This document shows positions 1 to 64,000 of a stretch of DNA of 64,000 nucleotides, one piece after another. The position numbers and the translations under genes were made by a program. A model generated the notes under the pieces. The model saw nothing but the letters and a program-made list of their open reading frames with translations. It made no database searches and was not told the origin of the DNA. Source of the DNA: Aequorivita sp. CIP111184. GTDB lineage: Bacteria > Bacteroidota > Bacteroidia > Flavobacteriales > Flavobacteriaceae. Where the stretch lies: assembly GCF_900489465.1 (NCBI RefSeq), contig NZ_UEFQ01000013.1, positions 434,001 through 498,000 of the forward strand, read 5' to 3'. The number at the start of each line of letters is the position of its first letter. The first letter of the stretch is position 1.

Positions 1-2018
1 CGGGTATTCTGTTTGCTACTTCATTGGCTATGATGGTGAGTTTGATTGGTGGTTATTTGCATTTTTCCCTTTGGCTATTATTTCCAATTTTGGGTATTTT
101 AATGTTTAGTATTTCCTATCTCGCCATTTATGGGTTTCGTGCGTCACTAATTAGCTTTTCTGGGCTTTTGGCATTAGTACTCAGTTTTTCAAATGTTTCC
201 GGTGGAATGGAGCCCTACGAAAGAATGCTTCTTATTGGCATTGGCGGACTTTGGTATGCGGGACTTTCCATACTTAGGCATTTTATTTTTCCGAAAGCCC
301 CCACTGAATATTACCTGTCCAAAACATTAAAGCTTACATCAGATTATTTAAGAACCAGAGGTGAATTGGTTGCCGAAACCACTGACAGAACGGAGCTTTT
401 AAAAAAAATGCTAAATACGCAAACTGAACTTACTGCAACGCACGAAACCCTACGTGATATTTTGATTTCTAGCCGAACTGGCTCTGGAAAATCTGAATAT
501 GAAGGAAAGCGCATGTTGATATTTGTTCAATTGGTTGATATGCTGGAACTGGCAATGGCAAACCCGGTAAACTATTCGAAAACTGACGAGCTTTTTGCAG
601 AACAAACTGCACAACTGAAAGATTTTCAGGGTCTTCTTTTTGCGATGAGCAGCCGGCTGATTGCAATTTCGGCAAATCTCTCTACCCCCAAAAGACTTCG
701 AAATAGCACTAAAATTGAAGAATTTCAGGAAAGAATTAAACGAGAAATTACTGAATATACTTCTAAAAACGACAAAGGTTTTGATGAAAATTTGCTGATG
801 TTAAGAAATCTTTTCAAATATCAAAAGGAGCAAATAAAAAAGATTGAAAAAATTGAATGGCTTTTGAAAAATCCAGCACAGCGTGAAATTTCATTGCTGA
901 AAAAAGAAGATTCGCGAAGATTTTTAACCAAACAGAATTATGATTTTGAAGTTCTGGTTGAAAACTTCACCATGCGCTCCCCTATTTTCAAACATTCGCT
1001 GCGGCTGGGAGTGATGACAATGATTGGCTATGGCGTGGGTATGTTGTTTTCTGTACAAAATCCATATTGGATTTTACTCACGTTAATTGTAATAATGCGT
1101 CCAACTTTCGGCCTCACAAAAACACGTTCAAAAGAAAGAACTATTGGAACATTAATTGGCGGTGCGTTGGCGGTGGGTATAGTTTTAATTACACAAAACA
1201 CTACAGTTTATGGTATTTTGGCAATCGTTTCGCTTGTAATCGCGTTTTCTATGGTACAGCGAAATTACAAAGCTGCAGCCACTTTCATCACACTGAGTGT
1301 GGTTTTCATCTATGCGCTTTTGCGACCCGATATCTTCAACGTCATCCAATATCGAGTAACAGATACGCTCATTGGTGCAGGACTGGCAACTTTGGGTAAT
1401 TTATTGCTTTGGCCTGCTTGGGAAATTCAAGGAATGCAAAAAACGTTGCTGGGAACAATTCATGCAAATAGGATTTATTTGGAAGAAATTATTGGTTTCT
1501 ATAACAAAAAAGGAAACATACCTTCTCAATATAAAGTGGCACGAAAGAAAGCATTTTTAGAAATGTCTGACCTCAGCGCAGCTTTTCAGAGAATGACCCA
1601 AGAGCCAAAATCCAAACAGAAAAACTTAGATAAGTTTTATGAATTTGCAATGTTGAATCACACTTTTCTATCCTCACTGGCGTCACTTAGCACTTATATT
1701 TTGAATAACCCAACGACTCCCGCATCAGAAAACTTCAATAAGGTTTCGTCTAAAATTATTCAAAATCTTTTAGATGCTGAAAATGTATTAAAGCAAGGAA
1801 TTTCTTCAGAAGCTGAGCAAAATGACGCAGATTCCGAAGATATCTTTGAAGCTACTTTTGGAAAAAATATTGCTATCTATGATGAAATTCAAATAAAAAC
1901 TAAAGAAGAAGGTTTTCATTTAAAAATTGAAGAAGCACATTTGGTACGAGAACAATTGAAATGGTTACTGGCGATGAGCAAAAAAATAAAGAAGATTTCA
2001 AGAGAAACAAATTTTTAA
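1..2018 (+). CDS. FUSC family inner-membrane protein, 5' end outside window
   Basis: Partial gene: the frame is open from base 3, and the codons before the TTG at 24 already read as a membrane segment, so the true start lies upstream. At least 671 residues are visible. The layout is that of the YccS/YhfK-like FUSC family: an N-terminal membrane block, a charged helical cytoplasmic part (about residues 90-320 of the visible protein), a second membrane block from about 325 to 460 containing the typical RPTFGLTKTRSKERTIGTLI stretch, and a helical cytoplasmic tail. Members are putative efflux or aromatic acid exporter-like proteins; the substrate here cannot be told. It is followed 43 bases later by a small membrane protein on the same strand. 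Confidence 0.85.
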   Translation, partial: GILFATSLAMMVSLIGGYLHFSLWLLFPILGILMFSISYLAIYGFRASLISFSGLLALVLSFSNVSGGMEPYERMLLIGIGGLWYAGLSILRHFIFPKAPTEYYLSKTLKLTSDYLRTRGELVAETTDRTELLKKMLNTQTELTATHETLRDILISSRTGSGKSEYEGKRMLIFVQLVDMLELAMANPVNYSKTDELFAEQTAQLKDFQGLLFAMSSRLIAISANLSTPKRLRNSTKIEEFQERIKREITEYTSKNDKGFDENLLMLRNLFKYQKEQIKKIEKIEWLLKNPAQREISLLKKEDSRRFLTKQNYDFEVLVENFTMRSPIFKHSLRLGVMTMIGYGVGMLFSVQNPYWILLTLIVIMRPTFGLTKTRSKERTIGTLIGGALAVGIVLITQNTTVYGILAIVSLVIAFSMVQRNYKAAATFITLSVVFIYALLRPDIFNVIQYRVTDTLIGAGLATLGNLLLWPAWEIQGMQKTLLGTIHANRIYLEEIIGFYNKKGNIPSQYKVARKKAFLEMSDLSAAFQRMTQEPKSKQKNLDKFYEFAMLNHTFLSSLASLSTYILNNPTTPASENFNKVSSKIIQNLLDAENVLKQGISSEAEQNDADSEDIFEATFGKNIAIYDEIQIKTKEEGFHLKIEEAHLVREQLKWLLAMSKKIKKISRETNF

Positions 2019-2061
2019 ACTTATATCGCTTTATAATTATATTTACCCAAACTGTTTTTCA

Positions 2062-2559
2062 ATGCACAAAAACATTCGCCATCTTCAGCCTGTAGCAACT
2101 ATAAAAATAGTTTTTGCTATAATTCTCACCTTATTTTCAGTATATCTGTTTTTTGCAGGAACTATGTTTGGTGTCATCTTGCTTGGAGCGGCGCTTAAAT
2201 TATCACTTCGGGAAGGTTTTGAACTTAATTTGGAAGAAAAAAAGTATCGAAGCGTTTATTCAATTTTCGCGATAAACTTTGGCATCTGGAAGAAATTACC
2301 TGAGTTAGAATACATTTCTGTATTTAAGACAATTAAAAATAGCAGGGCACGCGTAATTACCGCTGAAGCAAACTTAGGTTTTGAAGTTTTTAAATTAAAC
2401 CTGTTCTACGGAAAAAACCGACATATTGAAGCTTATATTAGTGATGAAATTGACGATGCCTTTAATGTTGCTAAACATATTGCAACTGTTTTGGAACTTG
2501 ACATTCTGGATGCAACAAAACAAGAAAAAGAGTGGATAAATATTACTTCACACTCGTAA
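2062..2559 (+). CDS. Small membrane protein of unknown function
   Basis: 165 residues, ATG start. Two closely spaced hydrophobic segments at about residues 13-50 (IKIVFAIILTLFSVYLFFAG and then FGVILLGAALKLSL) form a hairpin, followed by a soluble mixed alpha/beta part of about 110 residues with many aromatic and charged positions. The family is not recognised; the shape (two-helix anchor plus PH-like soluble part) is shared by many small flavobacterial membrane proteins. The 3' end overlaps the convergent GreA-like gene by 17 bases, so no separate terminator is possible between them. Confidence 0.75.
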   Translation: MHKNIRHLQPVATIKIVFAIILTLFSVYLFFAGTMFGVILLGAALKLSLREGFELNLEEKKYRSVYSIFAINFGIWKKLPELEYISVFKTIKNSRARVITAEANLGFEVFKLNLFYGKNRHIEAYISDEIDDAFNVAKHIATVLELDILDATKQEKEWINITSHS

Positions 2560-3001
2560 TTTTATAGACATTTCCATTTAGATTGAACTCATCACCCTTT
2601 TTCTTTCCAGAAATAAGCAGACCTACTGGTGAATTTAAAGCAACGCATAGATAATCAGTTTTTCCGATGGAAACCGTACCAATGGAAAGACTGATAAAAT
2701 AAGTAAACCTATCTGTATAAACCAAACTGCCCAAACGTGCATAATCTGAAGTTGCTTTCACATCAATTTTTTTGAGAAGAGGTACTATTTTTTCAATCTC
2801 TTGCAATTGCTTTCCAGCATTTTCGCGGTCTATCTGAAGCATAGCACGGCCAGTTTCGTGCTTGTCACCACTACTACTTTTAGACTCTTCAAGCAAAGAT
2901 TCCTCAATACCAGTAATGGTCTGTTTAATTTTGGAATAACGGTTGTCAACCTGTTTTTGACAGTGTTGCAGCAATTCAGTTTTAAGTTCTACTGCGGTCA
3001 T
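2543..3001 (-). CDS. GreA/GreB-like protein (often misnamed 3-oxoacyl-ACP synthase)
   Basis: 152 residues. The N-terminal half is a helical, charged segment that could form a coiled coil and carries GDKHETGRAM, a signature of a Bacteroidota family that databases often label 3-oxoacyl-ACP synthase although it has no ketosynthase residues. The C-terminal end, SPVGLLISGKKKGDEF, resembles the FKBP-like C-terminal domain of transcript cleavage factors GreA/GreB (SPLGKALLGKKVGD type). A role near RNA polymerase is therefore more plausible than lipid synthesis, but this is inference. Its ATG overlaps the stop of the upstream transglycosylase gene by 4 bases, so the two are translationally coupled. 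Confidence 0.7.
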   Translation of the reverse strand: MTAVELKTELLQHCQKQVDNRYSKIKQTITGIEESLLEESKSSSGDKHETGRAMLQIDRENAGKQLQEIEKIVPLLKKIDVKATSDYARLGSLVYTDRFTYFISLSIGTVSIGKTDYLCVALNSPVGLLISGKKKGDEFNLNGNVYKITSVK

Positions 3002-3711
3002 TTTTTCTTTTTCTTTTTAACTTCTTTTGGCTCTTGTTTTTCCAATGTAAAGGGCCCATAATAACGCATTTGGCGAACTATCCATTGTGTTCTTCTTGCT
3101 ACATAAGATCCCGGCGGATTGGCTTTATAGCGCTGCGGACTCGGTAAAATGGCCGCTATTGCTGCAGCATTTTCTGCCCGTAAATTTTTTGCAGATTTTT
3201 TAAACCAATATTGTGAAGCGGCTTCGGCACCAAAAACGCCATTACCCATTTCTATACTATTTAAATATACTTCCAAAATACGTTCTTTGCTCCAAAGTGT
3301 TTCAATTAAAAGAGTGAAATACGCCTCCATTCCCTTTCGAAACCACGTTCTTCCCGGCCATAAAAAAGCATTTTTAGCTGTTTGTTGTGAAATGGTGCTT
3401 CCACCCCGGAGTTTTTTTCCTTTTTCGTTGTTTTCCAAAGCCTTTTCAATGGCTTCGCGATCAAACCCGCTATGGCTTAAAAAAGTTTGATCTTCGGCAC
3501 AGATAACCGCCAACTGTAAGTACGGAGAAATTTCTTCAATAGGCACCCAATCGTGTCGTGTTTCGTATTTTTCATCTCCCTCAATAGAACGGATGGCCAT
3601 CAAGGGCGTATAAGGAACGGGAACAAATTTGTAAATAAGCACCCAAAGCACTGTGAGACCAATAAACCAAAGAAATAGTTTTAAAAGAAATTTGAATAGT
3701 TTTTTAATCAT
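2998..3711 (-). CDS. mtgA: Monofunctional biosynthetic peptidoglycan transglycosylase
   Basis: 237 residues. One N-terminal membrane anchor (about residues 8-30) is followed by a GT51 domain. Visible GT51 motifs: catalytic Glu73 in AEDQTFLSHSG, RGGSTISQQ at 102-110, RKGMEAYFTLLIE with the second conserved Glu136, and KERILEVYLN at 142-151. There is no transpeptidase domain, which separates it from class A PBPs. It polymerises lipid II into glycan strands at the outer face of the inner membrane. The C-terminus ends in a run of lysines. It overlaps the FAD oxidoreductase gene upstream by 8 bases and the GreA-like gene downstream by 4, forming a tight three-gene operon. Confidence 0.93.
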   Translation of the reverse strand: MIKKLFKFLLKLFLWFIGLTVLWVLIYKFVPVPYTPLMAIRSIEGDEKYETRHDWVPIEEISPYLQLAVICAEDQTFLSHSGFDREAIEKALENNEKGKKLRGGSTISQQTAKNAFLWPGRTWFRKGMEAYFTLLIETLWSKERILEVYLNSIEMGNGVFGAEAASQYWFKKSAKNLRAENAAAIAAILPSPQRYKANPPGSYVARRTQWIVRQMRYYGPFTLEKQEPKEVKKKKKK

Positions 3712-4843
3712 ATAAAGCCGCTAATTGTTTCCCGATTGAACTGCCAATGGCAACGCCCATCCCACCTAATCTGACGCCACAAAAAATATTTTTTGACACC
3801 GTTTTCAGAATTGGTTTTTTTTGATTTCCCATTCCCATTATGCCGCTCCAGCGTTGGTCGATTTCAAAAGATTGGTTTGGTAAAATTACGGTTTTAAGTA
3901 ATTCCTCCAACTTGTTTTGAACTAATTGTGTTAGTTCCATTTCGGTGGTTTCTTCAGTTTTAAAATTGAGGTTGCGGCCACCGCCAAATAGAATTCTGTT
4001 TTCAATATTTCTGAAATAATAATATCCTTTGTCAAGATGAAACGTTCCTCTTATTTGAAGATTTTCAATAGGTTTGGTTACTAAAACTTGTGCTCTAGCT
4101 GGTTTCACGTCTTCATCTAAAAATTGTTTTGCAAAACCATTTGTGGCGATAAAAACTTTTTTCACAGATATGTCACACTGAGCTTGTCGAAGTGTTTCCG
4201 ATGAATTTAGTTGAAGCAAAACAGAATTACCATCATCAGAGATATTTGTGATTTCTGATGAATTCATTATTAAAATGTTTTCTTTCGAAGTTTTTTGGAT
4301 AAGACCGAGCATCATTTTTCCAGTGTCAATTTGACCTTCAAACCTGCTATAAATTAATTTTTGTTGAATGTTTTTAAACCCGAAATGATTCTCTTTTTCT
4401 GAAAATACTTCAGCTTTGAAAATAGGTTTCAACAATTCATTTATAAAACTGATTTTTGACTTGCAGGTTTCAAAAAGCGCTGCATCTTCTTTAGTAAAAA
4501 GTTCGTAACCACCGTATTCTTTGTAATCAAGCTGTTGATCTCCCAAAGTATTTCGGAGTAATTTTAAACCTTCAACTCTGTTTTTTACAAGTTGGATAAC
4601 TTCTTCTTCGGAATGGTTTTTTAGATCATCCAATATTTCAGAAATACTTCCAAAACACGCAAATCCCGCATTTTTGGTACTTGCTCCACTGGGAAGCATG
4701 CCGCGCTCAAAAACCACAATTTTACTTTTTGGATGTTTTTTCCGAAGTGAAAGGGCACAGTTCAAACCAACAATTCCGCTGCCTATTACAGCGAAATCGA
4801 TGTTTGAGAGCCAAGTTTTATGTTCCCAAAAACTTAAATTCAT
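3704..4843 (-). CDS. FAD-dependent oxidoreductase, DAO (glycine/D-amino acid oxidase) family
   Basis: 379 residues. The N-terminus has a Rossmann dinucleotide-binding motif, VIGSGIVGLNCALSLRKK, ending in an acidic residue (FERG) that would bind the FAD ribose, and the ATKNAGF-like segment SGASTKNAGFACFG characteristic of the DAO fold. The C-terminal region (RWSGIMGMGNQKKPIL, then GVRLGGMGVAIGSS) matches the second FAD-contacting part of that family. No signal peptide, so cytoplasmic. The substrate is not predictable; relatives oxidise amino or imino acids. First gene of the overlapping set with mtgA and the GreA-like gene. Confidence 0.85.
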   Translation of the reverse strand: MNLSFWEHKTWLSNIDFAVIGSGIVGLNCALSLRKKHPKSKIVVFERGMLPSGASTKNAGFACFGSISEILDDLKNHSEEEVIQLVKNRVEGLKLLRNTLGDQQLDYKEYGGYELFTKEDAALFETCKSKISFINELLKPIFKAEVFSEKENHFGFKNIQQKLIYSRFEGQIDTGKMMLGLIQKTSKENILIMNSSEITNISDDGNSVLLQLNSSETLRQAQCDISVKKVFIATNGFAKQFLDEDVKPARAQVLVTKPIENLQIRGTFHLDKGYYYFRNIENRILFGGGRNLNFKTEETTEMELTQLVQNKLEELLKTVILPNQSFEIDQRWSGIMGMGNQKKPILKTVSKNIFCGVRLGGMGVAIGSSIGKQLAALYD

Positions 4844-4883
4844 TTTAAAAGAAATTATAGGTCAATATATAAATTACAAAACC

Positions 4884-4933
4884 AAAAAAGCACCAAGTTC
4901 CAAAAAATTATTCTTTGGAAATTGGTGCTTTTA
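4884..4933 (-). terminator. Terminator of the fabH-accB-accC operon
   Basis: Inverted repeat with arms AAAAGCACCAAxTTCCAAA and its complement around an AT-rich loop, followed on the minus strand by a T run. It lies just after accC and before the FAD oxidoreductase gene. Because both flanks are A/T runs it may work in both directions. Confidence 0.8.
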
Positions 4934-4951
4934 ATTTAATATTTAGATGAA

Positions 4952-6304
4952 CTATTCTTCCTCAGGTTCGTTCATTTTAAAGGTGTTCATAAACGCTGTG
5001 GTGTAATTTCCAGCTACATAATCCGGCTCGTCCATCAACTGACGGTGAAAAGGAATTGTTGTTTTTATACCTTCAATAACGAACTCGTCCAAAGCACGCT
5101 TCATTTTGCTAATGGCTTCTTCGCGGGTTTGTGCGGTTGTAATTAGTTTCGCAATCATAGAATCATAATTCGGCGGAATAGTGTATCCTGCATAAACGTG
5201 GGTGTCCAAACGAACTCCATGTCCTCCCGGCGCGTGTAGCACGGTAATTTTACCTGGCGAAGGGCGAAAGTCGTTATACGGATCTTCTGCGTTTATTCTG
5301 CATTCTATTGCGTGTAGTTGTGGTGTGTAGTTCTTTCCTGAAATTGGAACACCAGCCGCAACTAAAATTTGCTCACGTATAAGATCGTAATCAATTACCT
5401 GTTCAGTAATTGGATGTTCAACTTGAATACGAGTATTCATTTCCATAAAATAAAAATTCCGGTGTTTGTCCACCAAAAATTCAATTGTTCCAGCACCTTC
5501 GTATTTAATAAATTCAGCAGCTTTTACAGCAGCTAACCCCATATCGTTCCGAAGTTTTTTCGTCATAAAAGGGCTTGGAGTTTCTTCAGTAAGCTTTTGG
5601 TGACGACGCTGAATGGAACAATCGCGTTCACTTAAATGGCAAGCTCTTCCAGTGCTATCGCCCACAATTTGGATTTCAATATGGCGTGGCTCTTCAATGA
5701 GTTTTTCCATATACATTCCATCATTTCCGAAGGCTGCAGAAGCTTCTTGACGGGCGCTATCCCAGGCTTTTTTAAGTTCATCTTTTTTCCAAACAGCGCG
5801 CATTCCTTTTCCTCCACCACCTGCGGTTGCTTTCAACATTACAGGATAGCCAACTTCTTCAGCCAATTTCTCGCATTTTTCGAAGGATTCTATAATGCCC
5901 TCGCTTCCGGGAACGGTTGGCACTCCAGCGGCTCTCATTGTGGCTTTTGCAGAAGCTTTATCGCCCATGCGCTCAATCATTTCAGGAGAAGCGCCTATAA
6001 ATTTAATGCCGTGCTCTTGACAAATTTTTGAGAATTTGGCGTTTTCTGAAAGAAATCCGTAGCCAGGGTGAATTGCGTCTGCATTAGTAATTTCTGCAGC
6101 GGCAATAATGTTTGACATTTTTAGGTAACTCAAGTTACTTGGCGGTGGTCCAATACAAACGGCTTCATCTGCAAAACGAACGTGAAGACTTTCTTCATCG
6201 GCTTTTGAATATACAGCTACGGTTTTAATGCCCATTTCTTTGCAGGTGCGAATAATTCGCAGTGCTATTTCGCCCCTATTTGCAATCAATATCTTTTTAA
6301 ACAT
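4952..6304 (-). CDS. accC: Acetyl-CoA carboxylase, biotin carboxylase subunit
   Basis: 450 residues, the usual length. It carries out the ATP-dependent carboxylation of the biotin on AccB, the first half of malonyl-CoA synthesis. It begins [20 protein letters not shown], the typical biotin-carboxylase N-terminus. The ATP-grasp glycine-rich loop [12 protein letters not shown] and the metal/bicarbonate site [16 protein letters not shown] are present, followed by the C-terminal domain with [16 protein letters not shown]. It lies 78 bases downstream of accB in the order fabH-accB-accC and ends the operon at a strong hairpin. Confidence 0.97.
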
Positions 6305-6382
6305 AACTTTTCTGAAATATCAAAAAGCAAATTTCAAAATCCAAATATTTTGGATTCTTAAATTTGTTATTTGGGGTTTATA

Positions 6383-6871
6383 TTAAGATGGATCTACTAA
6401 GAATAACGGTTGGTCAAATTCTACAGGAGAAGAGTCGTCAACCAAAACTTTAACAATTTTTCCAGAAATTTCACTTTCAATTTCGTTGAAAAGTTTCATT
6501 GCCTCAATCACACAAAGTACATCGCCTGTATTTATATGGTCTCCAACTTCAACAAAGATAGGTTTATCTGGGGAAGGTTTTCTGTAAAAGGTACCGATAA
6601 TTGGTGACTTTATTGTTATCAATTTAGAATCTGCTGCATCAGAAGCAGCTTCAGCTGAGGGAGCGGATTGCTGAGGAGCACCAGTTTGTGGTTGCATTTG
6701 CATCTGCGGTTGTGACATTGCAGGTATTTGCTGAATGTATGTTGTTTCTCCTCTACCATCTTCAGAACCTGTTCTGATGGTGATTTTTATGTCGTCTGTT
6801 TCAAGTTTTACTTCACTGGCACCACTTTTTGCCACAAACTTGATCAAGTTTTGAATGTCTTTTAAGTCCAT
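6383..6871 (-). CDS. accB: Acetyl-CoA carboxylase, biotin carboxyl carrier protein
   Basis: 162 residues. Three parts are visible: an N-terminal domain (1-50), a flexible linker rich in Met, Gln, Pro and Ala (51-80), and a C-terminal biotinyl domain with the biotinylation motif EAMKLFNEI, the modified lysine being Lys126. The protein carries carboxybiotin between AccC and the carboxyltransferase AccAD (not in this window). It sits 35 bases after fabH and 78 before accC, co-directional, so one transcript is likely. Confidence 0.97.
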   Translation of the reverse strand: MDLKDIQNLIKFVAKSGASEVKLETDDIKITIRTGSEDGRGETTYIQQIPAMSQPQMQMQPQTGAPQQSAPSAEAASDAADSKLITIKSPIIGTFYRKPSPDKPIFVEVGDHINTGDVLCVIEAMKLFNEIESEISGKIVKVLVDDSSPVEFDQPLFLVDPS

Positions 6872-6906
6872 ATTACACGTATTAATCTTTTGAGTTGGTT
6901 AAAAAA

Positions 6907-7905
6907 TTATTTTGAATCGTAGGCCCATTTCAAATAAATGGCGCCCCAAGTAAAGCCTCCACCGAAGGAAGCAAATATCAAGTTATCTCCTTTTTTAAGT
7001 TGTTTTTCATAATCAGCCAAACACAGCGGTAATGTTGCAGAAGTAGTATTGCCGTATTTGTGTATGTTCATCATTACTTTTTCCTCGGGAAGTTTCATTC
7101 GAGAGGCTGCCGCATCTATAATACGTTTATTTGCTTGATGCGGTACAAGCCAATTTACATCTTCACTTGTTAATTGGTTTCTCTTCATCACTTTTTCGCA
7201 CACATCAGCCATATTGGAAACTGCGAATTTGAAAACCGTTTTCCCTTCCTGAAAAACGTAGTGTTGTTTATTTGTAACTGTTTCAATTGATGCGGGAAGT
7301 AAAGATCCGCCTGCATCAATTTTTAAGAAAGGTCTTCCAATACCGTCAGTGCGTAAATATTCATCTTTTACACCTAAGCCTTCGGTATTTGGTTCAAATA
7401 AAACAGCACCGCCCCCGTCACCAAAAATAATGCAGGTAGTTCTGTCTGTATAGTCAATTATGGACGACATTTTATCTGCGCCAATAAGAAGTACTTTTTT
7501 ATATTTTCCGGATTCAATATACCGAGCTGCAGTGGACATTCCGAAAAGAAAACTGGAACAGGCTGCAACTAAATCATATGAAAATGCATTTACGGCTCCT
7601 ATTTGTGTAGCAACATAAACTCCAGTTGCTGCAACTGGCATATCTGGCGTTGCTGTGGCCATAATTACCATATCAATTTCAGCAGGGTCTGTGTTGCTTT
7701 TTTGAAGAAGATCTTTGGCTGCTTGAATAGCAAGATAGGAGGTGCCTTTGTCTTTATCTTTTAGTATTCTCCTTTCTTTAATTCCGGTTCTTGTGGTAAT
7801 CCACTCATCGTTGGTATCTACCATTGTTTCCAGAACTTTGTTCGAGAGAACGTAATCTGGAACGTAACTCCCTACAGCGGTAATAGCTGCCGTGATAGTA
7901 TTCAT
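6907..7905 (-). CDS. fabH: Beta-ketoacyl-ACP synthase III
   Basis: 332 residues, full length. It condenses an acyl-CoA starter with malonyl-ACP to begin fatty acid chains; branched starters are common in this phylum. The Cys-His-Asn triad is visible: Cys116 in VAACSSF, His256 in VPHQANKRI, Asn286 in YGNTTSAT. It is placed before accB and accC, so the operon holds the initiating enzyme plus half of acetyl-CoA carboxylase. A separate promoter precedes it just after the rpmF terminator. plsX, which sits between rpmF and fabH in E. coli, is absent here. Confidence 0.96.
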   Translation of the reverse strand: MNTITAAITAVGSYVPDYVLSNKVLETMVDTNDEWITTRTGIKERRILKDKDKGTSYLAIQAAKDLLQKSNTDPAEIDMVIMATATPDMPVAATGVYVATQIGAVNAFSYDLVAACSSFLFGMSTAARYIESGKYKKVLLIGADKMSSIIDYTDRTTCIIFGDGGGAVLFEPNTEGLGVKDEYLRTDGIGRPFLKIDAGGSLLPASIETVTNKQHYVFQEGKTVFKFAVSNMADVCEKVMKRNQLTSEDVNWLVPHQANKRIIDAAASRMKLPEEKVMMNIHKYGNTTSATLPLCLADYEKQLKKGDNLIFASFGGGFTWGAIYLKWAYDSK

Positions 7906-8013
7906 AAAGCTGAATTAAAATTCACAAAAAAGACCAAAAATCTTTTAAAAAGAGTGAAAATTACTAAATTTTACTTGAAATTCGGCACTAAATAAGTTGT
8001 TTTTGACTTTTTT

Positions 8014-8021
8014 CAAAGTTA
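8014..8021 (-). promoter_or_regulatory. -7 box of the fabH promoter
   Basis: TAACTTTG on the minus strand, an exact match to the Bacteroidota -7 consensus TAnnTTTG. It directly adjoins the T-run of the rpmF terminator and lies about 110 bases before fabH, which suggests that fabH-accBC are transcribed separately from yceD-rpmF. Confidence 0.6.
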
Positions 8022-8057
8022 AAAACAAAAAAACCCTCACGTTGCGGTGAGAGTTTT
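8021..8057 (-). terminator. Terminator after rpmF
   Basis: Minus-strand hairpin AAAACTCTCAC / GTGAGGGTTTT with a six-base loop and a following T-rich run. It lies between rpmF and fabH and so separates the two transcripts. Confidence 0.85.
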
Positions 8058-8075
8058 GCATTAAAATATATACGA

Positions 8076-8273
8076 TTATGCTTCTACTTGTTCAGTAGCA
8101 TCAATCACAACTTGACCACGGTAGTACATTTTACCTTCGTGCCAGTGTGCTCTGTGGAAAAGATGCGACTCACCCGTTGTTGGATCTATTGCGATTGTAG
8201 GGGCAGTAGCTTTGTAATGCGTTCTTCTCTTATCTCTTCTTGTTTTCGAGATTTTTCTCTTTGGATGTGCCAT
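8076..8273 (-). CDS. rpmF: 50S ribosomal protein L32
   Basis: 65 residues, starting [19 protein letters not shown], the classic L32 N-terminus with very basic residues. The zinc-binding cysteine pairs seen in some L32 proteins are missing, so this is a zinc-independent (C-) type. It is a structural protein of the large ribosomal subunit near the peptidyl transferase centre. It lies 9 bases downstream of yceD, the near-universal yceD-rpmF pairing. Confidence 0.97.
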
Positions 8274-8282
8274 TGCTATTTA

Positions 8283-8825
8283 TTATTTATCCGTTAATAG
8301 TTTTTTTAATGAATCCCATCGGGGATCTGTTTTATCGTCTTCGGGCGCTTCTTCGTCTATCGCCTTCGGACTTAACTCTTCAAGTTTGTCGAGTATATCA
8401 CTTTTTAATGTGCCGTCTTTTACTCCGGGATGAATTCTTCGTGAAGGCATAGCCAATACAATGGATTCATATATATATTGCTGAATGTTCACTTCATAAC
8501 TTCCGTGGGGCAGAATGAGTAAATCTTCATTTTCATCATTATACTCCTCACCGAATTTAACTACAAATTTATACGTTCCTGCAATCACTTGATTAAAGGG
8601 TTCATTTGTAATATCACACGCAACGTTTACGGTTCCATCAAATGTTAACGTAACCTCAAGCAATGTGCTCATTTTTTCCAGCAATACATCGAGATTAATG
8701 GCAGCGTCATTAAATTCGTCATACTCAAAATGCTCAAAGAACGCTTTTTTTAATTCAAAGTTAAACTGGTGTTTGCCTAATTTCAACCCTACAAAAGGGA
8801 TTGTAAACTCTTTCAAATCCTTCAT
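8283..8825 (-). CDS. YceD/DUF177 family protein
   Basis: 180 residues from the ATG at 8825; a GTG six bases earlier is an alternative. DUF177/YceD proteins are coded with rpmF in most bacteria and are linked to 23S rRNA accumulation in plants and E. coli. Visible family traits are the central VACDITNEPF segment (usually CxRCLE, with a cysteine) and the acidic C-terminal half ending in DPRWDSLKKL, the conserved DPR.. motif of the family. The first gene of the yceD-rpmF operon; an upstream promoter and a small leader hairpin are listed separately. Confidence 0.88.
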   Translation of the reverse strand: MKDLKEFTIPFVGLKLGKHQFNFELKKAFFEHFEYDEFNDAAINLDVLLEKMSTLLEVTLTFDGTVNVACDITNEPFNQVIAGTYKFVVKFGEEYNDENEDLLILPHGSYEVNIQQYIYESIVLAMPSRRIHPGVKDGTLKSDILDKLEELSPKAIDEEAPEDDKTDPRWDSLKKLLTDK

Positions 8826-8849
8826 TTCCACACCTATTTAAGACCTTAA

Positions 8850-8863
8850 CCTTACGGATAAGG
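8850..8863 (-). promoter_or_regulatory. Small hairpin in the yceD-rpmF leader
   Basis: CCTTA-tccg-TAAGG on the minus strand, between the -7 box and yceD. It lies in the leader of a ribosomal-protein operon and could be regulatory, but it is only five base pairs and could be chance. Confidence 0.3.
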
Positions 8864-8869
8864 CGGGTG

Positions 8870-8877
8870 CAAAGATA
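8870..8877 (-). promoter_or_regulatory. -7 box of the yceD-rpmF promoter
   Basis: TATCTTTG followed by CACC on the minus strand, exact TAnnTTTG match, about 45 bases before yceD. Confidence 0.65.
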
Positions 8878-8906
8878 AAAAATTATTTGAATAGCAATTG
8901 GTTTTT

Positions 8907-9968
8907 TTATTTCTTTTTTGAGAAGCCTCTTTTGCGGGAAGTTTGGAGTGGATTTTTTGAAATTTCATCATATTCCTCTCGAGTTTCAAAAATAGAAACA
9001 GCACTAAAAACTGCCTCACGGAAAGATTCAAAGTTTGCTTTGTTTTTTCCAGCCAAATCAAACGCGGTACCGTGATCGGGCGAGGTACGAATGCGGTTTA
9101 GACCAGCCGTGAAGTTTACACCTTTTCCAAATGCAAGGGTTTTAAATGGCACTAAACCTTGATCGTGGTAAGAAGCGATAATGGCGTCAAAATTTTTATA
9201 ATTTCCGGATCCAAAAAAGCTGTCAGCAGCATAAGGACCAAAAACCATTTTTCCATTTTTGCGGATATTATCTAACGCGGGACGCAAAAGTGTGTCATCT
9301 TCATCGCCGATAACACCATTATCTCCCGTGTGAGGATTGATACCCAAAACTGCAATTTTGGGATTTTGAATTCCAAAATCTTGAATTAAAGTATGATAAA
9401 TTGTATTTATTTTTTTGTCTATACGTTCTCGTGTAATATTTTTTACAACATCTTTTACTGCAACGTGGTCCGTTAAAAGACCAACGCGAAGATTTTCAGA
9501 AATTAAAAGCATCAAACTTTCACCTTCTAGTTCTTGGGCCAAATAATCTGTATGGCCCGGAAAATTGAAACTTTCAGATTGGATGTTGGATTTGTTTATG
9601 GGTGCAGTAACTAAAGCGTCAATCTTTTTGTCTTTTAAAGCTGCAACAGCCGCTTTTAAAGATTTTATGGCATATTCGCCGCCAGTTGGAGTTTCTTCAC
9701 CAAAAGTTACATCAACGTGTTCTTTCCAAACATTAAGTACGTTAATTTTTTTTGGTATAAGATCTTCTATTTTATCAATTCCGTGGAAATTAATATCTGC
9801 CTCAAAATGTTTTTTGAAGAAAGACATCAACTTAACCGAAGCAAAAATAACGGGGGTACAGAATTCGAGCATGCGCGAATCTTCAAATGTTTTCAGAATT
9901 ATTTCGCTTCCAATCCCATTAATATCGCCAATGGAAATACCGACCACTATTTTATCCTCTCTGCTCAT
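8907..9968 (-). CDS. pdxA: 4-hydroxythreonine-4-phosphate dehydrogenase
   Basis: 353 residues. It oxidises 4-phosphohydroxy-L-threonine in the DXP-dependent route to pyridoxal phosphate. Family motifs seen: GISIGDINGIGSEIIL at the N-terminus, TAPINKSNIQSESFNFPGHT with the metal-binding His, GINPHTGDNG, and SYHDQGLVPFKTLAF with a further metal ligand. The C-terminus (TSPDHGTAFDLAGKN) is complete, followed by a lysine-rich tail. It diverges from ribE; the two promoters are interlocked (see 9991-10011). pdxJ, its usual partner, is not in the window. Confidence 0.96.
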   Translation of the reverse strand: MSREDKIVVGISIGDINGIGSEIILKTFEDSRMLEFCTPVIFASVKLMSFFKKHFEADINFHGIDKIEDLIPKKINVLNVWKEHVDVTFGEETPTGGEYAIKSLKAAVAALKDKKIDALVTAPINKSNIQSESFNFPGHTDYLAQELEGESLMLLISENLRVGLLTDHVAVKDVVKNITRERIDKKINTIYHTLIQDFGIQNPKIAVLGINPHTGDNGVIGDEDDTLLRPALDNIRKNGKMVFGPYAADSFFGSGNYKNFDAIIASYHDQGLVPFKTLAFGKGVNFTAGLNRIRTSPDHGTAFDLAGKNKANFESFREAVFSAVSIFETREEYDEISKNPLQTSRKRGFSKKK

Positions 9969-9990
9969 TATGTTTGGCTTTTTTAATTGT

Positions 9991-9998
9991 TACTTTTG
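9991..9998 (+). promoter_or_regulatory. ribE: -7 box of the ribE promoter
   Basis: TACTTTTG followed by CA, exact TAnnTTTG match, 26 bases before the ribE ATG. It lies upstream (left) of the oppositely directed pdxA box. Confidence 0.65.
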
Positions 9999-10003
9999 CA
10001 ATA

Positions 10004-10011
10004 CAAATGTA
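10004..10011 (-). promoter_or_regulatory. pdxA: -7 box of the pdxA promoter
   Basis: TACATTTG on the minus strand, exact match, 35 bases before the pdxA start. The predicted start sites of pdxA and ribE are only a few bases apart, so both promoters occupy the same DNA. Confidence 0.6.
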
Positions 10012-10024
10012 ACCAAATACTACA

Positions 10025-10612
10025 ATGTTTACAGGAATTATTGAAACCGTTGGTGAAATAAACCAACTTATACAAGAAGGTGAGAATCTTCAAATAGAAA
10101 TAAACAGCCCGCTTGCTCAAGAACTAAAAATAGACCAAAGTGTATCGCACAATGGTGTGTGTTTAACTGTTGTTAAAGTAAAAGAAGCGTCTTATGTGGT
10201 TACTGCCATTAAAGAGACTTTGGATAAGACTAACCTGAAAAAGCTTAAAAAAGGTTGCTTGATAAATTTAGAAAGAGCCATGAAACTTGGCGACAGGCTG
10301 GACGGACATATGGTGCAGGGTCACGTAGACGGGACTGCCATTTGCAATAACATTCAAGATGCAAACGGTAGTTGGATTTTTACATTCGAATATAAAAGCG
10401 CGGATTTCAGCACTGTTGAAAAAGGCTCTATTACAGTAAATGGAGTTAGCCTAACGGTAGTTAATTCCAAAAAGGGAGAGTTTAGTGTTGCTATTATTCC
10501 TTACACTTTTGAAAACACAAATTTTAAAACAATTGAAAAGGGAAGCGCAGTAAACTTGGAGTTTGATATTATAGGGAAGTATGTAAAAAACCTTATGCAG
10601 CCTTATTTATAA
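10025..10612 (+). CDS. ribE: Riboflavin synthase, alpha chain
   Basis: 195 residues, normal length. It dismutates two molecules of 6,7-dimethyl-8-ribityllumazine to riboflavin. Two lumazine-binding repeats are visible: the first begins MFTGIIETVGEI and contains VSHNGVCLTV, the second has MVQGHVDGTA and then ITVNGVSLTV. The short leader leaves no room for an FMN riboswitch, so regulation by that means is not expected. Its 3' end overlaps the convergent PID-CTERM gene by 20 bases. Confidence 0.96.
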   Translation: MFTGIIETVGEINQLIQEGENLQIEINSPLAQELKIDQSVSHNGVCLTVVKVKEASYVVTAIKETLDKTNLKKLKKGCLINLERAMKLGDRLDGHMVQGHVDGTAICNNIQDANGSWIFTFEYKSADFSTVEKGSITVNGVSLTVVNSKKGEFSVAIIPYTFENTNFKTIEKGSAVNLEFDIIGKYVKNLMQPYL

Positions 10613-10790
10613 CTCGAGTTCTTTTATAAATTATATAGATTCCAAATAAAATACCTGCAGCTAGCAGAATCCACAAATCGTTATCTATTGGTAATCCCGG
10701 CGCCCGATTTTGAGATGGCGGGGGAGGTCCTTGACTACCAGAGGTAGCTTGAAAAACAAGCAAAATTACATTATAAATAAGTGATGACAT
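10593..10790 (-). CDS. Small PID-CTERM-type membrane protein
   Basis: 65 residues. A short hydrophobic N-terminus resembling a signal sequence is followed by a Gly/Pro-rich stretch (SQGPPPPSQNRAPGLPID), then a single membrane helix (about 40-58) and a basic tail KRTR. The GLPID-helix-basic arrangement matches what is called a PID-CTERM sorting signal in Bacteroidota; the processing enzyme is not known to me. The mature part would be tiny (about 15 residues), so the gene may code for little more than its sorting signal. It overlaps the end of ribE. Confidence 0.65.
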   Translation of the reverse strand: MSSLIYNVILLVFQATSGSQGPPPPSQNRAPGLPIDNDLWILLAAGILFGIYIIYKRTRVINKAA

Positions 10791-10854
10791 GGTTGTTCAT
10801 TAACGATTTGGGATCGTATTAGTCCGCCTAAAGTAATAATTTTTTTTTATCCTC

Positions 10855-10896
10855 AAATAAAAAAATGAGTTATTGAATGATTAATAACTCATTTTT
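10855..10896 (-). terminator. Terminator downstream of tRNA(CAT)
   Basis: Perfect 14-bp inverted repeat AAAAATGAGTTATT / AATAACTCATTTTT with an 8-base loop and further T residues on the minus strand, about 60 bases after the tRNA. The A-rich left flank would let it work for the opposite strand as well. Confidence 0.8.
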
Positions 10897-10958
10897 AACG
10901 TGAAAATTGTATTTTAAATTAGTTTTGCGTTGACTTATTCTTAGCCATTCAAAAAAAG

Positions 10959-11032
10959 TGGTCCCACATGGGCTCGAACCATGGACCCTCTGATTATGAG
11001 TCAGATGCTCTAACCAGCTGAGCTATGGGACC
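10959..11032 (-). tRNA. tRNA with anticodon CAT (elongator Met, or Ile2)
   Basis: 74 bases with a full cloverleaf: acceptor GGTCCCA/TGGGACC, D arm with AGCTCAGCTGGTTAGAGC, anticodon stem TCTGA/TCAGA around loop CTCATAA (anticodon CAT), T arm with GGTTCGAGCCC, discriminator A. The 3' CCA is not encoded. The first pair is G-C, so it is not the initiator tRNA, which has a mismatched first pair. The loop CTCATAA fits both elongator tRNA-Met and the lysidine-modified tRNA-Ile2; sequence alone does not decide. Confidence 0.9.
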
Positions 11033-11103
11033 GTTTCTGTTTAAATTTTCCGAGTACCTCATCTTTCTATAGATAACCGGTATTCGAACAAATAACAGGA
11101 TTG

Positions 11104-11111
11104 CAAATGTA
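11104..11111 (-). promoter_or_regulatory. -7 box of the tRNA(CAT) promoter
   Basis: TACATTTG followed by CAA on the minus strand, exact TAnnTTTG match, 71 bases before the tRNA 5' end. The same octamer precedes the tRNA-Cys gene. Confidence 0.6.
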
Positions 11112-11141
11112 AAACACTTTACAAATACAGCAAAACTATTT

Positions 11142-11549
11142 TTACTTATTCTCAATTTCTTGACAAAGCTCTACTAAAACCCCATTTGAGGATTTGGGAT
11201 GAAGAAATGCCACAAGTTTATTATCTGCCCCTTTTTTTGGAATTTCATTCAACAATACAAAGCCCTCATTACTCAGTCGCTCCATTTCTTTTTTAATGTC
11301 CTTTACCGCAAAAGCAATGTGGTGAATTCCCTCGCCCTTTTTTTCAATAAACTTAGCAATAGGACTGTCTGGGCGGGAAGCTTCCAATAACTCAATTTTA
11401 CTTTCACCACAGCGGAAAAAGGAAGTTTCAACTCCTTCACTTTCTACTTTCTCGCTTTTGTAAGGTGCGCTTCCCAATAAAGCTTCATAAATTTTATTGG
11501 CTTCCGAAATGTTCTTTACTGCAATGCCTATATGTTCAATTTTTTCCAT
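11142..11549 (-). CDS. mce: Methylmalonyl-CoA epimerase
   Basis: 135 residues, a one-domain vicinal oxygen chelate protein made of two beta-alpha-beta modules. Metal ligands expected from the family are seen: His in IEHIGIAV (His6), Glu/Gln in the middle, His in GIHHIAFAV (about residue 84) and Glu in VLVELCQE near the C-terminus. It interconverts the (2R) and (2S) forms of methylmalonyl-CoA between propionyl-CoA and succinyl-CoA. The mutase genes are not in the window. It stands alone on the minus strand between tRNA(CAT) and rbfA. Confidence 0.93.
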   Translation of the reverse strand: MEKIEHIGIAVKNISEANKIYEALLGSAPYKSEKVESEGVETSFFRCGESKIELLEASRPDSPIAKFIEKKGEGIHHIAFAVKDIKKEMERLSNEGFVLLNEIPKKGADNKLVAFLHPKSSNGVLVELCQEIENK

Positions 11550-11643
11550 AAATAATTCTTGAATGATTCAAAAATACAAACTTAATTCTATTGAATTTCA
11601 ATAAGCTTGCCGCTTCATTAACATTCCGTACGGTTTTATGTTC

Positions 11644-11651
11644 TATTTTTG
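11644..11651 (+). promoter_or_regulatory. rbfA: -7 box of rbfA, four bases from the start codon
   Basis: TATTTTTG, exact TAnnTTTG match, ends four bases before the ATG at 11656. Transcription would begin at or next to the start codon, predicting a leaderless mRNA, and it argues against the longer in-frame start at 11638, which lies upstream of the box. Confidence 0.6.
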
Positions 11652-11655
11652 CAGT

Positions 11656-12051
11656 ATGGAAGAAAGTAATAGACAAAAGAAAATTGCGAGTGTTCTGCAA
11701 AACGACCTCGCCAACGTGCTTCAAAACATGCTTCGCGAAGCGGGACAATTAAATATTATAATATCAGTAAGCAAAGTAACTGTAACTACAGATCTTTCTA
11801 TTTCGAAAGTATATGTGAGCGTGTTTCCAGCAGACAAAGCTGATGCAATAGTGATTGAGCTAAACAAATTAAAGCCCAATATAAAACATCAAATTGCGCA
11901 ACTTACCAAGAATCAACTTCGTAAAATGCCAGATCTCTCCTTTTATAACGATGACTCTTTGGAGTACATTGAAAAAATAGACAAGGCTGTAAAAGGTGAA
12001 GATAACCCTTTAAAAAATCCAGATTTACTTCCGAAAAGAAAAAAATCATAA
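11656..12051 (+). CDS. rbfA: 30S ribosome-binding factor A
   Basis: 131 residues. RbfA binds the 30S subunit during late 16S rRNA processing and is needed for cold adaptation. Family features: N-terminal RQKKIASVLQNDLANVLQ helix, the KH-like core with VTVTTDLSISKVYVSVF, and the QLTKNQLRKMPDLSFYNDDSLEYIEKID segment (usual form RxVPELxFxxDxS). The start at 11656 is chosen because the promoter -7 box sits just before it. A membrane permease gene follows after a single base, so they share a transcript. Confidence 0.94.
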   Translation: MEESNRQKKIASVLQNDLANVLQNMLREAGQLNIIISVSKVTVTTDLSISKVYVSVFPADKADAIVIELNKLKPNIKHQIAQLTKNQLRKMPDLSFYNDDSLEYIEKIDKAVKGEDNPLKNPDLLPKRKKS

Positions 12052-12052
12052 C

Positions 12053-13258
12053 TTGAACTTTTCGCTCTACATCGCCAAACGCTATTTGTTTTCAAAAAGC
12101 AGCAATAATGCCATCAATATTATTACAGGTATTGCGGCAATTGGCGTAGTGGTAGGGGCTATGTCATTATTTATAGTACTTTCGGGTTTTTCGGGGTTGA
12201 AGGATTTCAGTCTTCAGTTTACAAACGAATTTGATAGCGATTTAAAAATACTTCCAGAAAGCGGAAAGACACTTGTTTTTTCAGAAGCACAAAGAAAACA
12301 ACTGAAAAATGTTGAAGGGATAGGAAATTTTTCAGAAATAATTGAGGAGCGTGTTTTTCTTCATTACAAAGGAAAAAACCACATTGCATATATTAAAGGC
12401 GTGGATTCACTTTATGGAAAAGTGAACCAACTAGACAGTATAATGTATTTTGGAAAATGGTTCGTTCCCGGCGAACATCAAGTGGTTGTTGGGCTTTCCA
12501 CAATTGCAAAACTATCGATGGGCGTGAATGATTATTCAAATTTGCTGGAAATTTACGTTCCAAAACCTGGAACGGGGCAACTTAATGCATTAGATCCCAC
12601 CGATGCTTTCAGCAAAGAAAATGTAGTGGTTTCGGGAGTGTATCAAGTAAACGAGGATTTGGATTCGAAATACGTTTTTTCCGATTTGGAATTTGCACGA
12701 AACCTTTTGTCATTGGATAGTTCAAAAATTTCCTCTGTGGAAATAAAATTGTTGCCAAATTCTTCCGAAGAAAATGTGCGCAACGAAATTGAAAAAATCT
12801 TTCCAACGGGAATTCTTATTAAAAACCGTATCCAGCAAAACGATGCCCTTTACAAAATGCTGAATACCGAAAACATCGCGGTTTATTTAATATTCACTTT
12901 GGTTTTAATTATTGCGCTTTTCAACGTTATCGGTTCTATAATTATGATGGTTTTGGACAAGCGAAAAAACATAAAAACACTTTACAATATGGGTGCTTCG
13001 CTTCCTGAAATACGCCGTATCTTTTTCTTGCAGGGAACGCTAATGACTGTGTTGGGCGGACTTTTGGGGATATTCTTAGGAATTCTTGCAGTGTTGGCGC
13101 AACTAAAATTTGAATTTGTAGCTATCACCAGCACGCTGCCATATCCCGTTAAACTGAAACTTATAAACGTTGTGGTTGTTTTTGTAACAATAAGTGTTTT
13201 AGGACTTATTGCCTCAAAAATTGCATCAAGTAGAGTCCGGGAAAAACTGTTGTTTTAA
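12053..13258 (+). CDS. LolC/LolE-like ABC transporter permease (FtsX fold)
   Basis: 401 residues, read from a TTG codon one base after the rbfA stop. One N-terminal helix (about residues 22-46), a periplasmic MacB-type domain (50-265), then three helices (about 275-300, 320-345, 365-390): the four-helix type VII ABC layout. The N-terminus NFSLYIAKRYLFSKSSNNAINIITGIA matches lipoprotein-releasing system permeases. The family extracts lipoproteins from the inner membrane or works in envelope mechanotransmission. No ATPase (LolD) gene is adjacent. Confidence 0.9.
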   Translation: MNFSLYIAKRYLFSKSSNNAINIITGIAAIGVVVGAMSLFIVLSGFSGLKDFSLQFTNEFDSDLKILPESGKTLVFSEAQRKQLKNVEGIGNFSEIIEERVFLHYKGKNHIAYIKGVDSLYGKVNQLDSIMYFGKWFVPGEHQVVVGLSTIAKLSMGVNDYSNLLEIYVPKPGTGQLNALDPTDAFSKENVVVSGVYQVNEDLDSKYVFSDLEFARNLLSLDSSKISSVEIKLLPNSSEENVRNEIEKIFPTGILIKNRIQQNDALYKMLNTENIAVYLIFTLVLIIALFNVIGSIIMMVLDKRKNIKTLYNMGASLPEIRRIFFLQGTLMTVLGGLLGIFLGILAVLAQLKFEFVAITSTLPYPVKLKLINVVVVFVTISVLGLIASKIASSRVREKLLF

Positions 13259-13297
13259 ACTGAAAAAGAAGCATGATTTTAATTTCCGCGCGCTATT

Positions 13298-13954
13298 TTA
13301 AACAATAAGAAATTCGGGATTTGCTCCCAAACTCACCAATGCTTCACAAATCTCTTCCGTAAATTTTTTAGGGCCGCAAACATAAAAGCGCGAGTTAAAA
13401 TCCCCAATAGTTTCTATAAGAAATTTACGGTCAATTCTGCGTTCTCTAAAACCAATTACTCCTTCTTGGGTGAACACATTTCTGTAGGCCGGTCCCAACA
13501 TATTTGTCAATTCATCGTCTAAAATTATGTCCTCCTTGGTTTTATTAGAATACAATAACGCGAGATTTCTCAAATTTCCACTCTCAAAAAGTGCTCTAAA
13601 TATTGCAATAAACGGTGTGATACCTGTACCCCCAGCTATAAATATACCAGGCCCTTTATATTTAATCGTACCGTATACATCGTGAAGTAACAGCTCATCA
13701 CCTGTACTGAGTCTGCCCATTTGTGAGGTAACGCCTTTGTGGTCTTCATAAATTTTGACTATAAATTCTAAGTGGTCCCAATGCTGTAGCGAAGTAAACG
13801 TAAACGGACGGATCTGGTCCTTCCAGTTCGGCAAATTGATGGATATATGTGCTGATTGTCCCGGAGTATAAGTAAACTCCGGTGGCTTTTCTAATACAAA
13901 GCGCTTAACGTTATGAGTAATGAAATAAGTGTTGAGAATTTTGAGCCGCTGCAT
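13298..13954 (-). CDS. Ferredoxin-NADP reductase-like flavoprotein
   Basis: 218 residues. Compact FNR-type protein: an FAD-binding beta barrel at about 1-100, with IRPFTFTS in the place of the flavin-binding RxYS/T motif, then a nucleotide-binding domain with GPGIFIAGGTGITPFIAIFRAL and the C-terminal YVCGPKKFTEEI, matching NAD(P)H-binding motifs. There is no ferredoxin domain and no membrane segment. It probably moves electrons from NAD(P)H to a small protein or flavin; the partner is unknown. It converges with the permease gene and has a gap of about 39 bases. Confidence 0.88.
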   Translation of the reverse strand: MQRLKILNTYFITHNVKRFVLEKPPEFTYTPGQSAHISINLPNWKDQIRPFTFTSLQHWDHLEFIVKIYEDHKGVTSQMGRLSTGDELLLHDVYGTIKYKGPGIFIAGGTGITPFIAIFRALFESGNLRNLALLYSNKTKEDIILDDELTNMLGPAYRNVFTQEGVIGFRERRIDRKFLIETIGDFNSRFYVCGPKKFTEEICEALVSLGANPEFLIV

Positions 13955-14111
13955 CGCGTTTATTTTAGGTATAAAGGTAGACAGGATTTTTTATAATACC
14001 ACCTATAGGAAAAGACTCTTATTACCCAATTATTCAGAAACTGAATAAACACGAAGGGGAGAATCGTAATTTTATAATAGTAAACAATCTTAACTTTACT
14101 GTTTTAAAATC

Positions 14112-15107
14112 TTACTGAGCAAACTCATAATCTCCAAAAATCTCCAAAACCTCATCAAAGGCTTCAAAAACAGAGGCGGAATCATCGCTTGTTACCATTT
14201 TCATCCGGTATTCCTTAAAGTTTGGAATTCCTTTAAAATAGTTGGTGTAATGGCGGCGGGTTTCAAAAACGCCCAGCGTTTCACCTTTCCAATCTATCGC
14301 CATTTGCAAGTGGCGTTTGGCGGCTTCTACGCGTTCTTGCATTGTTGGTGGCGGTAAATGCTCACCAGTTTTAAAATAGTGTTTCACTTCCTTAAAAAAC
14401 CACGGATAACCAATGCTGGCACGACCTATCATTGCACCGTCCAAACCGTATTTGTCGCGCATTTCCATCGCTTTTTCGGGAGTATCCACATCGCCATTTC
14501 CAAAGATTGGAATGTGCATTCGCGGATTATTTTTTACATCTGCAATGGGCTTCCAATCTGCATCGCCTTTATACATTTGGGCACGTGTACGGCCGTGAAT
14601 AGAAAGTGCTTGACAGCCTACATCTTGCAAACGTTCGGCAACTTCTATAATTTTAATAGAATCGTGATCCCAACCCAATCGGGTTTTTACGGTTACTGGC
14701 AATTTTGTGTGCTTTACCATAGCTTCGGTTAGGCTAACCATTAAATCGATATCTTTCAAAATTCCTGCGCCCGCACCTTTACTAACTACTTTTTTTACAG
14801 GACAGCCAAAGTTAATATCAATCATATCTGGGCCGCTGGCTTCAACAATTTCTACACTGCGAAGCATAGATTCTAAAACAGCGCCAAAAATTTGGATTCC
14901 CACGGGACGTTCCTTTTCGTAAATATCTAGCTTCATCACACTTTTGGCGGCATCGCGAATAAGCCCTTCGGAAGAGATAAATTCAGTAAATACCACATCG
15001 GCACCCTGCTCTTTGCAAAGCGCGCGAAACGGTGGGTCGCTAACGTCTTCCATAGGTGCAAGCAGCAATGGAAAATCGGGCAGTTGTATGTTTCCTATTT
15101 TTGGCAA
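14112..15107 (-). CDS. dusB: tRNA-dihydrouridine synthase, DusB-like
   Basis: 331 residues read from the TTG at 15107 (LPKIGNIQLPDFPLLLAPMEDVSD). The in-frame extension to 15212 is rejected because a -7 promoter box at 15127-15134 lies inside it. FMN-dependent TIM barrel that reduces uridines in the tRNA D-loop. Motifs: APMEDVSDPPFRALC, DINFGCPVKKVVSKGAGAG with the catalytic Cys, SIHGRTRAQMYKGDADW, GNGDVDTPEKA, and GRASIGYPWFF. The C-terminal helical domain is complete. The TonB-type receptor upstream ends 82 bases before this start. Confidence 0.95.
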   Translation of the reverse strand: MPKIGNIQLPDFPLLLAPMEDVSDPPFRALCKEQGADVVFTEFISSEGLIRDAAKSVMKLDIYEKERPVGIQIFGAVLESMLRSVEIVEASGPDMIDINFGCPVKKVVSKGAGAGILKDIDLMVSLTEAMVKHTKLPVTVKTRLGWDHDSIKIIEVAERLQDVGCQALSIHGRTRAQMYKGDADWKPIADVKNNPRMHIPIFGNGDVDTPEKAMEMRDKYGLDGAMIGRASIGYPWFFKEVKHYFKTGEHLPPPTMQERVEAAKRHLQMAIDWKGETLGVFETRRHYTNYFKGIPNFKEYRMKMVTSDDSASVFEAFDEVLEIFGDYEFAQ

Positions 15108-15126
15108 TTCTTTTATTTTGGAAATG

Positions 15127-15134
15127 CAAAAGTA
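15127..15134 (-). promoter_or_regulatory. dusB: -7 box of the dusB promoter
   Basis: TACTTTTG followed by CA on the minus strand, exact TAnnTTTG match, 19 bases before the TTG start codon. Confidence 0.55.
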
Positions 15135-15189
15135 GTGAATATCAATAAAATTAAGATGGATACTTAAATCTTGGTGAAATAAAAAAAAA

Positions 15190-17607
15190 TTATTCATCTC
15201 CCAATCTATCACCTTCGTCGATATTTATATTCTTTTTGTTGTCCCGAAGTCTGGCATTTCCAAGATTGTATTTGAATCCGATACGGAAAAGTCTATTCTC
15301 CTGATTTACCAAAAACTGATTGTCTTGATTGTAATATTTTGTTGTAGAAGCAACATTGTTGAGCGTATTAAAAATATCATCCACACCTACCGTTAAACTT
15401 GCCCGTTTATCCCAAAATTCTTTTCTAAAGGAAATATTTACAAAACTCTGATTTTTAAAATATCTGTTTCCGAAGACAAAATTTGATATATAAAGGGCGG
15501 TAATATCAGCGGTAAATGACCGATCTTTTGAAAGAGTAAAGTTATTATAGGTTTGAAGGTATTGCCCAAAAGTATCGTTGGTATAAGCATCCTGAGAACT
15601 TTCCAAAGCGTTAAATTTATTTGATAAATAGTAAGAAGAAGTAGATAGGTGAAAATACCACCACGAAGTAAGGGAACTATAGAAACCGATATCAAAACTG
15701 TACTGATATTCATTGACTAAATTATCATACACACTTCGTAAAGTGCTATTCTCATTATTCTGAAAAGATAAACTACCCAATCCGTTTTTTATATTTTCAT
15801 AATATAAATCAAAGAACCATTTGTTTTTATGGGAGTAACTTAATGTGATTTTATCCTTTATAGACGGAACTAAGTGTGGATTTCCAGCGATAAAGTTATT
15901 TTCGGTAATGAAATATTTAAAAGGATTTAAACTTTCATATCGCGGTCTGTGGATGCTACGGTTGTAGCCAATGCCAATACTGTTGTTATCATTAATATTA
16001 TAATTTACAGATGCGGAAGGAAAAATTTCAAAATATGTTTGGGTATTCACTTCGCCCACAGTGCGTGAAATGCCATTAATATCTGTATATTCTCCTCTAA
16101 TTCCTGCGGTAATGCTCCACTTTTCCCACTCTTTTTCATAATTTATATACTCTGCATAAATGTTTTCTTTGTAATTAAAGTTATCTGATAGTGCATCGTT
16201 GAAAGTATCAATATTGTTTTCGGTATCAAAGAAGTTAATTTTGCTTTCAGTATCGATATTGCTGAATTTAAAACCCGCGGTAAATGTACCTTCCCATAAA
16301 TTTGCGGAAACATCTGTTTGCCCAGTAAAAATATTGCTATTCTGTGCTGAGTTGGTGAAAAAACTATTATTCCTCAAAAAGTCGTTGTCTGGCAAAAAGT
16401 AATCGGAACTAACGCTTTGGTCTTGTCTATGATTGTAATAAATATAATTGGCGGCCGCAGAGAGAGTCGCGCCATTATCGTTTAATTTTCTTTGATAGTC
16501 CAAGGCAAAAGCCAAATTATCTTTCTTGTAATTCACCTCGCTCAGTGTAGTGTTTATGGAGTCTAATTGTTTCTGGGGGTTATAGATATAAGCATGCCCA
16601 TTATTGTGATATGTATTGTCAGGAGCCATAGAAATGTTTGATGTCAGGCTAAGTGAATTTTTATCATCTAGGGTAAAATCCAAAACTAGATTTCCAGTGT
16701 GATTTTCTGAGTTAGTGGTGCGATTAAAATATGTTTCCCAAATTGATTTTGTGGAAACCTCATCAGGTTTAAAATATCGAATATAGCTTTCGTCTTCCTT
16801 ATACTGTTTATTGGTATTGTAATTATAGCTGGCATACAGGTTCAGCCAGTTGTTTTTGTAAAAATGCGATGTCCCAAAACTGTATTTTGGATAAATTCCT
16901 TGGGTGTATGTAGTGTTTAAAGAACCTTTATAGCCTATTGAAATTGGTTTAGAAGTAATAATGTTTAATACGGTTGCAGCGTCGGCATCATACTTGGCGG
17001 TTGGGTTTGTAATAACCTCAATCGATTTAATATTGGCGGCATCAGTATTTTCCAAAAGGGATGTAACTTCCGCGGCAGAAAGATAAACGCGCTTTCCATT
17101 GATATAGGTTACTGGAGAAGAAAATTTTATTTGTATATTTTCTCCAATTACAACAACTCCCGGTGTTTTTTTTAAAAGATCCATTGTGCTCCCAACGGAA
17201 AGTGAAGTGTTTTCAACATTGAAAACCAGTTTTCCGGTAGTTTTTTTGATAGTTGGGAGTTTTGCGGTTACTACTGTTTCACCCAGCGTCTCAGAACTTT
17301 CCTTTAAAACAATATTACCCAAATTTTTATTTGAAGAAAGTTCAATGGTTTGTTCAGTGTTCTCAAAACCTATATAACTAAAGTTGAGTTTATAGGTCCC
17401 GGCCACCAAACCTTTAAATATGAAAGAACCATCTTCATCAGTAGTTGTTCCTTGAGAAGGAGTTTCAGCATCGGCTTTATAGACCAAAACATTTACAAAA
17501 GATAATGGTAATTGTGACGCATCAGTAACCCTCCCAGAAATATTGAGGTTCTGCGCTATCATAATACCGCCGCAAAGGCAGCAGAATAGAGTAAAAAGTC
17601 TTTTCAT
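15190..17607 (-). CDS. Outer-membrane TonB-dependent-type receptor with carboxypeptidase-like N-terminal domain
   Basis: 805 residues from the ATG at 17607, which gives a clean signal peptide (MKRLFTLFCCLCGGIMIAQ). Order: signal peptide, a carboxypeptidase-D-type beta-sandwich at about 22-105 (ISGRVTDASQLPLSFVNVLV), a plug-like domain (about 110-215) with TPGVVV and KSIEVITNPTAKYDADAATVLNI, then a large beta-barrel with many aromatic strands to the end. The plug lacks a clear TonB box. This is the outer membrane beta-barrel type common in flavobacteria. Substrate unknown; no SusD partner is adjacent. Two 11-bp direct repeats lie just upstream. Confidence 0.88.
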   Translation of the reverse strand: MKRLFTLFCCLCGGIMIAQNLNISGRVTDASQLPLSFVNVLVYKADAETPSQGTTTDEDGSFIFKGLVAGTYKLNFSYIGFENTEQTIELSSNKNLGNIVLKESSETLGETVVTAKLPTIKKTTGKLVFNVENTSLSVGSTMDLLKKTPGVVVIGENIQIKFSSPVTYINGKRVYLSAAEVTSLLENTDAANIKSIEVITNPTAKYDADAATVLNIITSKPISIGYKGSLNTTYTQGIYPKYSFGTSHFYKNNWLNLYASYNYNTNKQYKEDESYIRYFKPDEVSTKSIWETYFNRTTNSENHTGNLVLDFTLDDKNSLSLTSNISMAPDNTYHNNGHAYIYNPQKQLDSINTTLSEVNYKKDNLAFALDYQRKLNDNGATLSAAANYIYYNHRQDQSVSSDYFLPDNDFLRNNSFFTNSAQNSNIFTGQTDVSANLWEGTFTAGFKFSNIDTESKINFFDTENNIDTFNDALSDNFNYKENIYAEYINYEKEWEKWSITAGIRGEYTDINGISRTVGEVNTQTYFEIFPSASVNYNINDNNSIGIGYNRSIHRPRYESLNPFKYFITENNFIAGNPHLVPSIKDKITLSYSHKNKWFFDLYYENIKNGLGSLSFQNNENSTLRSVYDNLVNEYQYSFDIGFYSSLTSWWYFHLSTSSYYLSNKFNALESSQDAYTNDTFGQYLQTYNNFTLSKDRSFTADITALYISNFVFGNRYFKNQSFVNISFRKEFWDKRASLTVGVDDIFNTLNNVASTTKYYNQDNQFLVNQENRLFRIGFKYNLGNARLRDNKKNINIDEGDRLGDE

Positions 17608-17619
17608 AACATAAGTAGA

Positions 17620-17661
17620 TATCTGGGGAGGCACCAGTTACTATATTTTTTATCTGGGGAG
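17620..17661. promoter_or_regulatory. Pair of 11-bp direct repeats upstream of the receptor gene
   Basis: TATCTGGGGAG occurs at 17620-17630 and again at 17651-17661, a 31-base offset of close to three helical turns, in the region 13 to 54 bases before the receptor start. The G-run stands out in AT-rich surroundings. It could be the binding site of a regulator of the receptor gene; not matched to a known operator. Confidence 0.45.
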
Positions 17662-17790
17662 AAAACAAATTAACATAGTTGAAATACAGTAATACTATAC
17701 AAATATGTTAAAAAAATATTAAATTAAGAAACTCTTTATGTAAATATTTTGCTCCAAATAATCATAAACCATTTAATCACTCTTTTAATC

Positions 17791-17798
17791 TATATTTG
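17791..17798 (+). promoter_or_regulatory. lepA: -7 box of the lepA promoter
   Basis: TATATTTG followed by CA, exact TAnnTTTG match, 28 bases before the lepA ATG. Confidence 0.65.
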
Positions 17799-17825
17799 CA
17801 AATTGTAGCACGAGAAGGAATTTTT

Positions 17826-19622
17826 ATGAAGAACATCCGAAATTTTTGCATTATTGCCCATATTGACCACGGTAAAAGTACCTTGGCAGATCGTCTTTTA
17901 GATGCCACTGGTACAGTGACCGATCGCGAAAAACAAAATCAACTGCTAGACAGTATGGATTTGGAACGTGAGCGCGGAATCACTATTAAGAGCCACGCCA
18001 TACAGATGGAATATGTTTATAAAGGCGAAAATTATATTCTTAACTTAATCGATACTCCCGGCCACGTTGATTTTTCATATGAAGTATCCCGTTCCATTGC
18101 CGCTTGCGAAGGCGCCCTTTTAATAGTTGACGCTGCGCAGAGTATTCAAGCACAGACCATTTCAAACCTTTACTTGGCTTTGGAAAACGATTTAGAAATA
18201 ATTCCAGTTTTGAACAAAGTTGATCTTCCGTCTGCAAATATAGAGGAAGTAACCGATGATATTGTAGATCTTTTAGGCTGCAAACCTGAGGAAGTAATTC
18301 CCGCAAGTGCCAAAACCGGCATTGGTATTGACGAAATATTGAGCGCTATTATTGAGCGCATTCCTCCGCCAAAAGGAAATCCTGAAGAATCTTTACAAGC
18401 ACTTATTTTTGATTCTGTTTACAATCCTTTCCGCGGTGTTGAAACTTATTTTAGAGTTCTTAATGGCGAAATACGAAAAGGACAGCACATTAAATTTATG
18501 GCCACGGGAAAAAGCTATTACGCCGATGAAGTGGGAACTTTGAGACTGAAACAATTTCCAAGAGATGTAATTAAAACTGGCGATGTAGGTTACTTAATTA
18601 CTGGAATTAAAGAAGCCAAAGAAGTAAAAGTTGGTGATACTATTACAGATTCTAAAAGCCCAACTGTAAATATGATTGCAGGTTTTGAAGACGTAAAACC
18701 AATGGTTTTTGCTGGAATCTACCCTGTTGATACCGAAGATTATGAAGAGTTGCGAAGCTCGATGGAAAAATTGCAATTAAACGATGCTTCCCTGGTTTTC
18801 ATTCCAGAAAGCTCTGCGGCACTTGGTTTTGGTTTCCGTTGTGGATTTTTGGGGATGCTTCACTTAGAAATTATTCAAGAAAGATTGGAAAGAGAGTTTG
18901 ATATGACAGTAATTACTACTGTTCCAAACGTTTCTTATCACGCCTTTTCTAACAAAGATCCAGAAACACCTATTTTGGTAAACAATCCTTCAGATTTACC
19001 AGATCCTTCAAAAATTAATCGTGTGGAGGAACCTTATATTAAGGCTACAATCATCACAAAATCAGATTACGTTGGTTCCGTTATGTCACTTTGTATTGAA
19101 AAAAGAGGCGAAATCACCAACCAAACATATTTAACCACCGAAAGGGTTGAACTTACTTTTGATATGCCTTTGGCAGAAATTGTCTTTGACTTTTATGATA
19201 GGCTAAAAACAGTTTCAAAAGGATATGCATCCTTTGATTATTCTCCTATTGGAATGCGGATGTCCCATCTTGTTAAAGTAGATGTTTTACTCAACGGAAA
19301 CATTGTTGATGCGCTTTCGGCACTGCTTCACAGAGATAATGCTTATGATATTGGGAAGAGAATTTGTGAAAAACTACGTGAGCTTATACCAAGGCAACAG
19401 TTTGATATTCCAATTCAAGCGGCCATCGGTGCTAAAATCATTTCACGTGAAACCGTAAAAGCACTTCGGAAAGACGTTACCGCAAAATGTTACGGTGGTG
19501 ATATTTCGAGAAAACGTAAGCTATTGGAAAAGCAGAAAAAAGGAAAGAAACGTATGCGCCAAGTGGGGAATGTTGAAATTCCGCAGGAAGCATTTATGGC
19601 TGTGCTTAAATTGAACGATTAA
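17826..19622 (+). CDS. lepA: Elongation factor 4 (LepA), ribosome-associated GTPase
   Basis: 598 residues from the ATG at 17826 ([19 protein letters not shown]); the ten-residue longer reading is rejected because it would begin almost at the predicted transcription start. GTPase motifs G1 [10 protein letters not shown]2 RGITI, G3 [13 protein letters not shown]4 NKVDLP are all present, then the EF-G-like domains and the LepA-specific C-terminal domain with [20 protein letters not shown]. It acts on translating or assembling ribosomes. Monocistronic: its own promoter and a strong terminator follow. Confidence 0.98.
19439..19454. other. parS-like sequence inside lepA (imperfect)
   Basis: Core TTTCACGTGAAAC at 19441-19453 is identical to the inner part of the bacterial parS consensus TGTTTCACGTGAAACA, but the outer bases differ at positions 1, 2 and 16. 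It encodes SRET in LepA, so coding constraint may explain it. Confidence 0.3.
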
Positions 19623-19627
19623 TATTG

Positions 19628-19658
19628 AAAAAGCCCCAATAATTTGGGGCTTTTTTTT
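19628..19658 (+). terminator. Terminator of lepA
   Basis: Ten-bp stem AAAGCCCCAA / TTGGGGCTTT with a four-base loop followed by eight T residues, right after the lepA stop. Confidence 0.95.
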
Positions 19659-19672
19659 GTAGAGTTGAATTG

Positions 19673-19927
19673 TTAAGAACAATTCAAGCCACTTAAAATA
19701 ATTTCATAACTACTGCCTCCTCCGCAATCAGAATCAATGTAGCTTTGAATTAAGCTTCGGTAGTCTTCACAATTACTGGTTGTTGGGTTTTCAATATAAA
19801 CCGAAGCAGCAGCATTAATATCTTCAATCCTTTCTTCACAGCTTTTGCCGCCACCATCGTCATTTTTGTTTCAAGATGTTGTTAATACCAATCCTAGAAT
19901 TAATGCACTAAATAAAAGTTTTTTCAT
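19673..19927 (-). pseudogene. Small lipoprotein gene with an in-frame TGA at the lipobox cysteine
   Basis: Read on the minus strand from the ATG at 19927, the frame is 84 codons plus TAA with one internal stop, a TGA at 19873-19871 (codon 19). The first 18 residues, MKKLLFSALILGLVLTTS, form a lipoprotein signal in which the next residue should be the lipidated cysteine; the TGA is exactly there. The rest (NKNDDGGGKSCEERIEDI... to GLNCS) is open, polar, with four cysteines. One base change from TGT or TGC explains it, so a recent nonsense mutation or a sequence error is likeliest. Selenocysteine recoding is possible in principle but no convincing SECIS hairpin is seen. A similar intact lipoprotein gene lies upstream. 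Confidence 0.65.
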
Positions 19928-20007
19928 CTTTTTAAATTTTTTACGTTGAGTAACAAATATGAAAAAACATCGTAACGTTTGTAAAAAAAATTAACAAAAT
20001 ATTAAGA

Positions 20008-20235
20008 CTAATTGCCGCACACAACTCCAGACTCTTGCAAGTCAGAGAGATAGGTTTTATAGGAAGTTCCTGTGTTTTGTCCGTTAACGGAAGCATTGCC
20101 ATCGCTCTCCTCACACACTTGAAAACTGACTGTTTCAGGCGATGAACATGTAGTGCAAGAAACGCCATCATCTTTTTTACAAGAAATAATTAAAAGGATA
20201 CAAGCTATTGCTATAAGGATAGAGATTTTATTCAT
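20008..20235 (-). CDS. Small cysteine-rich lipoprotein
   Basis: 75 residues with a lipoprotein signal (MNKISILIAIACILLIISC, lipidated Cys19), then KKDDG and about 50 polar residues with five more cysteines (CTTC pair, C at 41, C at 73). The layout (lipobox, Asp-rich start, scattered cysteines, C-terminal YxxYLxxLxESGVVC) is like that of the neighbouring interrupted gene, suggesting a tandem duplication. An exposed lipoprotein in the inner or outer membrane, function unknown. It follows the antiporter gene in reverse order by 34 bases and could be in its transcript. Confidence 0.75.
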   Translation of the reverse strand: MNKISILIAIACILLIISCKKDDGVSCTTCSSPETVSFQVCEESDGNASVNGQNTGTSYKTYLSDLQESGVVCGN

Positions 20236-20269
20236 TAAAATTTTTTAAAAGAACGATTATGTGGCTGAA

Positions 20270-22138
20270 TTAATTTTGAGATTTCCCTTCGTTTTCTGTT
20301 CTCGTTGCATTTACAACATCTTCAAAGTCCATAGGTTTTCCAAGATAGACCAGGCTACTACCTTCCTCTACTTCCAGTTCCGCTGGGGCGATAATTAAAT
20401 CTAAAAACCCATTGGGTCGCTTCATAAATAATGGAATTGCGTTTTCATTTTCACCAATAATATTTAAAACGCGTAAAAATTGATTATGGCTTTCCACTGG
20501 AATTTCTTGTATCGATGGAAAATCCTGTGCTACTTCCGTAAAACGGCTATAGTCATGTGTGTATGAAAACAATTCCTTTGCAGAAAGGTTTTGACGTTGC
20601 CTCATTTCTTCGGAAGTCATTAACCTGAAGGTTCCATTTTCCCCAAAATATTTTCCGAAGCGATTTATTGCCTGTTTATTAATCTCGTCACTACCAGTCA
20701 TTGCTAGCAAGTAACCCACATCGTTTAGTTCTATGTTATCTGTTAAATCATCCGCATAAATATTTGCGGTAAACGCTTCCAAGCCTAGCTCTTTTGCCCT
20801 GTTTATATTTAATTGGTTGGAATCTATCAGCACAACATGACGATTGTTTTTGTGCAAATAAGTAGCAATTAATCGAGATGCTTTTGATGCACCAACCATA
20901 AGTATTCCTTCAGATTTTTTCAAAAATACTCCTAACCAACTAGCCATAACTCGTGCTGTTGTGGCGTTTATAATTACAGTTATCAAAACCACGGCAAAAA
21001 CCAAGGGAGTAATATATTCTGCTCCAACAACACCCTTTGAAACTAATTGTGTGCCAAAAAGGGAAGAAATACCTGCTGCAACAATTCCGCGGGGTCCGAC
21101 CCAACTAATAAAGAATTTTTCATTTGTTTTAAGCGACGAGCCAATGGTACTAGCAAAGACCGTTAATGGCCGGAGTACAAAAATAACAATAGCCAATAAA
21201 ATTGCGGTTTTCCAATTATAAACCAACAAAAGATCTTCGACGCTTATATTTGCCGCAAGCAGAATAAACAGTATAGAAACCAGCAATACGCTGAGCGATT
21301 CCTTAAAATAAAGAAGCTCTTTAAGGCTCGGCAAATCACTATTTCCAAGAAACATTCCCATAACTACTACAGCTAAAAGTCCCGATTCATGCGCAAACAA
21401 ATCACTTATTACAAAAACCGCCATTACGAGGGAAAGTGAAACTACATTTGACAGATAATGTGGCACAAGTTTCTTTTTGATTGAAAAGTAAAGGGCATAT
21501 CCTGCCGAAATCCCGAAAGCCATGCCTATTAAAACAATTTTTCCAAAATCTAATAATGCCTGTTTTGTATAACCAGAATCGCCCTCAACGCTTATAAATT
21601 CATACACAAGTACAGCAATCAATGCGCCTATGGGGTCAATGAGAATACCCTCCCATCGAAGCACAGCAGCTACGTCTTTTTTAAGCGGAATATTTCTTAA
21701 GATTGGTGTAATTACAGTAGGTCCCGTTACAATTATTAAAGCAGAAAAAAGAAAAGATATACGCCAACTGAGGCCGAAAACGTAATAAGCCGCAATACCT
21801 GCACCAATAAATGTAATGGCAGCACCGATGCTGATTAGCTTCCCAATTACGGGGCCAACTTTTGAAATTTCACCGCGCTTTAAGGTGAGTCCACCTTCAA
21901 AAAGAATAATTCCCACGGCCAACGATACAAAATAGAACAAATTTTGACCCGGGAAAAGTCCTTTTTCTCCATTCCAAATAGGTTGTAACCATTGGGTTCC
22001 GTCTTCAGACATAAAAGTGGAAAGTGGGCCAACCAAAAGGCCAATCAATATTAAAGGGAGAATTGCTGGAATTTTAAACTTCCACGCAACCCATTGCGCC
22101 AAGATTCCTAAAATTATAATTCCTGCAAGTTCTACCAT
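20270..22138 (-). CDS. Cation:proton antiporter with C-terminal nucleotide-sensing (TrkA-N) domain
   Basis: 622 residues. The first 400 form a CPA-type Na+(K+)/H+ exchanger with about 12 membrane helices; the core contains LFEGGLTLKRGEI, VTGPTVITPILRNIP and the helix with the ion-binding Asp, GILIDPIGALIAVL. Residues about 405-520 are a TrkA-N/RCK Rossmann domain starting GILMVGASKASRLIATYL and ending in the acidic VVLIDSN, which would bind NAD(H) or ATP; a further soluble part completes it. It would exchange cations for protons at the inner membrane under nucleotide control. Confidence 0.92.
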   Translation of the reverse strand: MVELAGIIILGILAQWVAWKFKIPAILPLILIGLLVGPLSTFMSEDGTQWLQPIWNGEKGLFPGQNLFYFVSLAVGIILFEGGLTLKRGEISKVGPVIGKLISIGAAITFIGAGIAAYYVFGLSWRISFLFSALIIVTGPTVITPILRNIPLKKDVAAVLRWEGILIDPIGALIAVLVYEFISVEGDSGYTKQALLDFGKIVLIGMAFGISAGYALYFSIKKKLVPHYLSNVVSLSLVMAVFVISDLFAHESGLLAVVVMGMFLGNSDLPSLKELLYFKESLSVLLVSILFILLAANISVEDLLLVYNWKTAILLAIVIFVLRPLTVFASTIGSSLKTNEKFFISWVGPRGIVAAGISSLFGTQLVSKGVVGAEYITPLVFAVVLITVIINATTARVMASWLGVFLKKSEGILMVGASKASRLIATYLHKNNRHVVLIDSNQLNINRAKELGLEAFTANIYADDLTDNIELNDVGYLLAMTGSDEINKQAINRFGKYFGENGTFRLMTSEEMRQRQNLSAKELFSYTHDYSRFTEVAQDFPSIQEIPVESHNQFLRVLNIIGENENAIPLFMKRPNGFLDLIIAPAELEVEEGSSLVYLGKPMDFEDVVNATRTENEGKSQN

Positions 22139-22277
22139 CTGGTTAGGTTTTCGGCTAAATTAAACATATTTGATTCCCCTAAAACATTAACATTTTGTTA
22201 AAAATAGCATAATTAATTTACTCAGCGCCCATTGGAGTGCAACGCTTTTATTAATTTGCGACTCAATTCCTCATAAT

Positions 22278-23138
22278 ATGCAATTATTCCCTATTGAAGC
22301 TGGCAATTTTAAACTTGATGGCGGTGCTATGTTTGGCGTTGTGCCAAAAACTCTTTGGACCAAAACTAACCCCGCCGATGAAAATAATATGATAGACATT
22401 GCCGCGCGTTGTCTTCTCATTCAAAATGGTAACCGGCTTACGCTGATAGATACCGGAATGGGTAATAAACAAAGTGAAAAATTTTTTGGCTATTACTATC
22501 GGTGGGGTGATTATAATATTGATGATTCTTTAAAAAAACATGGTTTTCACAGAGATGATATCACTGATGTTTTTATGACACACCTCCACTTTGATCATTG
22601 CGGTGGAGGCGTGCAGTGGAATAAAGACAGAACAGGATATGAACCTGCCTTCAAAAATGCAACTTTTTGGAGCAACAAAGACCACTGGCAATGGGCCACG
22701 GAACCCAACCGAAGAGAACAAGCCTCTTTTTTAAAAGAAAATATTCTGCCTATGCAGGAGAGCGGGCAACTGAAGTTTGTGTCAAAAACCAATTCAGATT
22801 TTTCTGAAGCAAAAGAACTTGACTTCGGAATCCTTTATGTGAATGGACATACCGATAAACAAATGATTCCACATATAAATTACAAAGGAAAAACACTAGT
22901 TTTTATGGCAGATTTACTACCAACTGCGGGACATTTGCCACTTCCTTTTGTGATGGGTTATGACACACGCCCATTGTTAACGCTTCCCGAAAAGGAAAAA
23001 TTCCTAAAGAAAGCCGCAGAAAATAACTTTTATCTTTTCTTAGAGCACGACGCACATAACCCAATAATAACGGTTAAAAATACTGATAAAGGCGTCCGAC
23101 TGAACGAAACCTTTTCACTAAATGAATTTTTTAATTAA
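22278..23138 (+). CDS. Metallo-beta-lactamase-fold hydrolase
   Basis: 286 residues, no signal peptide. The zinc motif THLHFDHCGG gives His102, His104, Asp106, His107; NGHTDKQ supplies a later His, MADLLPTAGHL a bridging Asp, and LEHDAHNP the last His. Two-zinc hydrolase of the lactonase/glyoxalase-II group; the length and layout resemble AHL-lactonase-like family members, but substrate cannot be assigned. Stand-alone between divergent antiporter and the S8 protease; the TTAATTTG near 22251 may be a weak -7 box. Confidence 0.88.
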   Translation: MQLFPIEAGNFKLDGGAMFGVVPKTLWTKTNPADENNMIDIAARCLLIQNGNRLTLIDTGMGNKQSEKFFGYYYRWGDYNIDDSLKKHGFHRDDITDVFMTHLHFDHCGGGVQWNKDRTGYEPAFKNATFWSNKDHWQWATEPNRREQASFLKENILPMQESGQLKFVSKTNSDFSEAKELDFGILYVNGHTDKQMIPHINYKGKTLVFMADLLPTAGHLPLPFVMGYDTRPLLTLPEKEKFLKKAAENNFYLFLEHDAHNPIITVKNTDKGVRLNETFSLNEFFN

Positions 23139-23239
23139 TACTTTTTTTCCAAAATGAAATGCCCATTCCTACATTTCATAACAAAACGAAGATGAATATT
23201 TGGGCATTCTTCTTCCAATAAAACAAATATTATATACAG

Positions 23240-24910
23240 ATGAAACTTTTTAAGATCACCCTTTTTGCAGTTGCAATGTCAACTGTTTTGGTAAGTTGCG
23301 GCAGCGGTGCTGCAATTGTTGCCACCCCAATTCAGAATATCGATGCAAACCCTTTAAAAAATGCACCACTTGTTGATGCACAACTCAAGCACTGGCCGGC
23401 CATGGACTTGGTAAAAGATACCGTTCCCGGAATGAGCGTGGATAGAGCTTACAACGAAATTATCAAAAACCGCAAAGGTGAAACGGTAATTGTGGGTGTT
23501 ATTGATAGCGGCGTAGATATTGACCATGAAGATCTTAAAAATGTTATTTGGACCAATCCAGGCGAAATAGCTGGAAATGGAATAGATGATGATAAAAATG
23601 GATTTATAGACGATATACACGGATGGAATTTTCTTGGTAACATAGAAGGCGAAAACATGGAATATGTTCGCATCATTAGAAAATTAAAGTCGAAATATGA
23701 AGGAAAAAGTGAATCTTCAATTAGCGCAGCAGATAGAGAAGAATACGCTTTATACCAAAAAGCGCAGGCAGAATACCAAAAGGAAACTTCAGAAATTACT
23801 GCTAATAAGGTTCGTTACGAACAAATTCTTTCGCAATTAAAGCCAATCCATGAGGCGATGGCAAAAAAACTTGGAAAAACAAATTACTCCAAAGAAGATC
23901 TTGCAGCAATAAAAAACCCTTCAGTACAAGAGCAACAACAAATTGCAATGCTCAACCAAATGCTCAATTTTGCAGATTCAGTACCAGCAGTTGTTGAAGA
24001 TTTAGAAGGAGGTATAGAATATTTTAACGGAAGATTGGAGAACAACTTCAACATGACTAAAGATTTCCGTGGCGTTTTAGGCGATAACCCTGAAGATATT
24101 ACGGACAATATATATGGAGATAATAATGTTGCGGGGCCAGATCCAACTAGAGAAAACGTAAAACATGGTACGCATGTTTCCGGAATAATTGCAGCACAAC
24201 GCAACAACAAAATTGGAATGGACGGTGTAGCAAACAACGTAAAAATTTTAGTTGTTCGTGCAGTACCAGATGGTGATGAATATGATAAAGACATTGCATT
24301 GGCCATTCGTTATGCAGTGGACAACGGAGCAAAAGTTTTAAACACTAGCTTCGGAAAATATTACTCGCCACATGCAGATTGGGTTTATGAAGCCATTAAA
24401 TATGCAGCCTCCAAAGATGTTTTAATTGTAAATGCTTCTGGAAATGATGGTTTTGATCTAGATACTGTAAATATTTATCCAAATGATCAAATTGACAACG
24501 GCTCAGAAATATCAGATTCCTTTTTAACCGTGGGAGCACTTAACTACAAATACGGAAGTGAATTAGTAGCTGATTTTTCTAACTACGGAAAAACAAATGT
24601 TGACGTTTTTGCACCAGGTGTAAAAATTTGGTCAACAACCCCATTGAGCACCTATGAATACTTACAAGGAACCTCAATGGCATCACCAGAAGTTGCTGGT
24701 GTTGCGGCAATGATACGTTCGTATTATCCTACACTTTCTGCAAAACAAGTAAAACAAATTATTATGGATAGTGGAGTTACAACAAATACGCAAGTTGTTT
24801 TAGGAGGCGAAGCTTCAAACACAGAATCTTTTGCAAACATTTCAAAATCTGGAAAAATGGTTAATTTGTATAATGCCCTTATTATGGCTGATAAAATGTC
24901 TAAACTATGA
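23240..24910 (+). CDS. Subtilisin-like S8 serine protease, lipoprotein
   Basis: 556 residues. Lipoprotein signal with lipidated Cys20 (TVLVSC). Catalytic triad: Asp89 in GVIDSGVDIDHEDL, His309 in KHGTHVSGIIAA, Ser479 in GTSMASPEVAG; oxyanion Asn402 in NASGND. The Asp-His spacing of 220 residues is far longer than in subtilisin because of an inserted, largely helical, charged segment at about 140-270. The enzyme would sit on the periplasmic face of a membrane or at the surface. The next gene, an M1 peptidase, overlaps its stop by 4 bases (ATGA), so they are coupled. Confidence 0.95.
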   Translation: MKLFKITLFAVAMSTVLVSCGSGAAIVATPIQNIDANPLKNAPLVDAQLKHWPAMDLVKDTVPGMSVDRAYNEIIKNRKGETVIVGVIDSGVDIDHEDLKNVIWTNPGEIAGNGIDDDKNGFIDDIHGWNFLGNIEGENMEYVRIIRKLKSKYEGKSESSISAADREEYALYQKAQAEYQKETSEITANKVRYEQILSQLKPIHEAMAKKLGKTNYSKEDLAAIKNPSVQEQQQIAMLNQMLNFADSVPAVVEDLEGGIEYFNGRLENNFNMTKDFRGVLGDNPEDITDNIYGDNNVAGPDPTRENVKHGTHVSGIIAAQRNNKIGMDGVANNVKILVVRAVPDGDEYDKDIALAIRYAVDNGAKVLNTSFGKYYSPHADWVYEAIKYAASKDVLIVNASGNDGFDLDTVNIYPNDQIDNGSEISDSFLTVGALNYKYGSELVADFSNYGKTNVDVFAPGVKIWSTTPLSTYEYLQGTSMASPEVAGVAAMIRSYYPTLSAKQVKQIIMDSGVTTNTQVVLGGEASNTESFANISKSGKMVNLYNALIMADKMSKL

Positions 24911-26742
24911 AGCACCTCTTAAACGGATTCTTTTTAACAGCAGTATTTTTTTCGGCTTTTGCACAAAACAATAATAGCTATTGGCAACAAGAAGTTGATT
25001 ATAAAATGAACGTTCAAATGGACGTGAAAACCTTTCAGTATAAAGGAACGCAGGAATTGAAATACACCAATAATTCTCCCGATACTTTAAACAAGGTTTT
25101 TTATCATCTTTATTTCAATGCCTTCCAACCTGGAAGTGAAATGGATGTGCGTTCACGAACCATCGCCGATCCCGATAGTCGTGTTACGGATAGAATTTCT
25201 AAACTTTCCCCTTCTGAAATTGGTTATATAAAGCCAACTCTTTTCACACAAGATAACGTTGCGGCAACCTATGTAATTAAAGGCACTGTAATGGAAGTAA
25301 TGCTGAACAAACCAATCCTTCCTGGTGAAAGCACAGTTTTTAATATGAATTGGGATGCACAGGTACCGTTACAAATCCGCCGTTCGGGAAGGAATAATGC
25401 CGATGGCGTTGCACTTACAATGACACAATGGTACCCAAAACTTGCTGAATACGATTTTGAAGGTTGGCACGCCGATCCATATATTGGGCGAGAATTTCAC
25501 GGTGTATGGGGCGATTTTGATGTTACCATTACAATTGACGAGAATTACACAATCGGCGGTACTGGCTATCTTCAAAACCCTGCAGAAGTAGGTCACGGTT
25601 ATACAGTTCCTGGTCAAAAACCAATGCATTCCGTAAAAGGAAAATATACTTGGCACTTTTTAGCGCCCGATGTTCACGATTTTGCTTGGGCGGCAGATGA
25701 TAATTATGTTCACGATACCTATCCCGGACCTAACGGTGTGATGCTTCATTTTTTCTATAAAAACGATCCTGAAATTGCTGAAAACTGGAAAAACCTGCAA
25801 CCCAAAACTGCAGAACTGATGCAGTTTTACAACGAAACTGTTGGACAATATCCATACGAACAATACTCTGTAATCCAAGGTGGAGACGGTGGAATGGAAT
25901 ATGCAATGTGTACAATGATTACAGGCGAACGTGAATTTGGAAGCCTTGTAGGCGTAACTGCCCACGAGCTAGCGCATTCATGGTTTCAGTTTGTTTTAGC
26001 TACCAACGAAAGCAAACACGAATGGATGGACGAAGGTTTCACTTCATATATTTCTAGCGAAGGGATGAATCTTATAATGGATCAGAAAAAACCCAATCCG
26101 CATATAGGTTCTTATCGCGGTTATATATTGATGGCCACCAGCGGACAAGAGCAACCGCAAACCACGCACGCGGACCGTTATGCAACCAACCGTGCATACG
26201 GAGTAAACGCATACAGTAAAGGTTCAGTGTTTTTATCGCAATTGGGGTATGTTGTTGGTCCAGAAAATCTTTCAAAAACATTAAAACGGTATTATTCAGA
26301 TTTCAAATTCAAACATCCAACACCAAATGATTTTATCCGCACTGCGGAAAAGGTTTCAGGTTTTGAGCTAGATTGGTATTTGACAGATTGGACGCAGACC
26401 ACAAATACAATCGATTACGGAATAAAAACCGTTGAAAACGAAGGCAATAATACTAAAGTAACTTTAGAAAGAATTGGTTTAATGCCAATGCCTATAGACC
26501 TTTATGTTACTTATGAAGACGGTTCACAGGAACTTTTTTACATTCCTTTGCGAATGATGTGGGGTGAAAAACCAAACCCATTTACAGAGTTAAAACGAAC
26601 CGTTTTGGAAGACTGGGCTTGGGCTTATCCCACGTATACTTTCGAAATAAAGAATGGCAAAAAAGTAAAAAATATGATGATTGACGCCACGCAACGCATG
26701 GCCGACATAAATCTTGAAAACAATGCTTACGGAATAAAATAA
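24907..26742 (+). CDS. M1-family metallopeptidase, exported
   Basis: 611 residues with a signal peptide (cleavage near residue 20, AFAQ). Beta-saddle N-domain, then a thermolysin-like domain: exopeptidase signature GGMEYAM at 328-334 (GAMEN equivalent), zinc motif HELAH at 353-357, third ligand Glu376 in HEWMDEGF. An aminopeptidase acting on peptides in the periplasm or outside. It overlaps the S8 protease gene by 4 bases; co-production suggests endoprotease plus aminopeptidase acting in sequence (inference). A terminator follows. Confidence 0.94.
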   Translation: MKHLLNGFFLTAVFFSAFAQNNNSYWQQEVDYKMNVQMDVKTFQYKGTQELKYTNNSPDTLNKVFYHLYFNAFQPGSEMDVRSRTIADPDSRVTDRISKLSPSEIGYIKPTLFTQDNVAATYVIKGTVMEVMLNKPILPGESTVFNMNWDAQVPLQIRRSGRNNADGVALTMTQWYPKLAEYDFEGWHADPYIGREFHGVWGDFDVTITIDENYTIGGTGYLQNPAEVGHGYTVPGQKPMHSVKGKYTWHFLAPDVHDFAWAADDNYVHDTYPGPNGVMLHFFYKNDPEIAENWKNLQPKTAELMQFYNETVGQYPYEQYSVIQGGDGGMEYAMCTMITGEREFGSLVGVTAHELAHSWFQFVLATNESKHEWMDEGFTSYISSEGMNLIMDQKKPNPHIGSYRGYILMATSGQEQPQTTHADRYATNRAYGVNAYSKGSVFLSQLGYVVGPENLSKTLKRYYSDFKFKHPTPNDFIRTAEKVSGFELDWYLTDWTQTTNTIDYGIKTVENEGNNTKVTLERIGLMPMPIDLYVTYEDGSQELFYIPLRMMWGEKPNPFTELKRTVLEDWAWAYPTYTFEIKNGKKVKNMMIDATQRMADINLENNAYGIK

Positions 26743-26758
26743 TCTTTACTTTCCTTTT

Positions 26759-26804
26759 TTCAAAGAGACCTCGCAAGTACTTAATACTGCGGGGTCTTTT
26801 TATA
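26759..26804 (+). terminator. Terminator after the M1 peptidase gene
   Basis: Nine-bp stem GACCTCGCA / TGCGGGGTC (one G-T pair) extended by A/T pairs, followed by TTTTT. It isolates the protease pair from rnpA. Confidence 0.85.
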
Positions 26805-26814
26805 TATTTACAAT

Positions 26815-27180
26815 GTGAACCAAAATTTCCCAAAAAAAGAAAAATTAAAAAGCTCCAAAACAATAGAAAATTTGTTTTTGGAAGGAAAGACCCTTTCTAA
26901 ATTTCCCATTAAAATTTTCTTTCTTCCGAAGGAAAATATAGAATCCAATCTCGTGGCATTTGCAGTGCCAAAGCGCAATTTTAAATCGGCTGTTGACCGA
27001 AACCGTGTAAAAAGACAACTTCGCGAAGCATACAGGCTTAACAAACAAATTCTTGATGAAATTCACGGCAAGAAATTTGTGATGCTCTTTCTTTTTTTAG
27101 GAAAAGTTAAACCGCAGTACGCCGAACTGGAAAAAGCAATGGTAAAGCTGCTTAAAAAATTAGGGGATGAAAATAGTTAG
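26815..27180 (+). CDS. rnpA: Ribonuclease P protein component
   Basis: 121 residues. A GTG start at 26815 (NQNFPKKEKLKSSKTIENLF); the only nearby ATG is in another frame and runs into TGA. Family signature: KRNFKSAVDRNRVKRQLREAYRLNK, the conserved RNR motif that binds RNase P RNA. It helps the catalytic RNA to mature tRNA 5' ends. As usual in Bacteroidota, it is not beside rpmH/dnaA. Its 3' end overlaps the DUF4349 gene by 14 bases. A TATATTTA just upstream is a one-mismatch -7 box. Confidence 0.95.
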   Translation: MNQNFPKKEKLKSSKTIENLFLEGKTLSKFPIKIFFLPKENIESNLVAFAVPKRNFKSAVDRNRVKRQLREAYRLNKQILDEIHGKKFVMLFLFLGKVKPQYAELEKAMVKLLKKLGDENS

Positions 27181-27979
27181 CGCTTTACTTTTATTGTTCG
27201 TTTTGGGATGTTCAAACGGCAGTTCCACTAAAAATTACGAAGCAGATTCTTCAATGGCAAGTATATCTGTTCCTGAAGATCCTTTGAAAATAGAGCAGTT
27301 TTCAGAACCACAATTGCAAGAGGAGCAGAAAATAATCAAAACAGCCCGCTTGGCTTTTGAAACAAAAGATGTGGAAGCAACCCATACAAAAATTCGTCAG
27401 CTTGCATCGCAATACAAAGGTTTAGTGCAAAGCGACAACAGTGGGAAAGACTACAACCGAATTTTTAAAAATTTGACAGTTCGAGTTCCTACAGAAAATT
27501 TTCAATCGTTTATTGACGGTATTTCCGAAGGGGTTAATTATTTTGACCAACGCGATATTTCGCAACAAGATGTTTCCGAAGAATTCATTGATCTGGAAGC
27601 GCGATTAAAAGCAAAGCGCACACTTGAAGATCGTTATCTTGAATTGCTGAAAAAAGCAAACAACGTAAAGGAAATGCTGGAAATAGAAAGAGAACTTTCC
27701 AATATTCGTGAAGAAATTGAAGCAAAGCAAGGCCGTTTGCAGTATCTTCAAAACCAAGTTTCAATGAGTACCGTAAATATTGAATTTTATAAAATCACCG
27801 CAGAAACAGGTATTACCCAATCTTACGGACAAAAAATGAAAAACGCCTTTCAAGGTGGCTGGAATGGTATTTCGGTGTTTTTCTTGGGCATTTTATACCT
27901 TTGGCCTTTATTCCTCGTTGCAATTATTATAGTTTTTGTTCTTCGTATATTTCTGAAGAAGAGAAAGAAAACACATTAA
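27167..27979 (+). CDS. DUF4349-domain lipoprotein
   Basis: 270 residues. N-terminal lipoprotein signal (VLGC, Cys15). Middle part matches DUF4349: IIKTARLAFETKDVEATHTKI, VRVPTENFQSFIDGI, then a charged coiled coil at about 130-195 (LEARLKAKRTLEDRYLELL ... ERELSNIREEIEAKQGRL), and a C-terminal membrane helix at about 235-262 followed by a basic tail. Role unknown; members are often near envelope functions. It overlaps rnpA by 14 bases and precedes the S41 protease by 10, so all three are one unit. Confidence 0.85.
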   Translation: MKIVSALLLLFVLGCSNGSSTKNYEADSSMASISVPEDPLKIEQFSEPQLQEEQKIIKTARLAFETKDVEATHTKIRQLASQYKGLVQSDNSGKDYNRIFKNLTVRVPTENFQSFIDGISEGVNYFDQRDISQQDVSEEFIDLEARLKAKRTLEDRYLELLKKANNVKEMLEIERELSNIREEIEAKQGRLQYLQNQVSMSTVNIEFYKITAETGITQSYGQKMKNAFQGGWNGISVFFLGILYLWPLFLVAIIIVFVLRIFLKKRKKTH

Positions 27980-27989
27980 ATTTCAGAAA

Positions 27990-29612
27990 ATGAAAAAAAG
28001 AATCTTAATTCCCATAATCGCCATAGGCATATTTTTTACCACGGTAAGTTTCAAAAGTGATTTCTTTGAAATTGCCAAACAGATTGAAATTTTCACTACA
28101 CTTTTCAAGGAATTGAATATGAATTATGTAGATGAAGTAACGCCCGCAACGCTTATGGATAAAGCCATAAAGGGAATGTTGGAAGATTTGGATCCATACA
28201 CCGTTTACTGGAACGAACAGCAGGTTGAGGACGCTAAAATCAACAATTCAGGTATTTACACAGGTATTGGCGCTTCGGCTCAAAACAGAAAGGACAAAAT
28301 AATTATAGTTGAACCCTATAAAGATTATCCGGCAGACAAAGCTGGATTGAAAGCAGGGGATGAAATCATAAAAATTGGTAATATAAATATTGCCGATATG
28401 GAAGAGGACGCGGGTGAATTGCTAAAAGGCGCACCAGGATCAACAGTTGATGTAACCTATAAAAGACAGGGGAAAACAGTAACCACAACCATTACTCGAG
28501 GTGCTGTAGAGCTTAAAGCTGTTCCCTTTTATAAATTGATGAATAACGATATTGGCTATATTGTTCTCTCACAATTCAACGGCAGAACAACTGTGGAAAC
28601 GAAAGCTGCTTTGGTTGACTTGAAATCGCAGGGGGCAAAAAAAATAATTTTGGATTTACGTGGAAATCCAGGAGGATTGTTGAATGAAGCGATAAATGTG
28701 GTAAATCTTTTTGTAGATAAAGGCGAAGTGATAACGACTACAAAATCTGTAATAGAAAAATACAACCAAACCTATAAAACCAAATTTGATCCGGTGGACA
28801 AGGAAATTCCATTGGTAGTTTTGGTAAACGGAAGAAGCGCTTCTGCCAGCGAAATTGTTTCCGGAGGCTTGCAAGATTTAGATCGCGCGGTGATTGTTGG
28901 CGCCCGTAGTTTTGGAAAAGGACTGGTTCAGCGACCAAAAAAATTGACTTATGGTACACAGCTAAAGGTTACAATTTCAAGATATTATACGCCTAGCGGA
29001 CGGTGTATTCAAGCTTTGGATTATTGGCACCGTGACGAAAATGGTGATCCCGTTCGGAAAGACGCTAAAGAATACAACGCTTTCAAAACTAAAGGAGGAA
29101 GAACGGTTTATGACGGTGGCGGAATTCTTCCGGATGTGGAGTTAAAATCTGCTGTTTATAGCCCGATTACAACAGCATTATTAAAAGACAACGCTATTTT
29201 TGATTATGCAACAAAATATTATTACAGCCATCAAATAACAGATTCGAAAAGTTTTAAATTCGGGGAAGCCGATTTTCAGGACTTTCTGAAGTTTTTGAAG
29301 GACAACAATTTTGAATACGAAACCGAAACTGAAAAGAAATTCGCCGAAGGTTTAAAAATTTCTGATGATGATGATTTGGGTAAAGACATTTCGGCAAGCT
29401 ATAATCAACTTATGGCAGCAATTGATTCTGCAAAAGACAAAGCCATCGTTGAGAAAAAAGTGGAAATAGAATCATTGCTGATGGACGAAATTCTAAAGCG
29501 TTATTTTTATCGCGAAGGATTGTATAATTATCAAATTGAGCACAATCCAGAGATTTTGGAGGCAGTTGCTGTTTTGAATGATGAGGGTAGGTATAAGAAG
29601 ATTTTGAAGTGA
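27990..29612 (+). CDS. S41-family C-terminal processing protease
   Basis: 540 residues. N-terminal signal or anchor (about 3-20), a helical region, a PDZ domain at about 90-170 (TGIGASAQNR ... GLKAGDEIIKIGNI), then the S41 catalytic domain with Ser285 in NGRSASASEI and Lys310 in GARSFGKGLVQ (25 apart as in Tsp). A long helical C-terminal tail of about 130 residues follows. Cuts C-termini of periplasmic proteins. Third exported protease within 6.4 kb. Confidence 0.95.
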   Translation: MKKRILIPIIAIGIFFTTVSFKSDFFEIAKQIEIFTTLFKELNMNYVDEVTPATLMDKAIKGMLEDLDPYTVYWNEQQVEDAKINNSGIYTGIGASAQNRKDKIIIVEPYKDYPADKAGLKAGDEIIKIGNINIADMEEDAGELLKGAPGSTVDVTYKRQGKTVTTTITRGAVELKAVPFYKLMNNDIGYIVLSQFNGRTTVETKAALVDLKSQGAKKIILDLRGNPGGLLNEAINVVNLFVDKGEVITTTKSVIEKYNQTYKTKFDPVDKEIPLVVLVNGRSASASEIVSGGLQDLDRAVIVGARSFGKGLVQRPKKLTYGTQLKVTISRYYTPSGRCIQALDYWHRDENGDPVRKDAKEYNAFKTKGGRTVYDGGGILPDVELKSAVYSPITTALLKDNAIFDYATKYYYSHQITDSKSFKFGEADFQDFLKFLKDNNFEYETETEKKFAEGLKISDDDDLGKDISASYNQLMAAIDSAKDKAIVEKKVEIESLLMDEILKRYFYREGLYNYQIEHNPEILEAVAVLNDEGRYKKILK

Positions 29613-29662
29613 TTTTCTTAAAAAAAATCTACTATTCCAATTTGTCATACATCAAAGAAACT

Positions 29663-30079
29663 ATGAGAATAACTCTATTTACAATTTCAATAATTCTATC
29701 TATTTCAGCTTTTGGCCAAGAAGAGATTGAAACTGTTAATTCGAATAACTTTCAAAATAGTTATGTTTCAAAAATTATAAGCGCAGATAATATTTCTGAA
29801 GCAGAAAAATTTGCTAAAGAAGACATAGAAAATAATTCTCTATTTCTAATTGTTCCTGGAGGAATTGCTCCAATAATTTATGCTTCGGACTTTGATTTTA
29901 AATCTAAATATGGTGTTTCAATAATAAATTTTGGTTGTGAACCATTAGATAAAAAGGTTGCGGTTGCTTATAATATGAAGGTTTTTGATTTACTAATAGC
30001 GAATTACGGAAAAAAATGGTTGAAAGAAATCAGAGACGATGTAATTGGTTTGGCAGAATATAAAGCGAAAAAAGAATGA
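29663..30079 (+). CDS. Secreted protein of unknown function
   Basis: 138 residues from the ATG at 29663, which gives a clear signal peptide (MRITLFTISIILSISAFG, then Q). The 18-residue longer in-frame start overlaps the S41 gene and spoils the signal, so it is rejected. The mature protein of about 120 residues has a central FLIVPGGIAPIIYASDFDF and GVSIINFGCEPLDKKVAVAYN segment typical of a small family seen in flavobacteria. No catalytic motif recognised. Its stop overlaps a short ORF by ATGA. Confidence 0.7.
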   Translation: MRITLFTISIILSISAFGQEEIETVNSNNFQNSYVSKIISADNISEAEKFAKEDIENNSLFLIVPGGIAPIIYASDFDFKSKYGVSIINFGCEPLDKKVAVAYNMKVFDLLIANYGKKWLKEIRDDVIGLAEYKAKKE

Positions 30080-30159
30080 ACTCCTTTCTAACCTTCTTCG
30101 AAACAATGCCCGTTTGGGTGAAAGCTGGTTTTTACTATTCCTTCCTTAAAGAAAATTAA
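30076..30159 (+). pseudogene. 27-codon ORF, possible N-terminal remnant of a membrane desaturase gene
   Basis: Starts with an ATG overlapping the previous stop (ATGA) and reads MNSFLTFFETMPVWVKAG... for 27 residues to TAA. The first 18 residues resemble from memory the N-terminus of flavobacterial sterol-desaturase-family proteins (FxFFExMPxWxK), after which the frame ends. It could be the stub left by a deletion, or a very small membrane-associated peptide. No downstream homologous sequence is seen before 30218. Confidence 0.35.
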
Positions 30160-30226
30160 CACTCCAAAAATTCACTTAACAAAACCTTAACCGACTGTTT
30201 ATCAATATTATCGTAACTTGGGAGTT

Positions 30227-30598
30227 ATGGTACAAACAGAAAGAGACGAAAACAAGGAGATTCTAAAGGAATCTGTGGCCTATTTAGAGAACCGGGGTTT
30301 TGAACACATTCAGGCTGATGTGGAAGGTTATGAAACTCCAAAATCCTATCACAAAAAAGATAGCGATGTAGTAATTACTCCAGATATTGTAGCTGACAGA
30401 GCTGGAATAAAACATTATTTTGAAATCAGTTTAAAGTCAGAAAAACCAAGATTATTAAAATCTAAATGGCAATTTTTAGATACTTTGACGCGCATGCGAA
30501 ACCAGCGTTTCAAAATAATTACACGCCGCGGGCATTATAAATTTACTGACGAAATGTTGAAAGATCTTAATTTGGAAAAGAACTTAATTAAACTCTAA
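30227..30598 (+). CDS. Protein of unknown function, possibly nuclease-like
   Basis: 123 residues from the ATG at 30227; a TTG three codons earlier is also open. A helical N-terminus is followed by VVITPDIVADRAGIKHYFEISLKSE, then a basic segment (KPRLLKSKWQ, TRMRNQRFKIITRRGHYKF). The PD-x(13)-E-x-x-x-K arrangement and beta strands recall the PD-(D/E)XK nuclease core, but the spacing is not exact and this is a weak guess. The TAACTTGG at about 30212 resembles a -7 box and would give almost no leader. Convergent with elaA, overlapping 11 bases. Confidence 0.6.
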   Translation: MVQTERDENKEILKESVAYLENRGFEHIQADVEGYETPKSYHKKDSDVVITPDIVADRAGIKHYFEISLKSEKPRLLKSKWQFLDTLTRMRNQRFKIITRRGHYKFTDEMLKDLNLEKNLIKL

Positions 30599-31028
30599 CC
30601 ATAGCAATATGTGGAATACCATCTTCTAAATAACGGTCGCCGGTGGTTTTAAATCCATGGCTTTCGTAAAAAATAACTAAATATGTTTGAGCCGATATCT
30701 TTATCTTATCGGCTTTATATTTTGTTTTAATGGCGTTTATTGAGGCTTTTGTGATTTCGTGCCCATAACCAAGTTTTCGGTAGTTTTCACGCACTAAAAC
30801 CCTTCCTATGGATGCTTCGTCAAAATAATCTCCCGCTTTAAAACAGCGTGTGTATGCAACAAGTTTTCCATCTTCCCAACCTAAAACGTGTAAAGCGCGC
30901 TCGTCCTTTCCATCAATATCTTGATATACACAATCCTGCTCCACAACAAAAACTTCGCTTCGCAATTGCAATAACTCATAAAGTTCGGTTATGTTTAATT
31001 CCTCAAAATTCTTTACTTCAATTTCCAT
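30588..31028 (-). CDS. GNAT acetyltransferase, ElaA family
   Basis: 146 residues. GNAT fold: N-terminal LYELLQLRSEVFVVEQDCVYQDIDG (typical ElaA beginning), the acetyl-CoA loop VRENYRKLGYGHEI, and the C-terminal YESHGFKTTGDRYLEDGIPHIAM. It transfers acetyl groups from acetyl-CoA to an unknown amine. It follows the metal exporter gene by 16 bases and shares its operon (rpiB, exporter, elaA). Confidence 0.9.
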   Translation of the reverse strand: MEIEVKNFEELNITELYELLQLRSEVFVVEQDCVYQDIDGKDERALHVLGWEDGKLVAYTRCFKAGDYFDEASIGRVLVRENYRKLGYGHEITKASINAIKTKYKADKIKISAQTYLVIFYESHGFKTTGDRYLEDGIPHIAMVRV

Positions 31029-31044
31029 AGCTTTTTAAATAAAA

Positions 31045-31962
31045 TCAATCTTGAACAATAATATCTTTTGGGTCGTCCTTTTGGTGCTCGGGTTGAATTG
31101 TTACGTGGTTTATTCCGAAGTCGTGAAAAAGCACTTCTTCAACTTTGGTTAACACTGCATCAAATTGAGAAAGTGTAACGTCTTTATAAAAATCTACATG
31201 TGCTTCTAAATGTGTTTCTTGCTCATTAAGTTGCCAAATATGCATGTGGTGTATATTTTTTATCTCGGGAATTTTACAAACAGCGTCGTGAATTACTTCT
31301 AAACTTAAATCATCTGGGGTAAAAAGCATCAACACTTTAAAAGAGCTTTTCAATAAATCGTAACCCATAACGATTAAATATAGAGCAATAAGCAACGTGA
31401 GAAGGCTGTCCACCCAAAACCATTCAAAATATTTCATCAAAAGACCACCAATCAAAACAGCAACAGATGCAGCCATATCAGTAAACAAATGAAGATATGC
31501 TGAACGCATATTCATATTGCTTTTTGAATCTTTAAAAAGTAATAAAACACTAAAACCATTAACGGCAATCCCTAATATTGCCAACCAAATTACCAAACTA
31601 CTTTTAATAGTGTGTGGATCAGTAAAACGAAGAATTGCTTCATAAATAAGGTAAATTGCAACCACGATCAAAGTAGCGGAGTTCACAAAAGCAGCAATTA
31701 TTTCAGCACGCTTATAACCAAAGGTTTTGGTAACGGAAGCATCTTTTTTAGAATATCTATCGGCTATATAACTTACTATTAAAGAAAGCACATCACTAAA
31801 ATTGTGAAGCGCATCCGACAATAGAGATAAACTCCCTGAAATTAATCCGCCGATTACTTGAGCAACGGTAATAACAATATTCAAAAGAATAGAAAGCAAA
31901 AGCTTTTTTCCTTTCAAATCAGGGTGTGAATGGTCATGGGAATGTGCGTGGCTATGAGGCAT
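31045..31962 (-). CDS. Cation diffusion facilitator (Zn2+/Co2+/Cd2+ efflux)
   Basis: 305 residues. A His-rich N-terminus (HSHAHSHDHSHPD) precedes six membrane helices; HxxxD motifs of the zinc site are seen in SLLSDALHNFSDVLSL (helix II) and in HLFTDMAASVAVL (helix V). A cytoplasmic C-terminal domain (about 205-295) contains HMHIWQLNEQETHLEAHVD. CzcD-like metal exporter of the inner membrane driven by protons. It is placed nine bases after rpiB. Confidence 0.94.
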   Translation of the reverse strand: MPHSHAHSHDHSHPDLKGKKLLLSILLNIVITVAQVIGGLISGSLSLLSDALHNFSDVLSLIVSYIADRYSKKDASVTKTFGYKRAEIIAAFVNSATLIVVAIYLIYEAILRFTDPHTIKSSLVIWLAILGIAVNGFSVLLLFKDSKSNMNMRSAYLHLFTDMAASVAVLIGGLLMKYFEWFWVDSLLTLLIALYLIVMGYDLLKSSFKVLMLFTPDDLSLEVIHDAVCKIPEIKNIHHMHIWQLNEQETHLEAHVDFYKDVTLSQFDAVLTKVEEVLFHDFGINHVTIQPEHQKDDPKDIIVQD

Positions 31963-31971
31963 TGTAAAGGG

Positions 31972-32403
31972 TTATGAACACGCTATTTTTTCAACGCGGT
32001 TTTGGTGGCGACCACCTTCGAATTCAGTTCTTAAAAAAGTCTTTACCATTTCAACAGCTTGTGGTTTACTTGTAAAACGGGCAGGAATACTTAAAATATT
32101 AGCATCGTTGTGTTGGCGTGCAAGTTCTGTAATTTCCTTGGTCCAGCAAAGTGCTGAACGCACTTTTTGATGTTTATTGGCAGTCATATTTGCTCCGTTT
32201 CCGCTGCCGCAGATTATGATTCCAAAATCTACTTTTCCGTTTTCAACATCATTTGCAACGGGATGTACAAAATCTGGATAATCTACACTTGCTTCAGTAT
32301 CGGTTCCGTGGTTAATAACTGTATGACCTTCTTTTTCTAAAAAAGAAATGATTTCAAACTTATACTCTGTACCTGCGTGATCGTTACCGACTGAAATTTT
32401 CAT
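31972..32403 (-). CDS. rpiB: Ribose-5-phosphate isomerase B
   Basis: 143 residues from the ATG at 32403; a longer reading to 32421 is rejected because the -7 box overlaps it. Interconverts ribose-5- and ribulose-5-phosphate. Motifs: GNDHAGTEYK at the N-terminus, DYPDFVHPVANDVENG, the anion-binding loop GIIICGSGNGANMTANK, and HNDANILSIPARF. First gene of the rpiB-exporter-elaA unit, directly next to the gene-free candidate origin. Confidence 0.95.
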   Translation of the reverse strand: MKISVGNDHAGTEYKFEIISFLEKEGHTVINHGTDTEASVDYPDFVHPVANDVENGKVDFGIIICGSGNGANMTANKHQKVRSALCWTKEITELARQHNDANILSIPARFTSKPQAVEMVKTFLRTEFEGGRHQNRVEKIACS

Positions 32404-32418
32404 AACTTTAATTTTTTT

Positions 32419-32426
32419 CAAAGATA
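32419..32426 (-). promoter_or_regulatory. rpiB: -7 box of the rpiB promoter
   Basis: TATCTTTG on the minus strand, exact TAnnTTTG match, 15 bases before the ATG at 32403. Confidence 0.6.
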
Positions 32427-32619
32427 AAACATCGTCTTTTTATTTAAGTAGAATTAGAATTTTAATTATCCTAACGTTTGTGTTCTATACCAATTGAAAA
32501 TCAAATGATAACGATTTCTTAACGAACACTTCATTATTTGGTTAACAACATTGTTGATATTTGTTTACGGAATTACGACAAGTAAAATTGCGAGTGTAAA
32601 AATTATTTACAATAGGTTT

Positions 32620-32627
32620 TAAATTTG
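32620..32627 (+). promoter_or_regulatory. -7-like box inside the gene-free region
   Basis: TAAATTTG followed by CAG, exact TAnnTTTG match on the plus strand. No plus-strand coding region follows until rnr at 33338, and no good -33 TTG is at the usual distance. It may be chance in AT-rich DNA or the start of an untranslated RNA. Confidence 0.3.
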
Positions 32628-32987
32628 CAGAACACCAAAAATTTAAGTCATTTTTTGCTTGTAAGTTGTTATCACAAATTCTTCCCTTTCAAACAATATT
32701 TCACTAAAAACTTGTGAGTTTCCACTTATCAAAACACGTTGTTCACAGTTGTTCATTACTCATGCTATCTCATTATTATAAAGGATTTTAAATCTTAAAT
32801 ATATGTTAATAACCTCTTATTAAAAGGCGATAAATTTATTTCAAAGTAAATTTTCAAAAAGTTATTGTACATATTAACACCCTATAATCATCACCATTTT
32901 TTATTTTAAAATTTCAAAAAAAACAAATGATGTATATATATATGTTGATAACAATAAAAGTAAGTAAAACGAATTTTTGAAAGTTGC

Positions 32988-33227
32988 TTAAACAATTTTA
33001 AGATTGGAAGGATGATCCAGATTTTTGATAATCTCTTCTGCTTGGGCTATGTCTTCAACATGCACTTGGAGTCTAATACCGCCAATGGCGTTTGAATAAA
33101 ATGGAAAAACACTGATCATTGTTTCATTTTGAAAAAAGTATCGAATTTCCTCTTGGTCAAACAAAAGCTGAAGTACCGCATATTCTGCAGGGTATGAAAA
33201 TATTGCTATGGTTTTAAAATGCTTCAT
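32988..33227 (-). CDS. DUF2007-family small protein
   Basis: 79 residues. The ferredoxin-like fold family called putative signal-transducing proteins (DUF2007): FKTIAIFSYPAEYAVLQLLFDQEEIRYFFQNE, then a C-terminal VHVEDIAQAEEIIKNL helix. The family binds an unknown ligand or partner. It stands alone next to the candidate origin, divergent from rnr. Confidence 0.8.
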   Translation of the reverse strand: MKHFKTIAIFSYPAEYAVLQLLFDQEEIRYFFQNETMISVFPFYSNAIGGIRLQVHVEDIAQAEEIIKNLDHPSNLKIV

Positions 33228-33337
33228 TTTAGATTTTTATGAAAATAACAGACCCTTACTAAGGTACTAAATCTTTCCTAATGTAAACACGTCATTCCTT
33301 GAGAAGTAGTACTTTTACGTTAATTACAAAATAAACT

Positions 33338-35545
33338 ATGCCAAAACAAAAAAGAAAAAAGAAAACCAATAAAATTGAAAATCTTTCTCAAACTATATTA
33401 AACATTCTTCGGAAAGATCATTCACAAGCTTTCAACTACAAACAAATTGCCGCAAAACTTCAACTGGACGATCCCAGTAGCAGAAACCAAATAGTTAAAA
33501 AACTAAAGGATCTGCAGGGTAAAGGAACCATTCAAGAAATTGAACGCGGTAAATATATACTTACACCTTCTCAAAATTACTACACAGGAAGGGTTGACAT
33601 TGCAGGCCGTGGCCAAGGTTATATTATCGTCGAGGATTTAGAAGATGATATTTATGTAAGCAATAAAAATTTAAATAAAGCCTTAAACGGCGATATTGTT
33701 GAAGTTTACGTTTTTAAACGTAAAAAAGGTGGTAAGACAGAAGGTGAAATCACAAAAATTATTGAGCGAAAGCGCACCGAATTTGTAGGTACCATTCAAG
33801 TGCAAGAAAACTTTGCATTTGTTGATGTTACCGATTATAAAATGTACACCGATATTTTTGTTCCGAAGAATAAAATAAACGGTGCTAAAAATGGAGAAAA
33901 AGTATTGGTAGCGATGGAAGATTGGCCTGAAAAAGCCGATTCTCCTTTTGGAAGTGTTATAAAAGTGCTAGGTATGCCTGGCGAACATAACACTGAAATC
34001 CATTCCATTCTTGCGCAATACGGTCTTCCGTATGAATTTCCGAAAGAAGTTGAAGATTATGCCAATAATATTGATACTTCAATACAAGCTTCCGAAATAA
34101 AAAAACGTCGCGATATGCGTGATGTTTTAACGTTTACGATAGATCCAAAAGATGCAAAGGATTTTGATGATGCACTTTCTTTTGATAAATTAGAGAACGG
34201 AAACTACGAAATAGGAATCCATATTGCAGATGTTTCACATTACTTAACTCCAGGAAATGAGTTGGATGATGAAGCTTATGAGCGCGCAACTTCGGTATAT
34301 TTGGTAGATAGAGTCGTGCCGATGCTTCCTGAGATTCTTTCAAATAATGCGTGTTCTCTTCGTCCAAATGAAGAAAAATATACCTTTTCTGCAGTGTTTG
34401 AAATAAATCAAAAAGCAGAAGTAGTAAAACAGTGGTTTGGAAGAACTGTAACCTATAGCGATGCGCGTTTTGCTTATGAAGAGGCGCAACATATAATTGA
34501 AAATCCTTCCGAAGAAACGCACACAATTCCTTCAAATATTTCAATTACAGATAAAGAATACACTGTTAAACCTGAAATAGCAGCAGCTATTCTTGAAATG
34601 GATCGTTTAGCAAAAATATTACGCACTAAAAGAATGCGTGCTGGTGCTATTTCTTTCGATAAAGTGGAAGTAAAATTCATTTTGGATGAAAAAAGCAATC
34701 CAGAAGGTGTCTATTTCAAAGAAAGTAAAGATGCCAACAAATTGATTGAGGAATTTATGCTTTTAGCAAACAGAAGCGTTGCTGAATTTATAGGAAAACA
34801 AGAACCAAAAAAGACTTTTGTTTATCGAGTTCACGATGAACCGGATGATGAAAAAATAGCAGCCTTAGAAAATATAATTAAACGCTTTGGCTATAAACTG
34901 AATACCAAAGACCGCCATACCACTGCAACTTCAATGAACAAGCTTTTAAAAGATGTTCATGGCAAGAAAGAACAAAATTTGATAGATACACTTGCCATCC
35001 GAACTATGAGTAAAGCAATGTATACTACTCACAACATAGGTCATTACGGATTGGCATTTGATTATTACACCCATTTTACTTCGCCCATTCGTCGTTACCC
35101 AGATGTGATGGTCCACCGCCTTCTTCAACATTATTTAGATAATGGAAAATCAGCGAAAGAAGAAGAATACGAAGAAAAATGTGGTCATAGCAGCGATATG
35201 GAAAATCTTGCTACTAATGCTGAGCGCGATAGCATCAAGTACATGCAAGTTAAGTATATGCAGGATCATCAAGACCAAGACTTTTTAGGAGTAATTTCTG
35301 GTGTTACCGAATGGGGAATCTATGTAGAAATTATGTCGAATAAATGCGAAGGTATGGTTCGTTTACAAGATTTGAGCGATGACAGATATGAATTTGATAG
35401 AGACGAGTTTGCGGTAATTGGACAACGAACTAAAAATGTTTACAGACTTGGTGATGAAGTGTATGTAAAAGTAAAGAATGCAGATTTGGTGAAAAAACAC
35501 CTTGATTTTACAATGTTAGGACACGAAAAAGAGTATAAAAATTAA
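33338..35545 (+). CDS. rnr: Ribonuclease R
   Basis: 735 residues. 3'-5' exoribonuclease for structured RNA. Order: basic N-terminus (PKQKRKKKTNK), winged-helix region (about 15-75), two cold-shock domains (about 80-230), the RNB catalytic domain with TIDPKDAKDFDDALSF (metal-binding aspartates) and HYGLAFDYYTHFTSPIRRYPDVMVHR, and a C-terminal S1 domain (GVISGVTEWGIYVEIMSNKCEGMV). The TACTTTTA at 33310 is a one-mismatch -7 box. It begins the plus-strand series to the right of the gene-free region. Confidence 0.97.
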   Translation: MPKQKRKKKTNKIENLSQTILNILRKDHSQAFNYKQIAAKLQLDDPSSRNQIVKKLKDLQGKGTIQEIERGKYILTPSQNYYTGRVDIAGRGQGYIIVEDLEDDIYVSNKNLNKALNGDIVEVYVFKRKKGGKTEGEITKIIERKRTEFVGTIQVQENFAFVDVTDYKMYTDIFVPKNKINGAKNGEKVLVAMEDWPEKADSPFGSVIKVLGMPGEHNTEIHSILAQYGLPYEFPKEVEDYANNIDTSIQASEIKKRRDMRDVLTFTIDPKDAKDFDDALSFDKLENGNYEIGIHIADVSHYLTPGNELDDEAYERATSVYLVDRVVPMLPEILSNNACSLRPNEEKYTFSAVFEINQKAEVVKQWFGRTVTYSDARFAYEEAQHIIENPSEETHTIPSNISITDKEYTVKPEIAAAILEMDRLAKILRTKRMRAGAISFDKVEVKFILDEKSNPEGVYFKESKDANKLIEEFMLLANRSVAEFIGKQEPKKTFVYRVHDEPDDEKIAALENIIKRFGYKLNTKDRHTTATSMNKLLKDVHGKKEQNLIDTLAIRTMSKAMYTTHNIGHYGLAFDYYTHFTSPIRRYPDVMVHRLLQHYLDNGKSAKEEEYEEKCGHSSDMENLATNAERDSIKYMQVKYMQDHQDQDFLGVISGVTEWGIYVEIMSNKCEGMVRLQDLSDDRYEFDRDEFAVIGQRTKNVYRLGDEVYVKVKNADLVKKHLDFTMLGHEKEYKN

Positions 35546-35555
35546 ATTTATAAAA

Positions 35556-36233
35556 ATGAAAAAACTGATTTTTATAGCAATTCTTTCTATTTCTGCTTTA
35601 TCATTTTCTCAAGGAAGTACAGAAGTTGGAGACTTTAGTGAATTGAAAGTATATGATCTTATCACAGTAAAACTTGTTCCATCTGATGAGAATAGTGTTG
35701 TTGTAGCTGGTGAGAATACAGAATTTGTAAAAACAATCAATGATAATGGAGTTTTAAAAATACGCATGGAATTAGAAGAACGTTTTGATGGAAATGCCAC
35801 TACTGTAACCGTTTTTTTTAAAAGTATATCCATTATTGATGCAAATGAAGGTGCAGAAATCTATTCTGACGCGGAAATAAAACAACCTAAATTTGAACTT
35901 AAAGTCCAAGAAGGTGGAAAAATTAATGTGATGATAGCTGCAGAAAATCTCGATGTGAAATCAGTTTCTGGTGGTGACATTATAACTAAAGGGACAGTAA
36001 CAAAACAAGATGTGAATATCAATTCCGGCGGTACTTATGAAGCAAAAGATTTAATATCCTCTGAAGCTTATGTAACTGTAACTGCTGGTGGTTCTGCAAC
36101 TATTTACACAACAGATAAAGTTGAGGCTAAAGTTACAGCTGGAGGTTATATTACTGTCTATGGTAACCCGAAAGATGTGAAGAAAAAGAAATTTGCTGGC
36201 GGTAAGATTAAAATAATAGAAGGTAAAAATTAA
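35556..36233 (+). CDS. Head-GIN (DUF2807) exported protein
   Basis: 225 residues with a signal peptide (FIAILSISALSFSQ). The DUF2807 auto-transporter-like head GIN domain: repeated beta-strand pattern with GENTEFVKTINDNGVLKIRM, then Gly/Ser-rich repeats (SVSGGDI, NINSGGTYEAK, TVTAGGSATI, KVTAGGYITV) forming a right-handed beta helix. Surface or periplasmic, function unknown. It follows rnr after 10 bases and is probably co-transcribed. Confidence 0.88.
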   Translation: MKKLIFIAILSISALSFSQGSTEVGDFSELKVYDLITVKLVPSDENSVVVAGENTEFVKTINDNGVLKIRMELEERFDGNATTVTVFFKSISIIDANEGAEIYSDAEIKQPKFELKVQEGGKINVMIAAENLDVKSVSGGDIITKGTVTKQDVNINSGGTYEAKDLISSEAYVTVTAGGSATIYTTDKVEAKVTAGGYITVYGNPKDVKKKKFAGGKIKIIEGKN

Positions 36234-36249
36234 AATTTTTTCAGTAATT

Positions 36250-36276
36250 GGGTAAAAGTAATTTGTATTTTTACCC
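36250..36276 (+). repeat. Inverted repeat at the LysE-type gene start
   Basis: GGGTAAAA at 36250-36257 pairs with TTTTACCC at 36269-36276 around an 11-base loop. The right arm overlaps the -7-like TATTTTTA (36266-36273) four bases before the ATG. It may be an operator or a weak terminator of the upstream gene; there is no T run. Confidence 0.35.
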
Positions 36277-36280
36277 TACT

Positions 36281-37009
36281 ATGTTTGACGGTTTACTCTA
36301 CGCGGCATTCTACGGATTTTTATTGGCATTTGCTGTCGGTCCAGTGTTTTTCACTTTGATTGAAACTGCTATTACCAAAGGAATTAAAGCTGCTATATTT
36401 TTTGATCTCGGAGCACTATTTGCAGATGTCATTTTTATATTGATTGCTTTTTTCAGCACCAATAGAATTCTTGAAAAAGTTAAACACGATCCTGGTTTGC
36501 TTATCTTTGGCGGTGCTATTCTTATTGCTTACGGTATTATTTCATACATTCGAACTAACAAATCTATCTTTAAAATAGTTCGGGAGCATTACGCTGTAAA
36601 AGTGAAAAAGAATCTTGGTGGTTTATTTCTAAAGGGTTTTCTTTTGAATTTTGTAAACTTTGGCGTTTTGGCAGGTTGGATAGGAACTTTAATTATGGCA
36701 AATGCACTCACCACTTCTGAAAACGGTGTACTTATTTTTATTGCCACTGTATTAGCGACCTTTTTTCTCACAGACCTATTAAAAATGCTTTTGGCAAAAA
36801 GGTTAAAAAATAAAATGACCCCGCGTTTTATTTTCAAAACTAAAAAGTGGGTAAGTATTTTAATCTTGGGCTTTGGAGTTTTACTACTTATACAAGGTAT
36901 TTTTCCTAAAGGAGTAGAAGCTGGATTGGACAGAATTCCAAGTCAGCAACATTTAAAAGAAAACCCAATACCTCCTGTGGATGCTTCATTGAAAACTCCT
37001 CCAGAATAA
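36281..37009 (+). CDS. LysE-family exporter
   Basis: 242 residues from the ATG at 36281, placed right after the -7-like box; the eleven-codon longer reading is rejected. Six hydrophobic segments as in LysE/RhtB exporters; the N-terminal GFLLAFAVGPVFFTLIETAI and following DLGALFADVIFILIAFF are the family's conserved start, here a GPVFF variant of GP..F. A proline-rich tail ends the protein. It likely exports amino acids or similar small molecules at the inner membrane. Confidence 0.87.
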   Translation: MFDGLLYAAFYGFLLAFAVGPVFFTLIETAITKGIKAAIFFDLGALFADVIFILIAFFSTNRILEKVKHDPGLLIFGGAILIAYGIISYIRTNKSIFKIVREHYAVKVKKNLGGLFLKGFLLNFVNFGVLAGWIGTLIMANALTTSENGVLIFIATVLATFFLTDLLKMLLAKRLKNKMTPRFIFKTKKWVSILILGFGVLLLIQGIFPKGVEAGLDRIPSQQHLKENPIPPVDASLKTPPE

Positions 37010-37021
37010 ATAAGAAATTAA

Positions 37022-37462
37022 TTATTCCTTGTAATTATAATTTTTACCCCCGTCCTGCAATTCTATTTTTACAATGCTATCCAAGGGTATTTTCCTTAAA
37101 AATCCTTGTACCAAACGTGCACGGCCTCCTTTTAAAGTATCATTTTCTAAAATTACGGTATCAAAATAGAAAGTATATTTTTTACCATTTACTTGCGTCA
37201 CCCGCATTTCTATTGAAGGAGAATTGTCTAAATACGTTCTTTTTCCGTCTTTATCCGTTACTATTATTCGCTTAATATTGTTAGAAGTATATTTAATATC
37301 AGAATAGAAAAAAGGGTTATTAACCTTAACCTTTTTCATATTTTCAGAAGTTTCATTTATCATTTGCTCACGAAAACTCTCCACTGGAATAGTATAGGTT
37401 TTGCAAGAGATAATCAATAATAAGACTCCAAATGCTAACAATCTGTTTTTTAAATTCTTCAT
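37022..37462 (-). CDS. Lipoprotein of unknown function
   Basis: 146 residues with lipoprotein signal (LLIISC, Cys20) followed by KTYTIPVESFREQM. The mature part is a beta-rich domain with repeated strands (KRIIVTDKDGKRTYL, SIEMRVTQVNGKKYTFYFDTVI, DSIVKIELQDGGKNY). Family not recognised. It is monocistronic, convergent with the LysE-type gene. Confidence 0.72.
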   Translation of the reverse strand: MKNLKNRLLAFGVLLLIISCKTYTIPVESFREQMINETSENMKKVKVNNPFFYSDIKYTSNNIKRIIVTDKDGKRTYLDNSPSIEMRVTQVNGKKYTFYFDTVILENDTLKGGRARLVQGFLRKIPLDSIVKIELQDGGKNYNYKE

Positions 37463-37518
37463 ATTTTGAAACTATTATAAATAAAAATCTCTCAGTTTAA
37501 ACTAAATCTTTTGATGAT

Positions 37519-37555
37519 GTATCGAGCGCCCCGACACTTCGGGGGACCCGCTGTA
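37519..37555. repeat. Degenerate tRNA-Cys 3' fragment with a hairpin in place of the T-loop
   Basis: GTATCGAGCG at 37519-37528 and CCGCTGTA at 37548-37555 are exact copies of the two sides of the T-arm/acceptor end of the nearby tRNA-Cys (37606-37615 and 37624-37631). Between them, instead of the T-loop, is a GC-rich hairpin CCCCGA-cac-TTCGGGG. It could be the remnant of a second tRNA-Cys copy altered by a small palindromic element. Confidence 0.4.
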
Positions 37556-37570
37556 TTATTTTAAAGCAAT

Positions 37571-37602
37571 AAAAAACCTCCAACTTTATGTTGAAGGTTT
37601 TG
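37571..37602 (-). terminator. Terminator after tRNA-Cys
   Basis: Twelve-bp arms AAAACCTTCAAC / GTTGGAGGTTTT (one G-T pair) with a 5-base loop and a T run on the minus strand, two bases after the tRNA 3' end. Confidence 0.9.
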
Positions 37603-37603
37603 G

Positions 37604-37674
37604 AGGTATCGAGCGGATTCGAACCGCTGTAGCAGCTTTTGCAGAGCTGAGCCTAGCCACTCGGCCACGATACC
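37604..37674 (-). tRNA. tRNA-Cys (anticodon GCA)
   Basis: 71 bases: acceptor GGTATCG/CGATACC, anticodon stem CAGCT/AGCTG around loop CTGCAAA (anticodon GCA), T arm AGCGGTTCGAATCCGCT, discriminator T (U73), the identity base for cysteine. CCA is not encoded. Followed at once by a strong terminator. Confidence 0.95.
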
Positions 37675-37686
37675 TTATTAGGCTTG

Positions 37687-37694
37687 CAAATGTA
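37687..37694 (-). promoter_or_regulatory. -7 box of the tRNA-Cys promoter
   Basis: TACATTTG followed by CAA on the minus strand, 13 bases before the tRNA; identical octamer to that of tRNA(CAT). Confidence 0.65.
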
Positions 37695-37731
37695 AAAAAA
37701 TTAAACTTAAAATTCCTACTTAAAAAACAAA

Positions 37732-38088
37732 TTACCTTTTCTCCTTTATTGTTACACTAACTTCTGCTACATCCCCGCCAATGGGTGGATTTCTTTTAGC
37801 AACCGTAACTTTTACTTCATTAACCATTTCCACCTTCAATAAAATACTGTCAATGATGCGTTTTGCTACGTGTTCTAATAACTTCGCGCGTATTGCCATT
37901 TCTTCTCTAACAATTTTTTGAAGCATCACATAATCAACGGTATCTGCAAGCTCGTCACTTTTAGAGGCTTTATTTAAATCTGCCTTTACCGAAAGATTCA
38001 CTAAATAATCAGAGCCTATTTGTCCTTCCTCAGTTAGGCAGCCGTGAAAGGCATAAATCTTTATATTTTTTAAACGAATGGTTCCCAT
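37732..38088 (-). CDS. folB: Dihydroneopterin aldolase
   Basis: 118 residues. Converts 7,8-dihydroneopterin to 6-hydroxymethyl-dihydropterin in folate synthesis. Motifs: IYAFHGCLTEEGQIGSDYLV with the substrate-contacting Tyr/Glu region, ADTVDYVMLQKIV, LLEHVAKRIIDSI, and VAKRNPPIGGD with the catalytic Lys. Transcribed on its own from a promoter shared back-to-back with glnS. Confidence 0.95.
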   Translation of the reverse strand: MGTIRLKNIKIYAFHGCLTEEGQIGSDYLVNLSVKADLNKASKSDELADTVDYVMLQKIVREEMAIRAKLLEHVAKRIIDSILLKVEMVNEVKVTVAKRNPPIGGDVAEVSVTIKEKR

Positions 38089-38102
38089 GGAATTAGTTTT
38101 CG

Positions 38103-38110
38103 CAAAGATA
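38103..38110 (-). promoter_or_regulatory. folB: -7 box of the folB promoter
   Basis: TATCTTTG followed by CG on the minus strand, exact TAnnTTTG match, 14 bases before the folB ATG. Confidence 0.65.
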
Positions 38111-38129
38111 CTTTTTTATGTTATTTGGT

Positions 38130-38137
38130 TACCTTTG
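38130..38137 (+). promoter_or_regulatory. glnS: -7 box of the glnS promoter
   Basis: TACCTTTG, exact TAnnTTTG match on the plus strand, 58 bases before glnS. With the folB box 20 bases to the left the two promoters are closely divergent. Confidence 0.6.
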
Positions 38138-38195
38138 TACCTCTTAAAACAAAAGCATTATTTATAGGACGCAAGCGTCTTTAAACTAAAAATAT

Positions 38196-39878
38196 ATGAC
38201 AAACGAAGCCGCGCCGCTGAATTTTATTGAGCATATTATTGAAGAAGATCTCACAAAAGGTTACAAAAAAGAACAATTGTGTTTCCGTTTTCCACCAGAA
38301 CCCAATGGCTATCTTCATATTGGTCACGCCTCTTCAATTTGCTTAAATTTCGGTTTGGGTGAAAGGTATAATGCACCAGTAAACCTTCGTTTTGACGATA
38401 CAAACCCAGCAAAAGAAGAGCAGGAATTTGTGGATGCAATAAAACGCGATATCTCGTGGTTGGGTTATGAATGGGCTGAAGAAAGGTATGCTTCTGATTA
38501 TTTTCAACAGTTGTATGATTGGGCTGTTCAGCTTATAAAACAAGGAAAAGCATATGTAGATTCCCAAACCTCGGAAGCGATTGCTGAACAAAAAGGAACT
38601 CCCAATACACCAGGAAAACCAAGTCCTTTTAGAGATCGTTCCGTTGAAGAAAATTTGGACTTGCTTGAAAAGATGAAAAATGGCGAAACCAAAGAAGGGG
38701 AACACGTACTTCGCGCAAAAATAAATATGGAGTCGCCTAATATGTTGATGCGTGATCCAGTAATGTACCGAACCATTAACAAACACCATCACCGTACTGG
38801 AACAGATTGGAAAATCTTTCCAATGTACGATTGGACTCACGGTGAAAGTGATTATATAGAACAAGTATCACATTCTTTCTGTACGCTGGAATTCTTGCCA
38901 CACAGAGAGCTTTACGATTGGTTTTTGGACCAAGTATATGATTCAGAAAAATTGCGCCCTAAACAGCGTGAATTTGCCCGTAGAAATTTAAGCCATACTG
39001 TTGTAAGCAAACGTAAACTTGCGCAATTGGTAAGTAGTGGCGTTGTGAAAGGATGGGATGATCCACGGATGCCTACAATTTCCGGTTTGCGCCGCAGAGG
39101 GTACACCCCAGAATCCATTAAAAACTTTGCAGATAGTATAGGTGTTGGAAAACGTGAGAATTTGATAGATGTATCACATTTGGAATTCAATGTTCGCGAA
39201 GATCTCAACAAAAAAGCACCGCGAATAATGGTGGTTTTGGATCCTGTTAAATTGATAATAGATAATTATCCCGAAGGTAAAACCGAAATGCTTGAGGCCG
39301 AAAACAATCAGGAAGATGATAGCGCTGGAAGTCGAGAAGTGCCATTTTCGAGAGAGTTATTAATTGAAAGAGAAGATTTTCTGGAAGAGGCAAACCGTAA
39401 GTTTTTCCGATTGACCCTTGGAAAAGAAGTACGTTTAAAAAATGCATATATTATCAAAGGCGAAAGTGTTGTAAAAGACACTGAGGGAAATATTACAGAA
39501 ATTCATTGCACCTACGATCCAGAAAGCAAAAGTGGAAGTGGTTCTGAGGCTTCATTGAGAAAAGTAAAAGGCACGCTACATTGGGTCTCTGCAGCACACG
39601 CACTTCCTGTTGAAGTACGTCTTTACGATCGTCTTTTTACTGAAGCTTCACCAGATACTAACAAAGCAAAAGATTTTATGGAATTTATAAATCCTGATTC
39701 TCTAGAGGTAATTACTGGTTATGCGGAACCAAGTGTAAAAAATTCAATAGCAGAAGATAAATTTCAGTTTCAGCGTTTGGGGTATTTCGTTATTGATAGA
39801 GACTCTACTTCAGAAAAAATTGTTTTCAATCGAACGGTTCCATTACGTGACTCTTGGTCTAAACTGGCTGATAATTAA
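38196..39878 (+). CDS. glnS: Glutaminyl-tRNA synthetase
   Basis: 560 residues. Class I synthetase: HIGH motif in PPEPNGYLHIGHASS, KMSKS variant VVSKRKL at about residues 268-274, GlnRS-specific RFDDTNPAKE and GWDDPRMPTISGLRRRGY. The two C-terminal beta-barrels for anticodon recognition are complete (ending VPLRDSWSKLAD). Direct charging means a GatCAB route for Gln is not needed. Monocistronic. Confidence 0.97.
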   Translation: MTNEAAPLNFIEHIIEEDLTKGYKKEQLCFRFPPEPNGYLHIGHASSICLNFGLGERYNAPVNLRFDDTNPAKEEQEFVDAIKRDISWLGYEWAEERYASDYFQQLYDWAVQLIKQGKAYVDSQTSEAIAEQKGTPNTPGKPSPFRDRSVEENLDLLEKMKNGETKEGEHVLRAKINMESPNMLMRDPVMYRTINKHHHRTGTDWKIFPMYDWTHGESDYIEQVSHSFCTLEFLPHRELYDWFLDQVYDSEKLRPKQREFARRNLSHTVVSKRKLAQLVSSGVVKGWDDPRMPTISGLRRRGYTPESIKNFADSIGVGKRENLIDVSHLEFNVREDLNKKAPRIMVVLDPVKLIIDNYPEGKTEMLEAENNQEDDSAGSREVPFSRELLIEREDFLEEANRKFFRLTLGKEVRLKNAYIIKGESVVKDTEGNITEIHCTYDPESKSGSGSEASLRKVKGTLHWVSAAHALPVEVRLYDRLFTEASPDTNKAKDFMEFINPDSLEVITGYAEPSVKNSIAEDKFQFQRLGYFVIDRDSTSEKIVFNRTVPLRDSWSKLADN

Positions 39879-40005
39879 CATTTTCACTTAAATATAATTT
39901 GTTTTTTAAGAGAATTTGGCTAATTATCTTACTTTTTAAGATAAATTTATATATTTAAAATTAACTATTAACCGGTTATTAACAGCTAACCAAGATAGTG
40001 TTACC

Positions 40006-40013
40006 TACCTTTG
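40006..40013 (+). promoter_or_regulatory. -7 box of the YtxH-holin-DUF6327 operon
   Basis: TACCTTTG, exact TAnnTTTG match, 29 bases before the ytxH-like ATG. Confidence 0.6.
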
Positions 40014-40042
40014 ATATCATTAACTAATAAATATATATAACA

Positions 40043-40420
40043 ATGGCATCAAATACTGGTCAAACACTTATTGCATTATTAACTGGAGCCGCGATTGGAG
40101 CGGGATTGGGTATACTATATGCACCGGAAAAAGGTTCTAAAACAAGAGAAAAACTTAGCAAAGAAGCTAAGAAAGCTCAGAAAAAATTGAATCAGCAAAT
40201 TCAAGAAACTAGTCATACGTTAAGCGAAAAAGCTCAATATGCTAAGTATAATTTTGAGCAAAAGTTGAACGATACTTTATCTTCAGCTAGTTATAAAGCG
40301 GATGATATTTTGTTGGCAATGGAAGATAAATTAGAAGCTTTGAGAAAACAAAATGCAAAACTTCAAATTGATTCTACAGTTGATAAAGCAAAATCTTCAG
40401 CCAAAAAGGTAACTGTATAA
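40043..40420 (+). CDS. YtxH-domain envelope protein
   Basis: 125 residues. One N-terminal hydrophobic, Gly/Ala-rich helix (LIALLTGAAIGAGLGILYAP) followed by EKGSKTREKLSKEAKKA, the YtxH signature, and a long charged amphipathic coiled region to the C-terminus. Related proteins are general-stress proteins of the membrane. First of three genes separated by only 2 and 5 bases: one transcript with the holin-like and DUF6327 genes. Confidence 0.85.
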   Translation: MASNTGQTLIALLTGAAIGAGLGILYAPEKGSKTREKLSKEAKKAQKKLNQQIQETSHTLSEKAQYAKYNFEQKLNDTLSSASYKADDILLAMEDKLEALRKQNAKLQIDSTVDKAKSSAKKVTV

Positions 40421-40422
40421 GT

Positions 40423-40869
40423 ATGATATTTAAAGGCCTTACAGACAGCCTCCACAAGGTAACAGATAGAATAGAAGATTATGGTTTAAGCATGGCGGAG
40501 TATTACAAACTCCGCTTGTTTAAATCTGCAATGAAGGGTTCTGTATCACTTGTAAATCTTTTGGTTTATGGCAGTCTTTCCCTTTTTGTATTACTCTTTC
40601 TTTCTATTGGTGCAGCCTTTTGGTTGGGTACATTTTTTGAAGAATCTTATATAGGTTTTCTTCTAATAGGTGGCTTCTATGGAGTCATTTTAATTTTCAT
40701 GTTTATTTTCGGCAGAAAAATTATAGAACGTAATATGCTCTATAAATTCTCAGGATTATTATATGATGAAGATGATTTAGACCCAGAAGTTCTTGCTGAG
40801 CAAGAAATTAAGGAATATGAAGAAACATTGCAAGAGGAAGCCATTAGAAAAGCAGAAAACTCAAAATAG
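40423..40869 (+). CDS. Phage-holin-family (Actinobacterial holin X-like) membrane protein
   Basis: 148 residues. N-terminal amphipathic helix, then two membrane helices at about 43-67 (LVNLLVYGSLSLFVLLFLSIG) and 75-98, then an acidic, coiled tail. In this family 'holin' is a name from distant similarity; in bacterial genomes such genes sit with YtxH genes and are not lytic. Two bases after the ytxH-like gene. Confidence 0.8.
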   Translation: MIFKGLTDSLHKVTDRIEDYGLSMAEYYKLRLFKSAMKGSVSLVNLLVYGSLSLFVLLFLSIGAAFWLGTFFEESYIGFLLIGGFYGVILIFMFIFGRKIIERNMLYKFSGLLYDEDDLDPEVLAEQEIKEYEETLQEEAIRKAENSK

Positions 40870-40874
40870 CATCT

Positions 40875-41126
40875 ATGAAGCGATATACTACTTTTGAAGA
40901 AATAGACAGAGATTTGAAATACCTTCGGCTTAAGTCGCAGATTGATCTTGAAGAGGTGAAATTAGGACTTAATGCAAGCAAGGATACCATAAGTGAAACT
41001 TTTTCCCCAATCAATTTAGTTGCCAGTACAGTTGGCTCAATTATTAAAAAAGCTTTTGTATTGAAAATAGTGGATAAGCTTATAGGTATAAAACCAGTAA
41101 AAAAGAAAGAATACGATGAAGATTAG
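40875..41126 (+). CDS. Small protein, DUF6327-like
   Basis: 83 residues. Begins MKRYTTFEEIDRDLKYLRLK, which I recognise as the start of a flavobacterial family (DUF6327) found after YtxH and holin-like genes. A helical N-terminal half and a central hydrophobic segment (PINLVASTVGSIIKKAFVLKIV) suggest membrane association, with a basic C-terminus. Third gene of the cassette; ends at a terminator. Confidence 0.75.
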   Translation: MKRYTTFEEIDRDLKYLRLKSQIDLEEVKLGLNASKDTISETFSPINLVASTVGSIIKKAFVLKIVDKLIGIKPVKKKEYDED

Positions 41127-41161
41127 CATTTTTATGCTTTCCTCACTTTTATTTATTTAGA

Positions 41162-41192
41162 AAAAGACCGCTGAAATTTCAGCGGCCTTTTT
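41162..41192 (+). terminator. Terminator of the YtxH cassette
   Basis: Stem GACCGCTGAAA / TTTCAGCGGCC with no or very short loop, flanked by AAAAA and TTTTT; could also end the convergent SPFH gene. Confidence 0.9.
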
Positions 41193-41214
41193 GTATTTAA
41201 TGGTTTAGAATGAA

Positions 41215-42207
41215 TTAATAATTTAAATCGTCACCCTCCTCTTGTCTTGGTGGAGATTGGCGTTTTGGTTTCTTTTTGTTAACAATTCCTTTTTCGAGGT
41301 TTTTTTTCTTCATCTCCTCACCAATTTGATTGCTGGCTACAAATGAAGCTATCATATTGTTCAACATCTCGCTGCCCGCTTGAGGAGAATTAGGCAAAAG
41401 GATAAGGTTAGTATTTGTTGCTTCTCCAATGGATTGTAATGTGTCGTAATGCTGTGTAACTACAATCAATGCCGAAGCCTCTTGTGAATTGATACCTACA
41501 TTATTCAATACGTCCACACTTTCTTCCAAACCGCGGGCAATTTCACGACGCTGATCTGCTATACCTTGTCCTTGCAAACGTTTACTCTCAGCTTCTGCTC
41601 TTGCTTTAGCTACTATTTTTATTCTTTCAGCTTCTGCTTCAAACTCTGCAGCAACTTTTTCACGTTCAGCTGCGTTTATTCGGTTCATTGCCGCTTTTAC
41701 CTGTATGTCCGGATCAATATCTGTAACTAGTGTTTTAATAATATCATAACCATACGTGCTCATCGCTTCATTCAATTCTGCTTTTACGGCAATTGCAACG
41801 TCGTCTTTTCTTTCAAAAACATCATCGAGCTTCATTTTAGGTACTTCTGCACGTACAACATCAAAAACATAAGATGTAATCTGATCGTGCGGATTTTCCA
41901 ACTTGTAAAAGGCGTCATAAACTTTCTGTTCCAATACCTGAAATTGTACCGATATTTTAAGACGTACAAAAACGTCATCTTTGGTTTTTGTTTCTACAAT
42001 TACATCCAATTGTTGAATTTTCAAATTAATACGCCCAGCAATACGATCAATTAAAGGAATCTTTAACTGTAATCCTGAATGTCTTATACTGTGAAACTTT
42101 CCGAAGCGTTCTACTATTGCAGCGGTTTGCTGTTTTACAGTAAAAAATCCTGCCAAGAGAATAAAAAAACCAACAATAAGTAGTGGTATAAAAATAAATC
42201 CACCCAT
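41215..42207 (-). CDS. SPFH/stomatin-family membrane protein
   Basis: 330 residues. One N-terminal membrane helix (about 5-24), an SPFH domain (KQQTAAIVERFGKFHSIRHSGLQLKIPLIDRI ... VFERKDDVAIAVKAELNEAMSTYGYDI), then a coiled-coil with alternating Ala/Glu (AAEREKVAAEFEAEAERIKIVAKARAEAESKRL) and a proline-rich acidic tail. Organises membrane microdomains or scaffolds proteases; no NfeD partner is adjacent. Confidence 0.92.
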   Translation of the reverse strand: MGGFIFIPLLIVGFFILLAGFFTVKQQTAAIVERFGKFHSIRHSGLQLKIPLIDRIAGRINLKIQQLDVIVETKTKDDVFVRLKISVQFQVLEQKVYDAFYKLENPHDQITSYVFDVVRAEVPKMKLDDVFERKDDVAIAVKAELNEAMSTYGYDIIKTLVTDIDPDIQVKAAMNRINAAEREKVAAEFEAEAERIKIVAKARAEAESKRLQGQGIADQRREIARGLEESVDVLNNVGINSQEASALIVVTQHYDTLQSIGEATNTNLILLPNSPQAGSEMLNNMIASFVASNQIGEEMKKKNLEKGIVNKKKPKRQSPPRQEEGDDLNY

Positions 42208-42289
42208 AATTTTTAAATATTAATAATTAAACATTGTGGAAGATACAAAAAATAAAACCTATTTTCACGCCCTCAAAATATCCTCAGCT

Positions 42290-42943
42290 ATGAATTTTAA
42301 ACAATTAATTTTTGTTTCTCTTTGCCTTTTCTTTTTTCAGCAAACCTTCGCTCAACGCAACTATAATAGCTATAATTTTTTAGGAATTCAGGGCGGAATA
42401 ACATTCTTCGACATTCAGACCGACGATTTAGTAACCAAACAAAAAGAAGGTTTTACGGCTGGTTTTACAACACGTGGTGCATTTAGAAATGATTTTGATT
42501 TGGTTTATGGGTTGAGTTTTCAAAGTTCCACAGTAGGAGTGGAAGGAAGCCTAGGTATCGATAAACAGGATATTGGATATACAATTCAAGGTGCCCAGAT
42601 AAATTTTTTAGGAAGTTATAACATCATCGTTAAACATTTGAGTATTGAATTCGGCCCAGTTTTCGACATTAACGGCAAGATGAAACTTGACAATGATAAA
42701 TATGAAAACTACATTTTAACGGGATACGAAGAGCTTAAAGCCAAAGATATACAAGAAATATCAAGATTCAATGTTCGGCTAGCAGCTGGGTTAACGGCGG
42801 GATTGGAGCATTTCAGAATTAGCGCCCAATACCAATATGGCGTGACGAATATGTTAGGAAAACTGAACGACAGAGGTTTAGAAAATAAAGATTTTGAAGG
42901 TCATAGCTCCACCATTGTTATTGCTGGTGTAATTTACTTTTAA
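42290..42943 (+). CDS. Outer-membrane beta-barrel protein
   Basis: 217 residues from the ATG at 42290, giving a signal peptide (MNFKQLIFVSLCLFFFQQTFAQ); a longer reading from 42236 would put 18 residues before it and is rejected. The mature part has about ten alternating strands (FLGIQGGITFFDIQTD, FTAGFTTRGAFRNDFDLVYGLSF, LSIEFGPVFDING, FNVRLAAGLTAGLEHFRISAQYQYG) and ends in an aromatic-terminated strand (IVIAGVIYF), the outer-membrane targeting signal. Its stop overlaps the convergent gltX by 4 bases. Confidence 0.85.
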   Translation: MNFKQLIFVSLCLFFFQQTFAQRNYNSYNFLGIQGGITFFDIQTDDLVTKQKEGFTAGFTTRGAFRNDFDLVYGLSFQSSTVGVEGSLGIDKQDIGYTIQGAQINFLGSYNIIVKHLSIEFGPVFDINGKMKLDNDKYENYILTGYEELKAKDIQEISRFNVRLAAGLTAGLEHFRISAQYQYGVTNMLGKLNDRGLENKDFEGHSSTIVIAGVIYF

Positions 42944-44451
42944 CCTATATAATCAATTGCTTTTTCAATACGGGAAATGCTTTCTTCCTTTCCTAAAATT
43001 GAAAGAATATCAAATACATCCGGCCCTTTCATTTCACCAACAAGTGCTAAACGAAGTGGCATCATCACTTTTCCAAAACCAATATTTTCTGAAGTAATCC
43101 AACCCTTTACTTTTTCTGAAATGTTTTCTGCGGAAAAGTTTTCCGAAGTGTTTAATATTGAAACTACTTTTTGAAGCAAGTCGGTCGTTTCAGGTTTAAA
43201 CGCTTTTTCTGCAGCTTTTGCATCATAGGTTTTAGGCGCTTCAAAGAAGAAACTTCCCTGCTCCCAAAGATCGCTTACAAAAGTGGCGCGTTCTTTTAAA
43301 AGTGAAACTATTTTTTTCACATCGAGAGCACTCGATATGTCTTTTTCTTTTAAAAATTTCAAAAACTGGGAAGACAGTTTTTCATCATCAACCTCTTGCA
43401 GATATTGATGCTGAAACCATTTCGTTTTTTCGGGATCAAATTTTGCTCCGGCTTTATGTACGCGATCTAATTCAAAAGTTTCAATCAATTCCTCCAAACT
43501 AAAAATTTCCTGTTCCGTTCCTGGATTCCAGCCTAAAAAGGCCAGCATATTTATAACGGCTTCTGGCAAATATCCATCTTCGCGATAGCCAGAAAATAAG
43601 TCGCCATCAGCTGTTTCCCATCGTAAAGGAAACACCGGGAAACCCATTTTGTCGCCGTCGCGTTTACTTAATTTTCCATTACCAGTTGGTTTTAAAATTA
43701 GCGGTAAATGTGCGAACTGTGGGGCATCCCAACCAAAAGCGCGATACAATAAAACGTGTAAGGCTAACGACGGCAACCATTCCTCGCCACGAATAACGTG
43801 TGTAATTTCCATTAAGTGGTCATCCACAATATTTGCCAAATGATAGGTTGGCATTCCATCACTTTTAAAAAGAACTTTATCATCAAGAATGTTGGTTTCC
43901 ACCTGCATTCCGCCACGGATTATGTCATTTAAATAAAGTGTTTCATCCACTGGAGTCTTAAAACGGATTACGTATTCTTCACCATTGGCTATTTTTTCCT
44001 GCGTTTCCTTTGCAGAAATAGTCAAGGAATTTTTCAGTTTTAAACGGTTGTGCCAGTTATAAATAAAAGTCTTTCCTTTTTCTTCATGGTCTTTTCGGTG
44101 TGCATCAAGTTCTTCAGCAGTATCGAAGGCGTAATATGCATTTTCAGATTCAATCAGCGCATCTGCGTATTGCTTATAAAGATCTTTTCGCTCGCTTTGG
44201 CGATAGGGACCGCATTCAGCCTCTTTTCCTGGACCTTCATCGTAGGGAATGTTAAGCCAATTTAAAGCTTCAATGATATATGCCTCTGCACCTTCCACAT
44301 AACGATTTTGGTCAGTATCTTCTATTCTTAACAGAAAATCACCACCGTGTTTTTTTGCGAATAAATAATTAAACAAAGCAGTGCGAACACCACCAATGTG
44401 TAAAGGACCAGTTGGACTTGGGGCAAAACGCACCCTAACTTTTTGAGACAT
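42940..44451 (-). CDS. gltX: Glutamyl-tRNA synthetase
   Basis: 503 residues from the ATG at 44451 (MSQKVRVRFAPSPTGPLHIGG); the upstream in-frame sequence to 44565 contains no homologous residues. Class I motifs: HIGH in GPLHIGGVRTALFN, KMSKS form KLSKRDGDKMGFP. Both the catalytic and the anticodon-binding helical domains are complete. A TACCTTTA at 44476-44483 (minus) is a near -7 box. Together with glnS it shows that both Glu and Gln are charged directly. Confidence 0.97.
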   Translation of the reverse strand: MSQKVRVRFAPSPTGPLHIGGVRTALFNYLFAKKHGGDFLLRIEDTDQNRYVEGAEAYIIEALNWLNIPYDEGPGKEAECGPYRQSERKDLYKQYADALIESENAYYAFDTAEELDAHRKDHEEKGKTFIYNWHNRLKLKNSLTISAKETQEKIANGEEYVIRFKTPVDETLYLNDIIRGGMQVETNILDDKVLFKSDGMPTYHLANIVDDHLMEITHVIRGEEWLPSLALHVLLYRAFGWDAPQFAHLPLILKPTGNGKLSKRDGDKMGFPVFPLRWETADGDLFSGYREDGYLPEAVINMLAFLGWNPGTEQEIFSLEELIETFELDRVHKAGAKFDPEKTKWFQHQYLQEVDDEKLSSQFLKFLKEKDISSALDVKKIVSLLKERATFVSDLWEQGSFFFEAPKTYDAKAAEKAFKPETTDLLQKVVSILNTSENFSAENISEKVKGWITSENIGFGKVMMPLRLALVGEMKGPDVFDILSILGKEESISRIEKAIDYIG

Positions 44452-44610
44452 AATCTGTATTCTTTTTAGAAACGGTAAAGGTACAATTCTACAACGTATT
44501 TTAAAGTTATTACAAGGTGTGGTTTTTCTTTTTTTGGAGCAATATTTGCAGCGTGCCCAACACAAAATATTATTGTATTTTAGAAGTTTGCAACAAAGAG
44601 AAATAGAATT

Positions 44611-47600
44611 ATGAGCACATTCAATACTATCCAGCTAAAGCTGGAAGAATTTATTAAAAAATACTATACCAATGAGCTTATAAAAGGGGCCATCCTTTTT
44701 TTTGCTATTGGTTTGCTGTATTTATTGATAACGTTGCTTATAGAATACTTTTTATGGCTCAATCCATTAGGAAGACGCATACTCTTTTGGTTATTCATAA
44801 TTGTTGAATTTGCTTTATTAGTTCGGTTTATCGCTTTTCCCTTGGCAAAACTTTTCAAACTTCAAAAAGGAATTAATTACGAAGAAGCCTCAAGAATAAT
44901 CGGTAAACATTTTCCGCAAGTAAATGATAAACTACTAAACGTAATTCAACTTAACCAAAACCAACGCGAAAGTGAATTGCTTGCGGCCAGCATCGACCAA
45001 AAAGCCACTGAACTGCAACCAGTTCCCTTTAAAAGTGCCGTTAACTTTAAAAAGAATGCAAAATATTTGAAATACGCAGCCATTCCGGTTTTAGTGTTTT
45101 TACTTTTTAGTGTTTTAGGGGGAATGGATATTTTTTCCAGTAGCTACAAACGCGTTGTTCATTATGATACCGCTTTTGAACCCCCAGCACCGTTCTCTTT
45201 TATTGTAATGAATGGAGATTTAAATGCAGTTGAAAACAAAACTTTCAACTTAAAAATTAGAACTGAGGGAACCGCAATTCCAGAGAATGCGAGCATTAAT
45301 TATAACGGTGAAACGTATTATCTGCAACAGACGGCCCCAGGCTTATTTGAATATACATTTCAGCAACCTTTGGAATCTATTGATTTCAGCTTAAAGGCAA
45401 ATAAAGTTAGTTCCCGTGAATATACATTGGATGTTATAAAAATACCTTCGTTACTTAATTTTGAAATGATTTTGGACTATCCTTCCTATACCGGGAAAAA
45501 AGATGAAGCATTAAAAAGTACGGGAAACGCTACCATTCCGGAGGGAACACATGTTAAATGGAACGTATCTACAAAAAACACCTTAGCAGTTACTTTAAAA
45601 ACTGCGGATACTTCCTTTTCATTTACTTCAAAAGGTGAAAATTTCAATTTTGAAAAGGGAGTCTATAATAAGTTGGATTATGCTATAACTACTTCCAACG
45701 AAAAATTGAAGGATTATGAAAATCTTGCTTTCAGTTTAAATGTTGTTAAGGATCAATTCCCTGAAATAGAAGTGCAATCTAAGCAAGACAGCACAGATTC
45801 GCAGCGGTATCTCTTTTTGGGCCAGATTTCGGACGATTACGGACTAACTAAACTTCGGTTGGTCTATTTTCCCGAAGGTGAAGAAAAAGAAGCTAAAACA
45901 CTTGCTTTGCCGCTTAACAAAACCAATTTCGATCAATTTACATATAGTTTTCCTGGAAATATTTCTTTGGATGAAGGCATTTCATATGAATATTATTTTG
46001 AGGTTTTTGATAACGACGCTATTCATAATTATAAATCCTCAAAATCTGGAATTTATTCCTTTAGAAAATTGACGAAGAATGAATTGGAGGATGAGCAACT
46101 TCAAAATCAGCAGAATGCTATAAAGGGGCTTGACAAATCTTTGGAAGAATTAAAAGATAGAAAGCAAACTCTAGAAGAGTTATCAAAAACGCAAAAAGAA
46201 AAAAACGAACTTAATTACAACGATAAAAAGAAACTTGAAAACTTTATCCAGCGACAACAAAAGCAGGAAGAAATGATGAAGAATTTTTCAAAAGAAATGA
46301 AAGACGAATTGGAAAATTTTCAACCAGAGAACAAAGAGAAAGATCCTTTTAAAGAAGAACTTGAAAAAAGATTGGACGAAAACGAGGAACGTTTGAAGGA
46401 AAACGAAAAATTACTTGATGAACTTGAAAAACTACAGGATAAAATAGAAAAGGAGGAGCTTACTGAAAAGCTTGAAAAGCTTTCAAAACAGAATAAAAAT
46501 CAAGAGAAGAATCTTGAACAGTTGCTCGAGCTTACAAAAAGATACTATGTAGAAAAGAAAGCTGAAAAACTTGCAGAGGAGCTATTCGATTTGGGGGAAG
46601 AGCAAGAAGAACTTGCTGATAAACCTGAGGATGAAAATACCAAAGAAGCCCAAGAAGAGCTTAACAAAAATTTTGAAGAATACAAAAAGCAAATGGACGA
46701 ACTGCAAAAGGAAAATGAAGGTTTAAAGAAACCTATGGATATTCCTGAAGATAAACCAACCGAAGAGCAGATTGATAAAGAACAACAAAAAGCTACTGAT
46801 AAACTTGAAGAACAAAAGCCTAGCGAGGCTGGTAAAAATCAAAAGAAGGCTGGCCAGAAAATGAAGGAGATGAGTAAAAGCATGCAGATGCAAATGCAAT
46901 CTGGAGAATCAGAATCAATTGAAGAAGACGTAAAGATGCTCCGTCAAATTGTAGACAATCTGGTAGTCTTTTCGTTTCAACAGGAAGATTTAATGGAAGT
47001 TTTCAAAAAAATTGAATATGGCAATCCAATTTTTGGTAAGAAGCTAAATATTCAAAATGACCTTAAAACTAATTTTGAACATATAGATGACAGTATCTTT
47101 GCTTTATCGCTTCGCCAGCCGCTAATTGGTTCGCAAATAAACACTTCGCTTACAGAAATACAATATAATATTGATAAATCTCTAGAGCGATTAGCACAAA
47201 ATGAATCAAGACAAGGTATTGGAAATCAGCAATATACTATTACTGGCGCTAATGATTTGGCAGTTTTGTTGAGTGATATATTAAATAACATGCAAATGCA
47301 GATGTCTATGGCTATGGGCTCTGGTTCGGGGAAAGGAAAACCGAGTCCTGGACAAGGTAGTGGAAGTGGATTTCAACTTCCAGATATTATTCAAAAACAG
47401 GAGAGTCTTGGCGAAAAAATGAAAGAAGGTATGAAGAAAGGAAAGAAAGGCAAAAAAGGTGAGGGTGAAGGAAAAGGTGATGGAAAAGGCGAAGGTAGTG
47501 GTGATGGCGATGGTGAGAATGGAGAAAACGGAAGAGATGGACAAAAAGGAAATAATAAGGCTGGCGATAGAGAAGGAAGTGGCGAAAGCGAGGATATTAA

Positions 47601-48006
47601 TGGAGAGATTTTTGAAATATACAAACAACAACAAGAATTGCGCAATCAACTTCAGGATAGATTAAGTAAGGAAGGACTAAAAGGTAATGGTGGTAATCTA
47701 TTAAAAAAAATGGAAGGTATTGAACAACAATTATTAGATAAAGGCTTTAATCAAAACACACTTCAGCAGATGCTTAATTTAAAATATGAACTTTTAAAAT
47801 TAGACAAAGCTGATCTTGAACAAGGGCAGGAAAGTAGAAGAGAATCTCAAACTAACAAAAGAGATTTTCAAAACAATGTAAAACTTACTCCTGAAGAGAT
47901 AAAAAAATACTTTAATACCACTGAAATATTGAATAGAGAGGCATTACCTTTGCGCCAAGATTACAAAAATAAGGTTCAGGAATATTTTAAGGAAACGAAT
48001 GATTGA
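44611..48006 (+). CDS. DUF4175-family large membrane/coiled-coil protein
   Basis: 1131 residues. Three membrane helices near the N-terminus (about 22-45, 50-72, 152-170), a beta-rich periplasmic part (about 175-490), a long coiled coil with very high Glu/Lys/Gln content (about 500-800), a helical region (810-900), a low-complexity segment of Gly, Lys, Glu, Asp (about 905-990) and a final helical domain. The N-terminal half matches DUF4175 as known from Bacteroidota; the function is unknown. Its stop overlaps ybeY by 8 bases. Confidence 0.85.
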   Translation: MSTFNTIQLKLEEFIKKYYTNELIKGAILFFAIGLLYLLITLLIEYFLWLNPLGRRILFWLFIIVEFALLVRFIAFPLAKLFKLQKGINYEEASRIIGKHFPQVNDKLLNVIQLNQNQRESELLAASIDQKATELQPVPFKSAVNFKKNAKYLKYAAIPVLVFLLFSVLGGMDIFSSSYKRVVHYDTAFEPPAPFSFIVMNGDLNAVENKTFNLKIRTEGTAIPENASINYNGETYYLQQTAPGLFEYTFQQPLESIDFSLKANKVSSREYTLDVIKIPSLLNFEMILDYPSYTGKKDEALKSTGNATIPEGTHVKWNVSTKNTLAVTLKTADTSFSFTSKGENFNFEKGVYNKLDYAITTSNEKLKDYENLAFSLNVVKDQFPEIEVQSKQDSTDSQRYLFLGQISDDYGLTKLRLVYFPEGEEKEAKTLALPLNKTNFDQFTYSFPGNISLDEGISYEYYFEVFDNDAIHNYKSSKSGIYSFRKLTKNELEDEQLQNQQNAIKGLDKSLEELKDRKQTLEELSKTQKEKNELNYNDKKKLENFIQRQQKQEEMMKNFSKEMKDELENFQPENKEKDPFKEELEKRLDENEERLKENEKLLDELEKLQDKIEKEELTEKLEKLSKQNKNQEKNLEQLLELTKRYYVEKKAEKLAEELFDLGEEQEELADKPEDENTKEAQEELNKNFEEYKKQMDELQKENEGLKKPMDIPEDKPTEEQIDKEQQKATDKLEEQKPSEAGKNQKKAGQKMKEMSKSMQMQMQSGESESIEEDVKMLRQIVDNLVVFSFQQEDLMEVFKKIEYGNPIFGKKLNIQNDLKTNFEHIDDSIFALSLRQPLIGSQINTSLTEIQYNIDKSLERLAQNESRQGIGNQQYTITGANDLAVLLSDILNNMQMQMSMAMGSGSGKGKPSPGQGSGSGFQLPDIIQKQESLGEKMKEGMKKGKKGKKGEGEGKGDGKGEGSGDGDGENGENGRDGQKGNNKAGDREGSGESEDINGEIFEIYKQQQELRNQLQDRLSKEGLKGNGGNLLKKMEGIEQQLLDKGFNQNTLQQMLNLKYELLKLDKADLEQGQESRRESQTNKRDFQNNVKLTPEEIKKYFNTTEILNREALPLRQDYKNKVQEYFKETND

Positions 48007-48415
48007 TTTTACTTTTGAAACTGATTTTAAGCTAAAAAACGAAGCTATTTTAAAACAATGGATTTCTGAAAGTATTATTTCAGAAGGTTACGAAATGGGT
48101 GAAATCTTATATGTTTTTTGTGATGACGAATTTTTACATAAATTAAATTTAGAATTTTTAAATCACGATACATTAACTGATATAATCAGCTTTGATTATA
48201 AAGTTGGTAATCAAATAAACGGAGAAATTTATATTTCTGTTGAACGCGTTGAAGATAATGCTAAAGATTTCAACACAAATTTTGATGATGAATTACACCG
48301 CGTTATGATTCACGGCATACTTCACTTCTGCGAATATAAAGACAAAACTAAAAAAGATGAGTTTATGATGCGTGTGAAAGAAGAAGAAGCTCTTAAGGTG
48401 TTGTCTAAAATGTAA
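47999..48415 (+). CDS. ybeY: rRNA maturation endoribonuclease YbeY
   Basis: 138 residues. Metal motif HGILHFCEYKDK: the first two His are present but the third ligand position, His in E. coli (H-x3-H-x5-H), is Asp, a form I believe is common in Bacteroidota. Other family parts: LNLEFLNHDTLTDIISFDY and GEIYISVERVEDNAK. It processes the 3' end of 16S rRNA. Overlaps the DUF4175 gene by 8 bases, so they are coupled. Confidence 0.93.
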   Translation: MIDFTFETDFKLKNEAILKQWISESIISEGYEMGEILYVFCDDEFLHKLNLEFLNHDTLTDIISFDYKVGNQINGEIYISVERVEDNAKDFNTNFDDELHRVMIHGILHFCEYKDKTKKDEFMMRVKEEEALKVLSKM

Positions 48416-48457
48416 TTTTTTTCAAAAGCTAATTACCTTATTGTTAGTATAATATTG

Positions 48458-48465
48458 TAATTTTG
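48458..48465 (+). promoter_or_regulatory. mnmG: -7 box of the mnmG promoter
   Basis: TAATTTTG followed by CACC, exact TAnnTTTG match. The predicted start of the transcript lies before the parS site at 48495, so that site would be in the mnmG leader. Confidence 0.6.
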
Positions 48466-48494
48466 CACCCCTTTAAAAAAATCGATTAATAAAA

Positions 48495-48510
48495 TGTTCC
48501 ACGTGGAACA
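48495..48510. other. parS site (ParB-binding), upstream of mnmG
   Basis: TGTTCCACGTGGAACA, a perfect 16-bp palindrome differing from the general parS consensus TGTTTCACGTGAAACA only by the symmetrical C/G pair. It lies between the mnmG promoter and start codon. parS sites mark the chromosome near the origin for the ParABS segregation system; parA and parB are not in the window. Confidence 0.85.
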
Positions 48511-48523
48511 ATTATAAGAATAT

Positions 48524-50395
48524 ATGTTTCTAAACGAGTACGATGTTATTGTTGTTGGTGCTGGTCACGCAGGATCTGAAGCTGCAGCTGCTGCTGCCAA
48601 TATGGGTTCAAAAACTTTATTGGTTACAATGAATCTACAAACTATTGCGCAGATGAGTTGTAATCCTGCTATGGGAGGTATTGCAAAAGGGCAAATTGTG
48701 AGAGAAATTGATGCCATGGGTGGCTATAGTGGGATAGTTTCAGATAAAACGGCAATTCAGTTTAAAATGCTTAACAAATCAAAAGGTCCTGCTATGTGGA
48801 GTCCTCGAGTTCAGAGTGACCGAATGCGTTTTGCTGAAACTTGGAGATTAATGCTTGAACAAACACCGAATCTTGATTTTTATCAAGAAATGATCTCAGG
48901 AATTATTGTTGAAAATGGTGAAATTCGAGGTGTTAAAACATCTCTTGGATTAGAAATAAAAGGCAAGAGTGTTGTTCTTACTAATGGAACTTTCCTAAAT
49001 GGCTTAATACATATTGGCGAAAAGCAATTTGGTGGAGGTCGAGCTGGCGAAAGAGCTTCAACTGGAATTACCCAAGATTTACTTGATTTAGGATTTGAAT
49101 CAGGGAGAATGAAAACAGGAACTCCACCAAGAGTTGATGGACGTTCTTTAGATTTCTCCAAAATGGTTGAACAACCCGGAGATGAAATTCCTGAAAAATT
49201 TAGTTATTCCGATAAAACCACTACACTTAAAAATCAACGTTCTTGCCACATGAGCTATACAAGCTTAGAGGTACATAATATTTTGCGAGAAGGTTTTGAT
49301 AGATCTCCAATGTTTAACGGTTCCATACAGAGTCTTGGACCTAGATATTGTCCGTCAATTGAAGATAAAATCAATCGGTTTGCTGATAAAGATAGACACC
49401 AACTTTTTGTTGAACCTGAAGGATGGGATACAGTAGAATATTATATTAATGGATTTTCCACTTCGCTACCAGAAGATATTCAGTTTAAGGCTTTGCGTCA
49501 AGTAGCGGGTTTTGAAAATGTAAAATTTTTCCGTCCTGGTTATGCTATTGAATATGATTATTTTCCTCCAACGCAATTGAAACATACGCTTGAAACGAAA
49601 TTGGTTTCAGGTTTGTATTTTGCTGGCCAAATTAACGGAACTACAGGTTATGAAGAGGCTGCGTCGCAAGGGCTAATGGCAGGCATAAATGCGCATTTAA
49701 AAGTTCATGAAAAAGAATCTTTTATTCTTCAAAGAAATGAGGCTTATATTGGAGTTTTGATTGATGACCTTATTACAAAGGGTACTGAGGAGCCATATAG
49801 AATGTTTACATCACGTGCAGAGTATAGAACTTTGTTACGACAAGATAATGCTGATTTTAGGCTTACACCTAAAGCATTTGAGATTGGTTTGGCGGGTGAA
49901 GAACGGATGCGAAAGATGGAAGAAAAGAAAGAAAAATCCGAAGCTTTTGTTCAGTTTTTTAAAGATACCAGCGTTGTTCCTGAAGATATCAATCCTATTT
50001 TTAAAGCGAGAGAATCTGCTTTGGTTGAACAAAGCGATAAAATGTTTAAATTTTTTTCCCGTCCGGAGGTAACGATGGAAGATATGATAGGGTTAGCTTC
50101 AGTGAAAAATCATATTGAAGAAAATAACTTAGACACTGAAATGATTCAGCAAACTGAAATTCAAGTTAAGTATTCTGGATATATTGCAAAGGAAAAAAAT
50201 AATGCCGATAAATTAAATAGATTAGAAGGCTTAAAAATTCCAGCATCTTTTGATTATTCAAAGTTGAAATCCCTCTCTTACGAAGCTAGGGAAAAACTTA
50301 CAAAAATTAAACCAGCAACAGTTTCGCAAGCTTCAAGAATAAGTGGTGTTTCTCCAAATGATGTTTCGGTTCTATTAGTATATATGGGGCGTTAG
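48524..50395 (+). CDS. mnmG: tRNA uridine-5-carboxymethylaminomethyl modification enzyme MnmG (GidA)
   Basis: 623 residues. FAD enzyme that with MnmE forms cmnm5U at the wobble position of certain tRNAs. Visible: FAD motif VIVVGAGHAGSEAAAAAANMG, the MSCNPAMGGIAKG segment with a catalytic Cys, GTPPRVDGRSLDFS, CPSIEDKINRFADKDRHQLF, the NGFSTSLPEDIQ and GQINGTTGYEEAASQG motifs, and the C-terminal helical domain. It lies between two parS sites, a placing like that of gidA near oriC in other phyla. Confidence 0.97.
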   Translation: MFLNEYDVIVVGAGHAGSEAAAAAANMGSKTLLVTMNLQTIAQMSCNPAMGGIAKGQIVREIDAMGGYSGIVSDKTAIQFKMLNKSKGPAMWSPRVQSDRMRFAETWRLMLEQTPNLDFYQEMISGIIVENGEIRGVKTSLGLEIKGKSVVLTNGTFLNGLIHIGEKQFGGGRAGERASTGITQDLLDLGFESGRMKTGTPPRVDGRSLDFSKMVEQPGDEIPEKFSYSDKTTTLKNQRSCHMSYTSLEVHNILREGFDRSPMFNGSIQSLGPRYCPSIEDKINRFADKDRHQLFVEPEGWDTVEYYINGFSTSLPEDIQFKALRQVAGFENVKFFRPGYAIEYDYFPPTQLKHTLETKLVSGLYFAGQINGTTGYEEAASQGLMAGINAHLKVHEKESFILQRNEAYIGVLIDDLITKGTEEPYRMFTSRAEYRTLLRQDNADFRLTPKAFEIGLAGEERMRKMEEKKEKSEAFVQFFKDTSVVPEDINPIFKARESALVEQSDKMFKFFSRPEVTMEDMIGLASVKNHIEENNLDTEMIQQTEIQVKYSGYIAKEKNNADKLNRLEGLKIPASFDYSKLKSLSYEAREKLTKIKPATVSQASRISGVSPNDVSVLLVYMGR

Positions 50396-50401
50396 CGACA
50401 T

Positions 50402-50417
50402 TGTTTCACGTGGAACA
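50402..50417. other. parS site (ParB-binding), downstream of mnmG
   Basis: TGTTTCACGTGGAACA, six bases after the mnmG stop: one mismatch to the parS consensus and one to the perfect palindrome at 48495. The two are 1.9 kb apart. Confidence 0.85.
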
Positions 50418-50465
50418 ATATTATGCAATCAACAAAAGAGTTTTTTTAAAACAAAATTTTCATTC

Positions 50466-51311
50466 TTGAAAAACAACGAAAAAAAGTATTTATCAGTAAA
50501 GGATTATTTAGTCTCTGAAGAATCTTTTGATTTGATTTATGATTCAGAATTGGATCTCCTAAAAACTTTTCCCCAACCAAATATTGAGGCTCTTCCGAAG
50601 TATTACGAAAGTCAAAACTATATTTCACATACAGATGAAAAGCGTGGTTTGTTTTCGAGCATGTATCAATTAGTAAAAAAATGGTCCCTTCAAAAAAAAA
50701 CTAAATTAATCTTAAGTCAAAATAATGGAATTGGTTCTTTGCTGGATGTTGGTGCTGGAACAGGAGATTTTTTAAAAATTGCAAAGGAAAGCGGTTGGCA
50801 AGTTCAAGGAATGGAACCAAATAAAAATGCCGTAAAATTAGCTTCAGAAAAAGGGATTGAATTAAAACCATCTTTAAATGATTTTAAAGGAAAGCAATTT
50901 GATGTTATTACACTTTGGCATGTCTTAGAACATATTCCAAATTTAGAGGAAACAATTATAGAATTATCAAAACTGGTAAAACCAAACGGAACATTGATTA
51001 TTGCTGTTCCAAATTTTAAAAGCTTTGATGCGAAGCATTACGGAAAATTTTGGGCGGCTTTTGATGTCCCTCGACATCTTTGGCATTTTTCGAAAGAGTC
51101 TATTCAAAAACTTTTTTCTGAAAATTTTGAAATTGAAAAAATCGAACCTATGATTTTTGATTCATTTTATGTAAGTCTACTTTCTGAAAAGTATAAAACC
51201 GGAAATAAATTTTCTTTAAAAGCTATTTGGTTCGGACTTATATCAAATTTAAAAGCAAAAACCTCAAAAGAATACTCTTCACATATTTATTGCTTCAGAA
51301 AAGTAAAATAA
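50466..51311 (+). CDS. Class I SAM-dependent methyltransferase
   Basis: 281 residues from a TTG start at 50466. N-terminal KYLSVKDYLVSEESFDLIYDSELDLLKTFP lead, then the SAM-binding motif I LLDVGAGTGDFLKIAKESG, motif II with MEPNKNAVKLA, and VITLWHVLEHIPNLEETI. A UbiG-like fold; substrate unknown. The only gene between the parS site and holB; co-directional with mnmG at 70 bases and perhaps co-transcribed. Confidence 0.88.
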   Translation: MKNNEKKYLSVKDYLVSEESFDLIYDSELDLLKTFPQPNIEALPKYYESQNYISHTDEKRGLFSSMYQLVKKWSLQKKTKLILSQNNGIGSLLDVGAGTGDFLKIAKESGWQVQGMEPNKNAVKLASEKGIELKPSLNDFKGKQFDVITLWHVLEHIPNLEETIIELSKLVKPNGTLIIAVPNFKSFDAKHYGKFWAAFDVPRHLWHFSKESIQKLFSENFEIEKIEPMIFDSFYVSLLSEKYKTGNKFSLKAIWFGLISNLKAKTSKEYSSHIYCFRKVK

Positions 51312-51408
51312 AGCCATTTTAGCGTCGCTGTGCTATTTTTAACCTAAAGCGGGGTGTTGCGCTGCTTGAATTAAAATAATCTTTGAAATGAACGGAAAAA
51401 GGTTGCTT

Positions 51409-51433
51409 TAAAATAGATTTTATCTATTTTAAA
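51409..51433. terminator. AT-rich inverted repeat between convergent genes
   Basis: TTAAAATAGA / TCTATTTTAA with a five-base loop, between the methyltransferase and holB 3' ends. AT-only stem; a bidirectional terminator is possible. Confidence 0.4.
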
Positions 51434-51453
51434 TTAATAGTTATAAAATAGTA

Positions 51454-52608
51454 CTATGCTTTTTCCGATTTATGAATTAACCGTGTTAATTTTATAGAAA
51501 GGTCAGTAAATATAATTTTAGCATTTCCGTTTCTTTCAATATGATAAGAAGCATCTTCTAGAGCAGAATTTATTTCAAAAATATTATTTTGATGTACAAA
51601 AGGGGCAAATTTGGTTAAAGAAAAAGACTCATCCTTCGCTTCAAAAAATAAAAGTGTATCTGCATTGTAATTTTTTAAAAGCGCTTGTCTAAAAATTTCG
51701 ATACAATAAAAAAGAAATTTCTTTTGGGTTTCACGCCCCTCTTTTGCAAGTTCATCGCTCCAATCCAATAAATTATTAATAGCAGTTTTATTCCCCTTCG
51801 CTCTAAAAGCTGCACGAACCCAACTTATAAACCATTTTTCAAAAACTTCATCTTCCCCGGTTTCATCCAATAATTGTAACGCTTTATTATAATCACCCCT
51901 TGCTCTACGGGCAGTTTGAAATGCTACAGATTCCTTTACTTGCTGTTTTTTAATTAAACTTTCAGAAATATCGGCTTCAGAAAGTAATGGGATATCTATT
52001 TTTTGGCAACGTGAGCGGATAGTTGTAATTATTTGTTGCTCTTTTTCGGTCAATAAAAGAAGTACAGTTTTATCTGTGGGCTCCTCAATTAATTTAAGAA
52101 TTTTATTGGCACATTCGCCGTTCATATTATCGGCCATCCAAATAATCATCACTTTATAACCACCTTCAAATGCTTTAAGGGAAAGTTTTTTTGATATATT
52201 TTCAGCTTCATATTTGCTAATATTCCCTTGTTTTTTTTCTATTCCAATGCTTTGTAGCCATTCAAAAAGGGAGGCGTAGGGATTGTTCAAAACAAAATTT
52301 CTCCAACCTTCCGCATAATTATCTGAAACCGCATTCTTTTTAACATCATCACTAGTATTTACTGGGTAAACAAAATGTAAATCAGGGTGAATTAATTTTG
52401 AAACTTTATTTTTGCAGGAAAGATATTCAGAACTTTCTTTTTCGTAATTGTTGCACAATAACTCTGAAGCATAAGCAATCGCCAGTGGCAATAACCCACT
52501 CCCATTAACACCCGAAAATAATTGAGCATGTGGAATTCGGCCATTTTCAATGGTTTTTAAAAGATGTGATTTTATATGTTGGTGACCTATTATTTCAGAA
52601 AAATCCAT
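51454..52608 (-). CDS. holB: DNA polymerase III subunit delta'
   Basis: 384 residues from the ATG at 52608, three bases after the -7 box. Clamp-loader subunit. Family segments: FSEIIGHQHIKSHLLKTIENGRIPHAQLF, a degenerate P-loop GVNGSGLL (Lys replaced by Leu, so not an ATPase), KVMIIWMADNMNGECANKILKLIEEP (DEAD-box-like WMAD), and TTIRSRCQKIDIP sensor. The zinc-binding cysteines are incomplete. Convergent with the methyltransferase; divergent from pgk. Confidence 0.92.
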   Translation of the reverse strand: MDFSEIIGHQHIKSHLLKTIENGRIPHAQLFSGVNGSGLLPLAIAYASELLCNNYEKESSEYLSCKNKVSKLIHPDLHFVYPVNTSDDVKKNAVSDNYAEGWRNFVLNNPYASLFEWLQSIGIEKKQGNISKYEAENISKKLSLKAFEGGYKVMIIWMADNMNGECANKILKLIEEPTDKTVLLLLTEKEQQIITTIRSRCQKIDIPLLSEADISESLIKKQQVKESVAFQTARRARGDYNKALQLLDETGEDEVFEKWFISWVRAAFRAKGNKTAINNLLDWSDELAKEGRETQKKFLFYCIEIFRQALLKNYNADTLLFFEAKDESFSLTKFAPFVHQNNIFEINSALEDASYHIERNGNAKIIFTDLSIKLTRLIHKSEKA

Positions 52609-52611
52609 TCG

Positions 52612-52619
52612 CAAATTTA
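52612..52619 (-). promoter_or_regulatory. holB: -7 box of holB, three bases from the start codon
   Basis: TAAATTTG on the minus strand, exact TAnnTTTG match, ending three bases before the ATG at 52608; leaderless transcript predicted. The alternative TTG at 52614 overlaps the box and is unlikely. Confidence 0.6.
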
Positions 52620-52732
52620 AACATTTTTGCGGGTTATTATTTAAACAAATTTTTGAAATGACTTCTATAAAACTTAATTCACCATTGCTTTTTTGTCCAC
52701 ATAATCATCCCTTTATTAAAGTCCAAAAAAAC

Positions 52733-52740
52733 TATATTTG
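52733..52740 (+). promoter_or_regulatory. pgk: -7 box of the pgk promoter
   Basis: TATATTTG followed by CAGG, exact TAnnTTTG match, 18 bases before the pgk ATG. Confidence 0.65.
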
Positions 52741-52758
52741 CAGGATAATATTTTTGAT

Positions 52759-53946
52759 ATGATAACGGTAAACGATATAGATTTTAAAGGAAAAAAGGCA
52801 TTAATACGGGTAGACTTTAATGTTCCGTTAGATGCTGATTTTAATGTTACGGACGATACACGAATACGTGCTGCCAAGCCAACCATACTAAAAATTTTGG
52901 AAGACGGTGGCAGCTGTGTTTTAATGTCCCATCTTGGGCGACCCAAAAACAAAGAATCTGAATTTTCTTTGCAACATCTTGTGAAGTCTGTGTCTAATAT
53001 CCTGGGTGTGCAGGTTAAATTTGTAGATGACTGCATAGGACCAAAGGTAACTGAGGCTGTTTCGGATTTAAAATTTGGAGAAATTCTTTTGTTGGAAAAT
53101 CTTCGTTTTTATGAAGAAGAAACAAAAGGTGATCGTGATTTTGCCGAAAAATTATCAAAATTTGGGGATGTGTATGTGAATGATGCTTTCGGAACAGCAC
53201 ATCGTGCACATGCTTCCACGGCAATAATTGCCGATTTTTTCCCAGAAAATAAATGTTTTGGTTTATTGCTAGCTTCAGAAATTGAAAATGTAAAAAAAGT
53301 ATTAGAAAATAGTGAAAAGCCAGTTACAGCGATTATTGGCGGTGCAAAGGTTTCTTCGAAAATCACTATTATTGAAAATATTCTAGACAAGATTGACCAT
53401 TTAATAATTGGAGGAGGAATGGCTTTTACATTTATAAAAGCCCAAGGCGGAAAGATTGGAAATTCCCTAGTTGAAGAAGATAAGCAGGAACTGGCATTAG
53501 AAATTTTGGAAGAAGCAAAAAAGAAAAACGTTATTGTCCATTTGCCAGTTGATGCAGTAATTGCAGATAATTTTTCTGAAACAGCCAATACCAAAATCTC
53601 TTCAATAAAAAATATTCCCAATGGATGGATGGGACTTGATGTAGGTCCCAGAACCAATGAAATCTTCGGTGATGTACTTGCTGAGTCTAAAACAATTTTG
53701 TGGAATGGTCCTGTTGGAGTTTTTGAAATGGATAAGTTTGCCGAGGGAACTAAAATTTTAGGCCAAAATATTGCTAAAGCTACACAAAATGGAGCCTTTT
53801 CATTAGTGGGGGGTGGCGATTCTGTCGCAGCGGTACACAAATTTAATCTTACTGATAAAGTAAGTTATGTATCCACTGGCGGTGGTGCAATGCTGGAAAT
53901 GCTGGAGGGAAAGACATTACCGGGAATTAAAGCCTTACTGCAATAA
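52759..53946 (+). CDS. pgk: Phosphoglycerate kinase
   Basis: 395 residues from the ATG at 52759; a seven-codon longer reading begins inside the promoter. Transfers phosphate from 1,3-bisphosphoglycerate to ADP in glycolysis. Motifs: KKALIRVDFNVPLD, SHLGRPKNKE, NDAFGTAHRAHAST, IGGAKVSSKI, WNGPVGVFE and the final SLVGGGDSVAAV with STGGGAMLEML. Long antisense reading frames over it are shadows. Monocistronic. Confidence 0.98.
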   Translation: MITVNDIDFKGKKALIRVDFNVPLDADFNVTDDTRIRAAKPTILKILEDGGSCVLMSHLGRPKNKESEFSLQHLVKSVSNILGVQVKFVDDCIGPKVTEAVSDLKFGEILLLENLRFYEEETKGDRDFAEKLSKFGDVYVNDAFGTAHRAHASTAIIADFFPENKCFGLLLASEIENVKKVLENSEKPVTAIIGGAKVSSKITIIENILDKIDHLIIGGGMAFTFIKAQGGKIGNSLVEEDKQELALEILEEAKKKNVIVHLPVDAVIADNFSETANTKISSIKNIPNGWMGLDVGPRTNEIFGDVLAESKTILWNGPVGVFEMDKFAEGTKILGQNIAKATQNGAFSLVGGGDSVAAVHKFNLTDKVSYVSTGGGAMLEMLEGKTLPGIKALLQ

Positions 53947-54007
53947 TGTTAAATATCAGTAAACTAATGATTTGGAGTCAAATATTTGCGTAATTTCGCG
54001 GAATTGT

Positions 54008-54015
54008 TACTTTTG
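54008..54015 (+). promoter_or_regulatory. -7 box upstream of the mltD-like gene
   Basis: TACTTTTG, exact TAnnTTTG match, about 120 bases before the ATG at 54135; the 188-bp gap to pgk holds nothing else recognised. Confidence 0.5.
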
Positions 54016-54134
54016 ATAAAATTTATTTTATAAAAGAGCGTTACAGATTTAGGAATTTAACTGTGCCTCCTTTAAAAAAAAAATATATTAATCAGGCGAA
54101 TTTGCCATAATCCCCAAATGCAATTAATAAGCTG

Positions 54135-55709
54135 ATGAAACTAAACAAAATCCTCCTCCTAATGCTTTTGCTGGTCTTTAGCATAGGTTTTGCCCAACAG
54201 GGAAAAAGAAATGACAAAAAATTGAACACTAAAAAAGTTCAAGTTGTTGATTCCATTAAAGTTTCCAAAATAGCTAAAGAACTTCCATCCACAGTTATAG
54301 CCACTTCCCTTAAAGATACTATTATATATGATCTAAAAGATATGGCTCTTGCCAGAAAAAAGGATAGCCTATGGTTAAAGGAATTGTACAAATCTGATCT
54401 ATTTGAAGATATATATAGCAGTGTAACCAATCAAGATTATACAGCAGTTGATTATGATGAACTTCCAACTGAAGTTTTGAAACAGCGACTAAAAGAGCTT
54501 GATGCACGCACTCCTTTTAAAGTTGAATATAACGCTTCCTTAGAAAGTGTGATCAAGCAATATTTAAAGAACCGAAGAGGAACATTGGAGAGATTGATGG
54601 GCTTGAGCGAATATTACTTCCCAATGTTTGAGCAAGAGCTTGATAAAAATAATCTCCCACTAGAATTAAAATATTTGGCAGTAATAGAATCAGCTTTAAA
54701 CCCACGCGCACAATCAAGGGTTGGCGCTACCGGTCTTTGGCAATTTATGTTTACCACAGGTAAAATGTTTGGCTTGGACGTAAGTTCATACGTAGATGAA
54801 CGTTCAGACCCAATTATGGCTACAGAAGCGGCCTGCAAATATTTAAAAAGTCTTAACAACAGTTTTAATGATTGGGATTTAGCACTTGCTGCATATAATT
54901 CAGGACCGGGAAATGTATCGAAAGCTATTCGTCGTTCTGGTGGAAAAACTAATTATTGGAATCTTCGCGATTATCTTCCACGTGAAACTGCTGGATATGT
55001 TCCTGCGTTTTTGGCTACTATGTATATTTTTGAATATGCAGAAGAGCACGGTTTTAAAAAACAAGGCCCGAGAATTCCTTACGTAGCTACTGATACCATT
55101 AAAGTGAAACAACAGATTACACTAGACCAAGTTGCGAAACTTACCAATCTTGACAAAGAGGAACTTGAATTCCTGAATCCTTCCTATAAACTTGGAATAA
55201 TACCTGTAGTTAAGAATGAAAATTATATGTTGAGACTTCCATTAACTTCAGTGGGAACCTTTGTTAATAACGAAAATGCTATTTATGCCTTCGCTCAAGA
55301 AGAACAGGAAGTAGCAGAGAAGCCATTACCAGAATTATTTGAACAACCTGACAAAGTGCGTTATCGTGTAAAAAGAGGTGATTTTTTGGGTAAAATTGCA
55401 GAGAGATATGGTGTTGGGGTTAGTCAAATAAGAAGTTGGAATGGAATGCGTAGCAATACGGTTAAAGTAGGTCAGAACTTGATTATCTATCCAAAAAAGA
55501 GTTCCCAAGACATAGCCAGTAATAAGCCTGTAGCGCAAACAAGTTCTTCAAGTTCTTCAGAAAAAACATATACTGTGCGCAACGGAGATTCATTATGGAG
55601 CATTTCTCAAAAATTTCCTGGTGTTTCAGTGCAAAATATCCAAAAATGGAACGATATTAGTGGTGACAACTTGAAACCTGGAACTAAACTGAAAATTTAT
55701 AAAGGATAG
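54135..55709 (+). CDS. MltD-like lytic transglycosylase with two LysM domains
   Basis: 524 residues with a signal peptide (LLLMLLLVFSIGFAQQ). The SLT domain spans about 160-300: catalytic Glu184 in AVIESALNPRAQS, then RVGATGLWQFMFTTGKMFGL and LALAAYNSGPGNVSKAIRR. Two LysM repeats follow (about 415-458, VRYRVKRGDFLGKIAERYG, and 478-523, KTYTVRNGDSLWSISQKFP), separated by a Ser-rich linker. It cuts glycan strands in the periplasm. The DUF4837 gene follows after 20 bases. Confidence 0.94.
   Translation: MKLNKILLLMLLLVFSIGFAQQGKRNDKKLNTKKVQVVDSIKVSKIAKELPSTVIATSLKDTIIYDLKDMALARKKDSLWLKELYKSDLFEDIYSSVTNQDYTAVDYDELPTEVLKQRLKELDARTPFKVEYNASLESVIKQYLKNRRGTLERLMGLSEYYFPMFEQELDKNNLPLELKYLAVIESALNPRAQSRVGATGLWQFMFTTGKMFGLDVSSYVDERSDPIMATEAACKYLKSLNNSFNDWDLALAAYNSGPGNVSKAIRRSGGKTNYWNLRDYLPRETAGYVPAFLATMYIFEYAEEHGFKKQGPRIPYVATDTIKVKQQITLDQVAKLTNLDKEELEFLNPSYKLGIIPVVKNENYMLRLPLTSVGTFVNNENAIYAFAQEEQEVAEKPLPELFEQPDKVRYRVKRGDFLGKIAERYGVGVSQIRSWNGMRSNTVKVGQNLIIYPKKSSQDIASNKPVAQTSSSSSSEKTYTVRNGDSLWSISQKFPGVSVQNIQKWNDISGDNLKPGTKLKIYKG
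54974..54989. other. parS-like sequence in the mltD-like gene (imperfect)
   Basis: TCTTCCACGTGAAACT: matches parS in 13 of 16 positions with mismatches at 2, 5 and 16. It is within a conserved coding segment (LPRETAGY). Confidence 0.25.
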
Positions 55710-55729
55710 TTCCCAAACACATCCTTTAA

Positions 55730-56707
55730 ATGAGATCCTATTATATTGTATTTTTTTCAATTTTTATTGCTTTAACATCTTGTAACGAGGGCGGTAAAAA
55801 GGACAAACCGTTCCTTCCAAGTTCTGTAGGAAATATTAATGCCCTCCAAATTGTTATACCCAACGATTTGTGGAATGGCATAGTGGGCGAAGCAATTCGA
55901 AATAATTTTGCCGCTCCCACAGATGGTCTTCCTCAAGACGAGCCCATATTTTCTATGAACCAAATGCCACCAGATGCTTTTTCTGGTTTTGCCCGTAGTA
56001 ACCGTCTTTTCCTTTACGTTGTTCTTAGCAATGAAGATAAAGCAACCATAGCCACAAACGAATATGCCAGACCTCAGTCTGGAGCTGTTATAAAAGCAAC
56101 TTCCGAAGAGAAATTGGTGGAGCTTATCAATAAAAATTCAGCCAAGATTATTGAAGCTTTTCATGCCTCCGAAATAAAGGAAAGACAGCGAAGAACCTCT
56201 ATTTCATTGATGAAAGGAGATTCTCTTAAAAAAGTAATGGGTGTGAGTTTACAAATTCCAAGCGCATATAGAATTGCTAAAGCAACAGATAGTTTTTTCT
56301 GGTTACGAAAAGATTTAAAAGACGGAACTACCAATATTCTAGTATATCAAGTGCCATTAAATATGATTGAAAACGATAGCACGGCTGTCGGCGATATTAT
56401 AAAAATTCGCGATTCCATTGGAAGTAGACTCCTACCAGTTGAAGATGATGGTCAGTTTATTACTGAAGACGCTTATGCCCCCTACCTATTTAAAACTAAA
56501 ATTGACGGTAAGTTTGCTTACGAAACTAAAGGTACGTGGGAAGTAAAAGGCGACTGGATGGGAGGCCCCTTTGTAAATTATGCCGTTCTCGATGAGAAAA
56601 ATAACCGCTACTTAATATTGGAAGGATTTACATATGCCCCTGCAGTAGCCAAAAGAGATCTTCAATTTGAGTTAGAATCCATTTTAAATTCAGCTAAAAT
56701 AAAATAG
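55730..56707 (+). CDS. DUF4837-family lipoprotein
   Basis: 325 residues with lipoprotein signal (ALTSC, Cys18), then NEGGKKDKPFLPSSVGNINALQIVIPN, a start that matches DUF4837 of Bacteroidota. The rest is an alternating alpha/beta domain with a repeated pattern of two similar halves (IPNDLWNGIVGEAIR and IPSAYRIAKATDSFFWLR). Function unknown; envelope location. Follows the lytic transglycosylase by 20 bases, probably co-transcribed. Confidence 0.85.
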   Translation: MRSYYIVFFSIFIALTSCNEGGKKDKPFLPSSVGNINALQIVIPNDLWNGIVGEAIRNNFAAPTDGLPQDEPIFSMNQMPPDAFSGFARSNRLFLYVVLSNEDKATIATNEYARPQSGAVIKATSEEKLVELINKNSAKIIEAFHASEIKERQRRTSISLMKGDSLKKVMGVSLQIPSAYRIAKATDSFFWLRKDLKDGTTNILVYQVPLNMIENDSTAVGDIIKIRDSIGSRLLPVEDDGQFITEDAYAPYLFKTKIDGKFAYETKGTWEVKGDWMGGPFVNYAVLDEKNNRYLILEGFTYAPAVAKRDLQFELESILNSAKIK

Positions 56708-56730
56708 ATTTCCAAAAATATCAATATAAC

Positions 56731-56770
56731 AAAAGACCCTCTCAATTTTAAAATTGAAAGGGTCTTTTGT
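56731..56770. terminator. Bidirectional terminator between DUF4837 and tatA
   Basis: Long stem AAAAGACCCTcTCAATTTT / AAAATTGAaAGGGTCTTTT with T runs on both strands, between convergent genes. Confidence 0.9.
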
Positions 56771-56788
56771 TAAGAATATAAAATGAAA

Positions 56789-56980
56789 TTATTTATTCTC
56801 ATCAATCTTTTTTTCGTTTGTATCGTCTTTGGAAGCGTCCTTGAATTCTTTAAGACCACTACCCAAACCGCGCATAAGTTCTGGAATTTTCTTTCCGCCG
56901 AACAATAATAGCACAATAACCACAATCAATATAATCTGCCAAGGGCCAACAACACCTAAAGGAATAAACAATGCACTCAT
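56789..56980 (-). CDS. tatA: Twin-arginine translocase subunit TatA/E
   Basis: 63 residues. One N-terminal membrane helix ([23 protein letters not shown], the family's [12 protein letters not shown] motif) followed by an amphipathic helix [12 protein letters not shown] and an acidic/lysine-rich tail. It forms the pore component for folded proteins. tatC is not adjacent in this window. Confidence 0.95.
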
Positions 56981-57001
56981 AATTTTGAAAATTTAATTAA
57001 G

Positions 57002-57009
57002 CAAAGGTA
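57002..57009 (-). promoter_or_regulatory. tatA: -7 box of the tatA promoter
   Basis: TACCTTTG on the minus strand, exact TAnnTTTG match, 21 bases before the ATG. Confidence 0.6.
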
Positions 57010-57072
57010 ACAAGAAATGTTTAGATACAACGTTTTGGGGGTAACTTTAGCGTGTGGGGCTATAGTTTATTT

Positions 57073-57080
57073 TATATTTG
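57073..57080 (+). promoter_or_regulatory. -7 box of the M23 peptidase promoter
   Basis: TATATTTG, exact TAnnTTTG match, 19 bases before the ATG at 57100. This start is preferred over the one at 57052, which lies upstream of the box. Confidence 0.6.
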
Positions 57081-57099
57081 TAAAAAGCTATTGGATAGT

Positions 57100-57963
57100 A
57101 TGACAAAGAAAGAAAAAGGTAGCAAGCGCTTCAAAAGAAAGCTGTTGCATAAATACCGACTGGTAATACTTAATGAAGAAACCTTTGAAGAACGGTTTTC
57201 TTTTAAGTTGAATAGATTGAACGTATTTGTTTTTAGTACGCTTTTTGCCTTGTTTCTTATTCTGGCAACTACCTTTATTATTGCTTTTACCCCGCTTAGG
57301 GAATATATTCCTGGATACTCATCCACCACTTTAAAAAAGAATGCTACTCGCTTGGCATATGAAACAGACTCTCTACAGAAGATCCTTGATGTAAATGAAC
57401 AATACCTCTCTTCAATTAGAAAAGTGCTCACAGGCGATGTTAAAACCGTAAATTTCAACAAAGATTCTCTCATTGAGGTAGCTAAAACCGATCCTTCTGT
57501 TTTGATACGGACTTCCAGAAAAGATTCTCTTCTTCGCGAAGCGGTTGCAAAAGAAGACAGATATAACCCCCTTATTGCACCCCAAGTTCAGCAATATGCA
57601 CTCTTTGCACCTGTAAAAGGAGTAATTTCAGAACCTTATGATTCAAAAACTAAACACTATGCAGTTGATGTGGTAACTGCTAAAAACTCACCCGTAAAGG
57701 CCATGGCAGATGGTACTGTTATTTTTGCAGAATGGACCGCGGCTACTGGTTATGTTATTATTTTAAAACACGATAATAATTTAATTTCTGTTTATAAGCA
57801 CAATGCAATGCTAACCAAAGAACAGGGCGAGATTGTAAAAGCGGGCGAGGTTATTGGCACGGTTGGCAATACAGGCGAGCTAACCACTGGTCCCCATTTG
57901 CATTTTGAGTTGTGGCGTGATGGCTATCCGGTCAATCCAACAAGTTTCATAGATTTTAATTGA
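57100..57963 (+). CDS. M23-family metallopeptidase (membrane-anchored)
   Basis: 287 residues from the ATG at 57100. A basic cytoplasmic N-terminus, one membrane helix at about 43-66 (VFVFSTLFALFLILATTFII), a coiled part, then the LytM/M23 domain with HYAVDVV (the H-x-x-x-D ligands) and GPHLHFELWRDGYPVNP (HxH). Hydrolyses peptidoglycan crosslinks or acts as divisome regulator if inactive; ligands look complete. Followed by GH3 after 8 bases. Confidence 0.93.
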   Translation: MTKKEKGSKRFKRKLLHKYRLVILNEETFEERFSFKLNRLNVFVFSTLFALFLILATTFIIAFTPLREYIPGYSSTTLKKNATRLAYETDSLQKILDVNEQYLSSIRKVLTGDVKTVNFNKDSLIEVAKTDPSVLIRTSRKDSLLREAVAKEDRYNPLIAPQVQQYALFAPVKGVISEPYDSKTKHYAVDVVTAKNSPVKAMADGTVIFAEWTAATGYVIILKHDNNLISVYKHNAMLTKEQGEIVKAGEVIGTVGNTGELTTGPHLHFELWRDGYPVNPTSFIDFN

Positions 57964-57971
57964 TTTAGCAT

Positions 57972-59474
57972 ATGTCCTTAAAATCCTTCGGCGCAAAAAT
58001 ATTTGCCAAAATTGTTATTATTCAAATTCAAAAATGGTCTAAAAAACCTATTGAAACGCAGCAGATAGTTTTCGAAAAGCTCATTTTTAATGCAAAAAAT
58101 ACAGCCTTCGGAAAAGACCACAATTTCAATAATATTAATTCCTTTGAAGAATTTGCCAAACAGGTTCCAATTCGCGATTACGAAGAGTTGAAACCCTACG
58201 TTGATCGTGTAGTTTCTGGGGAAGAAAATATTCTTTGGCCCAGAAAACCCCTCTATTTTGCCAAAACTTCGGGTACAACTTCAGGTGCTAAATACATTCC
58301 GTTAACTAAGGAATCTATGCCTCACCATATTGAAGCAGCTCGAAATGCAATTCTTTGCTATATCAACGAAACTGGAAAAGCTGATTTTGTGGATGGTAAA
58401 ATGATTTTTCTTCAGGGAAGCCCCGAAATGCAGGAAAAAAATGGCATTAAAATAGGTAGACTATCTGGAATCGTGGCGCATTATGTTCCCGCCTATCTTC
58501 AAAAAAACCGTTTGCCCAGTTGGGAAACAAATTGTATTGACGACTGGGAAACCAAAGTTGATGCTGTTGTTGATGAAACCAAAGACCAAGACATGACCGT
58601 AATTAGCGGTATTCCTTCGTGGGTGCAGATGTATTTTGAAAAACTTCAAAAAAATACTGGGAAAAAAGTTGGCGATCTTTTCAAAAACTTCAATCTATTC
58701 ATTTACGGTGGAGTAAATTTTGAACCCTATCGCGCCAAATTTGAAAATTTAATAGGAAGAAAAGTTGACAGCATCGAGCTCTTTCCTGCCAGTGAAGGCT
58801 TTTTCGCCTTTCAGGACAGCCAAAAGGAAAAGGGAATGTTATTACTTTTGAATTCTGGAATTTTTTATGAATTTGTTAAAGCTTCATCTTTTTTTGATGA
58901 AAATGCAAAACGACTCACTATTGGAGAAGTAAAATTAGGCGTTAATTATGTGATGATTATTTCAACAAACGCAGGACTTTGGGCATACAATTTGGGTGAT
59001 ACCGTACAGTTTACTTCAACTAAACCGTATCGAGTAATTGTTTCGGGAAGAATAAAGCATTTTATTTCCGCCTTTGGAGAACACGTAATTGGAAAAGAAG
59101 TGGAGGAAGCGATGAAAAAAGCAATTTCAAAATTCAATTTTTCAATTACTGAATTTACCGTTGCTCCGCAAATAACGCCTTTCGAAGAAAATCTTCCCTA
59201 TCACGAATGGCTTGTGGAGTTTGATAATGCTCCTGAAAACCTTCAAAAAGTAGTAGAATTTTTAGATTTAGAAATGCAGCAGCAGAACTCTTATTACCTC
59301 GATTTAATTGAAGGAAAAGTGCTTCAACCCTTAAAAATTGTTTCACTTAAAAAAGATAGCTTCCAAAAATTTATGAAATCTGAAGGCAAGCTGGGCGGTC
59401 AAAATAAAGTTCCACGCCTTTCCAACGATAGAAAAATAGCGGACGCGCTTGTAAAAATTCAGCCCCAAAATTAG
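57972..59474 (+). CDS. GH3-family adenylating enzyme
   Basis: 500 residues. GH3 fold (acyl-adenylate/amido synthetase superfamily known from plant hormone conjugation): ATP motif YFAKTSGTTSGAKYIPLTKES, the mid motif LFIYGGVNFEPYRAKFE, ELFPASEGFFAFQ, then YNLGDTVQFTSTKPYRVIVSGR and FGEHVIGKEVEEAM. In plants such enzymes adenylate a carboxylic acid and attach an amino acid; the substrate in bacteria is unknown. It is between the M23 gene and DUF6909; its stop lies in the DUF6909 promoter. Confidence 0.9.
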   Translation: MSLKSFGAKIFAKIVIIQIQKWSKKPIETQQIVFEKLIFNAKNTAFGKDHNFNNINSFEEFAKQVPIRDYEELKPYVDRVVSGEENILWPRKPLYFAKTSGTTSGAKYIPLTKESMPHHIEAARNAILCYINETGKADFVDGKMIFLQGSPEMQEKNGIKIGRLSGIVAHYVPAYLQKNRLPSWETNCIDDWETKVDAVVDETKDQDMTVISGIPSWVQMYFEKLQKNTGKKVGDLFKNFNLFIYGGVNFEPYRAKFENLIGRKVDSIELFPASEGFFAFQDSQKEKGMLLLLNSGIFYEFVKASSFFDENAKRLTIGEVKLGVNYVMIISTNAGLWAYNLGDTVQFTSTKPYRVIVSGRIKHFISAFGEHVIGKEVEEAMKKAISKFNFSITEFTVAPQITPFEENLPYHEWLVEFDNAPENLQKVVEFLDLEMQQQNSYYLDLIEGKVLQPLKIVSLKKDSFQKFMKSEGKLGGQNKVPRLSNDRKIADALVKIQPQN

Positions 59475-59477
59475 TGT

Positions 59478-59485
59478 TATATTTG
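59478..59485 (+). promoter_or_regulatory. -7 box of the DUF6909 gene, six bases from the start codon
   Basis: TATATTTG followed by CACCC, exact TAnnTTTG match, ending six bases before the ATG at 59492. It gives an internal promoter in the GH3-DUF6909 junction and a nearly leaderless mRNA. Confidence 0.6.
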
Positions 59486-59491
59486 CACCCA

Positions 59492-61192
59492 ATGAACAAA
59501 TTGAAAACACATACAAGAACACGTGCGCAAGAAAGCACCCAAGCCATTGAGCGACTTTACATCACAATGCGCCACCTTTTTAACCGTGGGTTTTACAAAC
59601 CTATGGGTATCTCTGGGGAAACGCTTCGTGAATCATTATTAACCCTTCGCCCTGAAATTTATGGCTCTATAAAGGAAGATAAAATTGAATTACAAGGTTT
59701 GTTATACGTAATGGACCGTTTGCCTTACGGAATTGAGGAATGTAGATTCATAAATTTAACCAGCGATGAAGGGTACAAAAATTCACATTTTGAGCCTATA
59801 ATTCCACTGAAACGCCGCAGAAACTGCTACCGTATAGATGCTGAGCAGATGAATATCGAGATAACCCGCGGACGTTCGGAAATCTATGATATTTTAACAC
59901 ACTTGACCTTTCTTTTCATTGAATCGCACAAGATTATGAAGCAGGTGCTTATTAATGAAAATGGCGAGGTGATCCGCGATTGGAAAAAGCTGGAACAAGC
60001 GGTATTGAAAAACGGAAAACTTTCACAAGAAGAAAAAGAAGTTGCACTCACGCACACTGCTAATTTTCTGGGTAGAACCTTTGATGAGGTTAAAAGTGTT
60101 TATCCTTTTTTTGCAACAGAACAAAACGAAAATAGATTTTTAAACATTATTTATTTTCTAGGCAAAATAGCAATAGAAGAAATTATTGAGGATAATAAAC
60201 GGATTATCACTTTCAGTCCTGTGCTACGTGAAAGTTTAGGTCACCATATTCATGGCGAACAGTGGGCTTATCAAATAAAGCAGACACTACAACAAAAAGG
60301 CTTGCTGGAACGTCCGTTACATATTATCAGCGCCAATATGCACAGTGTAATGAACAGTTTATATGCACCAAAAGCTTTGGCTTCTGAATTTTCAAAGAAG
60401 AAATCCATGGAAGTTTTTGAAGCCTTAAGTATTTCGGCCAACTTAAAATTACGCGAAAAAGTAACCAAAACTGCATTGGCAGAAGGAATGATTTTTATTG
60501 AAGACCAAAGCGGAACCAATATTGACGTTCAGATAATAGACACCTCTAAGATAAAGGAAAGTACTTATAGTGAAGGATTAAAGGACGTTGAAAACTCAAA
60601 AGTGCCTGTAATTGTTGTCATGGACTATGCTTTTGGGGAACAGGCCTATGAAACAATGGACGAGCTTTTAAAACCTTTTGTGGATGCGAATAAAGAAAGA
60701 CATTTTTTAAATGTTGCTTCAGTATCCATAATGGGAAAAGCAGGAATCTTGGAAGGTGGAAAAGGAGACATTATGATACCATCAGCCCATGTTTTTGAAG
60801 GTACGGGAGATAATTACCCCTTTAAAAATAAACTAGAGAAATCACTTTTTAAAGATGATGATGTAAAAGTTTGTACTGGAACTATGATTTCAGTTCTGGG
60901 AACTTCGCTTCAAAATCGTGATGTACTCAAGTTCTTCTATAATTCCTCTTGGAATGTAATTGGGCTGGAAATGGAAGGCGCACATTATCAAAAAGCGATA
61001 CAGTCTGCTTCTAAAATTCGGCATAGTATCAGTCCGAAAGTGAAGGTTAGATATGCGTATTATGCTTCTGACAATCCATTGGAAACTGGAAGTACTTTAG
61101 CTTCCGGCGGATTGGGCACAACTGGCGTAAAACCCACCTATTTAATTACTGAAAAGATGTTAAAACAGATTTTAGACACTTCTAAAAATTAA
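59492..61192 (+). CDS. DUF6909-family protein; C-terminal half resembles nucleoside phosphorylases
   Basis: 566 residues from the ATG at 59492. The N-terminal half (about 1-270) is helical with a conserved basic start (TRTRAQESTQAIERLYITMRHLFN). In the C-terminal half, CTGTMISVLG, LEMEGAHYQKA (Glu493/Glu495) and YYASDNPLETG (Asp527) line up with the METxA... and SDxP motifs of PNP/UDP phosphorylases and AMP nucleosidase, including the ribose-binding Glu and the catalytic Asp. This suggests nucleotide or nucleoside cleavage; it is inference. GH3 reactions would release AMP, making the pairing chemically sensible. Confidence 0.75.
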   Translation: MNKLKTHTRTRAQESTQAIERLYITMRHLFNRGFYKPMGISGETLRESLLTLRPEIYGSIKEDKIELQGLLYVMDRLPYGIEECRFINLTSDEGYKNSHFEPIIPLKRRRNCYRIDAEQMNIEITRGRSEIYDILTHLTFLFIESHKIMKQVLINENGEVIRDWKKLEQAVLKNGKLSQEEKEVALTHTANFLGRTFDEVKSVYPFFATEQNENRFLNIIYFLGKIAIEEIIEDNKRIITFSPVLRESLGHHIHGEQWAYQIKQTLQQKGLLERPLHIISANMHSVMNSLYAPKALASEFSKKKSMEVFEALSISANLKLREKVTKTALAEGMIFIEDQSGTNIDVQIIDTSKIKESTYSEGLKDVENSKVPVIVVMDYAFGEQAYETMDELLKPFVDANKERHFLNVASVSIMGKAGILEGGKGDIMIPSAHVFEGTGDNYPFKNKLEKSLFKDDDVKVCTGTMISVLGTSLQNRDVLKFFYNSSWNVIGLEMEGAHYQKAIQSASKIRHSISPKVKVRYAYYASDNPLETGSTLASGGLGTTGVKPTYLITEKMLKQILDTSKN

Positions 61193-61197
61193 TTTTA

Positions 61198-62205
61198 ATG
61201 AATGATAAAGTACTGATTACCGGAGGCGCAGGTTTTATAGGTTCCAATTATGTGGAATATGTACTAAATAATTCGGCAGACGAAATATTCGTGCTCGATA
61301 AGCTTACCTATGCCGGGAATTTGAAGAATTTGGAAAATGTTTCAGACAAAATCACCTTCATAAAAGGAGATATTTGTGATTTGGATATGGTTCAAAAACT
61401 ATTCACAGAACATCAATTCCAGAAAGTAGTTCATTTTGCTGCGGAGAGTCACGTGGACAATTCCATTTCAGGCCCTTCAGAATTTATTCAAACAAATATT
61501 GTTGGTACGTTTAACTTGCTTCAAAGTGCCTATAAAACTTGGATGAATGGCCCGAATGATTTAAAAGATGAATTCAAAAACGCCCGTTTCTTGCATATTT
61601 CTACCGATGAGGTTTATGGAACATTGGGCGAAACTGGGCTTTTTACAGAAGAAACATCTTATGCGCCCAATAGCCCATATAGTGCTTCAAAAGCATCTTC
61701 AGATTTCATTGTTCGCAGTTATTTCCATACTTACGGAATGCCTGTTGTAACTACAAATTGTTCAAATAATTACGGGCCAAATCAGCATAAGGAAAAATTG
61801 ATTCCAACCATTATTCGCAAAGCTATTTCAGGACAACCAATCCCAATCTACGGCGACGGAAAAAATGTACGCGATTGGCTCTATGTAATGGATCATTGCA
61901 GCGGCATTTATTTAGCTTTAGAAAAAGGAAAACTGGGTGAAACTTACAACATTGGCGGTCGCAATGAACGTGAAAACCTTTATATTGCCAATGTTATTTG
62001 TGAATTGTTGGATGAAATGCTTCCTAGGGATGCTTCCTATAAAGAACAAATAACATTCGTAAAAGACCGTCCTGGCCATGATTTTAGATACGCTATTGAC
62101 GCTTCAAAAATTGAAAACGAGTTAGGTTGGAAAGCGAAGGAGAATTTTGAAACTGGTATCAAGAAAACGATAGCTTGGTATTTGGATAATAGAGATAGAT
62201 TATAA
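61198..62205 (+). CDS. rfbB: dTDP-glucose 4,6-dehydratase
   Basis: 335 residues. Extended SDR: NAD motif [38 protein letters not shown] with catalytic Asp/Glu, and [10 protein letters not shown] (Tyr-Lys pair). Second step of dTDP-L-rhamnose synthesis. First gene of the rfbB-rfbA-rfbC-rfbD operon (gaps of 13 and 2 bases, then an overlap); 5 bases after DUF6909. Confidence 0.96.
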
Positions 62206-62218
62206 TTTTAAGCCACAT

Positions 62219-63076
62219 ATGAAAGGAATAATTTTAGCAGGAGGTTCAGGCACACGTTTGCACCCCATCACTTTGGCAGTCAGCAAACAACTTATGCCTG
62301 TCTATGACAAACCGATGATATATTATCCGTTATCAACACTTATGTATGCTGGTATTCGGGATATTTTAATTATTTCCACTCCGCAGGATCTCCCTCTTTT
62401 TAAACAACTTTTGGGCGATGGAAAAAAACTGGGCTGCAACTTTGAATATGCAGAACAAGCAAACCCAAATGGACTGGCAGAGGCTTTTATTATTGGCAAG
62501 GAGTTTATTGGCAATGATAAAGTTGCCTTAATTCTTGGCGACAACATTTTTTACGGTTCTGGTTTGAAGGAACTTTTGCAATCAAATAATAATCCTGATG
62601 GCGGAGTAATTTATGCATACCATGTGTTAGATCCTGAAAGATATGGCGTTGTGGACTTTGATAAAGATGGAAAAGCACTTTCCATTGAAGAAAAGCCAAA
62701 AAACCCCAAATCAAATTATGCAGTTCCCGGAATCTATTTTTATGATAATAGCGTCGTGGAAATTGCCGCGAACATAAAACCCAGCGCTCGAGGCGAACTC
62801 GAAATAACCGATGTGAACAACGTGTACTTAAAAAAAGGTAAATTAAATGTTAGTATTCTTGATAAAGGCACAGCGTGGCTGGACACGGGCACCTTTGCTT
62901 CCTTAATGCAAGCAGCACAATTTGTTGAGGTTATTGAAGAACGACAAGGCTTAAAAATTGGTGCCATTGAAGAAGCTGCTTATGAAATGGGCTATATTTC
63001 AAAGGAACAGTTAATCGCCTTGGCAGAACCTTTATTGAAAAGCGGATATGGAAAACATTTACTTCAACTCGATTAA
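62219..63076 (+). CDS. rfbA: Glucose-1-phosphate thymidylyltransferase
   Basis: 285 residues. N-terminal nucleotide-binding motif [32 protein letters not shown], metal Asp in [28 protein letters not shown] and [15 protein letters not shown]. Makes dTDP-glucose from dTTP and glucose-1-phosphate, the first rhamnose step. Order rfbB-A-C-D is usual for Bacteroidota. Confidence 0.96.
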
Positions 63077-63078
63077 AT

Positions 63079-63624
63079 TTGGAACTACAAAAAACTCCTT
63101 TAAAAGATTGTTTTATACTCAAACCGGATGTTTTTAGGGATGAACGGGGTTTATTTTATGAAACCTACAATCAAGCCTCATTTGAAAAAATCACGGGATT
63201 AAAATTTAATTTTGTCCAAGACAACCAATCTGTTTCATCAAAGGGTGTACTGCGCGGGCTTCATTTTCAAAATGGAGAAATGGCACAGGCCAAGCTTGTT
63301 CGGGTTGTGAAAGGCGAGGTTTTAGATATAGTGGTTGATCTTCGGAAAGATTCCGAAACTTTTCGAGAATCTTTCTCCCTTATTTTGAACGATAAAGAAC
63401 ATCTTCAACTTTTTGTGCCTAGAGGTTTTGCGCATGGCTTTATTACACTTTCTGAACAATCTATATTTTCTTATAAGTGTGATAATTATTACGATAAAAC
63501 TTCAGAAAGCGGAATCATCTATAATGACGCAACCTTAGCATTAGATTGGCATCTTCCAAAGGAAGAATTCATTATTTCAGCAAAAGATTTGGAACTTCCC
63601 ACTTTTGAGGAAGCGATTTCATGA
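63079..63624 (+). CDS. rfbC: dTDP-4-dehydrorhamnose 3,5-epimerase
   Basis: 181 residues from a TTG start (63079) two bases after rfbA. Cupin: FVQDNQSVSSKGVLRGLHFQ with the catalytic His, VDLRKDS, PRGFAHGFITLSEQSIFSYKCDNYY with the catalytic Tyr, and IIYNDATLALDW. No ATG is available. Third step of the pathway. Confidence 0.95.
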   Translation: MELQKTPLKDCFILKPDVFRDERGLFYETYNQASFEKITGLKFNFVQDNQSVSSKGVLRGLHFQNGEMAQAKLVRVVKGEVLDIVVDLRKDSETFRESFSLILNDKEHLQLFVPRGFAHGFITLSEQSIFSYKCDNYYDKTSESGIIYNDATLALDWHLPKEEFIISAKDLELPTFEEAIS

Positions 63625-64000
63625 AAAAAATATTGGTTACAGGCGCTAACGGACAACTGGGAAGATGCATAAAAGATGCTGCACCCGATTTCCTCGACCT
63701 TGAATTTATCTTCCTTTCAAAAGAAGAGTTGGATATTGAAAATTCGGCGTTGCTTGCAGATTTCTTAAAAAAAAACACTTTTAATTTTTGCATAAATACA
63801 GCTGCTTACACTAACGTTGAAAATGCGGAAAGTGAGTCTGAAAAAGCATTTACAATCAACGCCCAAGCAGTGAAAAATTTAGCTGAAACCTGTAAGGAAA
63901 ATCACGTTGTTCTGCTTCATATTTCCACTGACTACGTTTTTGACGGAAAAAAAGAATCTCCTTACTTGGAATCCGATGCAACAAACCCCCTCAATGTTTA
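63621..64000 (+). CDS. rfbD: dTDP-4-dehydrorhamnose reductase, 3' end outside window
   Basis: At least 126 residues, cut by the right edge. ATG overlaps the rfbC stop (ATGA). NAD(P) motif KILVTGANGQLGRCI, then INTAAYTNVENAESE and HISTDYVFDGKKESPY, all typical of RfbD. Last step to dTDP-L-rhamnose, used in surface polysaccharides. Confidence 0.95.
   Translation, partial: MKKILVTGANGQLGRCIKDAAPDFLDLEFIFLSKEELDIENSALLADFLKKNTFNFCINTAAYTNVENAESESEKAFTINAQAVKNLAETCKENHVVLLHISTDYVFDGKKESPYLESDATNPLNV

Follow-up and report, generated by a model that had tools for sequence, protein, structure and literature searches.

Predicted chromosomal parS sites flank mnmG in Aequorivita and stay beside this gene, away from parAB, through much of the Bacteroidota

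The window, i.e., the whole stretch of 64,000 nucleotides of the Aequorivita sp. CIP111184 genome that was analyzed, contains the gene mnmG (gidA) bracketed by two short palindromes, with ybeY upstream and a methyltransferase gene downstream. The features are, in window positions:

8001..24001 (442001-458001 of contig C35), no strand: best rising GC-skew step, probable origin side (24 sampled segments, permutation p 0.003)
47999..48415, plus strand: ybeY, 138 aa (TIGR00043, E 1.1e-26), ending 79 bases before site 1
48458..48465, plus strand: TAATTTTG, promoter-like match to TAnnTTTG, which would place site 1 in the mnmG leader
48495..48510, no strand: predicted parS site 1, TGTTCCACGTGGAACA, perfect 16-bp palindrome in the ybeY-mnmG gap
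48524..50395, plus strand: mnmG (gidA), 623 aa (GIDA PF01134, E 1.7e-162; TIGR00136, E 3.5e-253)
50402..50417, no strand: predicted parS site 2, TGTTTCACGTGGAACA, palindrome with one asymmetric position
50466..51311, plus strand: methyltransferase gene (PF13489, E 2e-26), the next gene after site 2

A gap of 13 bp separates site 1 from the ATG of mnmG (48524), and the mnmG stop codon (50393-50395) is followed by six bases and then by site 2, the spacing given in the original prediction. TAnnTTTG is the −7 promoter motif of Bacteroidota, and its match in our genome falls between the end of ybeY and site 1, hence before the mnmG start. When the 60 bp upstream of parS were searched in 44 leaders of relatives, the motif was present in 13 (reversed control: 2) and absent from 31. 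Immediately behind site 2 (50418-50470), an ATG frame ends early past a T run and the methyltransferase frame starts at a TTG; this frame break may reflect an assembly error, slippage or a different start.

The original prediction had proposed two palindromes flanking mnmG, at 48495 and 50402, symmetric or nearly so and sharing 14-15 of 16 bases with the ParB-binding consensus. Both were found at exactly these positions, and they match 14 and 15 of the 16 bases of the parS consensus TGTTTCACGTGAAACA. Three places in the window have three or fewer mismatches, while the chance mean is 0.22 and three were reached in none of 100 shuffles. The third place (54974-54989, three mismatches) was rejected as a parS candidate because it lies within the coding sequence of an MltD-like protein, where a conserved LPRET peptide with varying codons accounts for it: the corresponding segment has two or fewer mismatches to parS in six of 15 homologues, and the rest recode the peptide. 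In some relatives, the LPRET segment is a single mismatch away from parS.

The genome-wide count, which covered 3,536,078 bases in 44 contigs with site 1 as the reference, yielded 19 places with up to three mismatches (one each with zero, one and two, and 16 with three), compared with four for the reversed pattern. At two or fewer mismatches three places remain, and the best two are the sites at mnmG; at one or fewer mismatches to TGTTCCACGTGGAACA, these two sites, 1.9 kb apart, are the only ones in the 3.54-Mb genome. Many similar sites scattered over the genome, which would have spoken against the original prediction, are not seen at one or fewer mismatches, where the matches are few and clustered; a scattered background appears at three mismatches, where the 16 places exceed the reversed control (four).

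That no parAB lies near mnmG had likewise been predicted, and this proved correct: the single ParB_N match of the genome lies on contig C16, the window belongs to contig C35, and neither ParA nor ParB was present among the nine window proteins scanned. The further claim that only the parS sites persist holds for the locus and is misleading for the genome. The parS sequence does not persist alone but is unlinked, because a parA-parB pair with a parS-type ParB resides on the other contig, where parB adjoins the gene for a ParA-type ATPase and a DUF5683 gene, all on the same strand. The encoded ParB comprises ParB_N, HTH_ParB and a C-terminal ParB_C dimerization domain, and it can be aligned with solved structures of ParB and Noc. 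In the numbering of PMC7383237 it carries R173 and G201; the accessible text of that study describes these residues as conserved in ParB, with Q173 and R201 in their place in Noc, and calls K or R at residue 184 permissive and present in about 28 % of ParBs. Both R173 and G201 occur in all 16 ParBs that we read (our own and those of 15 other Flavobacteriaceae). None of the 16 ParB loci has a parS sequence with two or fewer mismatches less than about 1.5 kb from its ParB match.

Sites at mnmG are no peculiarity of our genome: they are the rule in the family and frequent in a sample of the phylum. Of 100 Flavobacteriaceae genomes, our own included, 91 contain the exact sequence TGTTYCACGTGRAACA, and none contains its reversed control. 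Positions of mnmG were obtained for 58 of 60 chosen genomes of the family. Among the matches listed, which represent 46 of the 91 genomes with exact sites, 69 of 75 exact sites lie no more than 500 bp from mnmG, and 45 of the 46 genomes have a site at this distance (on both sides in 20, upstream only in 21, downstream only in four). Seven of the nine genomes lacking an exact site carry one with a single mismatch, which is located at mnmG in six; mnmG was not found in the seventh (G032). In G014 a site with two mismatches lies at mnmG, and in G004 neither a site with one or fewer mismatches nor mnmG was found.

A second set consisted of named relatives, the best 80 of at least 585 loci by MnmG, among which two Aequorivita species are closest (92 and 90 %). 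In 79 of these best 80, a site with two or fewer mismatches lies within 600 bp of mnmG, upstream in 78, downstream in 75 and on both sides in 74, and Chryseobacterium, Algoriphagus and Roseivirga are among them; the sole locus without such a site within this distance is from a Capnocytophaga MAG (L140). Some Flavobacterium loci (L092, L099, L100) have several upstream copies. In L100 the region upstream of mnmG holds twelve parS-like copies (two or fewer mismatches), of which five have the variant center ACATGG and are spaced at about 117 bases. In a Kordia MAG (L108), in L122 and in G053, TGTTCCACATGGAACA replaces the CACGTG-centered site at mnmG, and another Kordia (L132) has the usual CACGTG center. 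The ParB of G053, the one ParB read from such genomes, keeps the usual contact residues.

The phylum sample comprised 61 genomes from 58 genera, chosen from 99. Exact sites are present in 37 and absent from 24. In 32 of the 37 an exact site is found no farther than 500 bp from mnmG, and in 34 no farther than 15 kb. In G129 the exact sites are 7 and 13 kb from mnmG and in G171 the only exact site is 25 kb away, and each of these two genomes also has a weaker one no more than 400 bp from the gene; the only exact site of G163 is on a contig other than that of mnmG, and G112 lacks a site at mnmG, its exact sites being on a different contig. Among the 24 genomes without an exact site, 22 (16 of 18 and six of six) have one with two or fewer mismatches within 200 bp of mnmG, where shuffled sequence leads one to expect 0.002 per 3 kb; no such site was seen at mnmG in G190 and G136.

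All 61 phylum genomes encode ParB. In the 12 cases with both genes on the same contig, parB is at least 299,552 bases along the contig from mnmG. In eight of nine Flavobacteriaceae assembled in one or two contigs, ParB is encoded about 0.8-1.1 Mb (circular distance) from mnmG or parS, and in G021 it is farther away. Four single-contig Flavobacteriaceae (G074, G052, G069 and G059) have parB and mnmG separated by roughly one quarter to one third of the chromosome. In all nine one- or two-contig members of the family, about 0.75 Mb or more separates dnaA from mnmG. Outside the family, in a set of ten genomes that includes G102, dnaA lies about 15-25 kb from mnmG in G101, G172 and G129, and in six others the distance is about 150 kb or greater. 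One reading of these distances would be an older origin cluster from which dnaA later moved away.

The original prediction had also called for mapping the sites against GC skew. This was done with fits to sampled segments of chromosomes rather than with whole chromosomes, and one of ten G052 segments (L305) was excluded. In our genome the best rising step is 24.5-40.5 kb from mnmG (482.5 kb of C35; p 0.003), which on sampled skew suggests an origin-proximal position of the sites; the cumulative curve fluctuates noisily around the window and also reaches a lower point at about 416 kb of C35, which is beyond the window. Six other genomes were sampled, and five of them have the step within about 100 kb of the sites:

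G069: step at 1010-1040 kb, mnmG at 1005.6 kb, p 0.002
G013: step at 840-900 kb, mnmG at 932 kb, p 0.006
G052: step at 390-460 kb, mnmG at 359 kb, p 0.0175
G059: step at 1219-1250 kb, mnmG at 1218 kb, p 0.0105
G020: weak step at 998-1030 kb, parS at 997-999 kb, p 0.07

G074 disagrees: its step (1025-1105 kb) and mnmG (771 kb) are 250-335 kb apart, with p 0.41, even after sampling was extended. A search of the window with DnaA-box motifs returned no TTATCCACA and one weaker match, so that oriC was not located.

The identification of the palindromes as parS is strongly supported by sequence criteria, namely the match to the consensus, the contact residues of the cognate ParB, conservation at the level of the phylum, nearness to the skew switch, and the separation from mnmG seen in G020 (see below). 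We therefore regard it as very probable that they are chromosomal parS sites bound by ParB, that ParA moves the origin-proximal complex, and that parAB lies elsewhere while the site has been kept at mnmG. ParB binding, spreading and segregation, like the direction of evolutionary moves, are inferred from what is known of ParABS systems, in which, in the text of PMC7333895 available, ParB nucleates at parS and spreads and ParA moves the region. In Aequorivita, ParB from the distant parA-parB pair would bind both sites, load as a CTP clamp and slide onto the DNA around mnmG, and ParA would carry the resulting partition complex, close to the origin, towards the daughter cell halves. In this view the sites would stay beside mnmG with parAB and, in Flavobacteriaceae, dnaA far off, and we propose that they were kept there because the origin-proximal centromere of the phylum stayed in this place.

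Their close and long-conserved placement at mnmG could also be explained if the palindromes were operators of a regulator of mnmG or ybeY-mnmG unrelated to segregation, or if ParB were recruited mainly to regulate mnmG. In our genome, site 1 sits between the promoter-like motif and the mnmG start codon, and Pseudomonas aeruginosa ParB at parS3 and parS4 represses adjacent promoters, as described in the accessible portion of PMC5521831. By analogy with that case, an effect of ParB on mnmG expression, which the original prediction had also raised, is possible, being compatible with the anatomy. The motif itself, however, is the ParB consensus; downstream sites are nearly as common as upstream ones (75 versus 78 of the 80 named relatives); and some Flavobacterium have several copies upstream, an arrangement that also speaks against an operator. 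The clearest argument comes from G020, whose three exact sites at 997-999 kb stand beside a homologue of the methyltransferase gene that follows mnmG in the window. Its mnmG (1277 kb) is 278 kb away from this cluster and has no site with two or fewer mismatches in the 20 kb around it. In this one clear case, for which the skew fit is weak, the sites go with the methyltransferase locus and the skew switch and not with mnmG, which argues against the palindromes being an mnmG operator. The genomes with sites on one side (21 upstream only and four downstream only, of the 46 listed) are predicted neither by an operator nor by parS. It is very unlikely that mnmG regulation is the main role of the palindromes.

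Further evidence against an operator comes from ybeY. In 41 of the 77 named loci with ybeY upstream (78 loci counting the window), a parS-like site with two or fewer mismatches starts before the ybeY stop codon (e.g., in L081, L085, L088, L101 and L109). At these overlapping sites, the YbeY tail reads FH[VM][EK] in 38 of 41 cases, 26 of which are FHVEQ or FHVEH, and it has another form in L139, L143 and L144. In other genera, ybeY stops before the site. Since the tail is absent where the site is intergenic, the FHVEQ-like ending would appear to be a passenger of parS. The overlap shows that a centromere-like site can double as the C-terminal codons of an unrelated protein. A more far-reaching idea is that something beyond mere origin proximity ties the centromere to the ybeY-mnmG junction in Bacteroidota: with the upstream parS forming the coding end of YbeY in many cases and standing at the mnmG leader, a single DNA element would serve both ParB loading and the genes of rRNA maturation and tRNA modification, and replication-timed ParB occupancy would set ybeY-mnmG expression. 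We consider this unlikely.

Two other explanations are exceedingly improbable. RNA hairpins in the ybeY-mnmG transcript were rejected: each palindrome can form a stem of 6-8 pairs with a 4-base loop, yet neither leader nor trailer folds more stably than its shuffles (z −0.43 and −0.48), the one terminator-like prediction that coincides with a site is for the minus strand, at site 1, and among 198 sites 44 have a broken pair 5-12 (C against A) and 50 a broken pair 1-16, while the recognition bases 2-4, 11, 13 and 15 are invariant, a pattern to be read with the caveat that selection at two or fewer mismatches favors fixed columns. Binding sites for Noc (NBS-like, for nucleoid occlusion) were dismissed as well: our ParB scores best against the NCBIfam Noc model, at 238 bits and so short of the cut-off of 315, but in place of the Noc residues Q173, K179, K184 and R201 it has R, Y, K and G, agreeing at one of the four (K184), and the sites carry parS bases, number two and lie near the skew switch.

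As chromosomal parS sites, the palindromes fit well with the systems of Bacillus subtilis (Spo0J) and Caulobacter (ParB), with which they share the 16-bp consensus, a single ParB with matching DNA-contact residues, a ParA partner and few clustered sites near an origin that is deduced in our case. They differ from them in that parB and dnaA are far from the sites in the nine one- or two-contig members of the family and in that the sites bracket mnmG. In other phyla, gidA, gidB, parA and parB form an origin cluster. The proximity of mnmG to the origin and to parS is common to that cluster and the locus described here, and the difference is that parAB is unlinked, none of the 12 same-contig cases in the phylum sample being nearer than 299 kb.

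A further comparison is with two Bacteroidetes gut species, for which the available text of PMC10197239 reports parS clusters near the GC-skew switch, an origin that is not always at dnaA, and no known condensin. Nearness to the skew switch is shared with our case, as is the lack of a known condensin: an SMC_N profile search of our genome gave 16 matches, the two above cut-off being RecN and RecF, and no full-length SMC. Such bacteria therefore suit the question of what ParB and parS do without SMC. The accessible text of that study differs from ours in making no mention of mnmG or the gene context. A linkage of parS and mnmG in Bacteroidota is not named in the titles and abstract openings of the literature surveyed, and the survey of Livny et al. 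(2007), outside that scope, may tabulate it. In a large phylum where dnaA and parAB are often poor landmarks, parS at mnmG may serve as a sequence marker of the origin region, and its distribution suggests that a centromere can keep a gene neighbor across a phylum while the genes for its own proteins lie elsewhere. Compared with the known systems, parS itself is canonical, and what is new is its context, a centromere that would have stayed at mnmG through much of a phylum without parAB and, in this family, without dnaA.
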